Of a DNA stretch of 64,000 bases, positions 1-64,000 are shown piece by piece. Numbering within the stretch: the stretch's first letter is position 1; each line of letters begins with the position of its first letter. A model generated the notes under the pieces. It was not told the DNA's origin. It worked only from the letters and a program-made list of their open reading frames with translations, and did not search any database. Source of the DNA: Roseibium aquae. Its GTDB lineage: Bacteria; Pseudomonadota; Alphaproteobacteria; Rhizobiales; Stappiaceae. The stretch covers positions 496,001 to 560,000 of the forward strand of contig NZ_VXDC01000001.1 of assembly GCF_008711285.1 (NCBI RefSeq), written 5' to 3'. Made by a program: the position numbers and the translations under genes.

Positions 1-48
1 CAAGGGATGACGGAGTGTGTGTCTGGAGTGCTCGGCACAAACACCACC

Positions 49-76
49 GTCATTACCCGGCTCGACCGGGTAATCC
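49..76. repeat. Palindromic intergenic repeat, copy 1
   Basis: The copy reads GTCATTACCCGG, a five-base spacer CTCGA, then CCGGGTAATCC, so the two arms are reverse complements. It shares the frame GTCAT-(G/C-rich stem)-ATCC with the copies at 129, 198, 467, 692 and 804. Bases 1-13 (GGGATGACGG) look like the tail of a further copy cut by the window edge. Repeats of this general form are common between genes in Alphaproteobacteria. Confidence 0.75.
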
Positions 77-128
77 ATACCGTGATGGCGCCCAACGTGG
101 GGCCGTGCCGTTTGGAAGAGGAACGGAG

Positions 129-157
129 TGGATCCCATGGTCAAGCCATGGGATGAC
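129..157. repeat. Palindromic intergenic repeat, copy 2
   Basis: The core CATGGTCAAGCCATGGGATG at 136-155 is the same 20 bases as those found at 53249-53268, between dctQ and dctP. The arms CCCATGG and CCATGGG pair around TCAAG. It begins GGATCC and ends GGATGAC, matching the family frame read in the opposite direction to copy 1. Confidence 0.75.
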
Positions 158-195
158 GCGGTGTATGGTGATGGGCTGCGCCACTTGCTCCTTCG

Positions 196-450
196 TTATC
201 CCGCACGTGATGCGGGATCTTCCCGCTTCCATGCCCGTGGCCAACGTTTCAGCCGTTTTTCCCGGCGGATAGCCTCTTCTGCTGTTTCATAAGTTTCGTA
301 GTAGACCAGCCGGGTCACGTCATAGCGGCGGGTGAAGCTGTCGGCCTGTTTTTCGCGATGCTCATGGATGCGGCGTGCGAGAGTGTTGGTCACCCCGGTG
401 TAAAACGTTCCGTTCTTGCGGCTTGCCAACAGGTACACATAAAACGCCAT
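196..450 (-). CDS. GIY-YIG family nuclease-like protein, C-terminally truncated
   Basis: The 84-residue product opens with YVYLLASRKNGTFYTGVTN, the GIY-YIG first strand and loop, followed by LARRIHEHR and a REKRLKRWPRAWK helix typical of the small stand-alone GIY-YIG (UPF0213/YhbQ-like) proteins. Members are normally about 90-100 residues and continue after the RAWK motif with a conserved segment ending near NPxWxDL. Here that segment is missing: the last codons and the TAA stop are supplied by a palindromic repeat at 198-218. The catalytic core is present but the C-terminal part is lost, so activity is doubtful. Small GIY-YIG proteins of this group are putative DNA-acting nucleases with poorly defined roles. 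Confidence 0.75.
   Translation of the reverse strand: MAFYVYLLASRKNGTFYTGVTNTLARRIHEHREKQADSFTRRYDVTRLVYYETYETAEEAIRREKRLKRWPRAWKREDPASRAG
198..218. repeat. Palindromic repeat copy inside the 3' end of the GIY-YIG gene
   Basis: ATCCCGCA and TGCGGGAT pair perfectly around CGTGA. The element sits over the last codons of the GIY-YIG reading frame and supplies its stop codon, so it lies where conserved coding sequence would be expected. Confidence 0.65.
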
Positions 451-466
451 GCTCTATTGTGAGTGC

Positions 467-497
467 GATTGGATCCCCGCACAAGGCGGGGATGACC
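467..497. repeat. Palindromic intergenic repeat, copy 4
   Basis: The copy begins GATTGGATCCCCGC, has a short spacer ACAAG, then GCGGGGATGACC. It starts 16 bases beyond the GIY-YIG start codon. Together with the copies at 692 and 804 it fills most of the 421-base stretch 451-871, which has no credible gene. Confidence 0.75.
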
Positions 498-691
498 GCT
501 GGGGCGATAGGTACGCTTTGCCAAACACTCGGCCGTCACCCCGGACCGCTCCCAGAGCCTCTTCTTCTGAAAAGCGGCGGGAGGAAGCACCGTCCCGCCC
601 CACACTCAGTCGTCCTTGTGGAGTGCGTTTCCGGGTTCTCATATCCGCCGAACGGCACTGGATGGGCACGGCCCCGCCCCACCCTCTGGCC

Positions 692-717
692 GTCATCCCC
701 GCCTCCGTGCGGGGATC
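692..717. repeat. Palindromic intergenic repeat, copy 5
   Basis: GTCATCCCCGC, spacer CTCCGT, GCGGGGATCC. This is the same element as copy 4 in opposite orientation. The rest of 451-871 shows open frames on both strands but no protein motif or ribosome-binding site that I would trust. Confidence 0.75.
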
Positions 718-803
718 CATTGGCACCCGTGGGTTGGAAAAGGGGCGCGGCGCAGCGGCTTGGCCGCACGGGCGAACTGTCCTCGGGCCGGTGCGGACCT
801 GTG

Positions 804-856
804 GATTGGATCCCCCTCGGATCAAGTCCGGGGCAGGCTATCAGGGCGGGGATGAC
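804..856. repeat. Palindromic intergenic repeat, longer or degenerate copy
   Basis: This element starts GATTGGATCCCC and ends GCGGGGATGAC like copy 4. Its centre is about 25 bases longer and carries a second partial core, TCAAGTCCGGGG. It may be two overlapping copies. It ends 15 bases from the uvrB stop codon. Confidence 0.6.
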
Positions 857-871
857 AACCGGGACAAAACC

Positions 872-3800
872 TCACCGCCCCGGCCGCCCACTCTTTTTCG
901 GCCGCCCACGTCGCCGCTTTTCGTCAACCGGGTCTTCATAGGATCCGACGCCGATCTTGCCGCGCGGGGTGTGATGCGGAGCGTCTTCTGCCTGGATGAT
1001 GGGTGCCGGTTTTTGCGGCAGCGGGCCCTTGGGCATTGGCACTTCGGTGCGGCCGACGGTCATTTCGTCGAGGCTGGGCTTGTGAACCTTTGATTTAGCC
1101 GTGGCCGCTGCATTTTTGTTCGCGGGTGCGCCAGAGGCGCGGCCCATGGCCTTATCCTTCGCCGTTTCCTTTTTCTTGCCGGATGCGCCTTCCTTGGTGC
1201 CGCCGGCGCCGAACTTCTTGTCGCCCCGGTAGCCGCCGGTTTTCGCATCGACATCCGATTGCCGGGCCATGGCGTCGTCGGCGACGGCCAGTTCCGTTTC
1301 CTGCAGGCGCTTGATCTCGTCGCGCAGACGGGCGGCCGTCTCGAAGTCGAGATCGGCGGCGGCGTCGCGCATCTGCTTTTCCAGATCGCCGATATGGGCC
1401 TTCAGATTGTGGCCGACCAGCGACCCTTCTTCGGCAAAGCCGGCGTCCACCGTGACATGGTCCTGCTCGTAGACGCTTTGCATGATGTCGCCGATGGAGC
1501 GTTTGACGCTTTCGGGCGTGATGCCGTGCTCGGCGTTGTAGGCGAGCTGCTTGTCGCGGCGGCGGTTGGTCTCGGCGATCGCCCGCTCCATGGAGCCGGT
1601 CATCTGGTCGGCATAGAGGATCACCTTGCCGTCCACATTCCGTGCCGCGCGGCCGATGGTCTGGATCAGCGAGGTTTCCGAGCGCAAAAAGCCCTCCTTG
1701 TCCGCGTCCAGAATGGCGACCAGCGCGCATTCGGGAATGTCGAGGCCCTCGCGGAGCAAGTTGATGCCGACCAGCACGTCGAACGCGCCGAGGCGCAAAT
1801 CGCGCAGGATCTCGATGCGCTCCAGCGTGTCGATGTCAGAATGCATGTAGCGCACGCGCACGCCGTTTTCATGCAGGTATTCGGTGAGGTCCTCGGCCAT
1901 CCGCTTGGTGAGGGTGGTGACCAGCGTGCGGTAGCCCTTGGCGGCGACCGCGCGCACCTCGCCCAGTAGATCGTCGACCTGGGACGTTGCCGGGCGGATG
2001 TCCACCGGCGGATCGATCAGGCCGGTCGGGCGGATGACCTGTTCGGCAAAAACACCGCCGGCCTCTTCCATTTCCCAGGAGCCCGGGGTCGCCGACACCG
2101 CGATGGATTGCGGCCGCATAGCGTTCCATTCCTCGAAACGCAGCGGCCGGTTGTCCATGCAGCTTGGGAGACGGAAGCCGTATTCCGCCAAGGTGGCCTT
2201 GCGCCTAAAATCGCCGCGGTACATGGCGCCGATCTGCGGAATGGTCACATGGCTCTCGTCGGCGAAGACGAGGGCGTTGTCGGGCAGATATTCGAACAGG
2301 GTGGGGGGCGGCTCGCCGGGCTTGCGGCCGGTGAGATAGCGCGAATAGTTCTCGATGCCCGCGCAGGACCCGGTCGCCTCCAGCATTTCCAGATCGAACA
2401 TGGTGCGCTGTTCCAGCCGCTGGGCCTCCAGCAGGCGGCCATGGGCGTGCAGCTCTTCGAGGCGGCCCCTTAGCTCGGCCTTGATCGACTTGACGGCCTG
2501 CTGCAGCGTCGGTTTCGGCGTCACATAGTGCGAGTTGGCATAGATCTTCACCGACTTCATCTCGCCGGATTTGTGCCCCGTCAGCGGATCGAACTCGGTG
2601 ATCGCCTCGATCTCGTCGCCGAACAGGGAAATCCGCCAGGCGCGGTCCTCATAGTGGGCGGGGAAAATCTCGATCGTGTCGCCGCGCACCCGGAAGGTGC
2701 CGCGCTGGAACGCGGCGTCGTTGCGCTTGTATTGCAGGGCGACGAGATCGGCGATCAGCTGGCGCTGGTCGATGCGCTCGCCCACCTCGATGGCGAAGGT
2801 CATCGCCGTGTAGGTCTCGACCGAGCCGATACCGTAGATGCAGGACACCGAGGCGACGATGATGACGTCGTCCCGTTCCAGCAGCGCGCGGGTGGCCGAG
2901 TGGCGCATCCGGTCGATCTGCTCGTTGATCGAGGATTCCTTCTCGATATAGGTGTCGGTGCGCGGGACGTAGGCTTCCGGCTGGTAATAGTCGTAGTATG
3001 AGACGAAATACTCAACCGCATTGTCCGGGAAGAACGACTTGAACTCGCCGTAAAGCTGGGCGGCCAACGTCTTGTTCGGCGCCAGGATCAGCGCCGGGCG
3101 CTGAGTGCGCTCGATCACCTGTGCCATGGTGTAGGTCTTGCCCGACCCGGTCACTCCGAGCAGCACCTGGGTCTGTTCTCCGGCCTCGATGCCCTCCACC
3201 AGGTCGGCGATCGCGGTCGGCTGGTCGCCCTTGGGCTCATAGCTGGAAGCGAGCCTGATCGGCACGCCGCCTTCGGATTTGGCGGGGCGTTCCGGCCGGT
3301 GCGGCACCCACAACTCGCCGTTCTTGTGCAGCGGGTTGCCGCTTTCGATCAGCGCCGACAGGGCCTCGACGGTGGCCGTCGCGCCCTGGTTGCCCCCCAG
3401 TTCGCCATAGCGGCCGTCGGCGGCGGATTTTTTCTTGTTGTCCTTTTTGTGCTGCTTGAGCCTGGCTTCTAGCGCCTCGGCCTCCTCCAGCGACATGTCC
3501 AGGCCGGCCACGGGATTAAGACCGCCGGCGGCCCGTTCGCGCGCCGTGTCTGCCTTGCCCATGCTCGTTCCGCGCGATGAGCGCGCCGGGGCGGCTGTGC
3601 CGCGCGCCTTCGCCCCCTTCGGCGACAGCTTCGCCTTGCGGCCTTCCTCGACATTCGCCGCAACAGACCCGTCGCCGCCAGCCCGCTCGCGCTCCCTCGA
3701 CGACGTTCGCGCCGTGCGTCTCGCCGAGCCCGGCGCCCCGGGCGCCAGATCCTCCGCCGTCGCCGGATCCTTGATCTTCGACTTGGATTTGGGAGGTGTC

Positions 3801-3976
3801 TTTTCCGCTTCCTCGGCGATCTGCCCCTCGATTTCCTGGGCCCAATCGCTGATCGGGCCGGAGAGGGGCGCGCCGGAGAGGGGCTTTTGCGGCGCCTCAC
3901 CAAACCCGCCGGGCTGGCGCGTGTCCGGATCGATCTCCGCGTCGGCCGGGGCGGATTTGGACGTCTTGCTGCTCAT
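872..3976 (-). CDS. uvrB: Excinuclease ABC subunit B with long N- and C-terminal extensions
   Basis: UvrB is the helicase-like damage-verification subunit of nucleotide excision repair, loaded by UvrA and partner of UvrC. The core starts with [13 protein letters not shown], then Walker [11 protein letters not shown] near residue 275, the beta-hairpin segment [20 protein letters not shown], the DEAD-like FADESH, helicase motif QTIGRAARN, and a C-terminal UVR motif [12 protein letters not shown] near residues 865-890. At 1034 residues it is much longer than the roughly 670-residue E. coli protein: about 240 disordered Lys/Ala/Glu-rich residues precede the core and about 140 follow it, ending in the AT-hook-like [15 protein letters not shown] chose the ATG at 3976 because its [10 protein letters not shown] start fits a soluble basic tail. 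The frame stays open 53 codons further upstream. Confidence 0.95.
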
Positions 3977-4169
3977 GGGCGGCAATATGGTCCGAGTCCG
4001 GGCGGGAGGAAAGGGGGCTGCTACAGGAAAGCAAGTGGTTTCCTGACAGAACCTGTCACTTGATTTTTTCCCCGGGGCTCCTGCCCGAAGGTGACCGCCT
4101 GGAGATTCCCGTTGCGTGCCTGAAGCGCCACCCAACCGCCCGGTGCCTGCTGTTTTAAGCGTGCACCTA

Positions 4170-6659
4170 CTAAGCCGCCGCGACGTCCTGGAGGAAGCGG
4201 TCGATCCGGGAGGTCACGCTTGCGAGCTGGCGCGTTGCCTCGTCACTGATCTGTTCCACTTTTCGCGCCGAATCGCTGGTCTGGCCGGACCCTTCGGCCA
4301 GGGCGTCCATCGTGTCCGTGACGCTGCTGGTCTGCCGCGCGGCTTCCGTCACATTGGCGGATATCTCGGACGTCGCGCTGCCCTGCTGATCGACCGAGGC
4401 GGCCATGGCCGCCGCCGTTTCATTGACCGATTCCATCATTGTCATGATCGCGGCTATGGCATCGACGGCGGTTGCGGTCGATTGCTGGATCTCGCCGATC
4501 TGACTGGAAATCTCGTCCGTGGCGGTCGAGGTCTGGGTCGCCAGTTCCTTGACTTCCGCCGCGACGACGGCGAAGCCCTTGCCCGCCTCGCCGGCCCTGG
4601 CGGCCTCGATGGTGGCATTGAGGGCCAGCATGTTGGTTTGGGCGGCGATGGCCTGGATGAGTTGCACGACGTCGCCGATCCGGTCCGCAGCCGTGGACAG
4701 GCCCCGGATCTGGTCGTTCGACAGGCGGGTCTGGCCCGTTGCGTCCTCCACCTGGTCGAGCGTGTTGCGCACCTGGCGGCCGACCTCCTGCACCGAGCTT
4801 GTCAGTTCCTCGGTGGCGGCCGCAACCATTTGCACATTGCCGCTGGCGTGGCGCGAGGCCGAACCCACGTCCTGGGTTCGCGTGGTCGTGGCCTGGGCGA
4901 TGGCGGCCAGATGCTCGGCGGTTTCGTCAAGCTGCCTCATGTTGCCGCTGACGGCGTCGAGCGCGGTTTCGATATCACGCCGGAACTCCGCGACCAGCGC
5001 GTCGATGGCGGCTTGGCGTTCGCGGGCTGCCCGGGTGCTCACAAGGGTTTCCTGCTCCAGGCGCAAACGTTCCTTCTCGCGCGCGCTGAAAGTGCCAATG
5101 GCACGGGCCATGTCGCCAATCTCGTCGCTCCGGCCGGCGGAGCTCAGGTCCAGTTCCGTGTTGCCTTCCTTGAGGCTCAGCATGGCGGCGGTCAGTGTCC
5201 GGATCGGACGGATGATGGCCGACGACACCAGCAGCGCCAGCGCCACGCCAAGGATGAGGGCGACCACCAGGGTCAGGGAAATCTGCGTCTTGGCGGCGCT
5301 GGCCGCGGCGGCCGCTTCGGTCCCCGCGCTGGCGCTGATCGCAACCGCGCTCCGGGTCAAGTCTTCCGCAGCTGCGGAAAATGCCCGGTCGCTGGCCATC
5401 TGGGCCTCGGTGGCGGCCACGAGCGTCAGGAAGGCGTCCTCGATTTTCGGGAGTTGCTCATTGCCGTTCCGCACCGCGTCGTTCAACGGACCGGTCAGCA
5501 GGTCGGCTATGGTTTTCTCGGGGGTTTCCTTGACCGTTGCGGCACGGACCTCTTCCAGGGTGTCCAGAATGGCCTTCGCCTTGGTCATGTAGGCTGCGAA
5601 CGCGTCGGTCGCGTCCTGTCCGGGTCTGGTGAGATAATCCGCATAGGCGCTCCGGCTGCCGATCACCTCACGGGAAAAACCCTGCATGTAGGTGGATAGC
5701 AGCGCCAGGCTGGCAGTGCCGCGTTCGAAGGCGCGCAGGTCTTCGGTCAGTTCGTCCATGGGCTTGTCAGCGGCCTGGCCAATCGCTTGCGCCAGTCTGT
5801 CCAGCTCGCGGACCGCCGGTTCGAACGTGTCGGCCCAGACCGGTTCCGCATCGGCCGGCGGTTCCTGGCCGGCCATGTCCTTGACGGCAGACTGAAAGGC
5901 CTTCGATGCCTTGAGGTAGGATTTCGCGGCTTCGTCCACCTCGTCCGTCTTGATGGCCCTGCGAACGGCCTTGACGTCTTTTTCGGCATCTTTCGCGAGA
6001 TCGATCAGGGCCTTTGCCCGGTCCTCGGTGGGCGAGGCGAGGAACGCGGCGGCATCCTTTTCGGCCAGCACGACCGCGATTTGAAGATCGCTCAGCCGGG
6101 GCGGGATTTTTGACAGGTTATTGCGCCGGCCCTCGTTGTGGAGCGCCTTGCCCGCGAGGTTGATTTCAAGCGCTTTGAGTTGGTCGAACGCCGAAGCCGT
6201 CTCGTCCACAACCCGGCTCGTCATCTGGTCGAGATCCGCGACAATACCTTCGCGCGCTATTCTGTTGGCGGCAAAACTGTCGAACCCTTTTTCCAGATCC
6301 GCGACGATCGTTTGCAAGCGCGCGCTTTCCTGGGGCCTGTCGGCCGCAAGGTCCGTGGCCTGGCCGAACAGCAACCCGATATCGGCACGTACGGTGTTCG
6401 CCAGTTCCGGCTGACCGGATTGTTCGAACTCGTGGGCCCCGGTCAAAAGGCCGGGCACCGTTCCAAGCAGGGCACTTGCCTTCGAGGCGGCTGCCACGGA
6501 TGTATCGACCTGATTGGCGGTCATCAGGCCACCGGCCCCAACGCCAATGGCGCACAGCAACATCAAGCCGAATCCGGTTCGCAGCAGTGTTTTTATCGGC
6601 CAGTTGCGGATCGAGAAAAGACCAACCAAGGAAAGTGTTCGTGCAACTCTGTTTGTCAT
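4170..6659 (-). CDS. Methyl-accepting chemotaxis protein, transmembrane
   Basis: The 829-residue receptor has a first membrane segment near residues 23-45, a long helical periplasmic domain of about 410 residues, a second membrane segment near 465-490, and a HAMP domain ([15 protein letters not shown]). The cytoplasmic signalling hairpin has the tip [20 protein letters not shown] followed by [13 protein letters not shown]. This architecture transmits ligand binding to CheA/CheW. The protein ends FLQDVAAA without a CheR/CheB-tethering pentapeptide. No che genes are nearby, so it is an orphan receptor whose ligand cannot be read from sequence. The 300 bases upstream (6660-6959), shared with fumC, hold no gene. 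They include an AT-richer stretch around 6720-6790 that could carry both promoters. Confidence 0.93.
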
Positions 6660-6959
6660 GAAACTAAGCCAATAATTGTCCGGGCCAAAGGTCGTGCACC
6701 GCGTTTTTCATCCGGTGATGAATGTTAATAGTGTTCCGAAAACTCTAACAATTTCCGAATTCGATTTCGGATAGATGCCCAAATTCAGGGCGGTGGTATT
6801 CAAAGTTTACGCAATTCGGCGTGTGTTTTTTGAAAATGCACGCCTGTGGTCCGGTGCGCGAGCGGCGGGGAAAGGACGGTTGTCCGGTTTGATCCCTTGT
6901 GAAATCCGTCAGAATCCCGAACTTGGGGTCTGGGCCCAATCACAGCGGGAGACACGCAT

Positions 6960-8345
6960 ATGCGGACCGAAACGGACAGCCTTGGTGCCATCGACGTTCC
7001 CGGCGACCGGTATTGGGGCGCGCAGACGCAGCGGTCGCTGAAATACTTCTCGATCGGCACGGATCTGATGCCGGTGGAAATCGTGCACGCCTTTGGCATC
7101 CTGAAGCGCGCGGCGGCGGAAGTGAACCGCGATCTCGGGCACTTGCCGCCGCAGATCTGCGATCTGATCGTGGCCGCGGCCGGGGAGGTGAGCGCCGGAC
7201 AATTGGATGACCATTTCCCCTTGCATGTCTGGATGACCGGCTCGGGCACGCAGACCAACATGAATGTCAACGAGGTGATCTCGAACCGCGCCATCGAGAT
7301 GGCAGGCGGGCAGATGGGGTCCAAGACGCCCGTCCACCCGAACGACCATGTCAACATGTCCCAGTCGTCCAACGACACGTTCCCGACCGCCATGCACATG
7401 GCGGCGGCGATGCACACCACGCAGCGTTTGCTGCCAGGGTTGAAGCATCTGAGCGCGGCGTTGAACGCCAAGGCCGAGGCCTGGGCGGAGATTGTGAAGA
7501 TTGGCCGGACACATATGCAGGACGCGACGCCCCTGACGCTCGGTCAGGAGTTTTCCGGCTATGTGGCGATGCTGGACGAGGGGATCCGGCGCATCGAATG
7601 GGCGCTGGAGGATGTCCATGCCCTGACACTGGGCGGCACGGCGGTCGGCACCGGCATCAATGCGCCGGTCGGGTTCGCGGAACGCGCGGCTGAGCGGATC
7701 GCGGCGCTGACGGAGCTGCCGTTCCGCAGCGCGCCCAACAAATTCGCAACCCAGGGCGGCCATGATGCCTTGAGCGCGCTGCATGGCAGTTTCAAGACTG
7801 TCGCGGGGACGCTCTACAAGATCGCGAATGACATCCGGCTTTTGTCGTGCGGTCCGCGCTGCGGCTTCAACGAGCTGATCATACCGGCCAATGAGCCCGG
7901 CTCCTCGATCATGCCGGGCAAGGTCAATCCGACCCAGTGCGAGGCCCTGGCCATGGTGGCGGTGCAGGTCATGGGCAATGACGTGACCGTCGGCATGGCC
8001 GCCGCGGGGGGGCTGCTCGAGATGAACGTCTACAAGCCGGTGATGATCAACGCGGTCCTGCAATCCATCCGGATCCTGGGGGACGGTGCGCGCAATTTCG
8101 CCGATTTTCTGGTCGAGGGCACCGAGCCGAACACCAAACAGATTGCCGCCTATGTCGAGAACTCGTTGATGCTGGTCACCGCGCTTTCGCCGGTGATCGG
8201 CTATGACAAGGCGAGTCACGCGGCTCATCATGCTTTCGAACATGATCTCAGCCTGCGGCAGGCCTGTCTGGATCTGGGCTATGTGAGCGGGGCGCAGTTC
8301 GACGAAATCGTCGATCCCAAGAAGATGCTGGGACCGATTGCGTGA
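6960..8345 (+). CDS. fumC: Fumarate hydratase, class II
   Basis: The 461-residue protein catalyses reversible hydration of fumarate to L-malate in the TCA cycle and belongs to the iron-independent class II fumarases (aspartase/fumarase superfamily). The start [20 protein letters not shown] and the motif [18 protein letters not shown] are typical. The family signature [16 protein letters not shown] lies near residues 314-329. Length matches the usual 460-470. Its stop codon overlaps the GTG start of the next gene by four bases (GTGA), suggesting coupled translation with the phosphotransferase, although no pathway link is obvious. Confidence 0.96.
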
Positions 8346-9256
8346 CCGGGACACCGATCATGATCGCTTCAGGTGCCCCGCCGGGGGGCCGTGCGCCGCA
8401 GGATTGCCCGGATGCACAGGCCGTCGGGCGGGCCTTTGCCAAGTGCCCGGATCTGGCCGGCATCACCGGGGGCATTGTGTCGGTCCAACGGCTGCCCGGA
8501 TTGAGCAATCAGGTGTTCCGGCTCACTTCGGAGCGTGGCGTTTTTGTGCTGAGGCTGCCGCATGCCGGGCGACCCGCCTTGACCGACCGTTGGGCCGAAC
8601 TGGAGAACCTGCGTCTGGCGGCCGGCATTGGCCTGACGCCCGCGCCCCTGTTCGCGGATCCGGGCAGGGGTCTTTTGCTTCTGCCGGAGGTGGCCGGGAC
8701 GCCCGGCCGGCCGGAGCCTGCGCAGTTGGGCGAGGTCTTGAGCCGCCTTCATGGCGCGCGGTTTCAGTTTGCCAATCGCCGGGAACTCGCGCCCTGGATT
8801 GCCCGGTTGCGCGCTCTGGTGCGCGCGCGGCCGGATCCTGAGGGTCTCTTGAAACGGCTTGAGCGCCTGGCCACACGTGTGGAGGGGAAGGGAGCGGCGG
8901 GGTCCTCGGTTTTCGTGCCGTCGCATTGGGACATCATACCCGGCAATTGCCTTCTGACACCGGACGGGCCGGTCCTGATCGACTGGGAGTATTCGGCTAT
9001 GGGGCCGCCGGCGTGGGATCTTTCCTATGCGGTGCTGGAACTCGACTACACCGCCGAGGAGGAGCGGACGCTGTTGGCCGCATATCGACAGACGGGTGGG
9101 GCGCCGGTCGGCGAGGCGGATGTTCAGGCCATGAAAGCGGTCTGCGACGTGGTCTCGGCGCTCTGGGCCCTCGGTCAGGCGGACGCGATGGACCCTGCAG
9201 CGCCGCTCGGCCGGTTTGCCCTGCACCGGATCGAAAGAGCGGAGCGTCTGTTCTGA
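8342..9256 (+). CDS. Choline-kinase/APH-like phosphotransferase
   Basis: The 304-residue product belongs to the aminoglycoside phosphotransferase/choline kinase fold. The N-lobe carries [11 protein letters not shown] and FVLRLPHAG, the C-lobe has the catalytic loop [12 protein letters not shown] (H-x-D-x4-N) and the metal-binding [18 protein letters not shown]. The last two motifs are typical of the choline/ethanolamine and thiamine kinase-like branch, so a small amino-alcohol is the probable substrate; aminoglycoside resistance is unlikely from these motifs. The GTG start overlaps the fumC stop. An ATG six codons later (8360) is the alternative. It converges with the DUF1624 gene, leaving a one-base gap and no terminator between them. 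Confidence 0.8.
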
Positions 9257-9257
9257 T

Positions 9258-10220
9258 TCACCGGCCGGGGCCGGACCCGGTTTGGTCGGCGAGGCACAGC
9301 CCGTACTGCTCGTTCATGGCGGCCCGCAATCCAGGATCGAACGGGTCGTCCAGCAGGGGCTCCCACGTGCCGGCTGCCTTCAGGCCGCTGATGGTGCACT
9401 GGCATGCGGCCGCGCAGTCAAGCGCGGCGCCCTCGGTGCGCTGGCAGCTTTGCGTGCAGGAGGTCTTGAACTGGGTGGTCGCGCGATCTGGCAGGACACC
9501 GATCCAGATGGGCAGATACAATAATCCGAATAGAATTGGCTGGTGCACGAGATAGATGAGAAGAGACCGGCGGCCCAGCATCCGCAGCCCGCGTCCGGCC
9601 CGGGTCTCCATGGAAATGCCCGCCAGGCGGGGCCGCAGCCGCCGCCAGAGCGGACTTTGCGCAACGGCGACACCCAGAAACAGAACGCCGCTCCACGGCG
9701 CCACCGGAACATAGTCGACGCTGCCGAAATCGGGCGTCCCCAAGCCGGTCCAAAGCCAAGCCTGACCGTTAAAGACATAGCTGCCCGCCCACAGCGGCAG
9801 CGTGAGCATCACGGCGGATGCGGCAAGGCTGATCAGCCAGGGTGCCTGAAGCAGGGGAAGCGCAAGCAGGCCGCTCAGGAATATCGCATGAAGAATGCCG
9901 AAACGGACAAAGCTGTCGCCGAAGACGAAGTAGGTGCCAAGGCTGACCCCTACGGCCGCGAACAGCAAAACCAGCTTTGTTCTGGCGAGCGCTTTCCAGC
10001 GGATCCCGGTGCCATGGGCCAGGACCAGCGTCACGCCGGACAAGAACAAGAAACTGGCGGCGATGCCACCGGCGAATGCCCGCCATCCGGAGCCGGTGGC
10101 GACAGGCCAGCCGACCAGGCCGAACCAGCTCAGGTCCCAGGAGAAATGGTAAACAACCATCGCGATGATGGCGATGCCACGGGCGCCATCAAGTGCGACA
10201 AGCCTTTTTGTGCGGGCCAA
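9258..10220 (-). CDS. DUF1624 / heparan-alpha-glucosaminide acetyltransferase-like membrane protein
   Basis: The 320-residue polytopic protein begins RLVALDGARGIAIIAMVVYHF and continues SFLFLSGVTLVLAHG, the signature of the DUF1624/YeiB-like acyltransferase-related membrane family. Seven to eight hydrophobic segments are visible. The last 60 residues are hydrophilic with several cysteines (CTQSCQRTEGAALDCAAACQC), which is unusual for the family. The only plausible initiation codon is TTG at 10220. The frame is open upstream just eight codons to the TGA that ends the 41-codon ORF at 10245-10370. That ORF is in the same frame, so the two are either translationally coupled or halves of one ancestral gene. 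Function unknown. Confidence 0.7.
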   Translation of the reverse strand: MARTKRLVALDGARGIAIIAMVVYHFSWDLSWFGLVGWPVATGSGWRAFAGGIAASFLFLSGVTLVLAHGTGIRWKALARTKLVLLFAAVGVSLGTYFVFGDSFVRFGILHAIFLSGLLALPLLQAPWLISLAASAVMLTLPLWAGSYVFNGQAWLWTGLGTPDFGSVDYVPVAPWSGVLFLGVAVAQSPLWRRLRPRLAGISMETRAGRGLRMLGRRSLLIYLVHQPILFGLLYLPIWIGVLPDRATTQFKTSCTQSCQRTEGAALDCAAACQCTISGLKAAGTWEPLLDDPFDPGLRAAMNEQYGLCLADQTGSGPGR

Positions 10221-10244
10221 GGGGCGTGGAACTTCCGTCGTTTG

Positions 10245-10370
10245 TCAGTTGGCAAAGGCAAGCACAAGCGAGCTCAAAACGACCGCGACAGCCATTGCCC
10301 CGCCAACGATCGGCCACGGGGAGGGCCGGTCCGAAGCCAGCCCATCGGATTTTGGATCATTTTGAAGCAT
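10245..10370 (-). CDS. Very small single-span membrane protein (41 aa)
   Basis: The sequence starts MLQNDPKSDGLASDRP and ends in one hydrophobic helix (AMAVAVVLSSLVLAFAN). A GGAGGG Shine-Dalgarno lies about ten bases before the ATG. It is immediately upstream of, and in frame with, the DUF1624 gene, with only the TGA and eight codons between them. It could be a real small membrane protein, or the N-terminal part of a longer DUF1624 protein separated by a stop. No family recognised. Confidence 0.5.
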   Translation of the reverse strand: MLQNDPKSDGLASDRPSPWPIVGGAMAVAVVLSSLVLAFAN

Positions 10371-10513
10371 GGGTTCTAGCCCTCCTCGAGCAGGTCCAAA
10401 CCACTTCCAAGGTGAGGAGGGTGGCCCAATTCCCGCGCCGCGAAAAGAGGTTTACGAGAAGTTAAGCCCATTATCCAGAGGCGAGTGCCCTGCTGTTGAC
10501 AGATCGGGGGGCT

Positions 10514-10924
10514 TCAAAGCTCCAACGCGTCGAGTCCGGCTTCCAGATAGTCCGCCAGCATCGGCATGCCGAGAAGGTATTTCGCCGTCGATCCTTCGGC
10601 GCGTTCGCGCGCTTCTTGTGCGGCCTGCTCGAAATCGCCGGCCTCGAAGTCTCCGCGTCCGATCCATGTGACCGCGACCAGTTCCGCGGCCTCATCGACA
10701 TTCAAGTCCTCGATCAACTCGCGGAGTTCTTCTTCCGACATGTCGTCGGCTTCTTCTTCGGCCAAACCGTCGTGATGATGGCCATCGGTCAGCGTTTGCT
10801 CATCGAATTCGATCTCGCCGTCATGCCCATCTTCGAACGTATCCTCGAGGGCTGTCGCCGCCGCGCGGGCCTTTTGTGCGAACATGCGGATCGTGTCAGC
10901 GGACAGGGTGAGGTCGACGGCCAT
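10514..10924 (-). CDS. DUF3775 domain-containing protein
   Basis: The 136-residue acidic soluble protein opens MAVDLTLSADTIRMFAQKAR and contains an Asp/Glu/His-rich segment (TLTDGHHHDGLAEEEADD) followed by EEELRELIEDLNVDEAAELVA and a Trp-Ile-Gly-Arg-Gly segment. This layout matches the DUF3775 family of Alphaproteobacteria, which has no established function. The ATG at 10924 is preferred over the upstream in-frame start because GGGAGA lies just before it and the conserved part begins there. No operon partner is evident. Confidence 0.75.
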   Translation of the reverse strand: MAVDLTLSADTIRMFAQKARAAATALEDTFEDGHDGEIEFDEQTLTDGHHHDGLAEEEADDMSEEELRELIEDLNVDEAAELVAVTWIGRGDFEAGDFEQAAQEARERAEGSTAKYLLGMPMLADYLEAGLDALEL

Positions 10925-11164
10925 GAAATATCTCCCGGAAAGGGTGCTTTTATCGGTCGAACAGACTGGGCTTGCAACAGCAAGCTGGCGTTTTCCGCGA
11001 CTTCTTCTGGTGCGCACAGGCTGTTCGTTTCCCCACTATTCCGGGTGGCGGGGCATCTGTGCAATGAGTTTTGTCAAGGCCGGGAACCGGGCTTGCAGAT
11101 CCGGGAAGCGCGGCGGTCGTTTTTGGCCAAGGGCCTGCTTGGAGCGGGCTTGGGCAAACCGGGT

Positions 11165-11380
11165 TCACGAATTGCGCGGACCGGGTGCGTCCACCGCGGG
11201 TTCGGTGATCTGCGGAAGGGCCGAACCGGCCGGGGCCGGTTTGAAACTGTCCGCATTTGCCAAGGCGGCTGCGCCGATCAGGGCGAGGGCCAGAAAAAGC
11301 CCCAATCCAATGGCGGCGAGGAGTTGCCGAACACCGGTCTTGTCCGGCGCGATGCGGTTGGGATCCTTGAAGACCGGCAT
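11165..11380 (-). CDS. Small membrane-anchored protein (71 aa), unknown
   Basis: A short polar N-terminus (MPVFKDPNRIAPDKTGVRQ) is followed by one hydrophobic helix (LLAAIGLGLFLALALIGAAAL) and a Pro/Ala-rich tail that would face the periplasm. The start at 11380 is chosen because AGGAGG sits seven bases upstream; an ATG six codons earlier (11398) is possible. It lies directly downstream of another small membrane protein gene. Not recognised. Confidence 0.5.
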   Translation of the reverse strand: MPVFKDPNRIAPDKTGVRQLLAAIGLGLFLALALIGAAALANADSFKPAPAGSALPQITEPAVDAPGPRNS

Positions 11381-11399
11381 TGTTCCGCCTCCTGCCATG

Positions 11400-11681
11400 T
11401 TACAACGTTTGCTCGGTGGGCGCCTGCCGTGAGGCGCGGACGGCGGGAAGCGATCGGCGGGGCTCTGTGGGAAAGACCAGACTGCCGGCGCGTTTCGCCA
11501 GGTGAAGCGTCAAGGTTCCCATGCCGAACAGCAACGCGATCAGTCCCGCCAGCACCAGTCTTTCGGCAAACACGAGGTCGGTCGCGGTGAAGAGCACCAA
11601 AACGGTCGCAATTCCCGTTGCAGTGAGAACCGGGATCAAATCACTCATTCTCTTGGATCGAAACCGTCTGGCTTGCGTCAT
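11400..11681 (-). CDS. Small two-span membrane protein (93 aa), unknown
   Basis: Two hydrophobic segments are visible (IPVLTATGIATVLVLFTATDLVF and RLVLAGLIALLFGMGTLTLHL) flanked by basic stretches. Its stop codon is one or a few bases from the start of the next small membrane gene, so they probably form a two-gene unit. An internal ATG at 11648 is an alternative start. No family recognised. Confidence 0.5.
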   Translation of the reverse strand: MTQARRFRSKRMSDLIPVLTATGIATVLVLFTATDLVFAERLVLAGLIALLFGMGTLTLHLAKRAGSLVFPTEPRRSLPAVRASRQAPTEQTL

Positions 11682-11922
11682 GGCCGCTGTCTCTCGTGTT
11701 GATCTGAAAAAGACACTGACAAGCCATTTGGACCGGATGCGGACCGGATTCGGGCCACAGGGGACTCATTTCGTGACAGGATTGTGGCCGGGTGGTTGAG
11801 CTGTTTCAGAAATCCGGAGCGGGGCAAATTGGACCGGTTGTCTTCATAAACTCTCAGTGTTTGTGCGTTTACTCTGCCACTCGGATACTTCCATCCAGAT
11901 CCATGTGTTTCGAGTAGGCGGC

Positions 11923-13050
11923 ATGACGATCGACGCAGCTAAAACGCGCGCAACACCCGAAAAAACGGCAAGAGATATCGAGACCTCCGCACCGGCTGGA
12001 GATGGCGCCGTTTTCCCTGCGTTGTCGCTCGCCGGACTGCAGTTTTTCTTTGCCGATATCAAGCGCAAGACGATCATCTGGAACGAAAACGGATCACAGA
12101 GTTTCGACAGCGAAATCAAGGACCTTCAACAGGCTCCCTCGACCGAGGCACTGCGCCTGCTGACACCTGAAGACCGCAAGAACATCCTGCGTCTGATCCA
12201 GGGGGCCGTGCGGGACGGGAAAGCGGGCCCCTTTGACGTCGGGGGCGGGCCCGACCACCGCATTCCCGGTATTCCCCTGATGGCCTATCGCTACGAGATG
12301 CCCGATGGCCGCATGCTTGCCATCTGCTTTCCGTCCCTCGGCGAGGACGATGGCAATCCTGGCCAGATCGTGCTTGGACTTGCGCCCATCCTGCAGCATT
12401 TCGTGCAAAGTTCGAGCCGGATTGTCCTGCTGATCGACAATTTCGGCTATGTGCGGTTCGCCAGCGACGGCTTCGTGAAAAACTTCCAGATCGAGGATGC
12501 GCGTATGATCCTCGGCCGCAACATCGCCCATATCCAGAACAGGGTCGGGCGGACGATTGTTTCATTGGCCATCGCCGCCCTCACGCGCCGTGCCAGCGCC
12601 ACGGGGCGGGGCAAATTCCTGCTCGCCAATTCCGATAGCCTCGACCTGAAATACGATGCCATGTATTTCCGCATTGGCGGAAGCATCGGCGGTGTCCTGT
12701 TTTCCGCCGGACACATTGGCGGCGATGTCGATTTTGCCAAGGTTTTCGAGTTGTGCAGCGCGCCCATGCTGGTGGTGTCGATCAAGAACCGGATGATCCT
12801 GGCCGCGAACACCGCCGCCATGAAAACCTATCACCTGTCGACCGAAACCATTGACGCTCAACCGATCACCGAAACGTTGCTTCACCCCAGAAGCTATGCC
12901 GCGCTGCTGGATGCCGCGCGAAGCAAGGCCGAGGTGCCGCAATCGGTCGTGGTCAACAGCCTGAACGGGCAATCCAAGAAAAAGCGGATAAAGGCCAGCC
13001 TGATCGGTTCAGACAAGGACGGCAAGCTGGTTCTCGAAGCCCGGTCCTGA
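11923..13050 (+). CDS. PAS-domain protein without a visible output domain
   Basis: The 375-residue soluble protein appears to contain three PAS-like modules: one around FPALSLAGLQFFFADIKRKTIIW, a second around RIVLLIDNFGYVRFASDGFVKNF with DARMILGRNIAHI, and a third around SAPMLVVSIKNRMILAANTAAM. No kinase, GGDEF, EAL, HTH or MCP output follows. The ATG at 11923 has GAGTAGGC upstream and gives a polar start. An open frame continues 22 codons further 5'. It converges with a PAS-containing chemoreceptor, so it may act as a sensory partner, but that is inferred from position only. PAS assignment is by pattern and moderately sure. Confidence 0.6.
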   Translation: MTIDAAKTRATPEKTARDIETSAPAGDGAVFPALSLAGLQFFFADIKRKTIIWNENGSQSFDSEIKDLQQAPSTEALRLLTPEDRKNILRLIQGAVRDGKAGPFDVGGGPDHRIPGIPLMAYRYEMPDGRMLAICFPSLGEDDGNPGQIVLGLAPILQHFVQSSSRIVLLIDNFGYVRFASDGFVKNFQIEDARMILGRNIAHIQNRVGRTIVSLAIAALTRRASATGRGKFLLANSDSLDLKYDAMYFRIGGSIGGVLFSAGHIGGDVDFAKVFELCSAPMLVVSIKNRMILAANTAAMKTYHLSTETIDAQPITETLLHPRSYAALLDAARSKAEVPQSVVVNSLNGQSKKKRIKASLIGSDKDGKLVLEARS

Positions 13051-13056
13051 GGGCCA

Positions 13057-13083
13057 ATCCGGACGGGCTGTGCCTGTCCGGAT
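13057..13083. terminator. Stem-loop between convergent PAS and chemoreceptor genes
   Basis: ATCCGGAC and GTCCGGAT pair, extended by two to three more pairs around the loop CTGTG. It begins seven bases after the PAS-protein stop codon. No run of T follows on either strand, so it may be a 3'-end stabilising hairpin or a U-independent terminator. Confidence 0.45.
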
Positions 13084-13171
13084 GTTTCGGGGACTGACCT
13101 TCGACAAGGCCCGGCCCGGCATACATCACGCTTGCCGCGTGGCCGGCGACCTGCCGCCATTCTCCGCAGGG

Positions 13172-14647
13172 TCAGCGGCTGCGCAAGAACGCTTCGATCT
13201 GCGAGTTCGACTGCTTGATACCGTCAACCTGGGCGACAATCTCACGAACGCCGCGCGCGTGCACCGTGGTTGTCTCGCTGGCGTGCGTCACTCCGGAAAT
13301 CGCCCGCGCGACTTCCTGGGCCGCGGCGTGCTGCTGGGTCATGGAGGCGGCGACGGCGGCCGAATGCTCGTCCATGTTGGCAATCACACCCATGATCGAC
13401 TGGATCGCGGTCAGCGCCTCGGTGGTTTCCTTCTGCATGGCCTCGATCTGGGCGCCGATCTGGTCTGTTTCGCGCGTTGTTTGCTCGGAGAGTTCCTTCA
13501 CCTCCGCTGCGACAACCGCAAATCCGCGTCCCGCATCTCCGGCGCGGGCGGCTTCGATCGTCGCATTCAGCGCCAGCAGCTTGGTTTGATCGGCAATGGC
13601 CTGGATTGTTGCCATCACGGACCCGATTTGCTCGGACGCCGCTTTGAGTGTGCTGATTTGCCCGGCCGCCGACTGGGCCCGGTTAAGCGCATCACGGGAA
13701 ATCTTGGCCGCTTCGTCCATACGGTTTGAGATTTCGGAAATCGAGGCCGTCATTTCTTCGGCAGCGGAGGTGACCGAGGTTGCCTGGCTCTTGGCCGAGT
13801 CCGCGATTGTGATCATCTCCCCGGCGGTATGGGTCAGGCCGTCGGCAATGCCGTTCATGGCCTCAACCACACCGGTTACCTGTTCGGCGACTTGAACCTG
13901 ATCCGAGATCACCGACCACGTCAGCATGGGGCCAAGATACCCGCCGCTGTCGTCCATGATCGCCGAAATGTCGAGGCGCAAATACTCGGGACCGAGTTTG
14001 ATGTTCGCCCGCCAGGGGAGCTTTGACGGGTCCTTCAGGATCCGTTGCTGGTGTCCCGGGTTCTTGTGAAAGATGTCGATGGACTGGCCCCGAAGCTCGG
14101 ACGCGCGAATGGGCAAATGTTCCTCGAGCGGTTGGAGCGTTTTGATGCTCGTCTCATTGACATAATTGATCTTGAACGTGTCCGGGTCACAGGTCATCAC
14201 ATTGATCGGCATCTTGTCGATCATCTGCAAGAGCCGCTTCGCCTCGCGGTCCGCTTTCACCTTTTCGGTGATGACATTCCAGACAAGAACAGCCTTGTGG
14301 TAGGTCCCTTTCGAGTCAAAGAGCGGCGAGATGTTCAATTCGAGGACCTCTTCCCCGAGATTGATTTTGGCTTCGTGCGGCAGGTTTTTTGCGTCCGCCA
14401 ACAGACGCCTCTGATGTGTCGGATGCTTGTGAAAAACGTCGATCGACGTTCCCACGATCGTGTCCGCCGAGACCGAGAGCAGATGCTCGATCGTGCGCAG
14501 CAGTTCGATGGACGCCCGGTTCGCGTAATCTATGCGGAAGTCCTTGATGTCACATGTCATCACGGCTGTGGGAAGGGCGTCCAGAACACCGGTTGCCTCA
14601 AAATTGGCGGACTTCATCAAGCCCAGGCCAGAAAACATTTTGCTCAT
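13172..14647 (-). CDS. Soluble methyl-accepting chemotaxis protein with two PAS domains
   Basis: The 491-residue protein lacks membrane segments. Two tandem, internally similar PAS modules lie at about residues 20-135 and 140-255; each contains an ID(V/I)FHK(H/N)P segment followed by H-Q-(R/Q)-R. The signalling domain follows with [18 protein letters not shown] and the hairpin tip [26 protein letters not shown] proteins of this type commonly bind heme or flavin, or sense redox. The cofactor cannot be deduced here. The ATG at 14647 has AAAGGA upstream and is preferred to one nine codons earlier. It ends IEAFLRSR with no CheR-binding pentapeptide. Confidence 0.92.
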
Positions 14648-15002
14648 GACGGATCGGGTCCTTTCGACACCCACGAGGACGGCGTGTCTCGGTGTTTGGA
14701 TGTGGTGGTTTTGCGCGTATCGAATGATCGCGGCTCAGCGCTCAAAAACCACGGACTTGGCTACGTCAAAATCCCCAAATGGGAAGGGGCGTCCCGCCAA
14801 ATTTTCTATCGTGAAAATTCTTTTAAACGATCTTGATAAACCTATATTCACCTAAAAAAATAAGTAAAATATCTCGAATTTAGGGTTTTTATTTAAAAAT
14901 ATTGGGATTACTGCAGTTGAAGCATTCAATATACATCCGAAATTGTCCCCTTGTTATCTCGCTGTAGCGAGCGCACCGCTGGGCGAAAACTGACAATAAC
15001 CG
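14648..15002. other. Intergenic region, partly AT-rich
   Basis: This 355-base gap separates the start of the double-PAS chemoreceptor from the end of the stand-alone PAS gene. The part from about 14805 to 14945 is strikingly A/T-rich compared with its surroundings. It probably holds the chemoreceptor promoter, but I cannot pick out convincing -35/-10 boxes. No gene is supported. Confidence 0.5.
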
Positions 15003-15497
15003 TCAAATCTGGAACAGTCCCGGCACTTCATTCTCTGTTGACGGGAGGCGGGGTTTAAACCGGGTTGCAAGACTGTTGCCGGGACGACCCCTGCGGCGCA
15101 CCGCTTCGCGTTCAAACGCGATGAAACCGGCCAAGCTGCCATTGTCCGACAACAGCGGACGGACATCCACCTCGCAATAGTAGAGTTCACCGCAGCCGCG
15201 ACGGTTCTTGATGACCCCCTGGAACCTCTGCGCTTTCCGCAAGCTCTTGCCGAAATCCCGGAGGGTTGACGAGCTGGTTTCCCGGGTCTGGAGCATGCGC
15301 GGAGAGCGGCCGATAATTTCGGTCCGCTCAAATCCGGTCATCTCCGTGAAGGCGCGATTGACGTAGCCGATCCATGGTCCGGGGTAGTCCAGTTCCGCGT
15401 CCGTAATCGCCACCGCTGTGTTCAAGGTCTCCGCCATCGAGATCAAGAGTTCAATGTTCGCGATCTTCAGCATCGGGGTTGGAAGAGGGAAATTCAT
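15003..15497 (-). CDS. Stand-alone PAS (LOV-like fold) protein
   Basis: The 164-residue protein contains one PAS_9/LOV-like domain: AVAITDAELDYPGPWIGYVN, then FTEMTGFERTEIIGRSPRML and ETSS, then a strand region ending GFIAFERE. In true LOV photoreceptors the segment after the Gly-Arg is N-C-R-F-L-Q with a flavin-reactive cysteine. Here the equivalent is S-P-R-M-L-Q, so the cysteine is absent and classical adduct photochemistry is not expected. No output domain follows, only a basic tail. It may be a protein-interaction or redox sensor module related to the neighbouring PAS chemoreceptor. Confidence 0.75.
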   Translation of the reverse strand: MNFPLPTPMLKIANIELLISMAETLNTAVAITDAELDYPGPWIGYVNRAFTEMTGFERTEIIGRSPRMLQTRETSSSTLRDFGKSLRKAQRFQGVIKNRRGCGELYYCEVDVRPLLSDNGSLAGFIAFEREAVRRRGRPGNSLATRFKPRLPSTENEVPGLFQI

Positions 15498-15626
15498 GGA
15501 TCGTTAATCTTTTCCAATGGCGAAAGGCCGCTGTTTCGTGGAAGCGCCGATGATGCTTGATGGAAATAAACGAAAGCTTAAGACTTTTGACGGCCTGTGG
15601 ACCTACCGAAAAAACAGGACAAGCCA

Positions 15627-15863
15627 ATGTTCAAAGATACTCGCTGTGCACACCCCCCGGCCTACACACCGGGCAATTCCATCATGTGTGAGGACATGGT
15701 TGGAAACGGACTTGCCGGACAGTTTTCCAAACTCGAAAACGACGGGAACAACATGCGCGACCAGGCGGAGCGGATACGTGTTCTGGTTGAGCGCCTGAAG
15801 TCCAACGCGTTCGTCAACCAGTGTTCGGAGCTGTTGCAGACGGTTCAGCGCTCGACGAAGTAG
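15627..15863 (+). CDS. Small hypothetical protein (78 aa)
   Basis: The product starts MFKDTRCAHPPAYTPG and has a polar, probably helical C-terminal half (DQAERIRVLVERLKSNAFVNQ). AGGA lies eight bases before the ATG. A strong intrinsic terminator follows 43 bases after the stop, which suggests that a short transcript ends here. No family is recognised; the alternative is that the transcript is an untranslated small RNA. Confidence 0.45.
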   Translation: MFKDTRCAHPPAYTPGNSIMCEDMVGNGLAGQFSKLENDGNNMRDQAERIRVLVERLKSNAFVNQCSELLQTVQRSTK

Positions 15864-15882
15864 GTTTTCTCACGATTATTGA

Positions 15883-17160
<1,278 letters not shown>

Positions 17161-17259
17161 CGGATGCCGGAGCATCTCCTGAGCCGATGATTGAAGCGCT
17201 CCGCGATCAATCGAAGTTGGAAAAGATGCTTCGCCACCTTGATTGAATGGGCAAGGTTT

Positions 17260-17296
17260 CCGGTCAGATTGGCGCGCACCGCGCCAATCTGACCGG
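17260..17296. terminator. 37-base perfect palindrome between convergent genes
   Basis: Seventeen bases, CCGGTCAGATTGGCGCG, are followed by CAC and then their exact reverse complement. It lies between aatA and the convergent 120-aa gene. There is no T-run on either side, so a simple intrinsic terminator is not proven. It would form a very stable hairpin in either transcript. Confidence 0.6.
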
Positions 17297-17382
17297 GCTT
17301 TCCCCGGCACCGCTCAGTCCATTGCCGCCCTGGTGAAAACCGGTTGCGGCCAAACGCCCCGGGAACCTGGTTCCACCGCCCG

Positions 17383-17745
17383 CTATCGCCTGCAGCCCGG
17401 GTCGCCAGCCTCGCATTCCGGTCCGGTGTTTCGCATGGCATCTTGATTGCGCCGGTCGATATCGCTCTGCCGTTCACGCGCGTCCTGCTGTTCGCGCGTT
17501 GTGAAGTCCTGCTGTTGCCGGGATTGGGTTTGATCCAGCTGCTCGCGGGTATCCGGCAAGCGCAAGTTGGCCGGCCCCTGGTCCAGGGTGCGCAAGGTGT
17601 TGGTTTGCGCCAGAACCGGTCCGTTCACGCTCAAAGCGACAAGGCCCGCGACGGTTACTCGCACAATGAGGCGGCGATGGGCGCAGGACCGCCCGGCGGC
17701 GTACCGTGCCAAGTGGATGGAGGATTTGCTCGGTCTGGCGTCCAT
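17383..17745 (-). CDS. Secreted or periplasmic hypothetical protein (120 aa)
   Basis: The protein has a basic N-terminus, one hydrophobic segment (LIVRVTVAGLVALSVNGPV) and a likely signal peptidase site after LAQ. The mature part is a Gln/Arg/Asp-rich hydrophilic chain (QTQSRQQQDFTTREQQDA) with two cysteines near the end (ECEAGDPGC). The ATG at 17745 is chosen because AGGAG lies just upstream; the open frame continues about 50 codons further without a ribosome-binding site. Function unknown. Confidence 0.55.
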   Translation of the reverse strand: MDARPSKSSIHLARYAAGRSCAHRRLIVRVTVAGLVALSVNGPVLAQTNTLRTLDQGPANLRLPDTREQLDQTQSRQQQDFTTREQQDARERQSDIDRRNQDAMRNTGPECEAGDPGCRR

Positions 17746-17843
17746 GTCGCTTCTCCTCTTGCCATTCGGGCCCCGCTCACCAGGGCGTGACTTGCCTTCG
17801 CCCGGAGACATGAGGTTCTTTAGGCGCGATGACAAGGAGCGCC

Positions 17844-18809
17844 ATGATGTATATTCGCCGTCCCAAACCCTGGGCCATCGCCGAAAGCGCGGCCACATCC
17901 GAAGACATTTTCTTCAGCCGACGCAAGATCTTGACAGGTATGGCCGCAAGTGGGCTTGCGCTGGCCGCGGCCGCCAGGGCGCGCCCGGCCTTCGGGTCCG
18001 ACGACCCCAGCGCGCATCTTTATCCCGTGGAGCGCAATCCCCGGTTCATGCTGGACCGGGAACTGACCGACGAATCCATCGCCTCCAGCTACAACAATTT
18101 CTACGAGTTCGGCTCCCACAAGCAGATCGCCCGGGCTGCCCAGCAGCTTGAGATCCGGCCCTGGACCGTCACCATAGACGGGATGGTGGACAACCCGCAG
18201 GTTCTCGACATCGACGAAATCCTTGCCAAGATGCCGCTAGAGGAACGCCTTTACCGGCTCCGTTGCGTCGAAGCCTGGGCCATGGCCGTTCCCTGGTCGG
18301 GTTTTGCCTTGTCGGAGCTTGTGAAGCTGGCCGGCCCGGCCCCGGACGCGAAGTATCTGCGTTTCGAAACCTTCATGAATCCGAGTGTTGCCAGTGGTCA
18401 GAAACAGAGCTGGTACCCCTGGCCCTATGTGGAAGGGCTCACATTGGCCGAGGCGACCAATGAACTGGCCTTCATGGCGACCGGTGTCTACGGCAAGCCG
18501 CTGGCCCGGCAGTTCGGCGCCCCGATCCGGCTGGTGGTTCCCTGGAAATACGGGTTCAAGTCGATAAAATCCGTGGTCCGGATCACGTTCACCGACCAGC
18601 GGCCGGTCAGTTTCTGGGAAGAAATTCAAGGCAAGGAATACGGGTTCTGGGCGAATGTGAACCCGGAAGTGCCCCATCCCCGGTGGTCCCAGGCCACCGA
18701 ACAGCTTCTTGGCACCGAAGAGCGCCGCGACACGCTGCTGTTCAACGGATATGCGGAACAGGTCGCTGACCTTTACAAGGGGATGGAAGGCGAGCGGCTG
18801 TTCATGTAG
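17844..18809 (+). CDS. msrP: Protein-methionine-sulfoxide reductase catalytic subunit MsrP
   Basis: MsrP (YedY) is a periplasmic molybdopterin enzyme that repairs oxidised methionines in envelope proteins. The 321-residue product has a twin-arginine signal (FFSRRKILTGMAASGLALAA), the molybdenum-ligand cysteine in LRCVEAWAM near residue 141, and the conserved YGFKSIKSVVRI and W-G-A-type C-terminal region. AAGGAG four bases before 17844 decides the start; an earlier ATG at 17829 has none. The heme membrane partner MsrQ, normally the next gene, is absent. Instead a terminator follows 60 bases after the stop. Confidence 0.92.
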   Translation: MMYIRRPKPWAIAESAATSEDIFFSRRKILTGMAASGLALAAAARARPAFGSDDPSAHLYPVERNPRFMLDRELTDESIASSYNNFYEFGSHKQIARAAQQLEIRPWTVTIDGMVDNPQVLDIDEILAKMPLEERLYRLRCVEAWAMAVPWSGFALSELVKLAGPAPDAKYLRFETFMNPSVASGQKQSWYPWPYVEGLTLAEATNELAFMATGVYGKPLARQFGAPIRLVVPWKYGFKSIKSVVRITFTDQRPVSFWEEIQGKEYGFWANVNPEVPHPRWSQATEQLLGTEERRDTLLFNGYAEQVADLYKGMEGERLFM

Positions 18810-18872
18810 CGCGCCTGCGGCCACGGAACCGGTGCGGTTTCAACGCCTGTTCGCTGCCGGTCAAAAAAAGAG

Positions 18873-18900
18873 CCGGGTCCAAGGACCCGGCAGTTTTGTT
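18873..18900 (+). terminator. Rho-independent terminator of msrP
   Basis: CCGGGTCC pairs with GGACCCGG around AA, preceded by an A-run (AAAAAAAGAG) and followed by CAGTTTTGTTT. Confidence 0.8.
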
Positions 18901-19291
18901 TGATTCACTGAAACCAGTGGAATCACCTTCCAGAGGGGAACAGCTGGTCGAAATAGCGCCGCTGGGAGGAAGGTGCAGCGCTGTCTAACCAACCATGGTG
19001 CTTATATGCAGTGCACAAGCTGCTGAAACAAGAGGCACTGCTGCAAGGCAGCTATGCAAAAAAGAGTGACCTTTGGACCCGGATTGCAAGACATGCGCAC
19101 CTGGTGCACAGCAGACGGGCACAGGTGTCTCAGGAATGCGCCGCCGGCCCCCGAAAGGTCCTGCAAGCCCGCGCGAACGCCCCCCGAAGGCACCAGAACA
19201 CCCCATAGCGCCGATGGCAACTGGCCCTTTTGGGGGAAGTCCGCCGCACGGCGTCAGCACATGATTGCGCGCGTTTCTTCAAAAAAAGGCG
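18901..19291. other. Intergenic region, no gene assigned
   Basis: Between the msrP terminator and the lysR stop codon the plus strand is open from 18957 to 19208. Its translation includes HKLLKQEALLQGSYAKKSDL, and no ribosome-binding site or known family is seen. I leave it unassigned. No promoter is expected here because both flanking genes end in this gap. Confidence 0.4.
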
Positions 19292-20188
19292 TCAGTAGTT
19301 CCAGCTCTCCGCCTTTGCCAGCAGGAACTGACGAAAAGCGGTCACACGTGCCATGTTTTTCAATTCGGCCGGATACACGAAGTAGGTTTCGAAAGACGGG
19401 ACGGTGTCATCCAGATCGGGAAGGATCCGGACAAGGCTGGTGTCCTTTTCGACCAGGTAGTCCGGCAGCATTGCAATCCCGCATCCGGCCCTGACGGCGC
19501 GCTTGATGGCCACGACGTTGTTGATGTTCAATATCGACTGCCTCGGGTTGGAACTCACGCGCCCGGCGGTCTCCAGCCAGTTCATTCCGCGCAGGAAGGA
19601 GGGGGCGTGGTCTCCGAACGTGATCAAACGATGATTGTCAATATCATCAATGGTCGTCGGCGTGCCGTATCTCGCCAGGTATCCGGGCGACGCAAAGACA
19701 TGAAAATGCACCGTGAACAGTTTTCGTTGAATGAGGTCCGGCTGCGTTGGCTGGCGAAGCCGGATGGCCACATCGGCCTCACGCATGTTCAGGTCCAACT
19801 CGTCGTCGTCCAGTATCAGGCGCAACTCGACGTCCGGATAGAGTTCGACAAACTCGTTGATGCGCGCGGTGAGCCACGTCGATCCCAGCCCAACGGTCGT
19901 CGTGACCCGCAATATGCCGGAGGGCTTGTTCCTGCTATCGGCCAGGCGGCTTTGGACCGATTCCAGCTTCATCAGCACATCGCGCGCCGTCCGGTAGAGC
20001 AATTCGCCCTGTTCGGTCAGCAGCAGGCCGCGGGCGTGCCGGTGGAAAAGCGGTACGCCCAGATCCTGTTCCAGCGAACTGACCTGCCGGCTCACGGCCG
20101 ATTGGCTCATGTGCAGGGTGTCGCCGGCATGAGTGAAGCTGCCTGCCTGCGCGGCGGCGTGGAAGATCCGAAGTTTGTCCCAATCCAT
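19292..20188 (-). CDS. LysR-family transcriptional regulator
   Basis: The 298-residue protein has an N-terminal winged helix-turn-helix (MDWDKLRIFHAAAQAGSFT, then MSQSAVSRQVSSLEQDLGVP) followed by a periplasmic-binding-protein-like effector domain (GILRVTTTVGLGSTWL onwards). The ATG at 20188 has GGAGA five bases upstream and is preferred to a GTG four codons earlier. It lies 36 bases downstream of trxB on the same strand. This lysR-next-to-trxB arrangement recurs in Alphaproteobacteria, though the effector and targets are not readable from sequence. Confidence 0.9.
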   Translation of the reverse strand: MDWDKLRIFHAAAQAGSFTHAGDTLHMSQSAVSRQVSSLEQDLGVPLFHRHARGLLLTEQGELLYRTARDVLMKLESVQSRLADSRNKPSGILRVTTTVGLGSTWLTARINEFVELYPDVELRLILDDDELDLNMREADVAIRLRQPTQPDLIQRKLFTVHFHVFASPGYLARYGTPTTIDDIDNHRLITFGDHAPSFLRGMNWLETAGRVSSNPRQSILNINNVVAIKRAVRAGCGIAMLPDYLVEKDTSLVRILPDLDDTVPSFETYFVYPAELKNMARVTAFRQFLLAKAESWNY

Positions 20189-20224
20189 AACAGTCTCCAC
20201 CGCGCGGTTTCAGCCGCTGCAAAG

Positions 20225-21235
<1,011 letters not shown>

Positions 21236-21261
21236 CTATCTTAGCGGCTCCTGCGCGCCTG

Positions 21262-22254
21262 TCATCGCACGAAGCGGTGTGTATGGACTGCGTATCTTTT
21301 CAAGATGTGAGCCGCGATCTCGGGTGTTGCGTCAACCGGTTCGTAGGTAGTGGTTTTCAGGGGTCCCGGAAAGGGGTGAATCAGCCCCCGGCTTGAAAGC
21401 GTCCCCAGGAACCGGTCCATTTTCCGATGGCCTCCCGCAGGGCGGAACACATGCACGGGCCGCCCGGTCGCCAGAACCTCGCCGATCATGTTGGCCGAAT
21501 CCGCTGTCACCACGATCGCGTCCGCCTTCGCCAGAAAGGCCGCGATCGGATTGCGGCCCGTGCCATCGTAAAACAGGTGTGGCCCGCTCCTCGCGAAGTC
21601 CGCCAACCGGTTCTTCAAGGCGTCCGGAGTGCGCCTGGACAGGGTGATGAGGCAAGAGGCACCTGCCCCGTCGGCAATGGCGGCGAGCCCGGTTGTGAAA
21701 GAGCTTATGTCCTTTTCCGTGAACCGGTGGTGGCGGCTGTTCCCGCCCACGAGCACGGCAACGCGGGGCGTGCGAAGCGCGTCGATTTCCGTATGAGTCT
21801 CCCGGCGCTGCGTCTCGAGCAGCGTTTGCGAAAAGCGATGCGGGCCGGTCAGGGTTGCCAGCACATTGCCGGCGCGCAGCCGGTCGTGCTCCGGGACCCA
21901 AATGAAGTCGGCGGCAGACGGTCCGGTCCGCGGATCCTTCAGGCACACCGTGAAAATTCTTCCGTCCGATGCGGCTTTGAGATGGCGAAGATAGGGAACG
22001 GCACGCCGCCCGGATCCGATGACCAGGTCGGGGAAGGGCGGGGCCAAGGGTCCTCCCGCCTTGTCCGGGCGCTCGCGAGGATCGATGGGCCCGTAGGGCA
22101 TTATCCAGGAAAAGGGGGGCCGTGGCCGAACGGTCTTGTGCTCGAAGTTCAATCCGAGGGCGTTGGCGACGCCTTCGCATTGCGCGATATCGCCCGCTTT
22201 TCCATCGGTGACAATCCAGCAGGAGCGAGGAGCATCTGAGCGACCCGCGACCAT
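21262..22254 (-). CDS. Mitochondrial fission ELM1-family protein
   Basis: The 330-residue protein contains CWIVTDGKAGDIAQCEGVAN, the hallmark opening of the ELM1/DUF1022 family, then LVIGSGRRAVPYL, VAVLVGGNSRHHRFTEKDI and VVTADSANMIGEVLATGRPV. The fold resembles GT-B glycosyltransferases and the family is frequent in Alphaproteobacteria; bacterial function is not established. Start choice is uncertain. ATGs exist at 22320, 22293 and 22254. I prefer 22254 because AAGGAAAG lies upstream and a TATAAC -10-like box at 22304-22309 would put the transcript start after the first ATG. Confidence 0.8.
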   Translation of the reverse strand: MVAGRSDAPRSCWIVTDGKAGDIAQCEGVANALGLNFEHKTVRPRPPFSWIMPYGPIDPRERPDKAGGPLAPPFPDLVIGSGRRAVPYLRHLKAASDGRIFTVCLKDPRTGPSAADFIWVPEHDRLRAGNVLATLTGPHRFSQTLLETQRRETHTEIDALRTPRVAVLVGGNSRHHRFTEKDISSFTTGLAAIADGAGASCLITLSRRTPDALKNRLADFARSGPHLFYDGTGRNPIAAFLAKADAIVVTADSANMIGEVLATGRPVHVFRPAGGHRKMDRFLGTLSSRGLIHPFPGPLKTTTYEPVDATPEIAAHILKRYAVHTHRFVR

Positions 22255-22483
22255 CCCCGCATCACTTTCCTTATCGTAATGTTTCTGAAACATGCGTGTT
22301 TTTGTTATACTCTTGCACATTCGCGCAAAAAATCATAATCCGGCAATCAGAAACCGCCATCGTTCCGGACTTGAGAACTCCGCCCGCATCCAGATGTAGA
22401 TCGGATCCCCATGGACCTCAAACACAACCGGCCCGGTGCTTATAACAGTTTACGCTGTGGACGCTCGTCCCAAGGAGACAGAT

Positions 22484-22966
22484 TTGAAAGCGCGCCTTGA
22501 TGCCATTGATTGGCACATTTTGAAGGAATTGCAGGACGACGGCCGGATGACCAATGTGGAGCTCGCCCGCCGCGTTGGGATTTCGGCGCCACCTTGCCTG
22601 CGGCGCGTTCGCGCGCTTGAAGAAGCCGGCCTCGTGCGCGGTTACCGCACATTGCTGGACGAAAAACAGCTCGGTTACGATGTGACAGCCTTCGCAATGG
22701 TCGGATTGCACAGCCAGACCGAGGCGGACCTCCAAGCTTTCGAGAAAAAGGTGGCAGAGTGGTCCTTCGTGCGGGAAAGCTACATGCTCTCCGGCGAAGT
22801 GGACTTTCTTCTCAAGTGCGTTGCGCCGGACCTTCAATCCTTTCAGAATTTCGTCATCGGTGAACTGACCGCCGCTCCCAATGTCGATAGCGTGCGGACA
22901 GCGTTGACCATCCGCAAGACCAAAGACCTGCCGGTTGTCCCCATCGAGGAAGAGCGGATGGGATAG
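22484..22966 (+). CDS. Lrp/AsnC-family transcriptional regulator, probable TTG start
   Basis: The 160-residue regulator has the AsnC-type helix-turn-helix (LDAIDWHILKELQDDGRMTN, then VELARRVGISAPPCLRRV) and a C-terminal RAM ligand-binding domain (GYDVTAFAMVGLHSQTEADL onwards). The TTG at 22484 is chosen as start because AAGGAG lies about six bases before it and the protein would then begin KARLDAIDW, as family members usually do. An ATG 16 codons upstream lacks a ribosome-binding site. Ligand and targets unknown; the neighbouring gene on the other side is divergent. Confidence 0.88.
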   Translation: MKARLDAIDWHILKELQDDGRMTNVELARRVGISAPPCLRRVRALEEAGLVRGYRTLLDEKQLGYDVTAFAMVGLHSQTEADLQAFEKKVAEWSFVRESYMLSGEVDFLLKCVAPDLQSFQNFVIGELTAAPNVDSVRTALTIRKTKDLPVVPIEEERMG

Positions 22967-23129
22967 CACCGGTTCGCCGGCCGCCGTTTCGGGCGCGTCT
23001 CAACACCGGCTTGTTCCGGGCGAAGCCGGTTCCGCTCAAACGCCTGCCGGTCTGGTTGTGAACTTCCAACAGGGTGACCATGCGGGGCTTAGGCGCAGGG
23101 CTTAGGCCGGTGACTGGCGCTCCCGCGCT

Positions 23130-23627
23130 TCAAGCCGACCGGGACTTGCCCCCGGCGGGACCGGTGCTTGGCCGAACCAGCCTTTTGATCTTGCCCCGGA
23201 GCCGCAAGATGATCGACAGATCGTTTGTCGCTTTCAAGGCCAGCGTGAAGGCAGCCGTGAGAAACAGGCATTTCATCAGCACGGTTATGGGTAGCGGCAG
23301 ACCGTAGAACGCGGTGTCCAGCGTGTTGTCGACACCTTCCACCCCCGAATACAGCCGGTTGCTCATGACTTCGCCGTAGCTTGCGTGGAGCAGGCGCCCG
23401 GTCTGCAGATAGGACATGCCATAGACCAGGATCAGCAAGGTCCCACTGAGCGCCACCAGCAGAACGAACATCCGGGCCGCGAATGCGACCGGGCTCTCTT
23501 TTGTCCTGACCAGTCTTTGGAAAATCTCTCGCGCTCTTGGATCCAGGGTTGAAAGCGCAAGGAAGCGACCTGCCCAAAGCGGAATGCTGACTGCGAACAG
23601 CAGCAAAATGATTGTATTGAAAACCAA
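23130..23627 (-). CDS. Hypothetical inner-membrane protein (165 aa)
   Basis: Three hydrophobic segments are visible: TIILLLFAVSIPLWAGRFLA at the N-terminus, FVLLVALSGTLLILVYGMSY in the middle and ITVLMKCLFLTAAFTLALKA near the C-terminus, followed by a basic cytoplasmic tail (RLRGKIKRLVRP). No family recognised. It lies 95 bases downstream of greA on the same strand, but no functional connection is suggested by the sequence. Confidence 0.65.
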   Translation of the reverse strand: MVFNTIILLLFAVSIPLWAGRFLALSTLDPRAREIFQRLVRTKESPVAFAARMFVLLVALSGTLLILVYGMSYLQTGRLLHASYGEVMSNRLYSGVEGVDNTLDTAFYGLPLPITVLMKCLFLTAAFTLALKATNDLSIILRLRGKIKRLVRPSTGPAGGKSRSA

Positions 23628-23722
23628 GCCGGAACCTCAACGCATGCTGTGAACGGGGAAGTTTATCCCGGTTCCAGCATGGGTTGAAGAAGGACTATTC
23701 CTTAGTTGAAAACCTTGGACTC

Positions 23723-24196
23723 TCAACCGTACCGGACTTCGGTGATTTCGTAGGACCGCGCGCCGCCCGGAGCGGCCACCTCGACGCTGTCACCAACGCC
23801 CTTTCCAATGAGTGCCCGCGCGATGGGCGAGGAAATGGAGATCCGGTTCTGCTTCACGTCGGCCTCGACGTCGCCAACGATCATGTATCTCTTTTCCTCT
23901 TCGGTATCTTCATCGATCAGGGATACCGTTGCGCCAAACTTGATCACGTCGCCGCCCAGTTTCGTGACATCAATCACCTCAGCGCGGGAAAGCTTGTCCT
24001 CAAGTTCGGCGATGCGGCCTTCATTGTGGCTTTGAGCCTCTTTGGCCGCGTGATACTCGGCGTTTTCCGACAGATCACCATGCGCGCGCGCTTCCGCGAT
24101 CGCTTCAACGATGCGCGGACGCTCGACAGAGGTGCGCTGCTTCAACTCCTCCTGAAGCATGGCGTAACCGGCAGTCGTCATCGGCACTTTTTCCAT
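23723..24196 (-). CDS. greA: Transcription elongation factor GreA
   Basis: GreA rescues backtracked RNA polymerase by stimulating cleavage of the nascent RNA 3' end. The 157-residue protein has the N-terminal coiled-coil ([20 protein letters not shown] and [15 protein letters not shown], containing the acidic tip) and the C-terminal FKBP-like domain ([38 protein letters not shown]). Length is normal. It is downstream of carB on the same strand, with an intrinsic terminator between them. Confidence 0.96.
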
Positions 24197-24250
24197 GGGT
24201 CTCAGACCTTCACGTTATTGGGTCCCTCTCTTTCATCCGGGACCGCAGAA

Positions 24251-24288
24251 TAAAAAAGAGCCCAGCCGGGAAAGCGGGCTTTCCCGGC
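24251..24288 (-). terminator. Rho-independent terminator of carB
   Basis: Read on the minus strand, GCCGGGAAAG pairs with CTTTCCCGGC around CCCG, followed by TGGGCTCTTTTTT. It begins about 20 bases after the carB stop codon. Confidence 0.85.
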
Positions 24289-24309
24289 CGGACCGAATTC
24301 AGTGTAACC

Positions 24310-27300
24310 TCAGCCGAAGTAGGATTGCAAAGACTTCACTTCAAGACGCCCGGCCTTGTGGGCAACAATTCCTTTCGCCGCCGCAATGGACCCGGCCAGA
24401 GTGGTGTAGTAGGGAACTTTGCCAACCAGCGCCGCGCGCCGCATCGACCGGCTGTCGGCGATCGCCTGATTGCCTTCCGTGGTGTTGAATACGAGTTGGA
24501 CATCGCCATTCTTCACCGCATCGACAATATGAGGCCGCCCCTCTAGCACCTTGTTGATCTTTCCGCAGTCGATCCCGTGCTCTTTGAGGAAAGCCTGTGT
24601 GCCCGCGGTCGCGATGATCTTGAATCCGGCGTTTTCCAGACTGCGCACGGCTTCCACCACGCCGGGCTTGTCCGCATCGCGCATGGAGACGAACACGGTG
24701 CCTGAGGTTGGCACGTCCGTGCCGGCCGCGATCTGCGACTTGGCGAAAGCGATCCCAAACCGGTCGTCGAGCCCCATGACCTCACCCGTGGAGCGCATTT
24801 CAGGCCCCAGAATCGTGTCCACGCCCGGGAACCGGGCAAATGGGAACACCGCTTCCTTCACCGCGATGTGAGTGAACGGTTTTTCCGTCAAGGAGAAGGA
24901 TGCCAGGCTTTCGCCCGCCATGACGCGGCTGGCGATCTTGGCAATCGGAAGACCGATGGTCTTTGCCACGAACGGCACGGTCCGGGATGCACGAGGATTG
25001 ACTTCCAGAACATAGATGTCGCCGTTCTTGATGGCGAATTGCACATTCATCAACCCGCCGACCTCTAGCGCCAGGGCCAAGGCTCTCGTCTGGCTTTTCA
25101 GTTGGTCGATCGTGTCCGGGGACAGGGAGAAGGGCGGCAGCGAACAGGCGCTATCTCCGGAGTGAATGCCCGCCTCCTCGATATGCTCCATAATACCACA
25201 GACGAACACGTCCGTGCCATCGCACAGCGCGTCGACATCCACCTCGATCGCGCCGTCCAGATACCGGTCGAACAGCAGCGGGTTGGTGCCCAGCAGGGTG
25301 TTGATCTGGCCGGTCTTGTCATTGGGATACTTGGCGCGGATGTCCGCGGGTACCAGCTCCGGCAGTGTGCCCAGCAGATAGGAGTTCAGCGCCTCCTCAT
25401 CGCGGATGACCTGCATCGCGCGGCCGCCCAGGACATAGGAAGGGCGCACCACAAGGGGCAGCCCGAGTTGTGAAGCGATCAGCCGGCCCTGCTCAACCGA
25501 ATAGGCGATGCCGTTTTCCGGCTGTTTCAGATCGAGCTTCACAAGCAGTTTCTGGAAGCGGTCGCGATCCTCAGCCAGATCGATCATGTCCGGGGAAGTT
25601 CCCAGGATCGGTATTCCGGCCTTGACGAGAGCGGCCGCCAGTTTCAGCGGTGTCTGGCCGCCAAACTGGACAATCACGCCGTGCAGCGTGCCGTTCGACT
25701 GTTCCGTCCTGAGAACTTCGAGCACATCCTCGGCGGTCAAGGGCTCGAAATAAAGCCGGTCCGATGTGTCGTAATCGGTGGAAACGGTCTCCGGGTTGCA
25801 GTTGACCATGATGGTTTCATAGCCCGCTTCCTCGAGCGCGAAGGCCGCATGGCAGCAGCAATAGTCGAACTCGATACCCTGACCGATCCGGTTCGGTCCT
25901 CCGCCGAGGATAACCACTTTCCGGCGCTCCGACGGAGCAGCCTCGCACGCCGGCTGGCCGAGGAACGGAGCTTCGTAGGTGGAATACATATAGGCCGTCG
26001 GCGATGCGAATTCCGCCGCACAGGTGTCGATGCGTTTATACACCGGATGCACGTCCAAGGCGGCGCGCAGCCGTGCCACGTCCGCCTCATCCGCCCCGAC
26101 CAGCGCAGCCAGGCGGGAATCGGAGAACCCCATGCTCTTCAGCTTGCGCAGGTTGACGGCATCCTGAGGCAGTCCGGCGGATCGGACCTTGGCTTCCATG
26201 GCGACGATCGCCTCGATCTGCGTCAAGAACCAGGGATTGACGCCGGATGCCTGATAGATTTCGTCGAGCGTCATGCCAAGGCGCATGGCCTGGGCGATGT
26301 GGAGGATGCGCTCGGGTGTCGGTGTTGAAATGGCCGCCCGGATCGCGTTCGTCGGATCGCCCTGATCCAGCCCGGGAATTTCCGTTTCATCCATCCCCGT
26401 CAGGCCGGTTTCCAGGCCGCGCAGGGCTTTCTGGAAGCTCTCGGCGAAGGTCCGTCCGATCGCCATGACTTCGCCCACCGACTTCATGGCGGTCGTCAGA
26501 ACCGGATCGGAGCCGGGGAACTTCTCAAAGGCGAACCGCGGGATCTTGGTGACGACATAGTCGATCGACGGTTCGAACGATGCCGGTGTCGCCCCGCCGG
26601 TAATGTCGTTTTCCAGCTCGTCGAGCGTGTAGCCAACGGCAAGCTTGGCCGCGATCTTGGCAATGGGGAAGCCCGTTGCCTTGGAAGCAAGCGCGGAGGA
26701 GCGGGACACGCGCGGGTTCATTTCGATGACCACCAGGCGCCCGGTGTCCGGGTTCACGGCGAACTGGACATTCGATCCGCCTGTCTCGACGCCTATTTCG
26801 CGCAGGACCGCAATCGAGGCGTCCCGCATGATTTGGTACTCTTTATCGGTGAGGGTCAGGGCGGGCGCGACAGTGATCGAATCACCGGTATGAACACCCA
26901 TGGGATCGACGTTCTCTATCGAGCAGATAATGATGCAGTTGTCCGCCTTGTCGCGGACGACCTCCATTTCGTATTCCTTCCAGCCGAGCAAGCTCTCGTC
27001 GATCAGCACCTGTCCGACCGGTGAGGCATCGATGCCGGACCGGCAGATGGCTTCGTATTCCTCGCGATTATAGGCGACGCCGCCCCCTGTTCCACCCAGA
27101 GTGAAGGCTGGACGGATGATCGCGGGCAAACCGATTTCATCAATGGCCCGCATGGCCTCCAGCAAACCGGCGTTGCGGTCATAACCCGTGATCCTGCCGT
27201 TCTCATCCCGAATGGCCGGTGACGACGCGATGGCCGCGCGCGGGTTCTCAAGGCCGATCACATCCATCGCTGAGCGGAATTTTTCCCGGTCTTCCGCCTT

Positions 27301-27672
27301 CTCAATGACCTCCGCGCGCGCGCCGATCATTTCGACGCCGAATTGTTCCAGAATACCCATGCGCTCCAGATCAAGCGCGCAGTTGAGGGCCGTCTGGCCG
27401 CCCATTGTCGGCAGCAACGCGTCGGGCCGCTCCTTTTCGATGATCCGGGCAACCACTTCGGGTGTGATCGGCTCGATATAGGTCGCGTCGGCCAGTTCCG
27501 GATCGGTCATGATCGTGGCCGGGTTCGAGTTGACCAGAATGATGCGATAGCCCTCGTCGCGCAGGGCCTTGCAGGCCTGGGTTCCGGAGTAATCGAATTC
27601 GCAGGCCTGTCCGATAATGATCGGTCCTGCGCCAATGATCAGAATAGAGGAGATGTCGGTGCGTTTGGGCAT
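24310..27672 (-). CDS. carB: Carbamoyl-phosphate synthase large subunit
   Basis: CarB makes carbamoyl phosphate from bicarbonate, ammonia (delivered by CarA) and two ATP, feeding arginine and pyrimidine synthesis. The 1120-residue protein shows the duplicated ATP-grasp layout: [18 protein letters not shown] at the N-terminus and [20 protein letters not shown] at the start of the second half. Each half carries its signature ([36 protein letters not shown]). The C-terminal allosteric MGS-like domain has [14 protein letters not shown]. An ATG lies at 27672. carA is about 1.7 kb away on the same strand, separated by two regulator genes. Confidence 0.97.
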
Positions 27673-27810
27673 CAGGGCTCGCAGCGGCCTTGTCCTGTCC
27701 GGGCGCTGTGCCCGCAGGTGCGGCTCATTCCAGAATGGATGACAATGTTGGCTGAGCGCGTCTTATAGGCAAAAGGCACTGTGCTGCAAACCCCGCTTGG
27801 GGCCTGATTG

Positions 27811-28110
27811 TCACTTTTGTAAGGTCTCGGCCGGCCGGGGAGGCTGATCCGGGGGCGCGGCGAGCGGCTCCCTGGCCAGCGCCTGGGGACCAGACGATGC
27901 CGATGTTCCATCGAAATCGTTAACCCCCATTGAGAGCGCGTAGCATGCCAGCCGGATAGACTTTGGGATTTCGACCGGCCGTCCATCCCGGTTGCCTTTT
28001 TCGTAGTATTGGATCATGCGCTTCTTGAGGCCAAGTTGCTCTGCCGCTTCCTTCTGCTTCAATCCCAGAGACCTCCGCCAATCTCTGAACTGTTCGGGAG
28101 TCATCGTCAT
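27811..28110 (-). CDS. XRE-type helix-turn-helix regulator, small
   Basis: The 99-residue protein has an N-terminal XRE/Cro helix-turn-helix: TPEQFRDWRRSLGLKQKEAA, then LGLKKRMIQYYEKGNRDGRP. A Pro-rich C-terminal tail follows. This resembles the small one-domain regulators common in Alphaproteobacteria that recognise their own promoters. The ATG at 28110 is the closest to the domain; in-frame ATGs extend to 28176 and none has a clear ribosome-binding site. It lies upstream of carB on the same strand, separated by about 140 bases that may contain the carB promoter. Confidence 0.75.
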   Translation of the reverse strand: MTMTPEQFRDWRRSLGLKQKEAAEQLGLKKRMIQYYEKGNRDGRPVEIPKSIRLACYALSMGVNDFDGTSASSGPQALAREPLAAPPDQPPRPAETLQK

Positions 28111-28841
28111 CTCGGTTCGTGTCGTTTTCGATTCGGGCATCAGGATCAGCGGGCTCACCATGCACTTTACGGGCACCTGAGTGGCGCATCCGATTTGTCT
28201 CTTAAAAATAGTGTTGCAACAGCGCTGTCAATTGAAGAAGTGCACTTTGTGCAGCTTCCGCCGTGGCGCTCCTGGAACCTGATGGCAAAGGTGGAGGGGC
28301 GGAAACCTTCCCGATGGACAGTGCCTCATAGGTTTTAGACAAAAGTCCATTGTAAACTTTATCAGGTGTGATGCCTGCCAAGAAATACTCTTCGTATCCA
28401 CGGATTTCCAGACAATAGGGGGTGTGGATGAATTTTGAAAAATACTTAAATAAAACAATAACACTTAAATTATCGATAATTCATATTTTTTCAAATACTC
28501 AAGTATTTTCTGTTTTCGATGTTCAGAAACTTTCGAAGTTTCCCCAGTGTATGCGTTATAAAATTGCGTTTTTGAAGCAGAAAAGCCTGCTCATCGCGTG
28601 TTTGTGCATGGATTTGCATAAATTTATTGTAGATCAGGGCTGTCTCCCGTTGTATTTAACCCATGTGAAAAACGACAGGTGATTGTAACGGTCGGTGTTG
28701 TGACGGAACACTGGGACAGTGCAGAGGCACAGCGGTCTGACCGTATTCGCATGTGGGGTTTGCCCGAGGCTCATACGGCTTCGCGGGAAATGCGAACAAT
28801 CGCCTGTGAGATCAAAGCAAAAAACAAGATCGGGTAAGAAC
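28111..28841. other. Long intergenic region with AT-rich core
   Basis: This 731-base gap lies between the divergent XRE and MerR genes. From about 28330 to 28690 the sequence is rich in A/T runs (for example TAAATAAAACAATAACACTT), unlike the GC-rich surroundings. An 86-codon open frame at 28422-28682 shows no protein-like features and starts without a ribosome-binding site. The region probably carries both divergent promoters and may be foreign or relic DNA. Confidence 0.5.
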
Positions 28842-29282
28842 ATGAATAACGTCGCAACCGAAATGGTGGTGCTTCCTGATATCGCCGGACCGATGGATGC
28901 CGTGCCACACGATGGCCGCGTCCTTGCGATCTCCGAAATGTCGGATCTTTTCGACGTCACCTTGCGCACGCTGCGCTTCTATGAGGAAAAGGGCCTTCTC
29001 AATCCCGTGCGGCGCGGAGCGCGCCGGTTTTACGGCACCAAGGACGTGGCCCGGATGCGGGTTATCTTGCAGGCGAAGAAAATCGGCTTCACGCTTGCCG
29101 AAATCCGGCAGGTGATCGCGCTCGTGGAGGGCGACAAGCCGCGCGAGCAACAATATGCGGACCTGCGTCAGATGTGCGCCAATCAACAGCAGTTGTTGAT
29201 GGAGCAAAAAGCGATGCTCGACGATCAGGTGGCCGAGGTCGAGGGGATTTTGAGCGCGTTCGACAAGGTCATGTCGAATTGA
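28842..29282 (+). CDS. MerR-family transcriptional regulator
   Basis: The 146-residue protein has a winged helix-turn-helix of MerR type after a 30-residue leader: AISEMSDLFDVTLRTLRFYE, then GARRFYGTKDVARMRVILQA, followed by a dimerisation coiled coil (GFTLAEIRQVIALVEGDKPR onwards). There are no cysteines in positions typical of metal-sensing MerR members, so an organic or stress effector is more likely. The ATG at 28842 begins next to a weak GGGTAAG. The frame runs 41 codons further upstream. Genes it controls are not adjacent in an obvious way; carA converges on it. Confidence 0.85.
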   Translation: MNNVATEMVVLPDIAGPMDAVPHDGRVLAISEMSDLFDVTLRTLRFYEEKGLLNPVRRGARRFYGTKDVARMRVILQAKKIGFTLAEIRQVIALVEGDKPREQQYADLRQMCANQQQLLMEQKAMLDDQVAEVEGILSAFDKVMSN

Positions 29283-29334
29283 GCTGGGTGCGCGACCGCG
29301 GATCCATTTTGCAGTCAGCTCAACACACCCTCAT

Positions 29335-29363
29335 ATTGGCCTGAACCTTGGGTTCAGGCCAAT
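29335..29363. terminator. Perfect 13-bp stem-loop between convergent merR and carA
   Basis: ATTGGCCTGAACC, loop TTG, then GGTTCAGGCCAAT. It lies between the merR stop (29282) and the carA stop (29371). No U-tract follows in either direction. By position it is a candidate shared 3'-end structure. Confidence 0.6.
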
Positions 29364-29370
29364 GCCGCGT

Positions 29371-30552
29371 TCAAGCCGCGTTTTGCGCGCGCATCAATGT
29401 CGTGAAACGCTCGAACAGGTATTGGCTGTCGCGGGGGCCAGGCGAGGCTTCCGGATGGTATTGGACCGAGAAAACCGGTTTGGACCGATGTCTCAACCCG
29501 CAATTTGATCCATCGAACAGCGATACGTGCGTTTGCTCGACATCTTCGGGCAGGCTTGCCGCATCCACGGCGAACCCGTGGTTCATCGACGTTATCTCAA
29601 CCTTGCCCGTCGTGTGGTCGAAAACCGGGTGATTGGCGCCATGGTGCCCCTGATGCATCTTCATGGTCTTGCCGCCCAGGGCCAGGGCCAGCATCTGGTG
29701 CCCGAGGCAGATTCCGAATGTCGGGATCCCCTTTTCGATCACATCGCGGATCGTGGAAATGGCGTAAGCACCGGTGGCTGCCGGGTCGCCGGGTCCATTG
29801 GACAGGAACACGCCGTCCGGGTTGTGGGAGAACACATCATCCGCAGATGCCGTTGCCGGCAGGACGATCACTTCGCACCCGGCTTCGCTCAGCAGGCGCA
29901 GAATGTTGCGTTTGACCCCGAAGTCGATGGCAACAACCTTGAATTCGCTTGCGCCAGCCGTGCCGTATCCGGTCTCCCAGTTCCACGCGGTCTCGGACCA
30001 GGGGTGGGTTTGCGCCGTTGAGGCGTCCTTTGCCAGGTCCATTCCTTCCAGCCCCGGCCATGCCGCCGCGCGCTCTTTCAGCGCCGCCACATCGAATTGT
30101 CCGTCGGGATTGTGCGCGATGACGGCGTTTGGAACGCCTTCCTCGCGGATCAGGGCGGTCAGGGCGCGCGTGTCCACGCCGCTGATGCCAATAATGCCGC
30201 GAGCCTTGAGCCACTGGTCGAAATGCTTGCTGGCCCGGTAGTTGGCCGGCTCCGTGATCTCCGCCGCAAGGACCGTGCCGCGGATCCCGCTGTCCGCGGC
30301 CATGTTGACGGTCTCGATATCTTCCTCGTTCGTCCCTACATTCCCGACATGGGGAAACGTGAAGGTAACGATCTGGCCGGAATAGGAGGGGTCGGTGAGG
30401 ATTTCCTGATACCCGGTCATGGCCGTGTTGAAACAGATTTCACCAACCGCCTGTCCGACCGCGCCCAATCCCCGACCTTCGATGACACGGCCATCGGCCA
30501 GCACAAGGAGAGCCGTCGCCGGTGGGGTGGACCATGCGTCTGAACTTGTCAT
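29371..30552 (-). CDS. carA: Carbamoyl-phosphate synthase small subunit
   Basis: CarA hydrolyses glutamine and channels ammonia to CarB. The 393-residue protein has the CarA N-terminal domain (LVLADGRVIEGRGLGAVG, CFNTAMTGYQEILTDPSYSG) and a C-terminal class I glutamine amidotransferase domain with the nucleophile elbow FGICLGHQMLALALGG and the closing FSVQYHPEASPGPRDS (His-x-Glu of the triad). The ATG at 30552 gives MTSSDAWSTPP and the usual length; the frame is open 21 codons further. It is not adjacent to carB, an arrangement also seen in other Alphaproteobacteria. Confidence 0.96.
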   Translation of the reverse strand: MTSSDAWSTPPATALLVLADGRVIEGRGLGAVGQAVGEICFNTAMTGYQEILTDPSYSGQIVTFTFPHVGNVGTNEEDIETVNMAADSGIRGTVLAAEITEPANYRASKHFDQWLKARGIIGISGVDTRALTALIREEGVPNAVIAHNPDGQFDVAALKERAAAWPGLEGMDLAKDASTAQTHPWSETAWNWETGYGTAGASEFKVVAIDFGVKRNILRLLSEAGCEVIVLPATASADDVFSHNPDGVFLSNGPGDPAATGAYAISTIRDVIEKGIPTFGICLGHQMLALALGGKTMKMHQGHHGANHPVFDHTTGKVEITSMNHGFAVDAASLPEDVEQTHVSLFDGSNCGLRHRSKPVFSVQYHPEASPGPRDSQYLFERFTTLMRAQNAA

Positions 30553-30786
30553 GTCTTGTTTCCGGATCTTGTTGGTGCCATCATGCGCTGCAAGATAGGC
30601 CGAAAGAACGGACATTTGCCGGCTGGCGCCATCTGCATCAAGCGCGGCACTCTATGGGAACCTGTGATAGTCGTCAACACGAGGCCTGTAGAAAATAACC
30701 TATAAGTTTCAGTTGCTTACGGATTGAAGAGTCGGCGGCGTGGCCACGGTGGGAACCTGGGAGCGGCCTGCGGGCGAGGAAAAGGC

Positions 30787-31317
30787 ATGCGTGAGAAAAT
30801 CAGTGCGGCCCTGAAGGCGGCCAAATCAACGGATCAAAAACGCCGCATTGCGACGCTGCGGCTCATGCAAACGGCCATCAATGACCGGGAAACCGCCGCT
30901 CGGGAAGGCGGGCGGGACGGTCTGCCGGATGCCGATGTGCTCGAAATCCTTCATAAGATGGTCCGGCAGCGCGAAATCGCCGCGAAGGAATTCGAGGAAA
31001 GCGGCCAGTTGGACCGCGCGGATGAGGAACGCGTCGAGCGGGACATCATTGCCGAGTTTCTGCCGGCGCAGATCGATGAAGCCGAGTTGCGCGGAATATG
31101 CGAGGCAACGATCCGGGACATTGAAGCTCAGGGCCTGCGCGATATCGGACGCTGCATGTCGACGCTCAAAGAGCGCTATCCAGGCCAGATGGACTTCGTT
31201 CAGGCCTCCTGCCTGGTCAAGGACATTCTCAAGAGTGGCGGTGCCGCGGAGACAGGTACGGCGCCAGACACCTCGCAAGGGACCGTGTCCGATCATGGTA
31301 TCGGCAACGAACGTTGA
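30787..31317 (+). CDS. GatB/YqeY domain-containing protein
   Basis: The 176-residue protein has the YqeY-type fold: MREKISAALKAAKSTDQKRR, RLMQTAINDRE, EILHKMVRQREIAAKEFEES and EFLPAQIDEAEL. The family resembles the C-terminal tRNA-binding part of GatB and is linked to tRNA-dependent amidation without a proven function. A tail of about 25 residues extends beyond the usual 150. AGGAAAAGG precedes the ATG at 30787. It lies upstream of dnaG and rpoD on the same strand, where rpsU sits in the classical macromolecular-synthesis operon. Confidence 0.88.
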   Translation: MREKISAALKAAKSTDQKRRIATLRLMQTAINDRETAAREGGRDGLPDADVLEILHKMVRQREIAAKEFEESGQLDRADEERVERDIIAEFLPAQIDEAELRGICEATIRDIEAQGLRDIGRCMSTLKERYPGQMDFVQASCLVKDILKSGGAAETGTAPDTSQGTVSDHGIGNER

Positions 31318-31493
31318 TCCACCGCGCGCAAACGGACCACCTGCCGGATCCTGGAGCACCGGGCGGTGGGAATGGTTCCATTGACCGGCTGGCTCGATTG
31401 AGCGGTTGAACAACCCGGTTGCCCTGTTGATATAAAGTAACGGTCAGGCGGCCGTCAGGCATCGCTTGGGTCTTGAATTGGTTCTGTCCTCTC

Positions 31494-33494
31494 ATGCGGT
31501 TCGACAATCGGTTTCTTGATGACATCCGCGCCCGGATCACCTTGTCTGATCTGGTCGGGCGGCGTGTGACCTGGGACCGGCGCAAGTCGCAGCCCGGCCG
31601 CGGCGACTATTGGGCATGCTGCCCCTTCCATCAGGAAAAAAGCCCGAGTTTTCATGTGGATGACCGGCGCAACCGCTACAAGTGCTTTGGCTGTGGTGCG
31701 TCGGGAGATCACTTCCGTTTCCTGATCGAAACCGAAGGCCTCAGTTTTCCCGAGGCCGTCGAAAGGCTGGCCGAACAGGCGGGCGTGCCCATGCCCGCGC
31801 CCGATCCACAGGCTGCGCGCCGGGCGGAAAAACGGGCCAGTCTGAGTGATGTTTGTGAAATGGCGGCGGCTTTTTTTCAAACGCAGTATGCCGGGCAGAC
31901 CGGCGCCGACGCGCGCGCCTATGTCCAGAAACGCGGGTTCGCCCCGGGCATCGTCCGCGAGTTCCGATTTGGTTTGGCGCCGGACGGACGCGATGGCTTG
32001 AAACGACATCTTGCCGGCAAGGGGGTTCCGGAGGCGATGATGGTCGAGGCCGGCTTGTTGATCCAGCCGGAAGATGGCCGCCCGTCCTATGATCGTTTCC
32101 GGGGGCGGCTGATGATCCCGATCCAGGACGACCGCGGGCGGGTAGTGGCTTTCGGCGGGCGCACGTTGTTGCCTGACGGGCAGCCGAAATACCTTAATTC
32201 CCCCGAAACGCCGCTGTTCCACAAGGGAACCATGCTGTTCAACGCGCACCGGGCGCGTGAACCGGCCTTCAAGGCCCAAAGGGCGGTTGTCGTTGAAGGC
32301 TATCTCGATGCGATCGCCCTATGGCAGGCCGGCATTCATCATGTGGTCGCAACGCTCGGAACGGCCTTCACCGAAGAGCAGATCCTGCGGCTTTGGAAAT
32401 TTGCGCCGGAGCCGGTGATCTGTTTCGATGGGGATGCCGCCGGCGTTTCGGCGGCTCACCGGGCCGTCGATCGCATTTTCCCCGTTCTGACCAGCGGATA
32501 TTCCTTCCAGTTCTGTTTTCTACCCGATGGCATGGATCCCGACGATCTGATCCGGACAAGCGGGCTGCACGGGTTTGAGGCGCAGGTCGGCGGAGCCCGG
32601 GCCCTGTTCGATGTTCTCTGGGAGCGGGAGATTTCCGTCGCCCGCCTTGACACGCCGGAACGCAAGGCGGCGCTTGAAAAGCGGTTCGACGACCTGATCG
32701 AGACGATCCGCGACCTGCGGGTGCGGCGGCGGTATCAGCTTGATTTGAAGTTTCGCCTGTCCAGTCTCTTCTTTCAGCGCGCGCGCGATCAGGGGCGCGA
32801 TCGGGGCCGCGATCGGGGGCACAACTTCGACCGTGGCCCTGGTGGCGCGAATGGGTTCCAGACGGGCGGACGGGTCGCCGCGCCCGAGACGCCGATGTTT
32901 GGGATAGAAAGGCTGATTGTCGGGCTTTGTGTCCGCTTCCCGCAGTTGCTGGACCGGCACCTTGAACGGATCGCGGCCTTGCAGTTTTCCGATCCGCTGC
33001 ATGAGCGGTTCCGAAACCACATATGCCGGATGGCGGTGCGCCTCGAGGAGGTCTCCGCGTCCGACCTGGTGCAGGATCTGGAAGAGCCGCTTCAGGATCT
33101 TCTCGCTGAATCGATAGGTGACGCGCAGAACACGGCGGGCGCCGGCGGTGCCCGGCGCTCTACCTTCTCCGCCCTGCTGCAGCGGTTCCCGCTCCTGAAA
33201 TCCGAGCCGCCGGAAGATTTCGTGGAGGCGGCCTTTCTGCATTTCCTCGATGTGCTCGAGCTCAAAGTTCTGGAAAGCGAGCTGTCCCGGGAAATGGACC
33301 TGGCGGAGGCGGACATTGACGAACAAAGCTGGGGGCGCATCCGGGCGATGACCCAGGATTTGTCGCGGCGGCGGGAGGAATGCGCGCGGGAAGAGGCCGG
33401 GCTGGCCGAACGGGCCCGAAAGCTTCGAAGCATTGGACCGGTATCCGCCCGCCAGCATTCGGCCGCCGATTCAACCGGTGCGGCACCCGCTTAG
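31494..33494 (+). CDS. dnaG: DNA primase
   Basis: DnaG synthesises RNA primers for replication at the fork with DnaB. The 666-residue protein has the N-terminal zinc-binding domain (CCPFHQEKSPSFHV, YKCFGCGASGDHF), the TOPRIM core (VVVEGYLDAIALWQAG, ICFDGDAAGVSAAHRA, DGMDPDDLIR) and a C-terminal helicase-binding region. A short Gln/Arg/Asp/Gly repeat (RDQGRDRGRDRGH) links core and C-terminal region near residue 430. I chose the ATG at 31494 because the conserved MRFDNRFLDDIRAR opening starts there; the ribosome-binding site is weak. rpoD follows after 400 bases. Confidence 0.96.
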   Translation: MRFDNRFLDDIRARITLSDLVGRRVTWDRRKSQPGRGDYWACCPFHQEKSPSFHVDDRRNRYKCFGCGASGDHFRFLIETEGLSFPEAVERLAEQAGVPMPAPDPQAARRAEKRASLSDVCEMAAAFFQTQYAGQTGADARAYVQKRGFAPGIVREFRFGLAPDGRDGLKRHLAGKGVPEAMMVEAGLLIQPEDGRPSYDRFRGRLMIPIQDDRGRVVAFGGRTLLPDGQPKYLNSPETPLFHKGTMLFNAHRAREPAFKAQRAVVVEGYLDAIALWQAGIHHVVATLGTAFTEEQILRLWKFAPEPVICFDGDAAGVSAAHRAVDRIFPVLTSGYSFQFCFLPDGMDPDDLIRTSGLHGFEAQVGGARALFDVLWEREISVARLDTPERKAALEKRFDDLIETIRDLRVRRRYQLDLKFRLSSLFFQRARDQGRDRGRDRGHNFDRGPGGANGFQTGGRVAAPETPMFGIERLIVGLCVRFPQLLDRHLERIAALQFSDPLHERFRNHICRMAVRLEEVSASDLVQDLEEPLQDLLAESIGDAQNTAGAGGARRSTFSALLQRFPLLKSEPPEDFVEAAFLHFLDVLELKVLESELSREMDLAEADIDEQSWGRIRAMTQDLSRRREECAREEAGLAERARKLRSIGPVSARQHSAADSTGAAPA

Positions 33495-33896
33495 ACCTGA
33501 GCCGAATAAATGGCAGTTTTTTGAGGCGCAGATCGCGAATCACACTTGCGATTCCCGTAAGGCAAGCTAAATACACGATCTGCAGCACACATGCCGTGCA
33601 CAGCTCTTAGGCGACGGCAATAGTCTACATTCGGCTGCAAGATCCGGTTTCGACGATGCGGCCTCCCGGGATGCGGCGGGCCGTACGACTGTTTGAGTCA
33701 AACCTCCTGGATTTGGGGCCAGGGGCGGATTTACGGTTAAACGGAACTTAAGGGACGCAGCTTATATCCGAATCAAATAGCGACTTCGTCACAGCACGGC
33801 AGGTGCTGAGGTTTGAATATCGCCGAATTACGGACGAAGCGAGAAATTGGGGCGGCCGCGAACGATCTGCAGACGTTCGCGCTTTTGGAGCACAAT
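33495..33896 (+). other. Intergenic region upstream of rpoD
   Basis: This 402-base gap separates dnaG from the chosen rpoD start. The reading frame of rpoD is open back to 33813, but those 28 codons lack family features. The gap contains A/T-richer stretches around 33735-33790 (including TTATAT near 33761) that could serve as an rpoD promoter. No gene is supported. Confidence 0.45.
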
Positions 33897-35927
<2,031 letters not shown>

Positions 35928-35951
35928 TCCGGCGAGCGCCGACATCTTTGG

Positions 35952-35977
35952 AACCCGGCGGCGACGCCGGGTTTTTT
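35952..35977 (+). terminator. Rho-independent terminator of rpoD
   Basis: AACCCGGCG pairs with CGCCGGGTT around GCGA, followed by TTTT. Confidence 0.9.
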
Positions 35978-36054
35978 CATGGCCCCGATCGCATTATGTC
36001 TGGGGGGCGTGCCCGGTTTCCGGGCGCCAACTGCGCAACAGTTCCGGATGACGG

Positions 36055-37341
36055 ATGACGGACACTCCAAACAATGGTCATTTGACACCGGAACGGGCCG
36101 ATGAGCCTCTAGTCGCAGACCCGCGGCAGTCCTCCGGCGAACCCGGCAACACCCGTCTTGCTTTGGTGGCTGTCGCCGGATCGACGGCCTTCCATGCGCT
36201 GCTTTTTCTGCTTCTGGCCGGTTGGCTTCACTTTCCCGAGGCCTTGCCCCGACCGCCCGAGCCGGAAACTGTCGATGTGGCCATCGTTCAGGCCCCTCCC
36301 GAACCCGAGCCGGCACCCGAACCGCCGTCGGAGCAGACACCGCTCGGGGAAGGCACTGTTGAACCGGCCGAAGAAGAGCGCGCTCAGGACGATCCCGCTC
36401 TGGAAGAGCCTGCGCTTGAAGAAGCTGACAGTGAGCCTTCTGGCGAGACGGAAGAAACCGCCGAGCAGGAGGGGGGCGGGCAGGTGGCTGTTGTCCGGGC
36501 GATTGAACAGTTTGGGGACACGGACGGGGCCCCTGAACAGGTCGAGGAGGTCGAGCTGGGGCAAGAGGAGGACGCGCCTGCCGGCGCCGGGCAGGCCGGT
36601 GTCGAGGAGCCTGAAACTGAAGCGCTCGAAACCGACGCTTCGGAGGAAGCGTCCGTGCTGGACAGGGACCAGCCGGGCGCCGAAACGGAGGTCGCAGACG
36701 GCGCCGAAACGGAGGTGCGCGAAGACACCGAAGCAGAGGCTGACACGGACAGGGAAGTGGCCGCGCTTGAGGAAGCGCCGACCGAAGCCGGATTGCCCGA
36801 GGATCCCGGGCCGGGTCCTTCCCTCGATGATCTGGATGAGCCGGAGGGGATCGGTCTGGTCACCGCAACGCCGCGCGCAAAGCCAGCCGCGCCCCGCCAG
36901 CCGGCCACGGCTTCGGTACCGTCTGCGTCTCCGTCCCTGGCCACGTCTCCGGCCCAGGCGACACAACCGGTCCTGCGCACCGTTGCTCCGGTCCGGCGGC
37001 TCTACTCCGACAGAATTCTTGAAACGCCGCAGGCGCAAGCGGCGCTGGACCGGATGTCTGCGCCCGAACGCGCCAGCCTGCTCTGCGTCACAGAGCTGCG
37101 GGCTCAGCTCACGGCCGCAGATCCGAGGCGCCCGCCGGAACTTCTCCCGCGGTTCCTGCTGACCGGGCCAGCCGTCGTCGAACCGCGCCTGGCGGCCTAC
37201 CGAAACCAAGGGATCTGGTATGATGTTGCGTTCCGCTGCGAACTTGACCCCGGCATCACAAAGGTCGAGGCCTTCCGGTTCCGAATTGGTCCGCCGGTGC
37301 CAAGGTCGGAATGGGGCGCGCGCGGATTCCCGCAAGGATGA
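36055..37341 (+). CDS. DUF930 protein with TonB-like membrane anchor and acidic linker
   Basis: The 428-residue protein has one N-terminal membrane segment ([22 protein letters not shown]) and then a Pro/Glu-rich stretch ([20 protein letters not shown]) like TonB. About 190 residues are dominated by Glu, Asp, Ala and Thr with imperfect repeats ([13 protein letters not shown]). The C-terminal 120-residue globular domain has [35 protein letters not shown] and [20 protein letters not shown]. The last domain matches the DUF930 family found in Rhizobiales; its two cysteines could form a disulfide. Architecture suggests an inner-membrane protein reaching across the periplasm. Function unknown. Confidence 0.75.
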
Positions 37342-37454
37342 GATCGGCTCAAACGGGAACAGTTTAAGCGGGGAAAACCCGCCGGTGCGATTGCCGTATT
37401 CAGCGAACTGCGCCATGAGCCGGGTCAACAGTCTTGGTCATTGGGACAACGAAT

Positions 37455-37841
37455 ATGGATTTGCGTCAGTTTCAGCCACTGTGTGTCAGCCTCTTGCGGA
37501 TCGTGGCAGGTGGCATGACGTTCTTACACGGGTCGACCAAGCTGCTGGACTGGCCCTATGCCGCAGCGCCACGGATCGACCTTGCTTCGGCTGCTGGCGC
37601 CATCGCGGTTCTCGAGCTTGTCTGCGGGGCGTTGCTTGTGGCGGGCTTTCTGACCCGGCCGGCCGCCTTTGTTGCCGCGATCTTGATGGCTGTGGTCTAT
37701 GCCCTGCTGCATGCCTCTGGCAGCGTCTATCCGCTGCTCAATGGCGGTGAAAAGACCTTGCTTTACGGTTTCGTCTTTCTTGCCCTCGCCGCTGTGGGCG
37801 GTGGAGCCGTGTCGGTGGATCGGCTCATTGGGCGGCGATAG
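37455..37841 (+). CDS. DoxX-family membrane protein
   Basis: The 128-residue protein has four hydrophobic segments and the DoxX opening QPLCVSLLRIVAGGMTFLHG followed by STKLLDWP and a second helix AIAVLELVCGALLVAGFLTR. DoxX proteins are small quinone-associated or stress-related membrane proteins of mixed function. The ATG at 37455 is preferred over an upstream start seven codons earlier because conserved sequence begins there. Neighbours give no hint of its role. Confidence 0.85.
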   Translation: MDLRQFQPLCVSLLRIVAGGMTFLHGSTKLLDWPYAAAPRIDLASAAGAIAVLELVCGALLVAGFLTRPAAFVAAILMAVVYALLHASGSVYPLLNGGEKTLLYGFVFLALAAVGGGAVSVDRLIGRR

Positions 37842-37974
37842 GACGGTCCTTGCCGTCTGAACGGCTGGTCCGGTGAGCTCAAAATTCACACGCTTCGCCC
37901 TTGGGATCACGTCCTTGTCATATACACCCGACTACTCTTTCGGCAGTCAGTGGTGAAATCAGGACCCAAAAGGC

Positions 37975-39483
37975 ATGGAAACAGAAACCGATGTGGCCGA
38001 CACGCTGAAGAAGCCCGTAGCCAAGACTGTCCAGGCCTATATCGACGAAACCCCTTTCTGGGAGGATGGCACGGCCGTCGACACCATGATGATGACGGGG
38101 GTCCAGTGGCGGATCTGGTGGCTTGCTGCGGCCGGCAAGTTCTTCGAAGGCATGGTTGTGTTCATGAGCGGCGTCGCGCTGCCGCTCATCGCCCGCGAGT
38201 TTGACATCGGTGCCGCTGGCCATGGACTTGTCGGGGCATCCGTCTTGTTCGGCATCCTGATCGGTGCGAGCTTGCTAGGCGGGCTGGCCGACCTGTTCGG
38301 GCGGCGGCGCATGTTCATCGTCGAGATGGTCCTGTTCATCCTATTCCTGTTGCTTGTGACCGTCTCGAACGGCTTTCCAATGCTGCTCATTGCCATGTTT
38401 GGGCTCGGGGTTGCACTTGGGTGTGACTATCCGACCGCGCATCTCGTCATTTCCGAGAGCATTTCCAGCAAGGCGCGTGGCCGCATGGTGCTTGGCGCCT
38501 TTGCGTTTCAAGCGGTCGGTGCGCTGGTCGGTACAGGCCTTGCCTATGCGGTCTTGAGCAATTTTCCGACCGTGGAGGCCTGGCGATATATGTACGGTGC
38601 CGCGATCCTCCCAGCAGCAATCGTTTTGTTTGGGCGGTTCTTCATTCCCGAAAGCCCGCATTGGCTCGCGACGCGCGGCCGGAACGACATGGCGAAATCC
38701 GCGTTGCGCTTCCTGCTGTCGCGGGAGCCGGTCTATCCGTCCGATTTCGATCTGAAGACCGGTGACGGGGACGGTGGAGGGGCAGGGGACCATGGCATGG
38801 GGTCGCAGTTCAAGGCGATTGCCCGCCTGTTCGTCGACAAGAAGACGCGCCGTGCGACGATACTGGCCTCGGTGCCGTGGTTCCTGCAGGACCTTGGAAC
38901 CTATGGTATCGGCATTTTTACGCCGGTCATTCTTGCTAGTATTCTCGGCCACCAGGCGGCCCATGAAACAAGCCTCTCCACGGTTGTCCATAATGATCTG
39001 CTCGCCGCTAAAGGTGCGGCTATCATAGATGTTCTCCTGATTGTCGGTATCGTGTTCGCGGTTCTGCTGGCGGACCGGGTCGGCCGGATCCGCTTGCAGA
39101 TCGCAGGGTTTATCGGTTGCGCGGTTGGCCTCGCGCTGGCAGCAGCCAGCACCCATGCCGGTCCTGGTTTTGAAGTCCCGCTCATTTTCGCAGGGTTCAT
39201 GCTCTTCAACTTCATGACGAACATGGGCCCCAACGCTCAAACCTACTTGCTGGCCGGTGAGGTGTTTCCCACCGAATGCCGGGCTGTCGGGGCGGGCTTT
39301 GCGGCATCTTTTGCAAAGATTGGCGCGGTCATGACAGCCTTTTTGTTTCCCGTTCTATTGTCCGATATTGGACAGGATGCGCTTTTGATGGGGTTGATCA
39401 TCACATCGCTTCTCGGTGCCGCAGTTACTTTTGCCTTTCGGATTGAGACCAAGGGCGTCAGTTTGGAGGACGTGGCGAATTAG
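37975..39483 (+). CDS. Major facilitator superfamily transporter
   Basis: The 502-residue protein has about 12 membrane segments. Motif A is GGLADLFGRRRMFIVEM between helices 2 and 3, and the sugar-porter type PESPHWLATRGR follows helix 6. An acidic/Gly-rich cytoplasmic loop (DGDGGGAGDHGMG) precedes the second half, which ends with a second motif-A-like LLADRVGRIRLQ. The motifs resemble the phosphate/aromatic-acid/sugar porter branch, but substrate cannot be assigned. Two stem-loops follow within 115 bases. The SnoaL-like gene follows on the same strand 240 bases on. Confidence 0.88.
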   Translation: METETDVADTLKKPVAKTVQAYIDETPFWEDGTAVDTMMMTGVQWRIWWLAAAGKFFEGMVVFMSGVALPLIAREFDIGAAGHGLVGASVLFGILIGASLLGGLADLFGRRRMFIVEMVLFILFLLLVTVSNGFPMLLIAMFGLGVALGCDYPTAHLVISESISSKARGRMVLGAFAFQAVGALVGTGLAYAVLSNFPTVEAWRYMYGAAILPAAIVLFGRFFIPESPHWLATRGRNDMAKSALRFLLSREPVYPSDFDLKTGDGDGGGAGDHGMGSQFKAIARLFVDKKTRRATILASVPWFLQDLGTYGIGIFTPVILASILGHQAAHETSLSTVVHNDLLAAKGAAIIDVLLIVGIVFAVLLADRVGRIRLQIAGFIGCAVGLALAAASTHAGPGFEVPLIFAGFMLFNFMTNMGPNAQTYLLAGEVFPTECRAVGAGFAASFAKIGAVMTAFLFPVLLSDIGQDALLMGLIITSLLGAAVTFAFRIETKGVSLEDVAN

Positions 39484-39502
39484 GCTCCATCGCTAGATCA
39501 GT

Positions 39503-39596
39503 GGGTGTTAAACTGGAATCGATTGAACACCCGCTGGTCGCTTCTTGAATTGCCGAGCATCTTTGGGTGTTTCTCACAAAACGCCCAAAGATGCTC
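39503..39596. terminator. Two inverted repeats downstream of the MFS gene
   Basis: The first, 39503-39532, has GGGTGTT and AACACCC as outer arms with partly symmetrical inner bases around GGAATCGATT. The second, 39555-39596, is an 18-bp stem (GAGCATCTTTGGGTGTTT with its reverse complement, one G-T pair) around CTCACA. No T-run follows. They end the MFS transcript or are mobile-like palindromes; the small open frame across them (39505-39717) is not convincing as a gene. Confidence 0.55.
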
Positions 39597-39724
39597 TAGG
39601 CTCATGTCAACCTTGATAGATAAGAACCGCACGCTTTGGCCGCACAAAGGACCTTGCGCCGACTTCAACAGCAAGGCAGAGTCGATGGGTTTTCGTATCC
39701 TTTCCACCAAGTCATGAGATCAAG

Positions 39725-40147
39725 ATGACCCCGACCCAATCCCGCGCCTTGCTTGATATCTATTTCGCAGCCTTCAATGCCGGCGATACGAGCAAGATGG
39801 AAAGCCTGGTCGCCGAAGACCTGGCCCATGACGTGAATCAGGGCGACCGGCGTGAGGGCAAGGATCAGTTCTGGGCGTTCAATGTTCACATGAGCCGTTG
39901 CTACAAGGAGCGGATCAGCGATCTCGTATTGTTCGTCAATGAAGACGGCACCCGCGCCGCGGCGGAGTTCATCGTGTCCGGCACCTATCTGGAGACCGAC
40001 GAGGGCCTGCCTCCGGCAAACGGCCAGACTTATCGGTTGCCGGCCGGCAGCTTCTTCGAGATCAAGGACGGCAAGATCGCCCGCATCACCACTTACTACA
40101 ATCTTCAGGACTGGATCGCCCAGGTCGGCGGCAAGGCCGAGGACTAG
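39725..40147 (+). CDS. SnoaL-like / NTF2-fold polyketide-cyclase-type protein
   Basis: The 140-residue protein shows the NTF2-like cone fold pattern: a helical start (SRALLDIYFAAFNAGDTSKM), VAEDLAHDVNQGDRREGKDQ, then strands AAAEFIVSGTYLETDEG and YRLPAGSFFEIKDGKIARIT ending TYYNLQDWIAQVGG. This is the SnoaL/ketosteroid-isomerase-like superfamily, a scaffold for very different small-molecule enzymes and binding proteins. The conserved N-Q-G-x-R-x-G-K segment is typical. It converges with the DMSP lyase gene. No specific substrate is assigned. Confidence 0.8.
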   Translation: MTPTQSRALLDIYFAAFNAGDTSKMESLVAEDLAHDVNQGDRREGKDQFWAFNVHMSRCYKERISDLVLFVNEDGTRAAAEFIVSGTYLETDEGLPPANGQTYRLPAGSFFEIKDGKIARITTYYNLQDWIAQVGGKAED

Positions 40148-40268
40148 ACGGTGCTGACTGACAGTTCGGAGGGGCGGGGTTGACGTCTTTCCAGAATCGG
40201 CGTGGCCCCACCGGGCATTGACCTGCTGAAACGGCTGGCCGGGCCACTCTTGGCCGGCTTTGCCCTGC

Positions 40269-40964
40269 TCAGGTCTTTCTCGTCCTTGGCCGGGAAAACA
40301 CCATCTTCTGGTTGGCCAGGATCTCCGGTCTGCCCATCCATGCATAGGCCAGAAGCGAGGGTTCCTGGTTCGACACGGTGATGCGGTGCATGTGCTCGGG
40401 CGGGTTGAAGATCATCGAGCCTGGAGCGTAGACGCCCTGGTGGTTTTCGGAAACGGCCCCCGACAGGCAAACATAACTCTCCGAGATTCCGGCATGAGAA
40501 TGGGCGGGATAGGTGCATTTGGGGGCAAACAAGACGAGACCCAGGATCACCTCATTGGTGATGATCGGGCCATTCGGTCCGCAGATCTCCGCGTATGCGT
40601 ATTTTTTGTCGAGGCCGCGCGGAACCTTTTCATAGCCGTATTGCCAGATCAAACTGTCCTGAACGGATTCAATCGCCCGGATCAGCGGCGCGGTGCGCTC
40701 CAGCCGCCCTTCGTCAAGCGCCCGTTTCAGATGGGCCGTGACCGGTTTTTGGGCGGGCGGATCGAAGTGCAACGGGGCATCGGCCTTGGCAACCCGGCTG
40801 ATCGCCTCACGCACCGCCCGCTGGTGGGCGCGGATATGCTCACTGCCGCCCGATGACAAGAAGCGGTAGAGTTCATAGTATTCGCGCAGCAAATAGCCCC
40901 AATCCGGAAGGTCTGAGACCCGGCGGTGTGCGGGCGATAGGCCCAAGTCAGCTTCCAGAACCAT
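40269..40964 (-). CDS. dddL: Dimethylsulfoniopropionate lyase DddL
   Basis: DddL cleaves DMSP to dimethyl sulfide, acrylate and a proton. The 231-residue protein ends in a cupin with motif 1 YPAHSHAGISESYVCLSG (His155, His157, Glu162, Tyr164) and motif 2 NPPEHMHR (His191, His193), the metal ligands and catalytic tyrosine expected of cupin DMSP lyases. The N-terminal helical part (SDLPDWGYLLREYYELYRFL) is also of DddL type. The ATG at 40964 has AAAGGA upstream. The same frame is open to 42113 but that part is antisense to the flavoenzyme gene and is not coding. The gene is divergent from the FAD oxidoreductase. DddL is typical of marine Alphaproteobacteria. Confidence 0.87.
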   Translation of the reverse strand: MVLEADLGLSPAHRRVSDLPDWGYLLREYYELYRFLSSGGSEHIRAHQRAVREAISRVAKADAPLHFDPPAQKPVTAHLKRALDEGRLERTAPLIRAIESVQDSLIWQYGYEKVPRGLDKKYAYAEICGPNGPIITNEVILGLVLFAPKCTYPAHSHAGISESYVCLSGAVSENHQGVYAPGSMIFNPPEHMHRITVSNQEPSLLAYAWMGRPEILANQKMVFSRPRTRKT

Positions 40965-41168
40965 TGCGGCGTCCTTTCCTGCGGCACCCGGCTCACGCCA
41001 GACTATTTTGTCCCCGTCGTCCGGCAAGTCATTTGACACTGAAAATCGATCACGATTGCCGCTGTGTCGTGAATACGCCTTCCCCGCGCGCGTTTCGGAC
41101 GGCCGGACCCTTGTCCTGACGAGGCGGCCGGGTAATGTCAGCTTTCGACTCAAACCGGGATTATAATC

Positions 41169-42266
41169 ATGAAAGTCATTGTCGTCGGGGCCGGGATTTC
41201 CGGCCTGTCCACCGCCTGGGCCCTCGCCAAGCGCGGCGTGCAGGTGACGCTCCTGGAGCAAGGGCCGGTCCCCAATCCCCTGTCGGCTTCCGGCGACCAG
41301 CACCGGATCATCCGCCGCGCCTATGGCGGCCAGGGCGGGTACCAGCGCCGAATTGGCGCGGCCTTCGATGCCTGGGCCGAGATGTGGGACGATCTGGGCG
41401 CAAAGCATCTCGTCGATACCGGCTTCTTGCTGCTGTCCCAAACCGCGGGCGATGAGGGGGAAGAGTATCTGACCGGTCTCAAGGAAGGCGGATACGCGGT
41501 TGAAGAGATGAGCGCGTCGGAAACCGCCGGCCGGTATCCTTTCATTGACGCGAGCACGATCCGTTTCGGTGCCTTCAGTTCCGAAGGGGGCGTTCTGCTG
41601 TGCCAGAAGATTGCCGCGGATCTGCGCGATTGGCTGGTCAGGTCCGGCGTGGACATGCGCGAGCACACGTGGGTGAGTGCCGTGGATGCGTCCGCCGGAT
41701 CCGTGACGCTGGAAAGCGGCGGCGTCTTGTCCGCCGATCATGTGGTCGTCACCGCGGGCGCCTGGACCCTTGGGTTGTTCCCCGGTCTTGCAACCGATCT
41801 CACCACCTACCGCACGGCCGTTGCCTATCTGACACCGCCGGAGGATTTGCGCCCGCATTGGGAAAACGGGCCGTGCATTCTGGATGTCGGGGGTACGGTC
41901 GATGGCTACGTGCTGCCGCCGGTTGCCGGCACCGGCCTGAAAGTTGGCGCCGGGGTTCACAAACGCACAAGCGGACCGAACGAGGGCCGCGTCCCGGAAG
42001 AGGGCGAGGGGATCACCATCCGCAACCTCTTCGCACCGCCCTTTGCCCGGATCGACGAGTACGGGATCGCCGATGTGGTCACCTGCGCCTACACCTTCAC
42101 ATCGGACGAGCACTTCTTCATGCGTTCGGAAGACCGTCTGTCAGTGGTCTCCGCCTGTTCCGGGCACGGTTACAAGTTCGGAGCGGTGGTCGGGCGGAAG
42201 ATCGCCGAAGGCCTCTTGGCCAAGGACCTGGAGGCCGCCCGCGTCTGGCTCGAAGCGCGCGATTGA
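41169..42266 (+). CDS. FAD-dependent oxidoreductase, monomeric sarcosine oxidase/DAO family
   Basis: The 365-residue flavoprotein starts with the dinucleotide-binding VIVVGAGISGLSTAWALAKR and continues SASGDQHRIIRRAYG. Near the end is TCAYTFTSDEHFF, where Cys306 corresponds to the cysteine that covalently binds FAD in monomeric sarcosine oxidases, followed by SACSGHGYKFG. Such enzymes oxidise secondary N-methyl amino acids (sarcosine, N-methyltryptophan, pipecolate and others), so the exact substrate is uncertain. It is divergent from dddL with a 204-base gap. A stem-loop follows about 120 bases after the stop. Confidence 0.85.
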   Translation: MKVIVVGAGISGLSTAWALAKRGVQVTLLEQGPVPNPLSASGDQHRIIRRAYGGQGGYQRRIGAAFDAWAEMWDDLGAKHLVDTGFLLLSQTAGDEGEEYLTGLKEGGYAVEEMSASETAGRYPFIDASTIRFGAFSSEGGVLLCQKIAADLRDWLVRSGVDMREHTWVSAVDASAGSVTLESGGVLSADHVVVTAGAWTLGLFPGLATDLTTYRTAVAYLTPPEDLRPHWENGPCILDVGGTVDGYVLPPVAGTGLKVGAGVHKRTSGPNEGRVPEEGEGITIRNLFAPPFARIDEYGIADVVTCAYTFTSDEHFFMRSEDRLSVVSACSGHGYKFGAVVGRKIAEGLLAKDLEAARVWLEARD

Positions 42267-42383
42267 AGCGGCGCGGCCTTGCCGGTCCGGCGGCCTTGCC
42301 GGTTCGATGGGGGAGATCTGCCCCCGGCGGGCTTTGCGTTTCGCCGGGATGACGGCAGGACCGATTTGGTTTCCCGCTGGCTG

Positions 42384-42404
42384 AGGCGGGCTCATCGCCC
42401 GCCT
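42384..42404 (+). terminator. Probable terminator between the FAD oxidoreductase and speE
   Basis: AGGCGGGC pairs with GCCCGCCT around TCATC, followed on the plus strand by TTCACTTTTGG. The T content is modest, so intrinsic termination is likely but not certain. Confidence 0.55.
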
Positions 42405-42429
42405 TTCACTTTTGGTACCTTGGAACGCC

Positions 42430-43302
42430 TCAGACCTTGGCCCGGCCTTCCTCCACCGCGTCACGGATGAAGCGGGGCAGGGCGAATGCGGCCAGATGCA
42501 CTTCCGGCGTGTAGTACTTGGTCTGAAAGCCTTGCGCCTTGAACCGTTTCTCCAGAACGGCGAGCGGAACGTCCCGCAGCGCGGCGTGGTCCGATGCCCA
42601 GCCGAGCGCCATATGGCCGCCGAAATAGGTCGGAATGGCCGCGATATAGGCCGCCGCATCGTTGAAGATCCGGCCGAAGCGGGCGATCGACGTCACAAGC
42701 TCGTCTTTTTGCAGAAAGGGGACGCCGTTTTGCGTGACCATCACGCCGCCAGGCGTCAGGCACTTGTGGACGGCCGAGTAGAACTCCTGCGAGAACAGGA
42801 TCTCCCCCGGTCCGTGCGGGTCCGTGCTGTCGACGATCACGACATCGAACTTGCGATCCGTTTCGGCGACGAACTCCATGCCGTCCGCGATCACCAGTTC
42901 GAACCGGGTGTCGTCGAACACGCTGGCGTTGAACTCGGTGAAATGCAGCTTGGAGAAGTCGACGACGGACCGGTCGATCTCGACCTGGGTCAGCGTTTCC
43001 ACGGTGCCGTGTTTGAGCACTTCCTCCGCCAGCCCGCAGTCTCCGCCGCCAACGATCAGGACATGCCGCGGCGAGCCGTGGGCGAACAGCGGCACATGAG
43101 ACATCATCTCATGGTACATGAACTCATCGGCGGTGGTGACCTGGGTCACCCCGTCGAGCATCAGCACCTTGCCGAAGACCGCATTTGTAAACAGGACGAG
43201 GTCCTGATGCTCGCTGCGGTCCTGAAATAGAATGTCGTCACAGGAATAGCTGACTTGAACGCCGGGATAGAGCGTTTCGTTGAAGGTCAGTCCGTCGCTC
43301 AT
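42430..43302 (-). CDS. speE: Polyamine aminopropyltransferase (spermidine synthase)
   Basis: SpeE transfers an aminopropyl group from decarboxylated SAM to putrescine, giving spermidine. The 290-residue protein has a short N-terminal beta domain and a Rossmann methyltransferase-like core: VLMLDGVTQVTTADEFMYHE, HVLIVGGGDCGLAEEVLKHG, VVIVDSTDPHGPGEILFSQE (catalytic Asp). Length is typical of bacterial enzymes. Its ATG overlaps the stop of speD by four bases (ATGA), so both are translated from one mRNA, with SpeD providing the aminopropyl donor. Confidence 0.95.
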   Translation of the reverse strand: MSDGLTFNETLYPGVQVSYSCDDILFQDRSEHQDLVLFTNAVFGKVLMLDGVTQVTTADEFMYHEMMSHVPLFAHGSPRHVLIVGGGDCGLAEEVLKHGTVETLTQVEIDRSVVDFSKLHFTEFNASVFDDTRFELVIADGMEFVAETDRKFDVVIVDSTDPHGPGEILFSQEFYSAVHKCLTPGGVMVTQNGVPFLQKDELVTSIARFGRIFNDAAAYIAAIPTYFGGHMALGWASDHAALRDVPLAVLEKRFKAQGFQTKYYTPEVHLAAFALPRFIRDAVEEGRAKV

Positions 43303-43817
43303 TCGACTTCTTTGCCTCTCAAGAGTTCCGAGACATGCGACCGCCCTGGCGAAAAGGCCGCGTTCAAGACGTCAACACACTTTTCCGGCTTCGCATCGCC
43401 GCACATGAAGACGTCGAATGCCGCATAGCCGGCCTCCGGCCACGTGTGAACCGAGATATGGCTTTCGGCCAGCACGGCCACACCGCTCACGCCGGCCGGC
43501 TCGAACGGATGCAAGTGGATATGCAGCAAGGTGGCGCCGGCCTCGTCGACACAGCGGCGCAGCGTTTCTTCCATATAAGGCAGATCATCGAGACGCTCGG
43601 CGTCATAAAGGTCGATAATCAGGTGCGCACCAGCGCAGCGGACCCCCGCCTTCTCAATGAAGTGGTCCAGACGGTCGACGGGCTGAATGGCCTGCGACGC
43701 GGCGGATGTATGGTCTTCCTTCTGGGTGGTGCTTCTTGGCTCGGCAACGCTGTTCGCGCCTTCTGCAACACGAGCCTCCAAGTCCATCCCCAGTTGGAAG
43801 AGGGCGGTTTTTGGCAT
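43299..43817 (-). CDS. speD: S-adenosylmethionine decarboxylase proenzyme
   Basis: SpeD makes decarboxylated SAM; the proenzyme self-cleaves to create a pyruvoyl cofactor. The 172-residue protein has the cleavage region AVLAESHISVHTWPEAGYAA, cutting between Glu118 and Ser119, plus AGAHLIIDLYDAE and DVFMCGDAKPEKC, which contains the class 1 catalytic cysteine. Compared with class 1B enzymes of about 125 residues there is an N-terminal extension of about 55 residues (ALFQLGMDLEARVAEGANSV). The ATG at 43817 has GGGGAGA upstream. speE follows in a four-base overlap. Confidence 0.93.
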   Translation of the reverse strand: MPKTALFQLGMDLEARVAEGANSVAEPRSTTQKEDHTSAASQAIQPVDRLDHFIEKAGVRCAGAHLIIDLYDAERLDDLPYMEETLRRCVDEAGATLLHIHLHPFEPAGVSGVAVLAESHISVHTWPEAGYAAFDVFMCGDAKPEKCVDVLNAAFSPGRSHVSELLRGKEVE

Positions 43818-43868
43818 TTCGCTCTCCCCAACCAGCAGATGAAACCCGGCTTTCATTCCGGAGCGCAC

Positions 43869-43897
43869 GCTATACAATTTCCAGGGTGGAATCTCAA
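43869..43897 (-). promoter_or_regulatory. Candidate speD promoter with inverted repeat in the spacer
   Basis: On the minus strand, TTGAGA (43892-43897) is followed after 17 bases by TATAGC (43869-43874), about 52 bases before the speD ATG. The spacer contains TTCCACCCTGGAA (43879-43891), a perfect 5-bp inverted repeat around three bases, which could be a regulator site. Confidence 0.5.
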
Positions 43898-43956
43898 CAA
43901 CCGATTTCCATGTTATCATTTAGCCGGGCAAATAAATGTGTGAAGCTGGAGGGAAA

Positions 43957-44556
43957 GTGACTGTCGAGATCAAGGCGCTGACCGAAGAACATCTTGTTCG
44001 GGCCCTGCCGGAATTGGCGCGGCTGCGGATATCCGTCTTCCGCGACTGGCCGTATCTTTATGACGGGACAGCCGACTACGAGCAGAAATATCTGGCGCGC
44101 TATGCCGGAATTGAGGGAGCCGTGATCGTCGGGGCCTATGATGGCGATCTCCTTGTGGGCGCCGCTACGGGGATGCCGTTGGACGAGGAGGTCCCTGAAT
44201 TCCGGCAACCCTTCGAAGACGCTGGTCTCAACCCGTCCGGAATTTTCTACCTGGCCGAATCCGTTCTCGCACCCGGCTACCGGGGCACGGGGATCGGGCA
44301 TGCGTTTTTCGACAAGCGCGAAGCCCATGCCCGGCGGTTCGGGTTCGAGCGGGCCGCCTTCTGTTCGGTGATCCGCCCGCAGGACCATCCCTTGAGACCG
44401 GCCGGTTACCGGTCCCTCGACCCCTTCTGGACAAAACGGGGCTACCGTCCCCTGCCGGATGGGATCGTGCATTTTCCCTGGAAGGACGTTGACCGCGAAA
44501 CGGAAACGGAAAAGCCGTTGCAGATCTGGATGGGTCTACTACCTGGGCTTCGTTGA
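43957..44556 (+). CDS. GNAT-family N-acetyltransferase
   Basis: The 199-residue protein has the GNAT core: VIVGAYDGDLLVGAATGMPL, then FYLAESVLAPGYRGTGIGHA with the acetyl-CoA loop RGTGIG, then FFDKREAHARRFGFERAAFC and a C-terminal aromatic segment (FWTKRGYRPLPD). It would acetylate an amine of a small molecule or protein; the substrate is unknown. GTG at 43957 is preferred because GGAGGG precedes it; an ATG seven codons earlier (43936) is the alternative. It is divergent from speD, and polyamine acetylation is one speculative role. Confidence 0.85.
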   Translation: MTVEIKALTEEHLVRALPELARLRISVFRDWPYLYDGTADYEQKYLARYAGIEGAVIVGAYDGDLLVGAATGMPLDEEVPEFRQPFEDAGLNPSGIFYLAESVLAPGYRGTGIGHAFFDKREAHARRFGFERAAFCSVIRPQDHPLRPAGYRSLDPFWTKRGYRPLPDGIVHFPWKDVDRETETEKPLQIWMGLLPGLR

Positions 44557-44631
44557 ATCGGGTCAGTTTTCGTGTTTGAAGTGTCAAATGGAAGGGAAGG
44601 GCCGACCAGCTTCGGAACATCGGGAACGATT

Positions 44632-45507
44632 GTGAAATCAAAAGGCTTTAGCAACGGACCGAGCGTGTTGGCGCACCGGCTTGCCGCGCGGTTTGCCGGA
44701 AGCGCCTTAGCGATCGTATTGCTGGGACTATCGGGTTTCGTTCACGCGCCACTTGCCTCTGAATTTCGCCTGATCACATCGCCCTGGCCCCCGTCCAGTT
44801 TTTGGGATCAAGCCGGCAATCCGGCCGGAATTGCGGTGGACGTGGTGGAGGCCCTCAAGAAACGAGTTGGTGTCGACACGCCGATTGAAATCATCCCCTG
44901 GGCGCGGGGCTATCTCACGGCCCAGAAAAATCCGAATGTCATGCTGTTCACGGCGGCCCGCACACAGGAGCGTCAGGAGGCCGGTTTCACGTTTATCGGG
45001 CCCGTGATCATGTGGTCGCATATCTTGTGGTCGCGGGCGCAAGGTCCGGTTGCTGCGACGGATCTGGACGATATGCGTGCCATGAACGCCACGGCCGCAG
45101 CGGTTCGGGGCTCTTGGCAAGCCGACTACATTGCGGACGCTGGCTTGACGTTGGTTGAAACTGATGACCACGCCATGGGCGCGCGCATGCTTCTGGCAGG
45201 CCGGGTCGATTTCTGGCTGACTTCAGCGCTTCAAGCGGCCGCGGTTCTGGAGGAGATCGGACAGAAGCCGGCGGATGTTGTTCCAGTTGTGTCGGTCCGG
45301 CAGGCGCCAACCTATCTGATGGTCTCCGATGGGTCGGACCCCGAAACGTTGTCAAAATGGCAGGAGGCCTTCTCCCAATTCCAGGCGTCCCGGGAAGCTG
45401 TCCGGATCGCGGAGGACTGGAGCGCGCGCTTGAATATCGAGTTGACCTACAAGCCGGATATCGGTTTTGTCGGTGCCGCCATGGCTGCGGACGGGAGCGG
45501 TCTGTAG
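44632..45507 (+). CDS. Periplasmic solute-binding protein, family 3
   Basis: The protein of about 291 residues has a signal peptide (RLAARFAGSALAIVLLGLSG, cleavage likely after PLAS) and the family 3 opening FRLITSPWPPSSFWDQAGNP followed by AGIAVDVVEALKKRVGVDTP. The middle contains PWARGYLTAQKNPNVMLFTA, typical of stand-alone members related to amino-acid-binding ABC proteins. No ABC transporter genes are adjacent. The GTG at 44632 is tentative: the frame is open to 44572 (also GTG) and neither start has a strong ribosome-binding site. Confidence 0.8.
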   Translation: MKSKGFSNGPSVLAHRLAARFAGSALAIVLLGLSGFVHAPLASEFRLITSPWPPSSFWDQAGNPAGIAVDVVEALKKRVGVDTPIEIIPWARGYLTAQKNPNVMLFTAARTQERQEAGFTFIGPVIMWSHILWSRAQGPVAATDLDDMRAMNATAAAVRGSWQADYIADAGLTLVETDDHAMGARMLLAGRVDFWLTSALQAAAVLEEIGQKPADVVPVVSVRQAPTYLMVSDGSDPETLSKWQEAFSQFQASREAVRIAEDWSARLNIELTYKPDIGFVGAAMAADGSGL

Positions 45508-45614
45508 CCGCGTCCCGCCCCGCTCCATCCCTCTCTGCGAAAAGTCCCGGGCCTGCGCTCTGGTCCGTCCCGCACGCCGGATTTCGGGAAGTCTTTTCCA
45601 AGACGGTGGACCCT

Positions 45615-46376
45615 TTAGCCGCCGATCAGCTGCCACGTGATGGTCACGGAGGCCGACAATGTGCTCTCACCGGCCTCGATCGGTGCCGCGTCCGCGGCCA
45701 TCATGGCTTTTTCCAGCCGCATTCCGACTGGCCGGGGCAGGGTCGCGCCGGCCTCGGAGATCGACATGACGGTTCCCAGTTCGGCGCCGGCGGCCTTGGC
45801 GAAAACTTCCGCCTTGTGGCGCGCGTCGGCGACGGCTCTTGTCCGGGCCTCATCCAGCTTGCTGCCTGGATCGCTGACATCGAATTGAATGCCGCCGATC
45901 TGGTTGGCGCCGCTGGCAACGACAAGGGTCAGGATATCGCCGAGTTTCTCCAGATTGCGGATGTTGACCTGCACGCCATTGGCGACTTCGTAGCCCACGA
46001 TCCGCGGTGGATTTCCGTTCCGATTGTCCGAATGGTCGTAGCGCGGATAGATTGAAAAGCCGCTCGTTTGAATGTCGCGTTCCTCGATCCCGGCTGCCTT
46101 GATCTGGCTTATGACAGCGCTCAGATCCGTGCTGTTTTGCGACAGGGCTTCGGGGGCGGTCGTGCCGGTGGTCACGACCCGGGTCGTGATCACCGCCATG
46201 TCGGGGGCCACATTCACCTCGCCGCGTCCGGTGATGGTGATGTGTGAAACCGGATCGGAGGCCGGCTGGGCGGCGGCCGGAAGTCCGGCGGATACGGCAA
46301 GGGCCAATGCGCCACCCAAGGCAAGGAGGGTGCGGGAAATCTTGGGGCCAAACGCGGTGCGGGCAATCTCGAACAT
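45615..46376 (-). CDS. SIMPL domain (DUF541) periplasmic protein
   Basis: The 253-residue protein has a signal peptide (LLALGGALALAVSAGLPAAA), then the SIMPL pattern: HITITGRGEVNVAPDMAVIT, EALSQNSTDLSAVISQIKAA with GIEERDIQTSGFSIYPRYD, and at the end STLSASVTITWQL. Family members are exported and loosely linked to oxidative stress or signalling. No operon partner: it converges with the solute-binding protein and is followed upstream by the AI-2E transporter gene on the same strand, 150 bases away. Confidence 0.87.
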   Translation of the reverse strand: MFEIARTAFGPKISRTLLALGGALALAVSAGLPAAAQPASDPVSHITITGRGEVNVAPDMAVITTRVVTTGTTAPEALSQNSTDLSAVISQIKAAGIEERDIQTSGFSIYPRYDHSDNRNGNPPRIVGYEVANGVQVNIRNLEKLGDILTLVVASGANQIGGIQFDVSDPGSKLDEARTRAVADARHKAEVFAKAAGAELGTVMSISEAGATLPRPVGMRLEKAMMAADAAPIEAGESTLSASVTITWQLIGG

Positions 46377-46525
46377 TGAAATGATCCGTTGTTTTGCCGG
46401 AAGGGACCGGCGTGCTGTGTGACGCGGTTGAGTATTCCGCGCGAAAATGGCGCGGCCATGACCGTTCGGTTCATCCGCGGTTCAGCCGCGCGGCCCGTGC
46501 GTGGAGCCGGTGCTTGGAGCCGGTG

Positions 46526-47584
46526 TCAGGCGCGGGTATCCGGGGCCGGGTCCACATCGCCATTCGCCGACAGCAGGACCGCCACCGGACGGGCGGCGGG
46601 GATCTTGGCGCAGATGATCACGATGACGACGGTTAGGGGCACGCACAGAACCATCCCGACAACGCCCCAGATCGCGCCCCAAAGCGCCAGCGAGAGCATG
46701 ATCACCACACCCGACAGATTGAGGCTCGATCCCATCAGCCGCGGCTCTATCAGGTTTCCGATGGAGAACTGGATGATGCCAAGGCCAATCGCGATCACGA
46801 AGAACGGGGTCAGTGTTTCGAAGTAAACCAGGGCCAAAAGGCTGGGGAAGATCACACCGATCAGCGATCCGATGGTGGGGATGTAGTTGAGCAGGAAGGC
46901 GATGAACCCGAACAGGGCGGCATAGGGAAGCCCCATCACGATCAGAATGCCGCTGGTCAGGGCCCCGGTCGCAATGCTGACCGCCGTCTTGATCCCGAAA
47001 TAGTGCCGGATGCTGCGGTTGATCTCGGAGCGCATGCGGAAGGCCGCCTGGGCCTGTGCGCTGTCGGGAAACAGCTTGGCGAATTTTGTGTCGAAGGTGG
47101 ATTGTTCCAGCATGAGGAACAGGGTGTAGATGAAGACAAGCGACGCCGAACCGGCGATGGTGGTCAGAAACGTCGCGCCCGCCGAAACGAGCCGTTGAAC
47201 CCCGCCGTCGGGAAACAGATCGGACAGTTCGATCGGATCGTTGAGGTTCAGGTGGCCCGCCACCTGTGCCACGATCGCCTCCAGCCGCGCCTGATAGGCG
47301 GGCGCGTCGCGGGCAAGCTCGGTCAGGTTCGCGGTGACGATGTCGATGATGACGATGCCGGCCGAGAAGATCGCGATCAGCGAGACCGGCAGGGCCACCC
47401 AGCCCGGCAAATGCGCGGTTCCGAACGGGATCTGGCGCACGGCCTCCGCCAGCGCGTTGATCAGGTACCAGACGACAAGCGCGATAACGAAGGGAATGAG
47501 CAGTGAGCGCCCGACCACCAGCAGCCAGCCGAACACGGCAATGGAAACCAGACACAGGGTGAGGGTGAGAAGCGGAGAGCGCAT
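46526..47584 (-). CDS. AI-2E family (PerM-type) transporter
   Basis: The 352-residue protein has about eight membrane segments. It starts MRSPLLTLTLCLVSIAVFG and shows the family features GIKTAVSIATGALTSGILIV and FLLNYIPTIGSLIGVIFPSL, then LALWGAIWGVVGMVLCVPLT near the end. The family includes autoinducer-2 exporters, PerM and Na+(Li+)/H+ antiporters, so the cargo is unknown. The ATG at 47584 was chosen because the frame further upstream (to 47938) runs over the tRNA region and is not protein-like. Confidence 0.88.
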   Translation of the reverse strand: MRSPLLTLTLCLVSIAVFGWLLVVGRSLLIPFVIALVVWYLINALAEAVRQIPFGTAHLPGWVALPVSLIAIFSAGIVIIDIVTANLTELARDAPAYQARLEAIVAQVAGHLNLNDPIELSDLFPDGGVQRLVSAGATFLTTIAGSASLVFIYTLFLMLEQSTFDTKFAKLFPDSAQAQAAFRMRSEINRSIRHYFGIKTAVSIATGALTSGILIVMGLPYAALFGFIAFLLNYIPTIGSLIGVIFPSLLALVYFETLTPFFVIAIGLGIIQFSIGNLIEPRLMGSSLNLSGVVIMLSLALWGAIWGVVGMVLCVPLTVVIVIICAKIPAARPVAVLLSANGDVDPAPDTRA

Positions 47585-47923
47585 GGACCTGCCGGAAAAG
47601 GATGAGAGGGCGAACGCGGACCCGATATGCCTAGCGCAATTCCCTGTGAGGTTGAAGCGGTGCGCTCCCCTCCGACCATGATAAATTGCGCGCACTTTTA
47701 ACGTGTTAGACCCACTATTCCGGATCCGGCCGATCACGGCGCGTGTCCAGCCCGGAATGGGATGCCCCGGCGTGCAAATCATGCCGTGACCCGTCGCGGA
47801 CCGCGGTTTCAAGCGGGCGCTGCCGATCCGGTTCGCGCGCAAACCGTCTTGCTCCCGCTCAAAGCATGGTATAGTGGATGCACGTCGATCCGGCATGCGC
47901 CTCAGGGGTGCCCGCGGTCGCAT
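47585..47923. promoter_or_regulatory. Intergenic region with candidate tRNA promoter
   Basis: This 339-base gap holds no gene. On the plus strand TTGCTC (47849-47854) and TATAGT (47870-47875) are separated by 15-16 bases and lie about 50 bases before the tRNA, a plausible tRNA promoter with slightly short spacing. The minus-strand promoter of the AI-2E transporter must also lie here but is not recognised. Confidence 0.45.
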
Positions 47924-48000
47924 GGGCCTGTAGCTCAACTGGTTAGAGCCGTCCGCTCATAACGGATTGGTTGGGGGTTCGAGTCCCTCCGGGCCCACCA
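47924..48000 (+). tRNA. tRNA with CAU anticodon, probably tRNA-Ile2
   Basis: The 77-base sequence folds as a cloverleaf: acceptor GGGCCTG pairing with CGGGCCC (one G-T), D-arm with GTAGCTCAACTGGTTAGAG, anticodon loop CTCATAA, T-arm with GGTTCGAGTC, and an encoded CCA end. The CAU anticodon fits elongator Met or the lysidine-modified minor Ile tRNA. The ATTGGTTG-G segment after the anticodon stem and the G/C-rich acceptor resemble tRNA-Ile2 more, but this is not certain. Confidence 0.9.
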
Positions 48001-48029
48001 TTTTCAGCTCACATCACGTACGTACCGAC

Positions 48030-49289
48030 TCACAGCCCTAACCGCTCCAGAATTTGCGGGATCTTGGCCTTGACCTTGAAAAAGCCGGCGGTCGCGTGCG
48101 GCCAGACGAGGTCGTCATAGGGGCGGCGGAACTGGATCAGCATGAGACCGGCCGCCGCCAAATCGGCCGCGGCGGCGCGAAGCGCATCGCCGACCGGCCC
48201 CGCCGGCGCATAGGCGGTCGCGATCATGTTGGCGTCGGCGGCTTGAGCCAGCGCGGCCAGTGCCCCCGTCCAGTTTTCGGCGGGCAGGACGATCCCCGGA
48301 TCCAGCCCGAAATGGCGCGCCGACCGCGCCAGTCCCTGGTTGACCACGGCGGACGAGAAACGTTCGACAGCGGGCGACACGGGAAGCGGAGAGCGGTGCG
48401 CGGCAAGGCTCAAACCGGCCGCGGCCACCACCGTCAGACCGCCGGTTTCCCAGCTTTCCGGATGGGTGTCCTCCTCCGTGATCAGCAGGACGCACCGGCC
48501 TGACCGGGGCGGCGCGCTTGCTGCCGGGATCGGCACCCGTCCCCCGAGCGGTGGCTCGTCCAGCGGTTCTGCGGCGCGCGCAAGGCCGTGTGTGTCGCGA
48601 AACCGTCCGCCCGTATACCGGGCGATGTTGTCCGGGATGGCGAGATAGGTCTTGCCTTTGGTGTGGAGCCCGCCGACCCAGCGCCAAGACAGGGTGTTGG
48701 AGGCCGGGTCGCCGTCCAGCAGATGCCGGTAGAAGAAATCCGCGCCCAGTTCCCAGGGCAGGCGCAGGGTGAAGATCCAGATGCTGGCGAACCACATGCG
48801 CGCGTGATTGTGAAGATAGCCGGTTTCGGTCAGTTCCTTTGCCCAAGCGTCGAAACAGGCGATCCCGGTGCGGCCTTCGACGGCCTCGCAATAGGCCTTG
48901 CGCAGACCGCTGTTGGCGTCCAGCGCCGCGATCTGGTGCGCAAGGGCGGTCCGATAGCGGATCCAGACGTCCGGTCTTTGCTCCAGCCAGCCCTTGAAAT
49001 AACCGCGCCAAAACACTTCTTGAATGAACTTCTCCGCCGTCGACGCGCTGAACCGGTTCAAGGTGGCGGCCAGAACCTCTTCTTCCAGAATCACCCGATG
49101 GCGGATCCAGGGAGACAAGGCGGAGATGTTCGACCGGTTGTCCGGGCCGAAATCGTGATTGCGCGTGTCCGCGTATGTCCGGCCGGAGCTCGGGACGAAC
49201 CGGCGGAGCCGCTCCAGCGCGGCCTCCCGTGCCGGGTCCCAAGACCGGATCGTGTCGGCGGTGTCGGAAATGAGATCAAGCTGGGTCAT
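48030..49289 (-). CDS. Photolyase/cryptochrome-like protein with FAD domain first
   Basis: The 419-residue protein begins at once with the helical FAD-binding domain: NRSNISALSPWIRHRVI, EKFIQEVFWRGYFKGWLEQ, TGYLHNHARMWFASIWIF, LLDGDPASNTLSWRWVGG and GKTYLAIPDNIARYTGGRF. Normal photolyases have the alpha/beta antenna domain before this. Here a Pro-rich linker near residues 235-250 leads to a C-terminal alpha/beta region (RCVLLITEEDTHPE onward) that ends PHATAGFFKVKAKIPQIL. The domain order therefore looks swapped. DNA repair or light-sensing activity is plausible but unproven. It overlaps the methyltransferase gene by 14 bases. Confidence 0.8.
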   Translation of the reverse strand: MTQLDLISDTADTIRSWDPAREAALERLRRFVPSSGRTYADTRNHDFGPDNRSNISALSPWIRHRVILEEEVLAATLNRFSASTAEKFIQEVFWRGYFKGWLEQRPDVWIRYRTALAHQIAALDANSGLRKAYCEAVEGRTGIACFDAWAKELTETGYLHNHARMWFASIWIFTLRLPWELGADFFYRHLLDGDPASNTLSWRWVGGLHTKGKTYLAIPDNIARYTGGRFRDTHGLARAAEPLDEPPLGGRVPIPAASAPPRSGRCVLLITEEDTHPESWETGGLTVVAAAGLSLAAHRSPLPVSPAVERFSSAVVNQGLARSARHFGLDPGIVLPAENWTGALAALAQAADANMIATAYAPAGPVGDALRAAAADLAAAGLMLIQFRRPYDDLVWPHATAGFFKVKAKIPQILERLGL

Positions 49290-50160
49290 TGGCTATCGTG
49301 CCGTTGGTGGAAGGCGCTTGGCGGGTCCGCGACCGCAAGCGCGGCAGGAAATAGGGGGTATGGGCGCGATAGGCCTCGAATTCGGCGCCGAACATCCTTG
49401 TATAGCGCCGCTCTTTCAGAACCGGTGCGCACACGCAATAAAGAGTGAGCAGGCTGGCCAGCAGGAGCTGGTCCGGGGTCCAGGTCGGTACCGTCCACAG
49501 GGTCAGCGTGAAGGACAGATAGATCGGATGGCGCATGACGGCGAACAAGCCGGCGGATGGCATGGGCGGGAATTGGGGCCGTACCCCGCGCGCCAGCGAG
49601 GCCCAGCCCAGAAGGCCGCTTTGGACTTCCGCGCCGGCATCGAACGAGGCCTTGATCAACAAAAGCCAGCAGGCGCCGTAGAGAAGCCCGAACAGCCAGA
49701 GCAGCGCGCCTTCCGCCTGCCACCAGACGATGCCGCTTGGCGTCCAGAACACGAACAGCAGGCCAAGCTGGATGGACGCGACAAGGGCATAGGTGGTCGT
49801 CGCGAGGGTCTTGCCGGTGCCCGCCGGGGCGAGCCCCGCAAGAACCTTGCCGCCCGTCCGGGTCAGCAAAAAGGAATGGCCGAGCGGGAACTGGGCGATC
49901 AGTGCGGCGTTGACGAACCAGCCCCAGGGACTGGGCACGGCGCCCAGGCTCCTGGACATGCCGAACCACATGGCGGCGATCATGGCCAGAACGGCAAGAC
50001 CGAACATTGCATGGCACAGGCCACCATACACAAGCGCTAGAGCGAGGTCGCGCCTGGTTTGGGCCGCGGATCGCGGCACCGGATCGGCGGTCATCGCGCG
50101 GCGCAGGGGCGGAAAGGCCTTGAGCAGCGACAAAAGGCTTCGCACGGCAGGCCGGCTCAT
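49276..50160 (-). CDS. Isoprenylcysteine-methyltransferase-like (ICMT/NnrU/MddA-type) membrane protein
   Basis: The 294-residue protein has six or so membrane segments and the conserved C-terminal block of the ICMT-like family: AVMRHPIYLSFTLTLWTVPT, then LKERRYTRMFGAEFEAYRAH. The combination W-x-x-P followed by W-T and L-L-L-A resembles methanethiol S-methyltransferases (MddA), which make DMS from methanethiol, but lipid or other thiol methylation is equally possible. The GTP-like G-T-G-K-T run in a loop is not a P-loop in context. It overlaps the SDR by four bases and the photolyase-like gene by 14, giving one tightly coupled operon. Confidence 0.72.
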   Translation of the reverse strand: MSRPAVRSLLSLLKAFPPLRRAMTADPVPRSAAQTRRDLALALVYGGLCHAMFGLAVLAMIAAMWFGMSRSLGAVPSPWGWFVNAALIAQFPLGHSFLLTRTGGKVLAGLAPAGTGKTLATTTYALVASIQLGLLFVFWTPSGIVWWQAEGALLWLFGLLYGACWLLLIKASFDAGAEVQSGLLGWASLARGVRPQFPPMPSAGLFAVMRHPIYLSFTLTLWTVPTWTPDQLLLASLLTLYCVCAPVLKERRYTRMFGAEFEAYRAHTPYFLPRLRSRTRQAPSTNGTIANDPA

Positions 50161-50993
50161 CCGTTGCGGCGTTGCAAGCTAGCGGACAGATCCAGTCCGC
50201 GTTTCAGGCCGCCGGCAAAGGCGGCGCGCAGATCGGCGGCGGGCTGCAAGACGCGGCCGGGCCCTTTTTCGACAATGAGCGTGCGCCTTTTGCCAAGCGC
50301 ATCGAGCGCCTTGCGGGCCACTTCGGCCGGGTCCATCGCGCCGGGCAGGTCTCCGCCGGAAAAACCCGCCGTGCGGCCGAAGCCGGTTCGGGTCGCCCCC
50401 GGGCAAACGCACAGGACGTCCACGGGCTCCGGTCCGAGCTCGGCGGCAAGCGCTTCACTGAACGACAGCATGAACGCCTTGGTGGCCGCATAGACCGCCA
50501 GTTTCGGCACGGGCACGAACGCGGCGGAACTGCCCATCAAGATCAGTCCGGCCGGGCGTTTGGACGTTCTGGCCCGGTCCGTCATGCCGGGCAGAAGCGC
50601 ATGGGTCAGCGCGATAACGGCGGACAGATTCAGCTCGACGGTCTTGAGATGATCCTCCACCGAGCGCTCCAGGAAGCTGCCATAGCTGCCCATCCCGGCA
50701 TTGGCGATGACAAGGTCGACGCTGGCTGCCTCGGCCGCGTCGATGACGGCGGCGCGCCCGTCGGCCTCCGTCAGATCCGCTTCTACCAGGCTTACCGATC
50801 TGCCCTGGGCCTCCAGCTCAATCTGGACGTTGGCGAGCGAAGCTGCGTCCCGCCCGGTGAGCACGAGATGGGTTTCACGGGGCAGGGCCCGTGCGAAGGC
50901 TTCGCCAATGCCGCGGCTCGCGCCGGTTATCAGGGCTGAGGTCGGAGCCTTGCGCTTTCGTTTGCAGATCGTCATGACGTGGCCTTTCCGCAT
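50157..50993 (-). CDS. Short-chain dehydrogenase/reductase
   Basis: The 278-residue classical SDR has the cofactor motif SALITGASRGIGEAFARAL, the structural NAG in DLVIANAGMG, the catalytic serine segment LILMGSSAAFV and the YxxxK motif in AVYAATKAFM, and then CPGATRTGFG. An Arg a little after the second beta strand (LTGRDAAS) suggests NADP(H). Substrate unknown. ATG at 50993 has AGGAG four bases upstream; ATG at 50975 also has AAAGG. It is the first gene of the SDR-methyltransferase-photolyase unit and starts 75 bases after the TRAP large permease stop on the same strand. Confidence 0.85.
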   Translation of the reverse strand: MRKGHVMTICKRKRKAPTSALITGASRGIGEAFARALPRETHLVLTGRDAASLANVQIELEAQGRSVSLVEADLTEADGRAAVIDAAEAASVDLVIANAGMGSYGSFLERSVEDHLKTVELNLSAVIALTHALLPGMTDRARTSKRPAGLILMGSSAAFVPVPKLAVYAATKAFMLSFSEALAAELGPEPVDVLCVCPGATRTGFGRTAGFSGGDLPGAMDPAEVARKALDALGKRRTLIVEKGPGRVLQPAADLRAAFAGGLKRGLDLSASLQRRNG

Positions 50994-51068
50994 ATGTCTC
51001 CTGACATCTACGCGCAAAGGCCGCATCGGGATTGCTTCTGCGTCAGCGTGACCACATCGGCGTGGCGG

Positions 51069-52619
51069 TCAGTACAGCAAGCGTGGCAGCCAGGTCGCGA
51101 TGACCGGGAACGCCCACAGGATCGCGACAGCAACGATCTGCAGTCCGATAAAGGGCACAACACCCCGGTAGATCTGGCCGGTGGTGATTTCCCTGGGTGC
51201 CGCGCCGCGCAGGTAAAACAGCGAGAACCCGAAAGGCGGCGTCAGAAACGAGGTTTGCAGGTTCACCGCGATCAGGACCGTGAGCCAGATCGGGTCGATG
51301 CCCATCAGGATCAGCGGCGGGATCAGGACGGGCAAAAGGATCACAGAGATTTCCACGAAGTCCAGGAAGAAACCGAGCACAAAGACAAACAGCATGGCGA
51401 AAATCAGCGCCCCGGTCGGCCCGCCAGGCATGTCCTTCAGGATCTCGTGCACGCGGTCTTCGCCGCCAAGGCCAACGAAGACGAGGCTGAAGAAGCTCGC
51501 CATCAGGATGGTCGCGAAGATCATCGAGGTGACGGTCAGAGTCGACAGGAGCGAGGCTCTCAGAAGCCCGGCCTTGAAGGCCGCGGTGAGAATGCGCAGC
51601 ACAACGCCCAGGGCAAACAGGGCGAGACCGGCGTAACCTGCGGCCAGAACATAACCGGCAGGCGTGACATCCGAACGCTGCAGCCGCACGGGAAATGCAG
51701 CGGCGGCGAAAGCGAGAACAATCAATGCGGCGGTGGCCGCCAGAATAAGCCTGGGCGAAATGCCGAGCCTGCGGCCGGCCAGAAGGATCGCCCCGATCGC
51801 GCCGACCGAGGCGGCTTCGTTCGGCGAGGCGATGCCGCCGAGGATGGACCCCAGAACGGCGACGATCAACAGGATGGGCGGCACGATGGCACTGGCGATT
51901 TCCACGGCCGAGGGCTGCTCGACATTTTCCCGCATGGCGGGCGCGTCGTTGGGAAAAAGCCAGGCGCGCAGGACGATGTAAGCGCAGTAGACGGCCACCA
52001 GCAGCAGTCCGGGCACCATGGCGGCGGCAAAGGTCTGGCCGACGGAGATTGTCTCGATCGAGAACTTGCCCTGTGCGTATTGCGCTTGCTGAAAGGCGTT
52101 GGACATCACGTCGGCAAGAATGATCAGGAGTGTCGATGGCGGAATGATCTGGCCCAGCGTTCCCGCCGTGCAGACCATGCCGGAGGCGAGTTTCGGGTCG
52201 TAGCCATTGCGCAGCATGGTCGGAAGGGCAATCAGTCCCATGGCCACGACGGTCGCGCCGACGATGCCGGTCGAGGCGGCAAGCAAGGCGCCGACCAGAA
52301 CCACGGACACTCCGAGCCCGCCGCGCATACGGCCGAACAACCGGCCCATGGTCTCCAGAAGGTCTTCCGCGATCCGGCTTTTTTCCAGGATGACGCCCAT
52401 CAGGACAAACAGGGGTATGGCGGTCAGCACCGGATTGGTGAGCACTCCGAAAAAGCGCTGGCCCATCGCGCCCATGAACTGGATCGAGAAATCGCCCAGA
52501 GCCCAGCCCAGCAGTGCGAAGCCGGTCGCAACCCCCGCAATGGTAAAGGCAACCGGATAACCCATCAGGATGAAGGCGATCAGGGCGCCGAACATGATCA
52601 AATCGAGGGGAAGGGTCAT
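51069..52619 (-). CDS. dctM: TRAP transporter large permease (DctM)
   Basis: The 516-residue protein has about 12 to 14 membrane helices and the DctM signatures: MGYPVAFTIAGVATGFALLG, VLTAIPLFVLMGVILEKSRI, GATVVAMGLIALPTMLRNGY and GMVCTAGTLGQIIPPSTLLI. It is the ion-coupled permease of a tripartite ATP-independent periplasmic system, taking substrate from the DctP binding protein. A loop of about 60 residues near 290-350 is a little longer than usual. Its start overlaps the dctQ stop by four bases. It is the last gene of a run that begins at hutI. Confidence 0.93.
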   Translation of the reverse strand: MTLPLDLIMFGALIAFILMGYPVAFTIAGVATGFALLGWALGDFSIQFMGAMGQRFFGVLTNPVLTAIPLFVLMGVILEKSRIAEDLLETMGRLFGRMRGGLGVSVVLVGALLAASTGIVGATVVAMGLIALPTMLRNGYDPKLASGMVCTAGTLGQIIPPSTLLIILADVMSNAFQQAQYAQGKFSIETISVGQTFAAAMVPGLLLVAVYCAYIVLRAWLFPNDAPAMRENVEQPSAVEIASAIVPPILLIVAVLGSILGGIASPNEAASVGAIGAILLAGRRLGISPRLILAATAALIVLAFAAAAFPVRLQRSDVTPAGYVLAAGYAGLALFALGVVLRILTAAFKAGLLRASLLSTLTVTSMIFATILMASFFSLVFVGLGGEDRVHEILKDMPGGPTGALIFAMLFVFVLGFFLDFVEISVILLPVLIPPLILMGIDPIWLTVLIAVNLQTSFLTPPFGFSLFYLRGAAPREITTGQIYRGVVPFIGLQIVAVAILWAFPVIATWLPRLLY

Positions 52620-53119
52620 TTGGTGGCGACCTTGAGGCGGAGGATGTCACGGAAAAGCGCGGCGAGGCCCTGGATCAGAAGCAGAACGCAATAGGCCGGT
52701 ATGAGTGACTTCAAGAGAAAGGAGGCGGGGATGCCGCCGACCGAGATCGGGCCTTCCAGAATGGCCCAGCTGCGGGTCACCGTGGGCCAGGAGTAGATCA
52801 GCAGCACGACCAGCGCCGGGGCGAGGAGAAAAAGATGACCGAACAGGTCGATCCAGGCCTGCCGCCGTTCTGTCATTTTGGCATAGAAGATATCCACCCG
52901 AACATGGGCGTTGACCAAAAAGGTATAGCCGGCGCCGAGCATGAAGATCGCGGCGTGAAAGTACAAAACGCCTTCATCCAGAAAGATGAAGCTGTACCCG
53001 AACACATAGCGCAAAAGCACGATCCCGAACTGCAGCAAGAGCATGCCAAGCGCAGCCCAGCACATGACATGACCGATGGCGAAGTTGATCCGCTCCAGCG
53101 CTCCCGCCAGTTTATCCAT
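52616..53119 (-). CDS. dctQ: TRAP transporter small permease (DctQ)
   Basis: The 167-residue protein has four membrane helices: FAIGHVMCWAALGMLLLQFG, GVLYFHAAIFMLGAGYTFL, FLLAPALVVLLIYSWPTV and LIPAYCVLLLIQGLAALF. DctQ supports DctM. The pattern, and the motif NAHVRVDIFYAKMTERRQAW in the loop, are standard for the family. It overlaps dctM and lies 212 bases downstream of dctP, a gap containing a palindromic repeat and a stem-loop. Confidence 0.9.
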   Translation of the reverse strand: MDKLAGALERINFAIGHVMCWAALGMLLLQFGIVLLRYVFGYSFIFLDEGVLYFHAAIFMLGAGYTFLVNAHVRVDIFYAKMTERRQAWIDLFGHLFLLAPALVVLLIYSWPTVTRSWAILEGPISVGGIPASFLLKSLIPAYCVLLLIQGLAALFRDILRLKVATK

Positions 53120-53248
53120 CGCGGTTGGTTCCTGTTTTCACATGCCGCCTCGCCGCCACCCGCGGCCGGGTCCAAGCCTGCCCGCAGCGCAATGGGGCGA
53201 AATCCAAATCGGGATCTCAGCCAATGGCGGAGACAACGGATTGGGCCG

Positions 53249-53268
53249 CATGGTCAAGCCATGGGATG
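53249..53268. repeat. Distant copy of the palindromic repeat core
   Basis: The bases CATGGTCAAGCCATGGGATG are identical to 136-155. It sits in the 212-base gap between dctP and dctQ, inside the predicted transcript, and is the only close match to the 1-860 cluster that I found elsewhere in the window. Confidence 0.7.
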
Positions 53269-53292
53269 TCTGTTTGGCCGAACGCCAAGCTT

Positions 53293-53321
53293 GGATAACC
53301 GCAGTGGATCTGCGGTTATCC
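53293..53321 (-). terminator. Stem-loop between dctP and dctQ
   Basis: GGATAACCGCA pairs with TGCGGTTATCC around a seven-base loop, starting about ten bases after the dctP stop on the minus strand. There is no T-run. Such hairpins after the binding-protein gene of transporter operons often stabilise the upstream mRNA so that the binding protein is made in excess; that role is inferred. Confidence 0.65.
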
Positions 53322-53331
53322 TATTGGGGCA

Positions 53332-54429
53332 TCAGTTGTACTGATAGTCCAGCAGCCGGGCGTTCATCTGGCCATTGTCGGCATAGGGCATGTAGCTCTT
53401 CATCAGTTCCCGGTAGCTCAGGAAACTTTCGGTGATGCGCTTGACCAGTTCATCATCGTCCGCGCGCAGGTCGGCGATCACTTCGCCGGCGGCATTGCCC
53501 ATGGCGATGATCACGTCGTCCGGCAGCTTGCGCACCATCACGCCGTGCTCGGAGACCAGTTGGCTCAGCGCTTGGGCGTGCTTGGTGTTGTACTCTGTCA
53601 GGACATCGTTGTAGAGGCTGGCGCAGGCCTGGCGCACGGCTTCCTGCAGGTCGGCCGGAAGGGCGTTGAAGGTTTCCAGGTTCACCGCGCATTCCTCGGC
53701 CGAAGACGGCTCTCCGACCCCTGGCCAATAATAGTTCTTGGCGATCTGGTAGTAGCCAAGGGCGCTGTCGGTCCACGGACCGATGAACTCGCCCGCATCC
53801 AGCGCGCCCGATTGCAGGGCCTGGAACATCGCCGGGCCGCTCATGGCCTGAACCGCCATGCCGAGCTTGGTGCACATTTCCGAGGCCAGGCCGGTGGAGC
53901 GGAACTTGAGGCCCTTCAGGTCATCGACGCTGTTGATCTCGTTGCGGAACCAGCCGGCCCATTGCGGTCCCGAGTTGCCGCACAGGAACGGCTTCAGATT
54001 GAACCGGGCATAGATTTCGTCGTAGAGCGCCTGCCCGCCGCCATGGATGAGCCAGCCGGCCTGTTCCGGTGCCGTCAAACCGAAAGGCTGGGATCCGAAC
54101 AGCAGGATGCCCTTGGACTTCGAGCCCCAATAGGCCGGAACCGCATGATAAAGATCGGCGGTGCCTTCCCCAACCGCGTCGAAGACGCCGTTGCCGGGCA
54201 CGATCTCGCCGGCGGCAAACAGTTTCACCTCGATCCGTCCGCCCGACAGCATGGTGATCCGGTCAGCCAGCAACTGGGCCGCAACGCCCGGGCCCGGCAG
54301 GTTCTTCGGCCATGCGGTGACCATGCGCCACTGGCGGATGTCCTGGGCGATGGCCGGCGCGGCGAGCGCGGTTGCCGCCGTGGCGGCGGTTCCAGCGACG
54401 CCAGCTTTCAAAAAGTCCCGTCTTTTCAT
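53332..54429 (-). CDS. dctP: TRAP transporter substrate-binding protein (DctP)
   Basis: The 365-residue protein has a twin-arginine signal (MKRRDFLKAGVAGTAATAAT, cleavage after AIAQ). The mature part carries VTAWPKNLPGPGVAAQLLAD, FDAVGEGTADLYHAVPAYWG, KFRSTGLASEMCTKLGMAVQ (the Arg expected to hold a substrate carboxylate) and SGALDAGEFIGPWTDSALGY. The spacing resembles 2-oxoacid/mannitol-type TRAP binding proteins (TakP group). It lies only 50 bases downstream of hutU, same strand, so a substrate in histidine metabolism is likely from context. Tat export suggests folding before secretion. Confidence 0.9.
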   Translation of the reverse strand: MKRRDFLKAGVAGTAATAATALAAPAIAQDIRQWRMVTAWPKNLPGPGVAAQLLADRITMLSGGRIEVKLFAAGEIVPGNGVFDAVGEGTADLYHAVPAYWGSKSKGILLFGSQPFGLTAPEQAGWLIHGGGQALYDEIYARFNLKPFLCGNSGPQWAGWFRNEINSVDDLKGLKFRSTGLASEMCTKLGMAVQAMSGPAMFQALQSGALDAGEFIGPWTDSALGYYQIAKNYYWPGVGEPSSAEECAVNLETFNALPADLQEAVRQACASLYNDVLTEYNTKHAQALSQLVSEHGVMVRKLPDDVIIAMGNAAGEVIADLRADDDELVKRITESFLSYRELMKSYMPYADNGQMNARLLDYQYN

Positions 54430-54479
54430 TGTCTTCCCCTCGTTTCAAGGTTGATGGCAAGAAGCTGTCCGGCCGTGGG

Positions 54480-56153
54480 TTATCTCCCAAGAATACCCGG
54501 CAGGTTGAGCCCCTGTTCTTTCGCGCAGTTCAGCGCGATCTCGTAGCCGGCATCGGCATGGCGCATCACGCCGGTGGCCGGATCGTTCCACAAAACCCGT
54601 CCGATCCGCCGGTCGGCATCTTCGGTGCCGTCGCAGCAAATCACCATGCCCGAATGCTGGGAAAAACCCATGCCGACGCCGCCGCCATGGTGCAGCGACA
54701 CCCAAGTCGCGCCGGAGGCTGTGTTCAAAAGGGCATTCAGGAGCGGCCAGTCGGACACGGCGTCCGACCCGTCCTTCATCGCTTCCGTCTCCCGGTTGGG
54801 GGAGGCGACCGAGCCGCTGTCCAGATGATCGCGGCCGATCACGATCGGTGCCTTCAACTCGCCGGTGCGGACCATCTCGTTGAAGGCAAGGCCGAGCCGG
54901 TGGCGCTGGCCGAGCCCGACCCAGCAAATCCGGGCGGGCAGGCCCTGGAACGAGATCCGCTCCCTTGCCATGTCCAGCCAGTTGTGCAGATGCGCATCGT
55001 CGGGAATGAGTTCCTTCACCTTGGCGTCGGTCTTGTAGATGTCTTCCGGGTCGCCGGAGAGCGCGCACCAGCGGAACGGCCCGATGCCGCGGCAGAACAG
55101 CGGCCGGATATAGGCCGGCACGAAACCCGGAAAGGCGAAGGCGTTTTCCAAGCCCTCTTCCATCGCGACCTGGCGGATGTTGTTGCCGTAATCGAGCGTT
55201 GGAACGCCTGCATTCCAGAAATCGACCATCGCCTGTACATGGACCTTCATCGAGGCGCGGGCAGCTTTCTCGACCGCTTTTGGATCGGTTTCAGCCTTCC
55301 CGCGCCATTCGGCGACGGTCCAGCCCTGTGGCAGATAACCGTTGACCGGATCATGCGCCGACGTCTGGTCGGTGACAATATCGGGCTTGACGCCGCGCTT
55401 CACGAGTTCCGGGAAGATATCCGCCGCATTGCCGATCAGGGCGACGGATTTGGCCTCGCCGGCCTTGGTCCAGCGGCCGATCATCTCCAGCGCCTCGTCG
55501 AGCGAATGGGTCTTTTCGTCGACATATTTTGTGCGCAGGCGGAAGTCGGCGCTTTTTTCATCGCATTCCACAGCAAGGCAGCAAGCTCCGGCCATGACCG
55601 CGGCAAGCGGCTGGGCGCCGCCCATGCCGCCGAGCCCGCCGGTCAGGATCCAGCGGCCTTTCAGGTTGCCGTCATAATGCTGGCGGCCCGCTTCCATGAA
55701 GGTTTCATAGGTGCCCTGCACGATTCCTTGCGTGCCGATATAGATCCACGAGCCCGCGGTCATCTGGCCGTACATGGCCAGGCCTTTCTTGTCGAGTTCG
55801 TGGAAGTGATCCCAGTTCGCCCAGTTCGGCACCAGATTGGAATTGGCGATCAGAACGCGCGGGGCGTCCTTGTGGGTCTTGAAGACACCGACCGGCTTGC
55901 CGGACTGCACCAGCAGCGTCTCGTCGTCTTCCAAAGACTTGAGGCTGGCTACGATCCGGTCGAAATCCTCCCAGGTGCGCGCGGCCCGACCGATCCCGCC
56001 ATAAACCACCAGCTCATGCGGGTTTTCCGCGACATCCGGGTGCAGGTTGTTCATCAGCATCCGCAAGGGCGCTTCGGTGAGCCAGGACTTGGTGTTGAGG
56101 TCGGTGCCGGTCGGCGGAAAAACGTCACGGGCGTTGTGGCGGCGGTCAGCCAT
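54480..56153 (-). CDS. hutU: Urocanate hydratase
   Basis: HutU converts urocanate to 4-imidazolone-5-propionate with a tightly bound NAD+ as electrophile. The 557-residue protein has the family length and contains [20 protein letters not shown], the Gly-rich [17 protein letters not shown] and [20 protein letters not shown]. The C-terminal [20 protein letters not shown] is also conserved. The start at 56153 gives [11 protein letters not shown] and has AGGAAA upstream; an earlier ATG at 56201 lies within hutG. It overlaps hutG by eight bases. Confidence 0.96.
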
Positions 56154-56979
56154 GGGTGGTTTCCTCGGATGTCTTTTTGTGTGGCTTAAGCGCGGGCGCA
56201 AGATCGGCCAGCGCGAACAGAATGGTTCTCAGATGGCCCCGCAGACGCTCGGCCTTTGCCTCGTCATAGGCAAAGGGCGTGTCCTCGGTGGCAAGGTGGG
56301 TCGATTGGGCCAGTTCCATCTGGATGGCGTGGATGCCGGTGTCCGGCCGGCCATAGTGGCGGGTCGTCCAGCCGCCCTTGAAACGGCCGTTCAGGATCGA
56401 GGTGTAGCCCGCAGCGTTACTGGTCAAATCCACGACCGCCTGTTCGATCTCTGCTGCACAAGTGGTGCCGCCATTGGTGCCGGTGTTGAAGTCCGGCAGC
56501 GTGCCCTCGAACAGGTACGGCACTTTGGAACGGATCGAATGGCAGTCATAGAGGATTGCGATGCCGTGTCTGGCGCGCACGCGCTCCAGCTCGGCCTCGA
56601 GCGCGGCGTGATAGGGCGCGTGCCAGGCGAGCCGCCGGGCTTGGATTTCGTCTGAACCCGGCTCCTTGCCGTCCAGATAGATCGGGCAGCCATCGAAATC
56701 CGTTGTCGGGCACAGCGTGGTGGTGTTCTGGCCGGGATACAGGCTGGCATCTTCCGGGTCCCGGTTGGCATCGATGACATAGCGGTGGAAGTTGGCCTTC
56801 ACCATGGTCGCGCCGGGCAGCAGGCCAGTATACAGCCGATCCACATGCCAGTCGGTGTCTGCCAGCTTATGGCCAGTTTCGTTCAGGTTAGCCCAGATCT
56901 TTTCCGGCACGAAGGTGCCCGCATGAGGAACGCCCAGAACGACCGGGCTGTCGCCGGGGATGATCTCAACGGGCTGCAT
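56146..56979 (-). CDS. hutG: N-formylglutamate deformylase (amidohydrolase)
   Basis: HutG hydrolyses N-formyl-L-glutamate to glutamate and formate, the last step of the five-step route. The 277-residue protein has [60 protein letters not shown] and [20 protein letters not shown], matching the FGase (N-formylglutamate amidohydrolase) family with its metal-binding His and Asp residues. It is not the arginase-type formiminoglutamase also called HutG elsewhere. Overlaps hutH by 14 bases and hutU by eight. Confidence 0.93.
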
Positions 56980-58522
56980 GCGGCACTCCCAGCTTGAACA
57001 GGTGATCTTCCGACAGAACCGAGACCAGCGCGCGCGCGCGCAAAAGCCCAGCGGCCGTTTCCAGATCCGGCGCCAGATACCGGTCTTTCGTCAGCGGAGC
57101 GACCGAAGCGCGCAGTTTTTCGATGACGGATTGAAGCGCCGGGCTGGTCTTGAGCGGCGCCCGGTGCTCGATGCCTTCAACCGCGCAGAGCAACTCGACG
57201 CCCAGAATATGCGCAAGGTTGGCCGTCATGCGCAGAAGGCGGCGCGCGCCGTGGGCGGCCATGGAGACATGGTCCTCCTGGTTTGCGCTGGTCGGTGTGG
57301 AGTCCGTCGAACAGGGATTGGCGAGGTGCTTGTTCTCGCTCATCAAGGCAGCCGTGGTGACCTCGGCGATCATCATGCCGGAGTTCAGGCCCGGATCCTT
57401 GGCCAGAAACGGCGGCAGATCGAACGACAAGGCCGGGTCGACCATCAGCGCGATGCGGCGCTGGGCAATGGCGCCGAGTTCGGCAATTGCAAGGGCGATC
57501 TGGTCGGCGGCAAAGGCGACCGGCTCGGCGTGGAAATTGCCGCCGGAGACGATCCGGTCCGCCTCGACCAGCACCAGCGGATTGTCGGTGGCCGCATTCG
57601 CCTCGATTTCCAGCGTGGTGGCCGCCATGCGCAGAAGATCGACACAGGCCCCGGCCACCTGCGGCTGACAGCGGATACAATAGGGGTCCTGGACGCGGGT
57701 GTCGCCTTCCCGGTGGCTTTCGCGGATTTCTGAACCCTCCATGATGCCGCGCATGGCGCTTGCGACTTCAATCTGGCCCCGGTGGCCGCGAAGCTCATGG
57801 ATTTCGGCCAAAAGCGGCGCGGTCGAGCCCATGATGGCATCGGTGGACAGACTTGCGGTGACCAGCGTTGCTTCCGCCAGCCGCCAGGCGTCGAACAGGC
57901 CAACCAGCGCGCAGGCTGTCGAGAATTGCGTGCCGTTGATCAGACCGAGGCCTTCCTTCGGGCCGAGGACAACCGGTGTCAGACCCGCGCGTTTCAAGGC
58001 TTCCCCGCCGGACACGCGCTCGCCTTCGAACTCGGCTTCGCCTTCGCCGATCAGCGCAGCGGTCATGTGGGCCAGCGGTGCCAGATCCCCGGAGGCACCC
58101 ACCGAACCTTGCGAGGGCACCACCGGGGTGACGCCTTTGTCCAAACAGTCCTCAATCAACTTCAAGACCTCGAACCGGACGCCGGAGGCACCCCGGCCAA
58201 GCGAGAGCAGTTTCAGGACCATCATCAGCCGGGTGGTGGCGCGGTCGAGCGGCTCGCCGACGCCGCAGCAATGGGACAGGATCAGATTGCGCTGCAACGT
58301 GGCGGTGTCTTCCGCCGCGATCTTGACGCTGGCCAGCTTCCCGAAACCGGTGTTCACGCCGTAAACCGCCTCGCTGCCACGGGCGGCCTCAGCGACCCTT
58401 TGCGCGGCCAGATTGATGGCCGCTTCCGCCGAACGGTCGATCCGGACGGAGCGTTCGTCGCGGTAAACCACCTCCAGATCGGCCAGGGTGGCGGATCCCG
58501 GGGTGAGGGTAAGGGCGCTCAT
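56966..58522 (-). CDS. hutH: Histidine ammonia-lyase
   Basis: HutH eliminates ammonia from L-histidine to give trans-urocanate. The 518-residue protein contains the MIO-forming triad Ala143-Ser144-Gly145 in [15 protein letters not shown], the upstream [11 protein letters not shown], and downstream LALINGTQ-like [16 protein letters not shown]. The C-terminal [15 protein letters not shown] is typical. The start at 58522 overlaps hutI by four bases. The gene is first in the chain hutH-hutG-hutU after hutI, so HutH and HutU levels are coupled. Confidence 0.97.
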
Positions 58523-59724
58523 TCAGAGCCTCCAAAAATGCGTTTTTCCAGGGAGTTGAAACCGATGCGGTAGCTGAGCTCGGCCGGATGGGCGACGTTC
58601 CAGACTGCCAGATCCGCGCGCTTGCCGGTCTCCAGCGTGCCGCGGTCGGTCATGCCCAGAGCCTTGGCCGCCTCGCGGGCTACGCCCGCAAGGGCTTCTT
58701 CCGGTGTCATCCGGAACAAGGTGCAGCCCATGTTCATGGTGAGCAGAAGGGAGGCGAGCGGCGAGGAGCCCGGATTGCAATCGCTGGCAAGCGCCATCGG
58801 AACGGTGTGCAGGCGCAGAAGATCGATTGGCGGGGCCTGGGTTTCCCGCAGGGTGTAAAACGCGCCCGGCAGGATGACGGCGACGGTGCCGCTGGCGGCC
58901 ATCGCCCTGACGCCCGCCTCATCGAGATATTCCAGGTGATCGGCGGACAGCGCGCCATAGGACGCGGCAAGCGCGGTGCCGCCAAGGTTCGACAGTTGCT
59001 CGGCATGCAGCTTCACCGGCAGGCCGAGGCCTTTCGCCTTTTCGAACACACGGGCGATCTGCTCCGGCGAAAAGGCGATGCCCTCGCAAAATCCGTCGAC
59101 AGCGTCGACCAGACCTTCGGCGTGGGCCGCTTCCAGAGCGGGCAGGCAGATGTCCTCGAGATAGGCGTCCGCCCGGTCTTTGTAGTCTGCAGGGACCGCA
59201 TGCGCGCCGAGAAACGTGGTGCGCACGGTGATGGGCCTCAGGTCCCCGATCCGGCGGGCAACCCGCAGCATCTTCAGTTCTGTGTCCCGATCCAGGCCGT
59301 AGCCCGATTTGATCTCGAGAGCGGTGACGCCTTCGGCGATCAGCGCGTCGGCGCGGGTTAGTGCGCCGTCCAGAAGTTCGTCTTCGCCGGCATCCCGCGT
59401 CGCCTTGACGGTGGAGACAATGCCGCCGCCTGCGCGCGCCACTTCTTCGTAGGTCGCGCCTTCGAGCCGCATCTCGAACTCGCGCGCCCGGTTGCCGCCA
59501 AAAACGAGGTGCGTGTGGCAATCGATCAACCCGGGCGTAATCAGGCGCCCGCCGAGGTCTTCCTTTGGAAAACCGGCAAAGGCCTCAGGCAATCCTGTTG
59601 CCGGGCCCGAATAGGCAATCGTTTCTCCGTCGATGGCCAGAACGCCGTCTTCGATCAAGCCATAGGCCTCGATGCCATGGATGAGGGTTGCCAGTCTGGC
59701 GTTCGTCAGCAGGCGCTGTGGCAC
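58519..59724 (-). CDS. hutI: Imidazolonepropionase
   Basis: HutI opens the imidazolone ring to N-formimino-L-glutamate. The 401-residue amidohydrolase has the metal site [20 protein letters not shown], the FKSGYGL-type segment [40 protein letters not shown] and [18 protein letters not shown]. The start is GTG at 59724 with GGGAGA six bases upstream. It is the first gene of the minus-strand run hutI-hutH-hutG-hutU-dctP-dctQ-dctM and is preceded by a strong promoter-like sequence with an overlapping palindrome. Confidence 0.95.
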
Positions 59725-59759
59725 CGGACGTCTCCCGCTTGATTAGATTGCGATAAAAG

Positions 59760-59789
59760 ATAATATGCATGCACATATTAACGTGTCAA
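59760..59789 (-). promoter_or_regulatory. Candidate hutI promoter with overlapping HutC operator
   Basis: On the minus strand TTGACA (59784-59789) and TATTAT (59760-59765) are 18 bases apart, close to the sigma-70 consensus. The perfect palindrome TAATATGCATGCACATATTA (59761-59780) has arms TAATATG and CATATTA around CATGCA and covers the -10 box and most of the spacer. It lies between hutI and hutF, in the right place for repression of both by the GntR-type HutC encoded alongside. Confidence 0.7.
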
Positions 59790-59806
59790 CGAGGGAATAA
59801 ACCGGC

Positions 59807-61198
59807 ATGCCCACGGCGCAGGACACCATCCTTTTCGCAGATAAGGCGCTGCTTCCAGACGGGTGGGCGGACAATGTCCGCGTTGATATTTCCGCTGATG
59901 GCCGGATTTCGGCTGTTGAACCGGATGCCCGTCCCGCCGGGCAGCAGCAAGCCTGCAACGCCGGAATATTGTTGCCGGCGCCGGCCAACTTGCACAGCCA
60001 TGCCTTTCAGCGCGCGATGGCCGGGATGAGCGAGCGCCGCGGCCAGGAAACCCGCGACAGTTTCTGGACCTGGCGGCAGATCATGTTCCGCTTTCTCGAC
60101 ACCTTGACACCGGAGGATGTCGAGGCGATTGCCGCCTTTGTTCAAATGGAAATGCTCGAAGCCGGATATGCGGCCGTCGGTGAATTTCACTATCTCCACC
60201 ACCGGCCGGGCGGAGCGCCTTACGACCATTTGGCCGAGATGTCCGAGCGCATCGCGGCGGCGGCCAGCCAGACGGGCATCGGCCTGACCCTGTTGCCGGT
60301 GCTTTACAGGTACGGCGGCTGCGACAAGCGCCCGCTGGCGCCGGGCCAGATCCGGTTCGGCAATGATTTCGACCGGTTCCAGAAGCTGCATGATCAGGCG
60401 GGCGGCGTTTTGAAGGCATTGGACGGCGATGCCGTTCTGGGCGTTGCCCCGCATTCGCTGCGCGCGGTGGATGCGGATAGCCTTCAAGATGCCGTCTCGC
60501 TGGCCGGGCAAGCGCCGGTGCACATGCATCTCGCCGAGCAGGTCGCCGAGGTGGAAGAAGTTCTGGCGGCCACCGGTAAACGGCCGGTCGACTGGCTTTT
60601 GGACAATCATGGGGTCGGCGGGACCTGGTGTCTCATTCACTGCACGCAGATGACACCGGAGGAAACGCGGAGCCTGGCAGCCACGGGAGCTGTTTCCGGC
60701 CTCTGCCCGATCACGGAATCGAGCCTCGGCGATGGCATCTTCGACGGGGTGCGGTTTCTGGAAGCGGGCGGCCGGTTTGGCATCGGATCGGACTCCAACA
60801 TCCGCATTTCCCTGTCCGAGGAGTTGCGCACTCTCGAATACTCCCAGCGTTTGCGCGACAAATGCCGGGCCTCGGTGGCAACGCCTGAAAAATCCACGGG
60901 CCGGGTCTTGTTCGATGGCGCGGCCGCAGGCGGGGCGCAGGCCTGCGGCCGGGCATCCGGGCAAATCGGAGCCGGCTATTTCGCCGATCTCATCGCGCTT
61001 GATGCCAATGCGATCGACCTGGAAGGCCGTGACGGCGACGAGATCCTTGATGCCTTTATCTTCGCGGGCGACGACCGGATGGTGCGGGACGTCTGGTCGG
61101 CGGGGCGGCATGTCGTTGCCGGCGGGACTCATGTAAAAGGCGAAGCGATCCGGGACCGCTACCGGTCCACCATGAGAGCGCTGCGCGCCCGCCTTTGA
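59807..61198 (+). CDS. hutF: Formimidoylglutamate deiminase
   Basis: HutF hydrolyses N-formimino-L-glutamate to N-formylglutamate and ammonia. The 463-residue amidohydrolase contains LLPAPANLHSHAFQRAMAG with its zinc ligands, WTWRQIMFRFLDTLTPEDVE, GVAPHSLRAVDADSLQDAV, and MHLAEQVAEVEEVLAATGKR. Near the end is GRFGIGSDSNIRISLSEELR. Together with HutG this defines the five-step branch (formylglutamate route) of histidine degradation. The ATG at 59807 has GAGGGAAT upstream. It is divergent from hutI and overlaps the hutC frame. Confidence 0.94.
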   Translation: MPTAQDTILFADKALLPDGWADNVRVDISADGRISAVEPDARPAGQQQACNAGILLPAPANLHSHAFQRAMAGMSERRGQETRDSFWTWRQIMFRFLDTLTPEDVEAIAAFVQMEMLEAGYAAVGEFHYLHHRPGGAPYDHLAEMSERIAAAASQTGIGLTLLPVLYRYGGCDKRPLAPGQIRFGNDFDRFQKLHDQAGGVLKALDGDAVLGVAPHSLRAVDADSLQDAVSLAGQAPVHMHLAEQVAEVEEVLAATGKRPVDWLLDNHGVGGTWCLIHCTQMTPEETRSLAATGAVSGLCPITESSLGDGIFDGVRFLEAGGRFGIGSDSNIRISLSEELRTLEYSQRLRDKCRASVATPEKSTGRVLFDGAAAGGAQACGRASGQIGAGYFADLIALDANAIDLEGRDGDEILDAFIFAGDDRMVRDVWSAGRHVVAGGTHVKGEAIRDRYRSTMRALRARL

Positions 61199-61215
61199 AA
61201 CGGAGCCGACATCCC

Positions 61216-61917
61216 GTGACCTTGACCGACACAAATTCATGGACCGGGATCCGCGAGGAGCTTTTGCGCCGGATCCACGACCGGATCTGGGAGCCGGGTT
61301 CGCAGATCCCGCATGAAGCCGATCTGGCGGAGGAATTCGGTTGCGCGCGCACGACCGTGAACCGGGCGCTCCGCGATCTTGCCGAAAGCGGTCTCGTCAT
61401 CCGTAAGCGCCGGGCCGGTACACGGGTCGCGCTCAATCCCCCTCAACGGGCGACGTTGACCATCCCGATCATCCGTGAGGAAGTGGAGGCACTGGGCAAG
61501 ACCTACCAGCACAGCCTTCTGGAACGCGCCTGTCAGCCGGTCCCTCCGATCCTTCACGGCGTGTTTCATGCCTCGCTCGGCGAGGATGTCGTTTATCTGA
61601 AAACCCTGCATTTCGCCGACGACCGGCCTTACGCGTTCGAGGAACGCCACATCAATCTGAAGGCTGTTCCAGAGGCGCGCGCGCGCAAGTTCGAAGTTTC
61701 AAGCGCGAATGAATGGCTGGTGCACAACGCGCCTTACAGCCGGGGCGAGCTGTCTTTTTCGGCGCTCAACGCCAGTGACGAAACGGCCCAGATCCTTGAC
61801 TGCACCCCGGGGACCGCGCTTTTTTCCATGGAACGGATTACATGGATGGGCGAGGAGCCGATCACCCATGTGAAACTGATTTTTGCCCCCGGTTACCGCA
61901 TGCACTCCGTCATCTGA
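61216..61917 (+). CDS. hutC: GntR-family regulator of histidine utilisation (HutC)
   Basis: The 233-residue repressor has the GntR winged helix (PHEADLAEEFGCARTTVNRA, LAESGLVIRKRRAGTRVA) and a UTRA effector domain (VYLKTLHFADDRPYAFEERH onwards). HutC normally represses hut genes and releases DNA on binding urocanate. The frame is open back to a TTG at 61195 that overlaps the hutF stop. GTG at 61216 is preferred because the product then starts MTLTDTNSWTG and GGAG lies upstream. The candidate operator is the palindrome at 59761-59780. Confidence 0.9.
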   Translation: MTLTDTNSWTGIREELLRRIHDRIWEPGSQIPHEADLAEEFGCARTTVNRALRDLAESGLVIRKRRAGTRVALNPPQRATLTIPIIREEVEALGKTYQHSLLERACQPVPPILHGVFHASLGEDVVYLKTLHFADDRPYAFEERHINLKAVPEARARKFEVSSANEWLVHNAPYSRGELSFSALNASDETAQILDCTPGTALFSMERITWMGEEPITHVKLIFAPGYRMHSVI

Positions 61918-62027
61918 AAAACCTCAAGTTGCAACCGCGCTGCAATCAATCTGACGTTTCGTCATGTTTCTCCGTTCTGTATTCTTGCGGTGTATTGCGG
62001 GCCGGGAGGGCAAGCTGGGAGGGCAAC

Positions 62028-62291
62028 ATGCGCACAGCAAGCAAGCAAACACGGACAACAGAGATCGCGCCGGGGCTTTATGCCAATGTCGACCACATTG
62101 TTTTGGACGGCATGGATCGGCAAGGCGTCGACTATGTGGCCGAAGTGGTCTGGTTGAGCGACGCCGAGGGCAATCGCAAGGGCAGCTTTTATTGTTCCTG
62201 CACCTCCGGAGACTGCAGCAAGAGCGCCTATTGCGACACCGGAATTGAGGTGAACTGCGACTGTATACGGTGCACGTTCAGTTGTTCCTGA
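62028..62291 (+). CDS. Small cysteine-rich protein (87 aa), unknown
   Basis: The first 53 residues are ordinary and polar (TEIAPGLYANVDHIVLDGMD, VAEVVWLSDAEGNRKGSFY); the last 32 contain eight cysteines at positions 56, 58, 63, 69, 77, 79, 82 and 86 mixed with Ser, Thr, Asp and Gly. A GGGAGG Shine-Dalgarno lies seven bases before the ATG, so translation is likely. No hydrophobic signal sequence is present. The pattern could be a metal-binding (metallothionein-like) tail, an Fe-S or disulfide-rich tail, or the core of a modified peptide with a leader; no modification, protease or export gene is adjacent. Not recognised. Confidence 0.65.
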   Translation: MRTASKQTRTTEIAPGLYANVDHIVLDGMDRQGVDYVAEVVWLSDAEGNRKGSFYCSCTSGDCSKSAYCDTGIEVNCDCIRCTFSCS

Positions 62292-62769
62292 ATGCCCCGA
62301 AATCCCGGGCAATGGCACTCCGGGGTGCCCGCACCGGCTGATGGGGGGCGAATGTGGTGGCGTTGAAGCATGCTCGGGTCTGGCGTTTCCGGTGGTCCCC
62401 CACCGCCCGTTCCATATGCGCGTATTGCTGTTGGCATTCGTTTGTTGTGTTTTGGCGCTGATCCATTCGCTTGGACCGGCCCTGGTGGCGTGTCGACACC
62501 CACCCCAGGCCTATTCGCCCGCAACACCCATTTCCCAAATATTGTCCCGGACGTCGGCAACGCCTAACGCCGTGTTGTTTTTGCACATCCGTCTCCAGAC
62601 GATCTGGATGCTATCCAACATGATGATCCGTGCCACGAGTGGGCGCCGGAACCCAGGACATTCTGGGTGCACGTGGCGCCTGGTTCTTGCAGACTTCATG
62701 GCCGCCTGCTACCTGTCCATCACCGTTTCGGGCCTCTTGGCTGTGTCAACATCCTGGTAACATGACTGG
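62292..62769. other. Intergenic region, no gene assigned
   Basis: This 478-base gap lies between the cysteine-rich gene and the cytochrome c. Open frames cross it on both strands (for example 62341-62760 plus and 62228-62560 minus) but they lack ribosome-binding sites, start at odd places and have composition unlike the neighbours. I support no gene. It probably holds the cytochrome promoter. Confidence 0.4.
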
Positions 62770-63279
62770 ATGATGGATTTATCCTTCAAAAAGGCGGCAG
62801 GCGGGGCCGGGCTTCTTGCCCTCGGCGTCGCCGCTGTTCTGGCCTTTGACGCGGAGCGGGTGTTCGATCTGATGTCTCCGGATCCGGTCGGGCTTTTCCG
62901 TCCCGACGATCCTGACGTGGTGCGCCGCGGGGAGGCGCTCTATCTTGCCCATTGCGCATCCTGCCACGGGCGTCAGCTGGAAGGCGCGCCAGACTGGCAG
63001 ACGCCGCAGGCGAATGGGCTGATGCCTGCGCCGCCACATGATGAAACCGGTCACACCTGGCATCACTCGGATCAGCTTCTGTTCGACATGACCAAATACG
63101 GCATCGGCCCGGCAATCGGAGACCCGCGCTATCGATCCGAGATGCCAGCCTATGAAAGTGTTCTGAGCGACGTCGAGATCATCGCCATCTTGTCTTTCAT
63201 CAAGGCCCAATGGCCACAGGAGATCCGTGCAAGTCAGGACCGGTTGAGCGAACTTGCCGGTTCGCATCCGGTCAGGTGA
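62770..63279 (+). CDS. Cytochrome c, single heme
   Basis: The 169-residue protein has an N-terminal signal or anchor helix (GGAGLLALGVAAVLAFDA), then the heme-binding CASCHGRQLEG near residues 62-72 and a likely methionine axial ligand in YRSEMPAYESVL. It resembles class I mono-heme cytochromes c of the periplasm or cytochrome bc1/cbb3 accessory type. The electron donor or acceptor is unknown; no oxidase genes are visible. The ATG at 62770 is next to a second ATG at 62773. Confidence 0.88.
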   Translation: MMDLSFKKAAGGAGLLALGVAAVLAFDAERVFDLMSPDPVGLFRPDDPDVVRRGEALYLAHCASCHGRQLEGAPDWQTPQANGLMPAPPHDETGHTWHHSDQLLFDMTKYGIGPAIGDPRYRSEMPAYESVLSDVEIIAILSFIKAQWPQEIRASQDRLSELAGSHPVR

Positions 63280-63449
63280 ACCAAACCCGGCCGAGACTGC
63301 TGGCCGCAATTGCTGGAATGGGAAAGGCGGATCGAGGCCTGGCCCACCGGGCCGTCCATCTGTCCGATGTGCGTTCACACGGCCGACTGATCCGGCCAAT
63401 ATAACGCCGCGGGCCCACACCCGCGATGCCCGTAAACTTGCGGATCCAC

Positions 63450-63668
63450 CTACTCCTGGGTGTCTTTATCTGGATCGGCCGCTTCGCTGGACGGCTTGTA
63501 GGTCAGAAGGTAGGCCCAGGCGGCGTAGACGGCGATGGCGAGCACGACGTAGCCCCACATGGCGTTGTCGAAATAAAACTCCACGCCCGCCCAAAACACA
63601 CAAAAGGCAACGAGCACAATCCGCCGCCACAACGGGTCGAGAAAAGGGTGTTCCGTCTTGCCAAACAT
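63450..63668 (-). CDS. DUF3329 small membrane protein (72 aa)
   Basis: The product starts MFGKTEHPFLDPLWRRIVLV and has two hydrophobic helices (VLVAFCVFWAGVEFYFDNAM and WGYVVLAIAVYAAWAYLLTY) followed by an acidic tail. The L-W-R-R motif before the first helix and the length match DUF3329 proteins of Alphaproteobacteria, function unknown. The ATG at 63668 has GGAG eight bases upstream; the frame continues 47 codons further without one. Confidence 0.75.
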   Translation of the reverse strand: MFGKTEHPFLDPLWRRIVLVAFCVFWAGVEFYFDNAMWGYVVLAIAVYAAWAYLLTYKPSSEAADPDKDTQE

Positions 63669-63920
63669 GGTTTTGGCTCCGCCATCAGGATAGGAGGGTG
63701 AGGTCAAGCGGTGCCGGTCAGATCCGCCTGTCGCCGCCCATATGGGCCGGAACCAACGGGAATGCAATGAAAACATGCCGCGCATGAAACCGGCCTTCAG
63801 CGGTTCCAAAGTGGTGACATTTGACGCATGTCATCGCGGGCTCCCAATCGGGCAGCTTTTCTCGGTTCCGGACGGACCGGGCCGGGGGCCCGGCTCTCAC
63901 AATCGGGTCTTGGAGCTCAT

Positions 63921-64000
63921 ATGGGCGGAATAGCACTGGCAGGTCTTTATCTCGCCATCCTCTTCACGCCGCTCGGTCTGGCGGGTCTGCAGGACAAGCC
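63921..64000 (+). CDS. Start of a membrane protein, cut by the window end
   Basis: ATG at 63921 with GGAG upstream opens MGGIALAGLYLAILFTPLGL and runs to the window edge. The hydrophobic start is compatible with a multi-span membrane protein, possibly a ferric-reductase-like transmembrane protein, but only 26 residues are available. Confidence 0.45.
   Translation, partial: MGGIALAGLYLAILFTPLGLAGLQDK

Follow-up and report, generated by a model that had tools for sequence, protein, structure and literature searches.

What is a complete tripartite TRAP transporter doing at the end of a histidine-utilisation (hut) operon, and which compound does it carry? The question is raised by a locus of Roseibium aquae, here analysed within a window, i.e., a stretch of 64,000 nucleotides. 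Gene identities were assigned by profile searches with model cut-offs applied, using NCBIfam equivalogs for the hut genes and Pfam for DctP, DctQ and DctM, and the features are as follows:

51069..52619, minus strand: dctM, TRAP large permease (TIGR00786, 282 bits, cut-off 268; PF06808 over cut-off)
52616..53119, minus strand: dctQ, TRAP small permease (PF04290, 67 bits, cut-off 28)
53293..53321, minus strand: strong hairpin, GGATAACCGCAG-N5-CTGCGGTTATCC, about 10 bases 3' of the dctP stop
53332..54429, minus strand: dctP, TakP-like TRAP solute-binding protein (Pfam PF03480; TakP alignment; AlphaFold model)
54480..56153, minus strand: hutU, urocanate hydratase (TIGR01228, 966 bits, cut-off 375)
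56146..56979, minus strand: hutG, N-formylglutamate deformylase (TIGR02017, 368 bits, cut-off 279)
56966..58522, minus strand: hutH, histidine ammonia-lyase (TIGR01225, 695 bits, cut-off 539; catalytic motif GSVGASGDL)
58519..59724, minus strand: hutI, imidazolonepropionase (TIGR01224, 460 bits, cut-off 298)
59760..59789, minus strand: hutI-side sigma-70-like promoter, TTGACA-18-TATTAT (consensus scan; 11 of 12 bases match)
59761..59780, no strand assigned: predicted HutC-type operator, TAATATGCATGCACATATTA, fitting the WTATG-N6-CATAW common to hut promoters
59807..61198, plus strand: hutF, formimidoylglutamate deiminase, divergent (TIGR02022, 568 bits, cut-off 413)
61195..61917, plus strand: hutC, histidine utilisation repressor, divergent (TIGR02018, 257 bits, cut-off 220)

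As the first-pass annotation had read from the letters, hutI, hutH, hutG and hutU overlap by 4, 14 and 8 bp on the minus strand, which the coordinates confirm to the base, and dctP follows hutU after a gap of 50 bp, with dctQ and then dctM 3' of it; dctP and dctQ are 212 bp apart, and dctQ and dctM overlap by 4 bp. The TRAP gene set is complete, as a DctP-type binding protein and the small and large permeases occur together (PF03480, PF04290, PF06808), and by Pfam the transporter genes of the operon are these three, neither a HutT-type permease nor ABC components. Consensus scans found no promoter or terminator in the 50-bp gap between hutU and dctP, and the hairpin 3' of dctP is probably an element that tunes expression. 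The start of hutU was placed at an ATG within a longer TTG ORF; a reading of the gene as thiourocanate hydratase was rejected, as the thiourocanate models score under their cut-offs. The GSVGASGDL motif of the hutH product presumably corresponds to the MIO triad, and the N-terminus of DctP (MKRRDFLK) was judged by eye to be of the twin-arginine type. An SDR gene 3' of dctM (50157-51026) was rejected as a member of the unit, having no close homologue beside dctM in the other loci.

TRAP genes are numerous, and the genome holds 11 DctP matches, the hut-linked dctP included; a TRAP operon could in principle have come to lie behind hutU by chance, as a neighbourhood without function. Conservation of the linkage makes this next to impossible, and the explanation was discarded. 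The family sample comprised 87 genomes, 57 with a hut-type DctP and 18 with hutU but no TRAP system (the fragmented hutU of G291 was excluded from the list of typed genomes). A genome search for hutU-dctP adjacency had been proposed as a check, and in 56 of the 57 genomes dctP lies directly after hutU, same-stranded and starting 49-180 bp past the point where the hutU profile match ends; in the remaining one dctP is at a contig edge, and none of the 87 family genomes has this DctP without hutU. Among the database loci studied, which were the best 80 of 326 relatives, 60 have hutU 5' of dctP, same-stranded and no more than 1 kb away; a further 7 carry other hut enzymes and 4 a HutC-like gene only, such that 71 are hut- or hutC-linked, rearranged forms included (in L033, dctPQM is placed between hutG and hutU). 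Another 9 have no hut gene on the available stretch, which in 3 cases reaches less than 1 kb upstream. The arrangement was initially considered unusual, which holds insofar as the transporter is a TRAP system and not a HutT or ABC one; it is however no local oddity, since among these best 80 relatives, judged by record titles, it is found repeatedly across many Alphaproteobacteria and in some Gammaproteobacteria.

Relatives that have hutU and lack the TRAP system show what may occupy its place. A polar-amino-acid ABC system (SBP_bac_3) is present in 9 of these 18 and lies 3' of hutU in 8; in L100, L102, L106, L107, L110 and L111 it takes the same operon slot within the same family, although its machinery is not homologous to TRAP. 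In G344, an aminotransferase gene lies between hutU and the ABC system. At an identity of at least 60%, the ABC binding protein was found in 9 of the 87 genomes and in 0 of the 57 TRAP genomes, thus no genome among the 87 combines a hut-type TRAP with the slot ABC system; the best match in the window genome has only 34% identity. Fisher tests of this exclusion gave p 4e-7 (75 hutU genomes) and 1e-7 (42 in the genus) on data that are not independent, and these values were not relied on because the ABC system appears at only two places in a tree that includes 6 of the 9 ABC genomes (the locus tree excludes L012, which has no hut genes on its stretch). Few events thus underlie the exchange of TRAP for ABC.

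The locus also shows sequence features of a HutC regulon, with hutC encoded alongside the unit and a predicted HutC-type operator overlapping the sigma-70-like promoter of the hutI side. Compared to the Pseudomonas operator, whose core is given as TGTA-N2-TACA in PMC12977541, the window site has the outer arms without the exact core. A variant exists in which dctPQM is detached from hutU and has its own HutC-like repressor (5 of 6 tested pass the TIGR02018 cut-off), and in such loci beside a HutC-type gene WTATG-N6-CATAW is found upstream of dctP exactly in 8 of 9 and with one mismatch in the ninth. It occurs in 0 of 56 hutU-dctP gaps, and in non-hut controls it is upstream of dctP in 0 of 46 exactly and in 1 of 46 with one mismatch. 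The motif was picked after viewing part of the sequences counted, and only six plasmid loci were fresh; among these it is exact in 3 of 4 detached loci, has one mismatch in the fourth, and is found in 0 of 2 attached ones. Upstream of dctP the operator was not found in 11 loci without nearby hut genes (9 hut-type, plus L093 and L094) or in 6 where hutU stands at a greater distance upstream. Membership of dctPQM in the hut unit is supported by these comparisons, because adjacency is conserved, the slot is exchanged with an ABC system, and detached copies beside hutC carry a HutC-type operator.

As for the cargo, one of the nearest known systems is TakP (SmoM) of Rhodobacter sphaeroides, a sodium/alpha-keto-acid TRAP binding protein (PDB 2hzk, 2hzl) to which DctP is approximately 32% identical. 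The AlphaFold model of DctP (pLDDT 88.4) has a TakP-type fold, and its top structure matches are 4yic, 4yzz, 2hzl, 7ug8, 5cm6 and 4pet. The segment RSTGLASEM had been proposed to hold the ligand arginine, and indeed it contains Arg177, the aligned counterpart of TakP Arg177, through which TakP binds the carboxylate of its substrate (PMC1839085); the DctP residue is invariant in 54 of 54 aligned sequences. The alignment indicates that the TakP cation/carboxylate residues Gln156, Arg177, Glu214, Glu240 and Tyr100 are all retained, while Trp215 of TakP is Phe in DctP, a contact that in TakP runs via the main chain; in TakP, the alpha-keto oxygen of the substrate supplies part of the cation coordination (both from PMC1839085).

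Unlike TakP, DctP is linked to hut genes and has Tyr99 changed to Ala and Val245 to Glu. The hydrophobic side-chain pocket that includes these two residues in TakP is not kept, as Ala/Ser99 with Glu245 is found in 85 of 85 hut-type DctPs, the window included, as well as in the hut-linked L092 (60% identical) and in 6 of 6 plasmid copies. A counter-example is L093, which carries the pair with no hut gene nearby. The pair appears in just 1 of 57 lower-identity DctP rows, which are a selection (40 lower-identity places were fetched); the DctP tree excludes eight duplicate, partial or distant rows. The changed pair suits an imidazole ring. As solved relatives with ligand hold 2-oxo acids (TakP, 7ug8) or lactate (2zzv, 2zzx) (for TakP, PMC1839085), the transporter might instead import an end product or unrelated acid such as glutamate, 2-oxoglutarate, pyruvate or lactate, co-regulated for convenience; this is very improbable in view of the specificity of Ala99/Glu245 to the hut clade, the adjacency to hutU, and the HutC-type operators on detached copies beside HutC-type genes. 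A TRAP subfamily dedicated to the hut pathway, with one of its imidazole carboxylates as cargo, is quite probable from these sequence comparisons.

Urocanate, histidine or a related imidazole carboxylate had been named as the logical cargo. The class fits best, given the hut linkage and Ala99/Glu245, but sequence alone cannot pick histidine or urocanate. Of the 79 searched genomes with a hut-type DctP, 75 score over the histidase cut-off (27 of 29 and 48 of 50), and the idea that TRAP-bearing genomes generally lack it is thus wrong. Two of the exceptions, G422 (L038), without a histidase match, and G395 (L062), with just a fragment, are metagenome-assembled genomes and uninformative. In the other two, L084 (G379) and L086 (G399), histidase was lost in place, being missing in the former and a remnant without the catalytic triad in the latter, and hutC, hutF, hutI, hutG, hutU and dctPQM are retained; pN/pS for hutU/dctP between the two, which are related metagenome-assembled genomes, is 0.13. 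Because these two histidase-less genomes keep hutU, hutI, hutF, hutG and dctPQM, urocanate is preferred over histidine, and it is named with modest confidence as the most likely cargo.

Transport of L-histidine, as the slot ABC system presumably performs, with urocanate merely the intracellular inducer, is a less likely reading of the same data. Two findings agree with it, namely that a polar-amino-acid ABC system (SBP_bac_3) takes the place of the TRAP genes in some relatives and that nearly all searched genomes have histidase, and the alpha-amino group could replace the keto oxygen of TakP's ligand; retention of dctPQM in L084 and L086 without a working histidase speaks against it, as does the fact that amines coordinate Na+ or Ca2+, the ions of TakP-type sites, poorly. 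The retained cation site is in turn a point against urocanate, as it speaks for an alpha-substituted acid (histidine, imidazolelactate, imidazolepyruvate) because urocanate has no alpha-oxygen. It is nevertheless improbable that the cargo is imidazolelactate or imidazolepyruvate, turned into histidine after import: such an acid would match the five kept residues and a side-chain pocket that is now Ala99/Glu245, but it would need the histidase that L084 and L086 lack, an unsystematic look noticed no conserved dehydrogenase or aminotransferase gene beside hut-TRAP loci, and the SDR gene of the window has no close counterpart beside dctM in the other loci.

With urocanate as the preferred cargo, dctPQM would serve the five-step histidine/urocanate pathway as its own uptake system under HutC control, co-transcribed with the hut operon, with HutC binding the predicted operator. 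DctP would be exported to the periplasm and close on the imidazole carboxylate. The carboxylate would lie on Arg177/Tyr100, probably together with a cation, and Ala99 would open a pocket for the ring that Glu245 renders acidic. DctQM would then import the cargo on a sodium or proton gradient, as other TRAP systems suggest, and urocanate would feed HutU directly and, following HutC precedent, relieve repression of the hut operon. The fuller proposal has about an even chance of being right: this would be the founding case of a TRAP urocanate subfamily, in which a TakP-type alpha-keto-acid receptor was adapted to an imidazole ring through Ala in place of Tyr99 and Glu in place of Val245, and came to fill the hut-operon slot that an amino-acid ABC importer fills in other genomes. 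Some lineages would have given up histidase and feed on environmental urocanate, not histidine.

Pseudomonas hut clusters under HutC control likewise contain transporter genes, which PMC8871633 describes as HutTu (an apparent urocanate permease), HutTh (histidine) and HutXWV (ABC); of these, HutTu sets a precedent for a hut-encoded urocanate permease, but the HutT proteins are permeases and HutXWV is an ABC system, in contrast to the tripartite TRAP found here. Uptake genes are likewise under HutC in the regulons of Leyn et al. 2016 (PMC5343134), whose main text gives HisT, HisJMPQ, HutXYZ, HisXYZ, TonB, COG2814, COG3314 and COG1457 types and mentions TRAP once, for HypABC under HypR and not for HutC. 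The main text of the TRAP review PMC5812351 does not contain histidine, urocan- or imidazole. An incomplete literature search found no link between TRAP and hut; an assignment is possible in supplementary tables or RegPrecise, which were outside its scope.

If the assignment is true, imidazole carboxylates would be an added cargo class for TRAP transporters, and specificity would have switched in a simple form, with one fold, one carboxylate/cation site and two pocket residues. Should the cargo be urocanate, free urocanate would be an environmental nutrient, for which some lineages keep the pathway without histidase. Ala/Ser99 with Glu245 may serve as a two-residue signature to find hut-type DctPs, and genes that now bear general names could receive a specific one; of 7 plasmid-borne copies, 3 are named 'TRAP transporter substrate-binding protein', 1 is named 'mannitol/chloroaromatic', and 3 are in unannotated records.

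The order and spacing of the hut and TRAP transporter genes given by the first-pass annotation agree exactly with the window coordinates, and the gene identities are backed by curated models in profile searches. Along hutI/hutH/hutG/hutU the ends overlap by 4, 14 and 8 bp, hutU and dctP are 50 bp apart, dctP and dctQ are spaced by 212 bp, and dctQ and dctM share 4 bp; hutF and hutC are oriented divergently from the hutI side. Consensus scanning of the 82-bp hutI-hutF gap revealed a sigma-70-like promoter toward hutI (TTGACA-18-TATTAT, 11/12), overlapped by the palindrome TAATATGCATGCACATATTA at 59761-59780, while consensus scans of the 50-bp hutU-dctP gap found no promoter- or terminator-like site. 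The simplest reading of this layout is a single predicted transcript from hutI to dctM. Directly 3' of hutC, a cysteine-rich open frame of 88 codons (62025-62288) has no Pfam match, and a protein encoded at 48030-49289 matches the DNA photolyase FAD-binding domain over residues 88-218 and no other Pfam entry.

The hutU-dctP adjacency, for which a genome search had been suggested, proved to be conserved. Among the 87 genomes returned for the family of the window, DctP was found in 57 (E at most 1e-110); in 56 of these dctP starts 49-180 bp past the hutU match, in the same orientation, and in the 57th a contig end lies 85 bp from its start. A hutU match is present in 76 of the 87, one of them fragmented; intact hutU occurs without dctP in 18, and dctP without hutU in none of the 87. 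A wider scan used one genome per GTDB species, and in the best 80 of 326 relatives hutU is located upstream at no more than 250 bp in 57 and at 251-1000 bp in 3, the remainder having other hut enzymes on the locus (7), a HutC-like gene only (4) or neither (9). One locus, L033, holds dctPQM between hutG and hutU. The closest named relatives among these 80 are Roseibium/Labrenzia and one 'Stappia sp.', with DctP identities of 88-92%. In an even class sample of 289 genomes, hutU exceeds the cut-off in 75 and DctP of at least 60% identity occurs in 6, of which three are directly behind hutU, two adjoin a HutC-like gene (L089, L090) and one is near neither (L091). A 52%-identical TRAP system at another relative's locus (L093, 8858-12100) has the Ala99/Glu245 pocket signature, but its examined surroundings contain no hut gene.

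Of 70 divergent hutF-hutI regions, 51 contain an exact WTATG-N6-CATAW motif, against 0.16 expected by order-1 Markov resampling. Many of these sites contain the Pseudomonas HutC core, given as TGTA-N2-TACA (PMC12977541), whereas the window's own site lacks that exact core. Where dctPQM is not behind hutU and adjoins hutC or a HutC-like gene, dctP is preceded by an exact motif in 8/9 loci and by one with a single mismatch in 1/9; with one mismatch allowed, the motif is absent from all 56 hutU-dctP gaps and from upstream of dctP in 11 loci without nearby hut genes and in 6 with hutU further upstream. TakP-like controls (n = 46) gave no exact motif and one with a single mismatch. The regulators of detached loci score over the HutC equivalog cut-off in five of six cases, the sixth falling 0.7 bits below, and in Pseudomonas a response of HutC to urocanate is established (PMC8871633, PMC12977541). 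Plasmids carry the system as well: six of seven matching records were examined, of which Marinovum algicola pMaD4 and a Pseudorhodobacter plasmid hold the TRAP genes together with hut genes, and those of Ruegeria sp. TM1040, Leisingera, Pseudosulfitobacter and Tritonibacter hold them with a HutC-like (GntR) gene. In these six loci, examined afterwards, the motif is exact in three of four detached copies, has one mismatch in the fourth, and is found in neither of two attached copies.

The hut transporters known so far are given as HutT permeases and ABC systems (PMC8871633). A survey of HutC regulons lists eight types of transporter under HutC in its main text, with TRAP not among them (PMC5343134), the main text of a TRAP review lacks the words histidine, urocan- and imidazole (PMC5812351), and no TRAP-hut link was found in open-access full-text literature among the matches listed. 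The hut-linked dctPQM is a TRAP subfamily whose predicted regulon is new and whose cargo is probably new as well.

Of the 18 family members with hutU and no TRAP, 13 were inspected, and in six of these hutU is followed by an ABC transporter of the polar-amino-acid type, comprising SBP_bac_3, permeases and ATPase; in one of these six, a class I/II aminotransferase gene separates the two (L110, 7747-8850). The ABC binding protein (at least 60% identity) occurs in 9 of 87 genomes, all of them outside the 57 with the TRAP; judged by coordinates it lies shortly after hutU in eight, and in the ninth it is on a different contig. The 18 thus divide into 9 with the SBP_bac_3 ABC system and 9 with neither transporter. 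Since the HutI+HutH+HutU tree, which holds 6 of the 9 ABC genomes, places the ABC form at two separate positions, TRAP and ABC systems were exchanged behind hutU at least twice, not nine independent times.

A histidase search covered 79 genomes whose DctP is hut-type or, in one relative (G131), the 60%-identity one; histidase exceeds the cut-off in 75 (27/29 and 48/50). Two loci from MAGs titled Aestuariivita, L084 and L086, bear on the cargo. The first is ordered hutC-hutF / hutI-hutG-hutU-dctPQM, the start of hutG occupying the expected place of hutH (7200-7700), and its genome has no histidase match. In the second, the hutH place holds a frame of 380 codons (3816-4955) lacking the Ala-Ser-Gly triad and a large internal part, the profile going unmatched from position 178 to 387. 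This frame shares 39% identity with a normal relative across an alignment of 298 residues; no better histidase match was found elsewhere in that genome. The remaining hut and TRAP genes of both are open frames, the hutG match merely extending beyond the stop, and the lowest pN/pS, 0.13, belongs to hutU and dctP, with synonymous changes near saturation. With histidase lost and the other genes kept open, the simplest reading for these two genomes would be a pathway fed with urocanate, and urocanate is rather likely to be the cargo of the hut TRAP in general. Counting against urocanate, both genomes are MAGs and possibly incomplete, and the cation site of TakP uses an alpha-oxygen, which urocanate lacks; histidine is an unlikely cargo, and other imidazole acids are more improbable still.

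Histidase-like aromatic lyases also occur past dctM, with an ornithine-cyclodeaminase-type gene (L076, 13304-15798), and immediately 5' of dctP (L085, 8030-9853). A second, divergent HutU-like gene of about 695 bits in two relatives' genomes (G363, C1:708621-710222; G374, C1:120201-121802) is possibly a thiourocanate-type hydratase.

Approximately 10 bases past the dctP stop in the window, 12 perfect pairs form a hairpin (53293-53321). Perfect stems of at least 8 pairs within the 100 bases after the dctP match are present in 44 of 80 loci, against 1.5 expected by Markov resampling, and their sequences are unlike between loci; this recurrence of structure suggests that the hairpin is probably a device holding the binding protein above the level of the permease.
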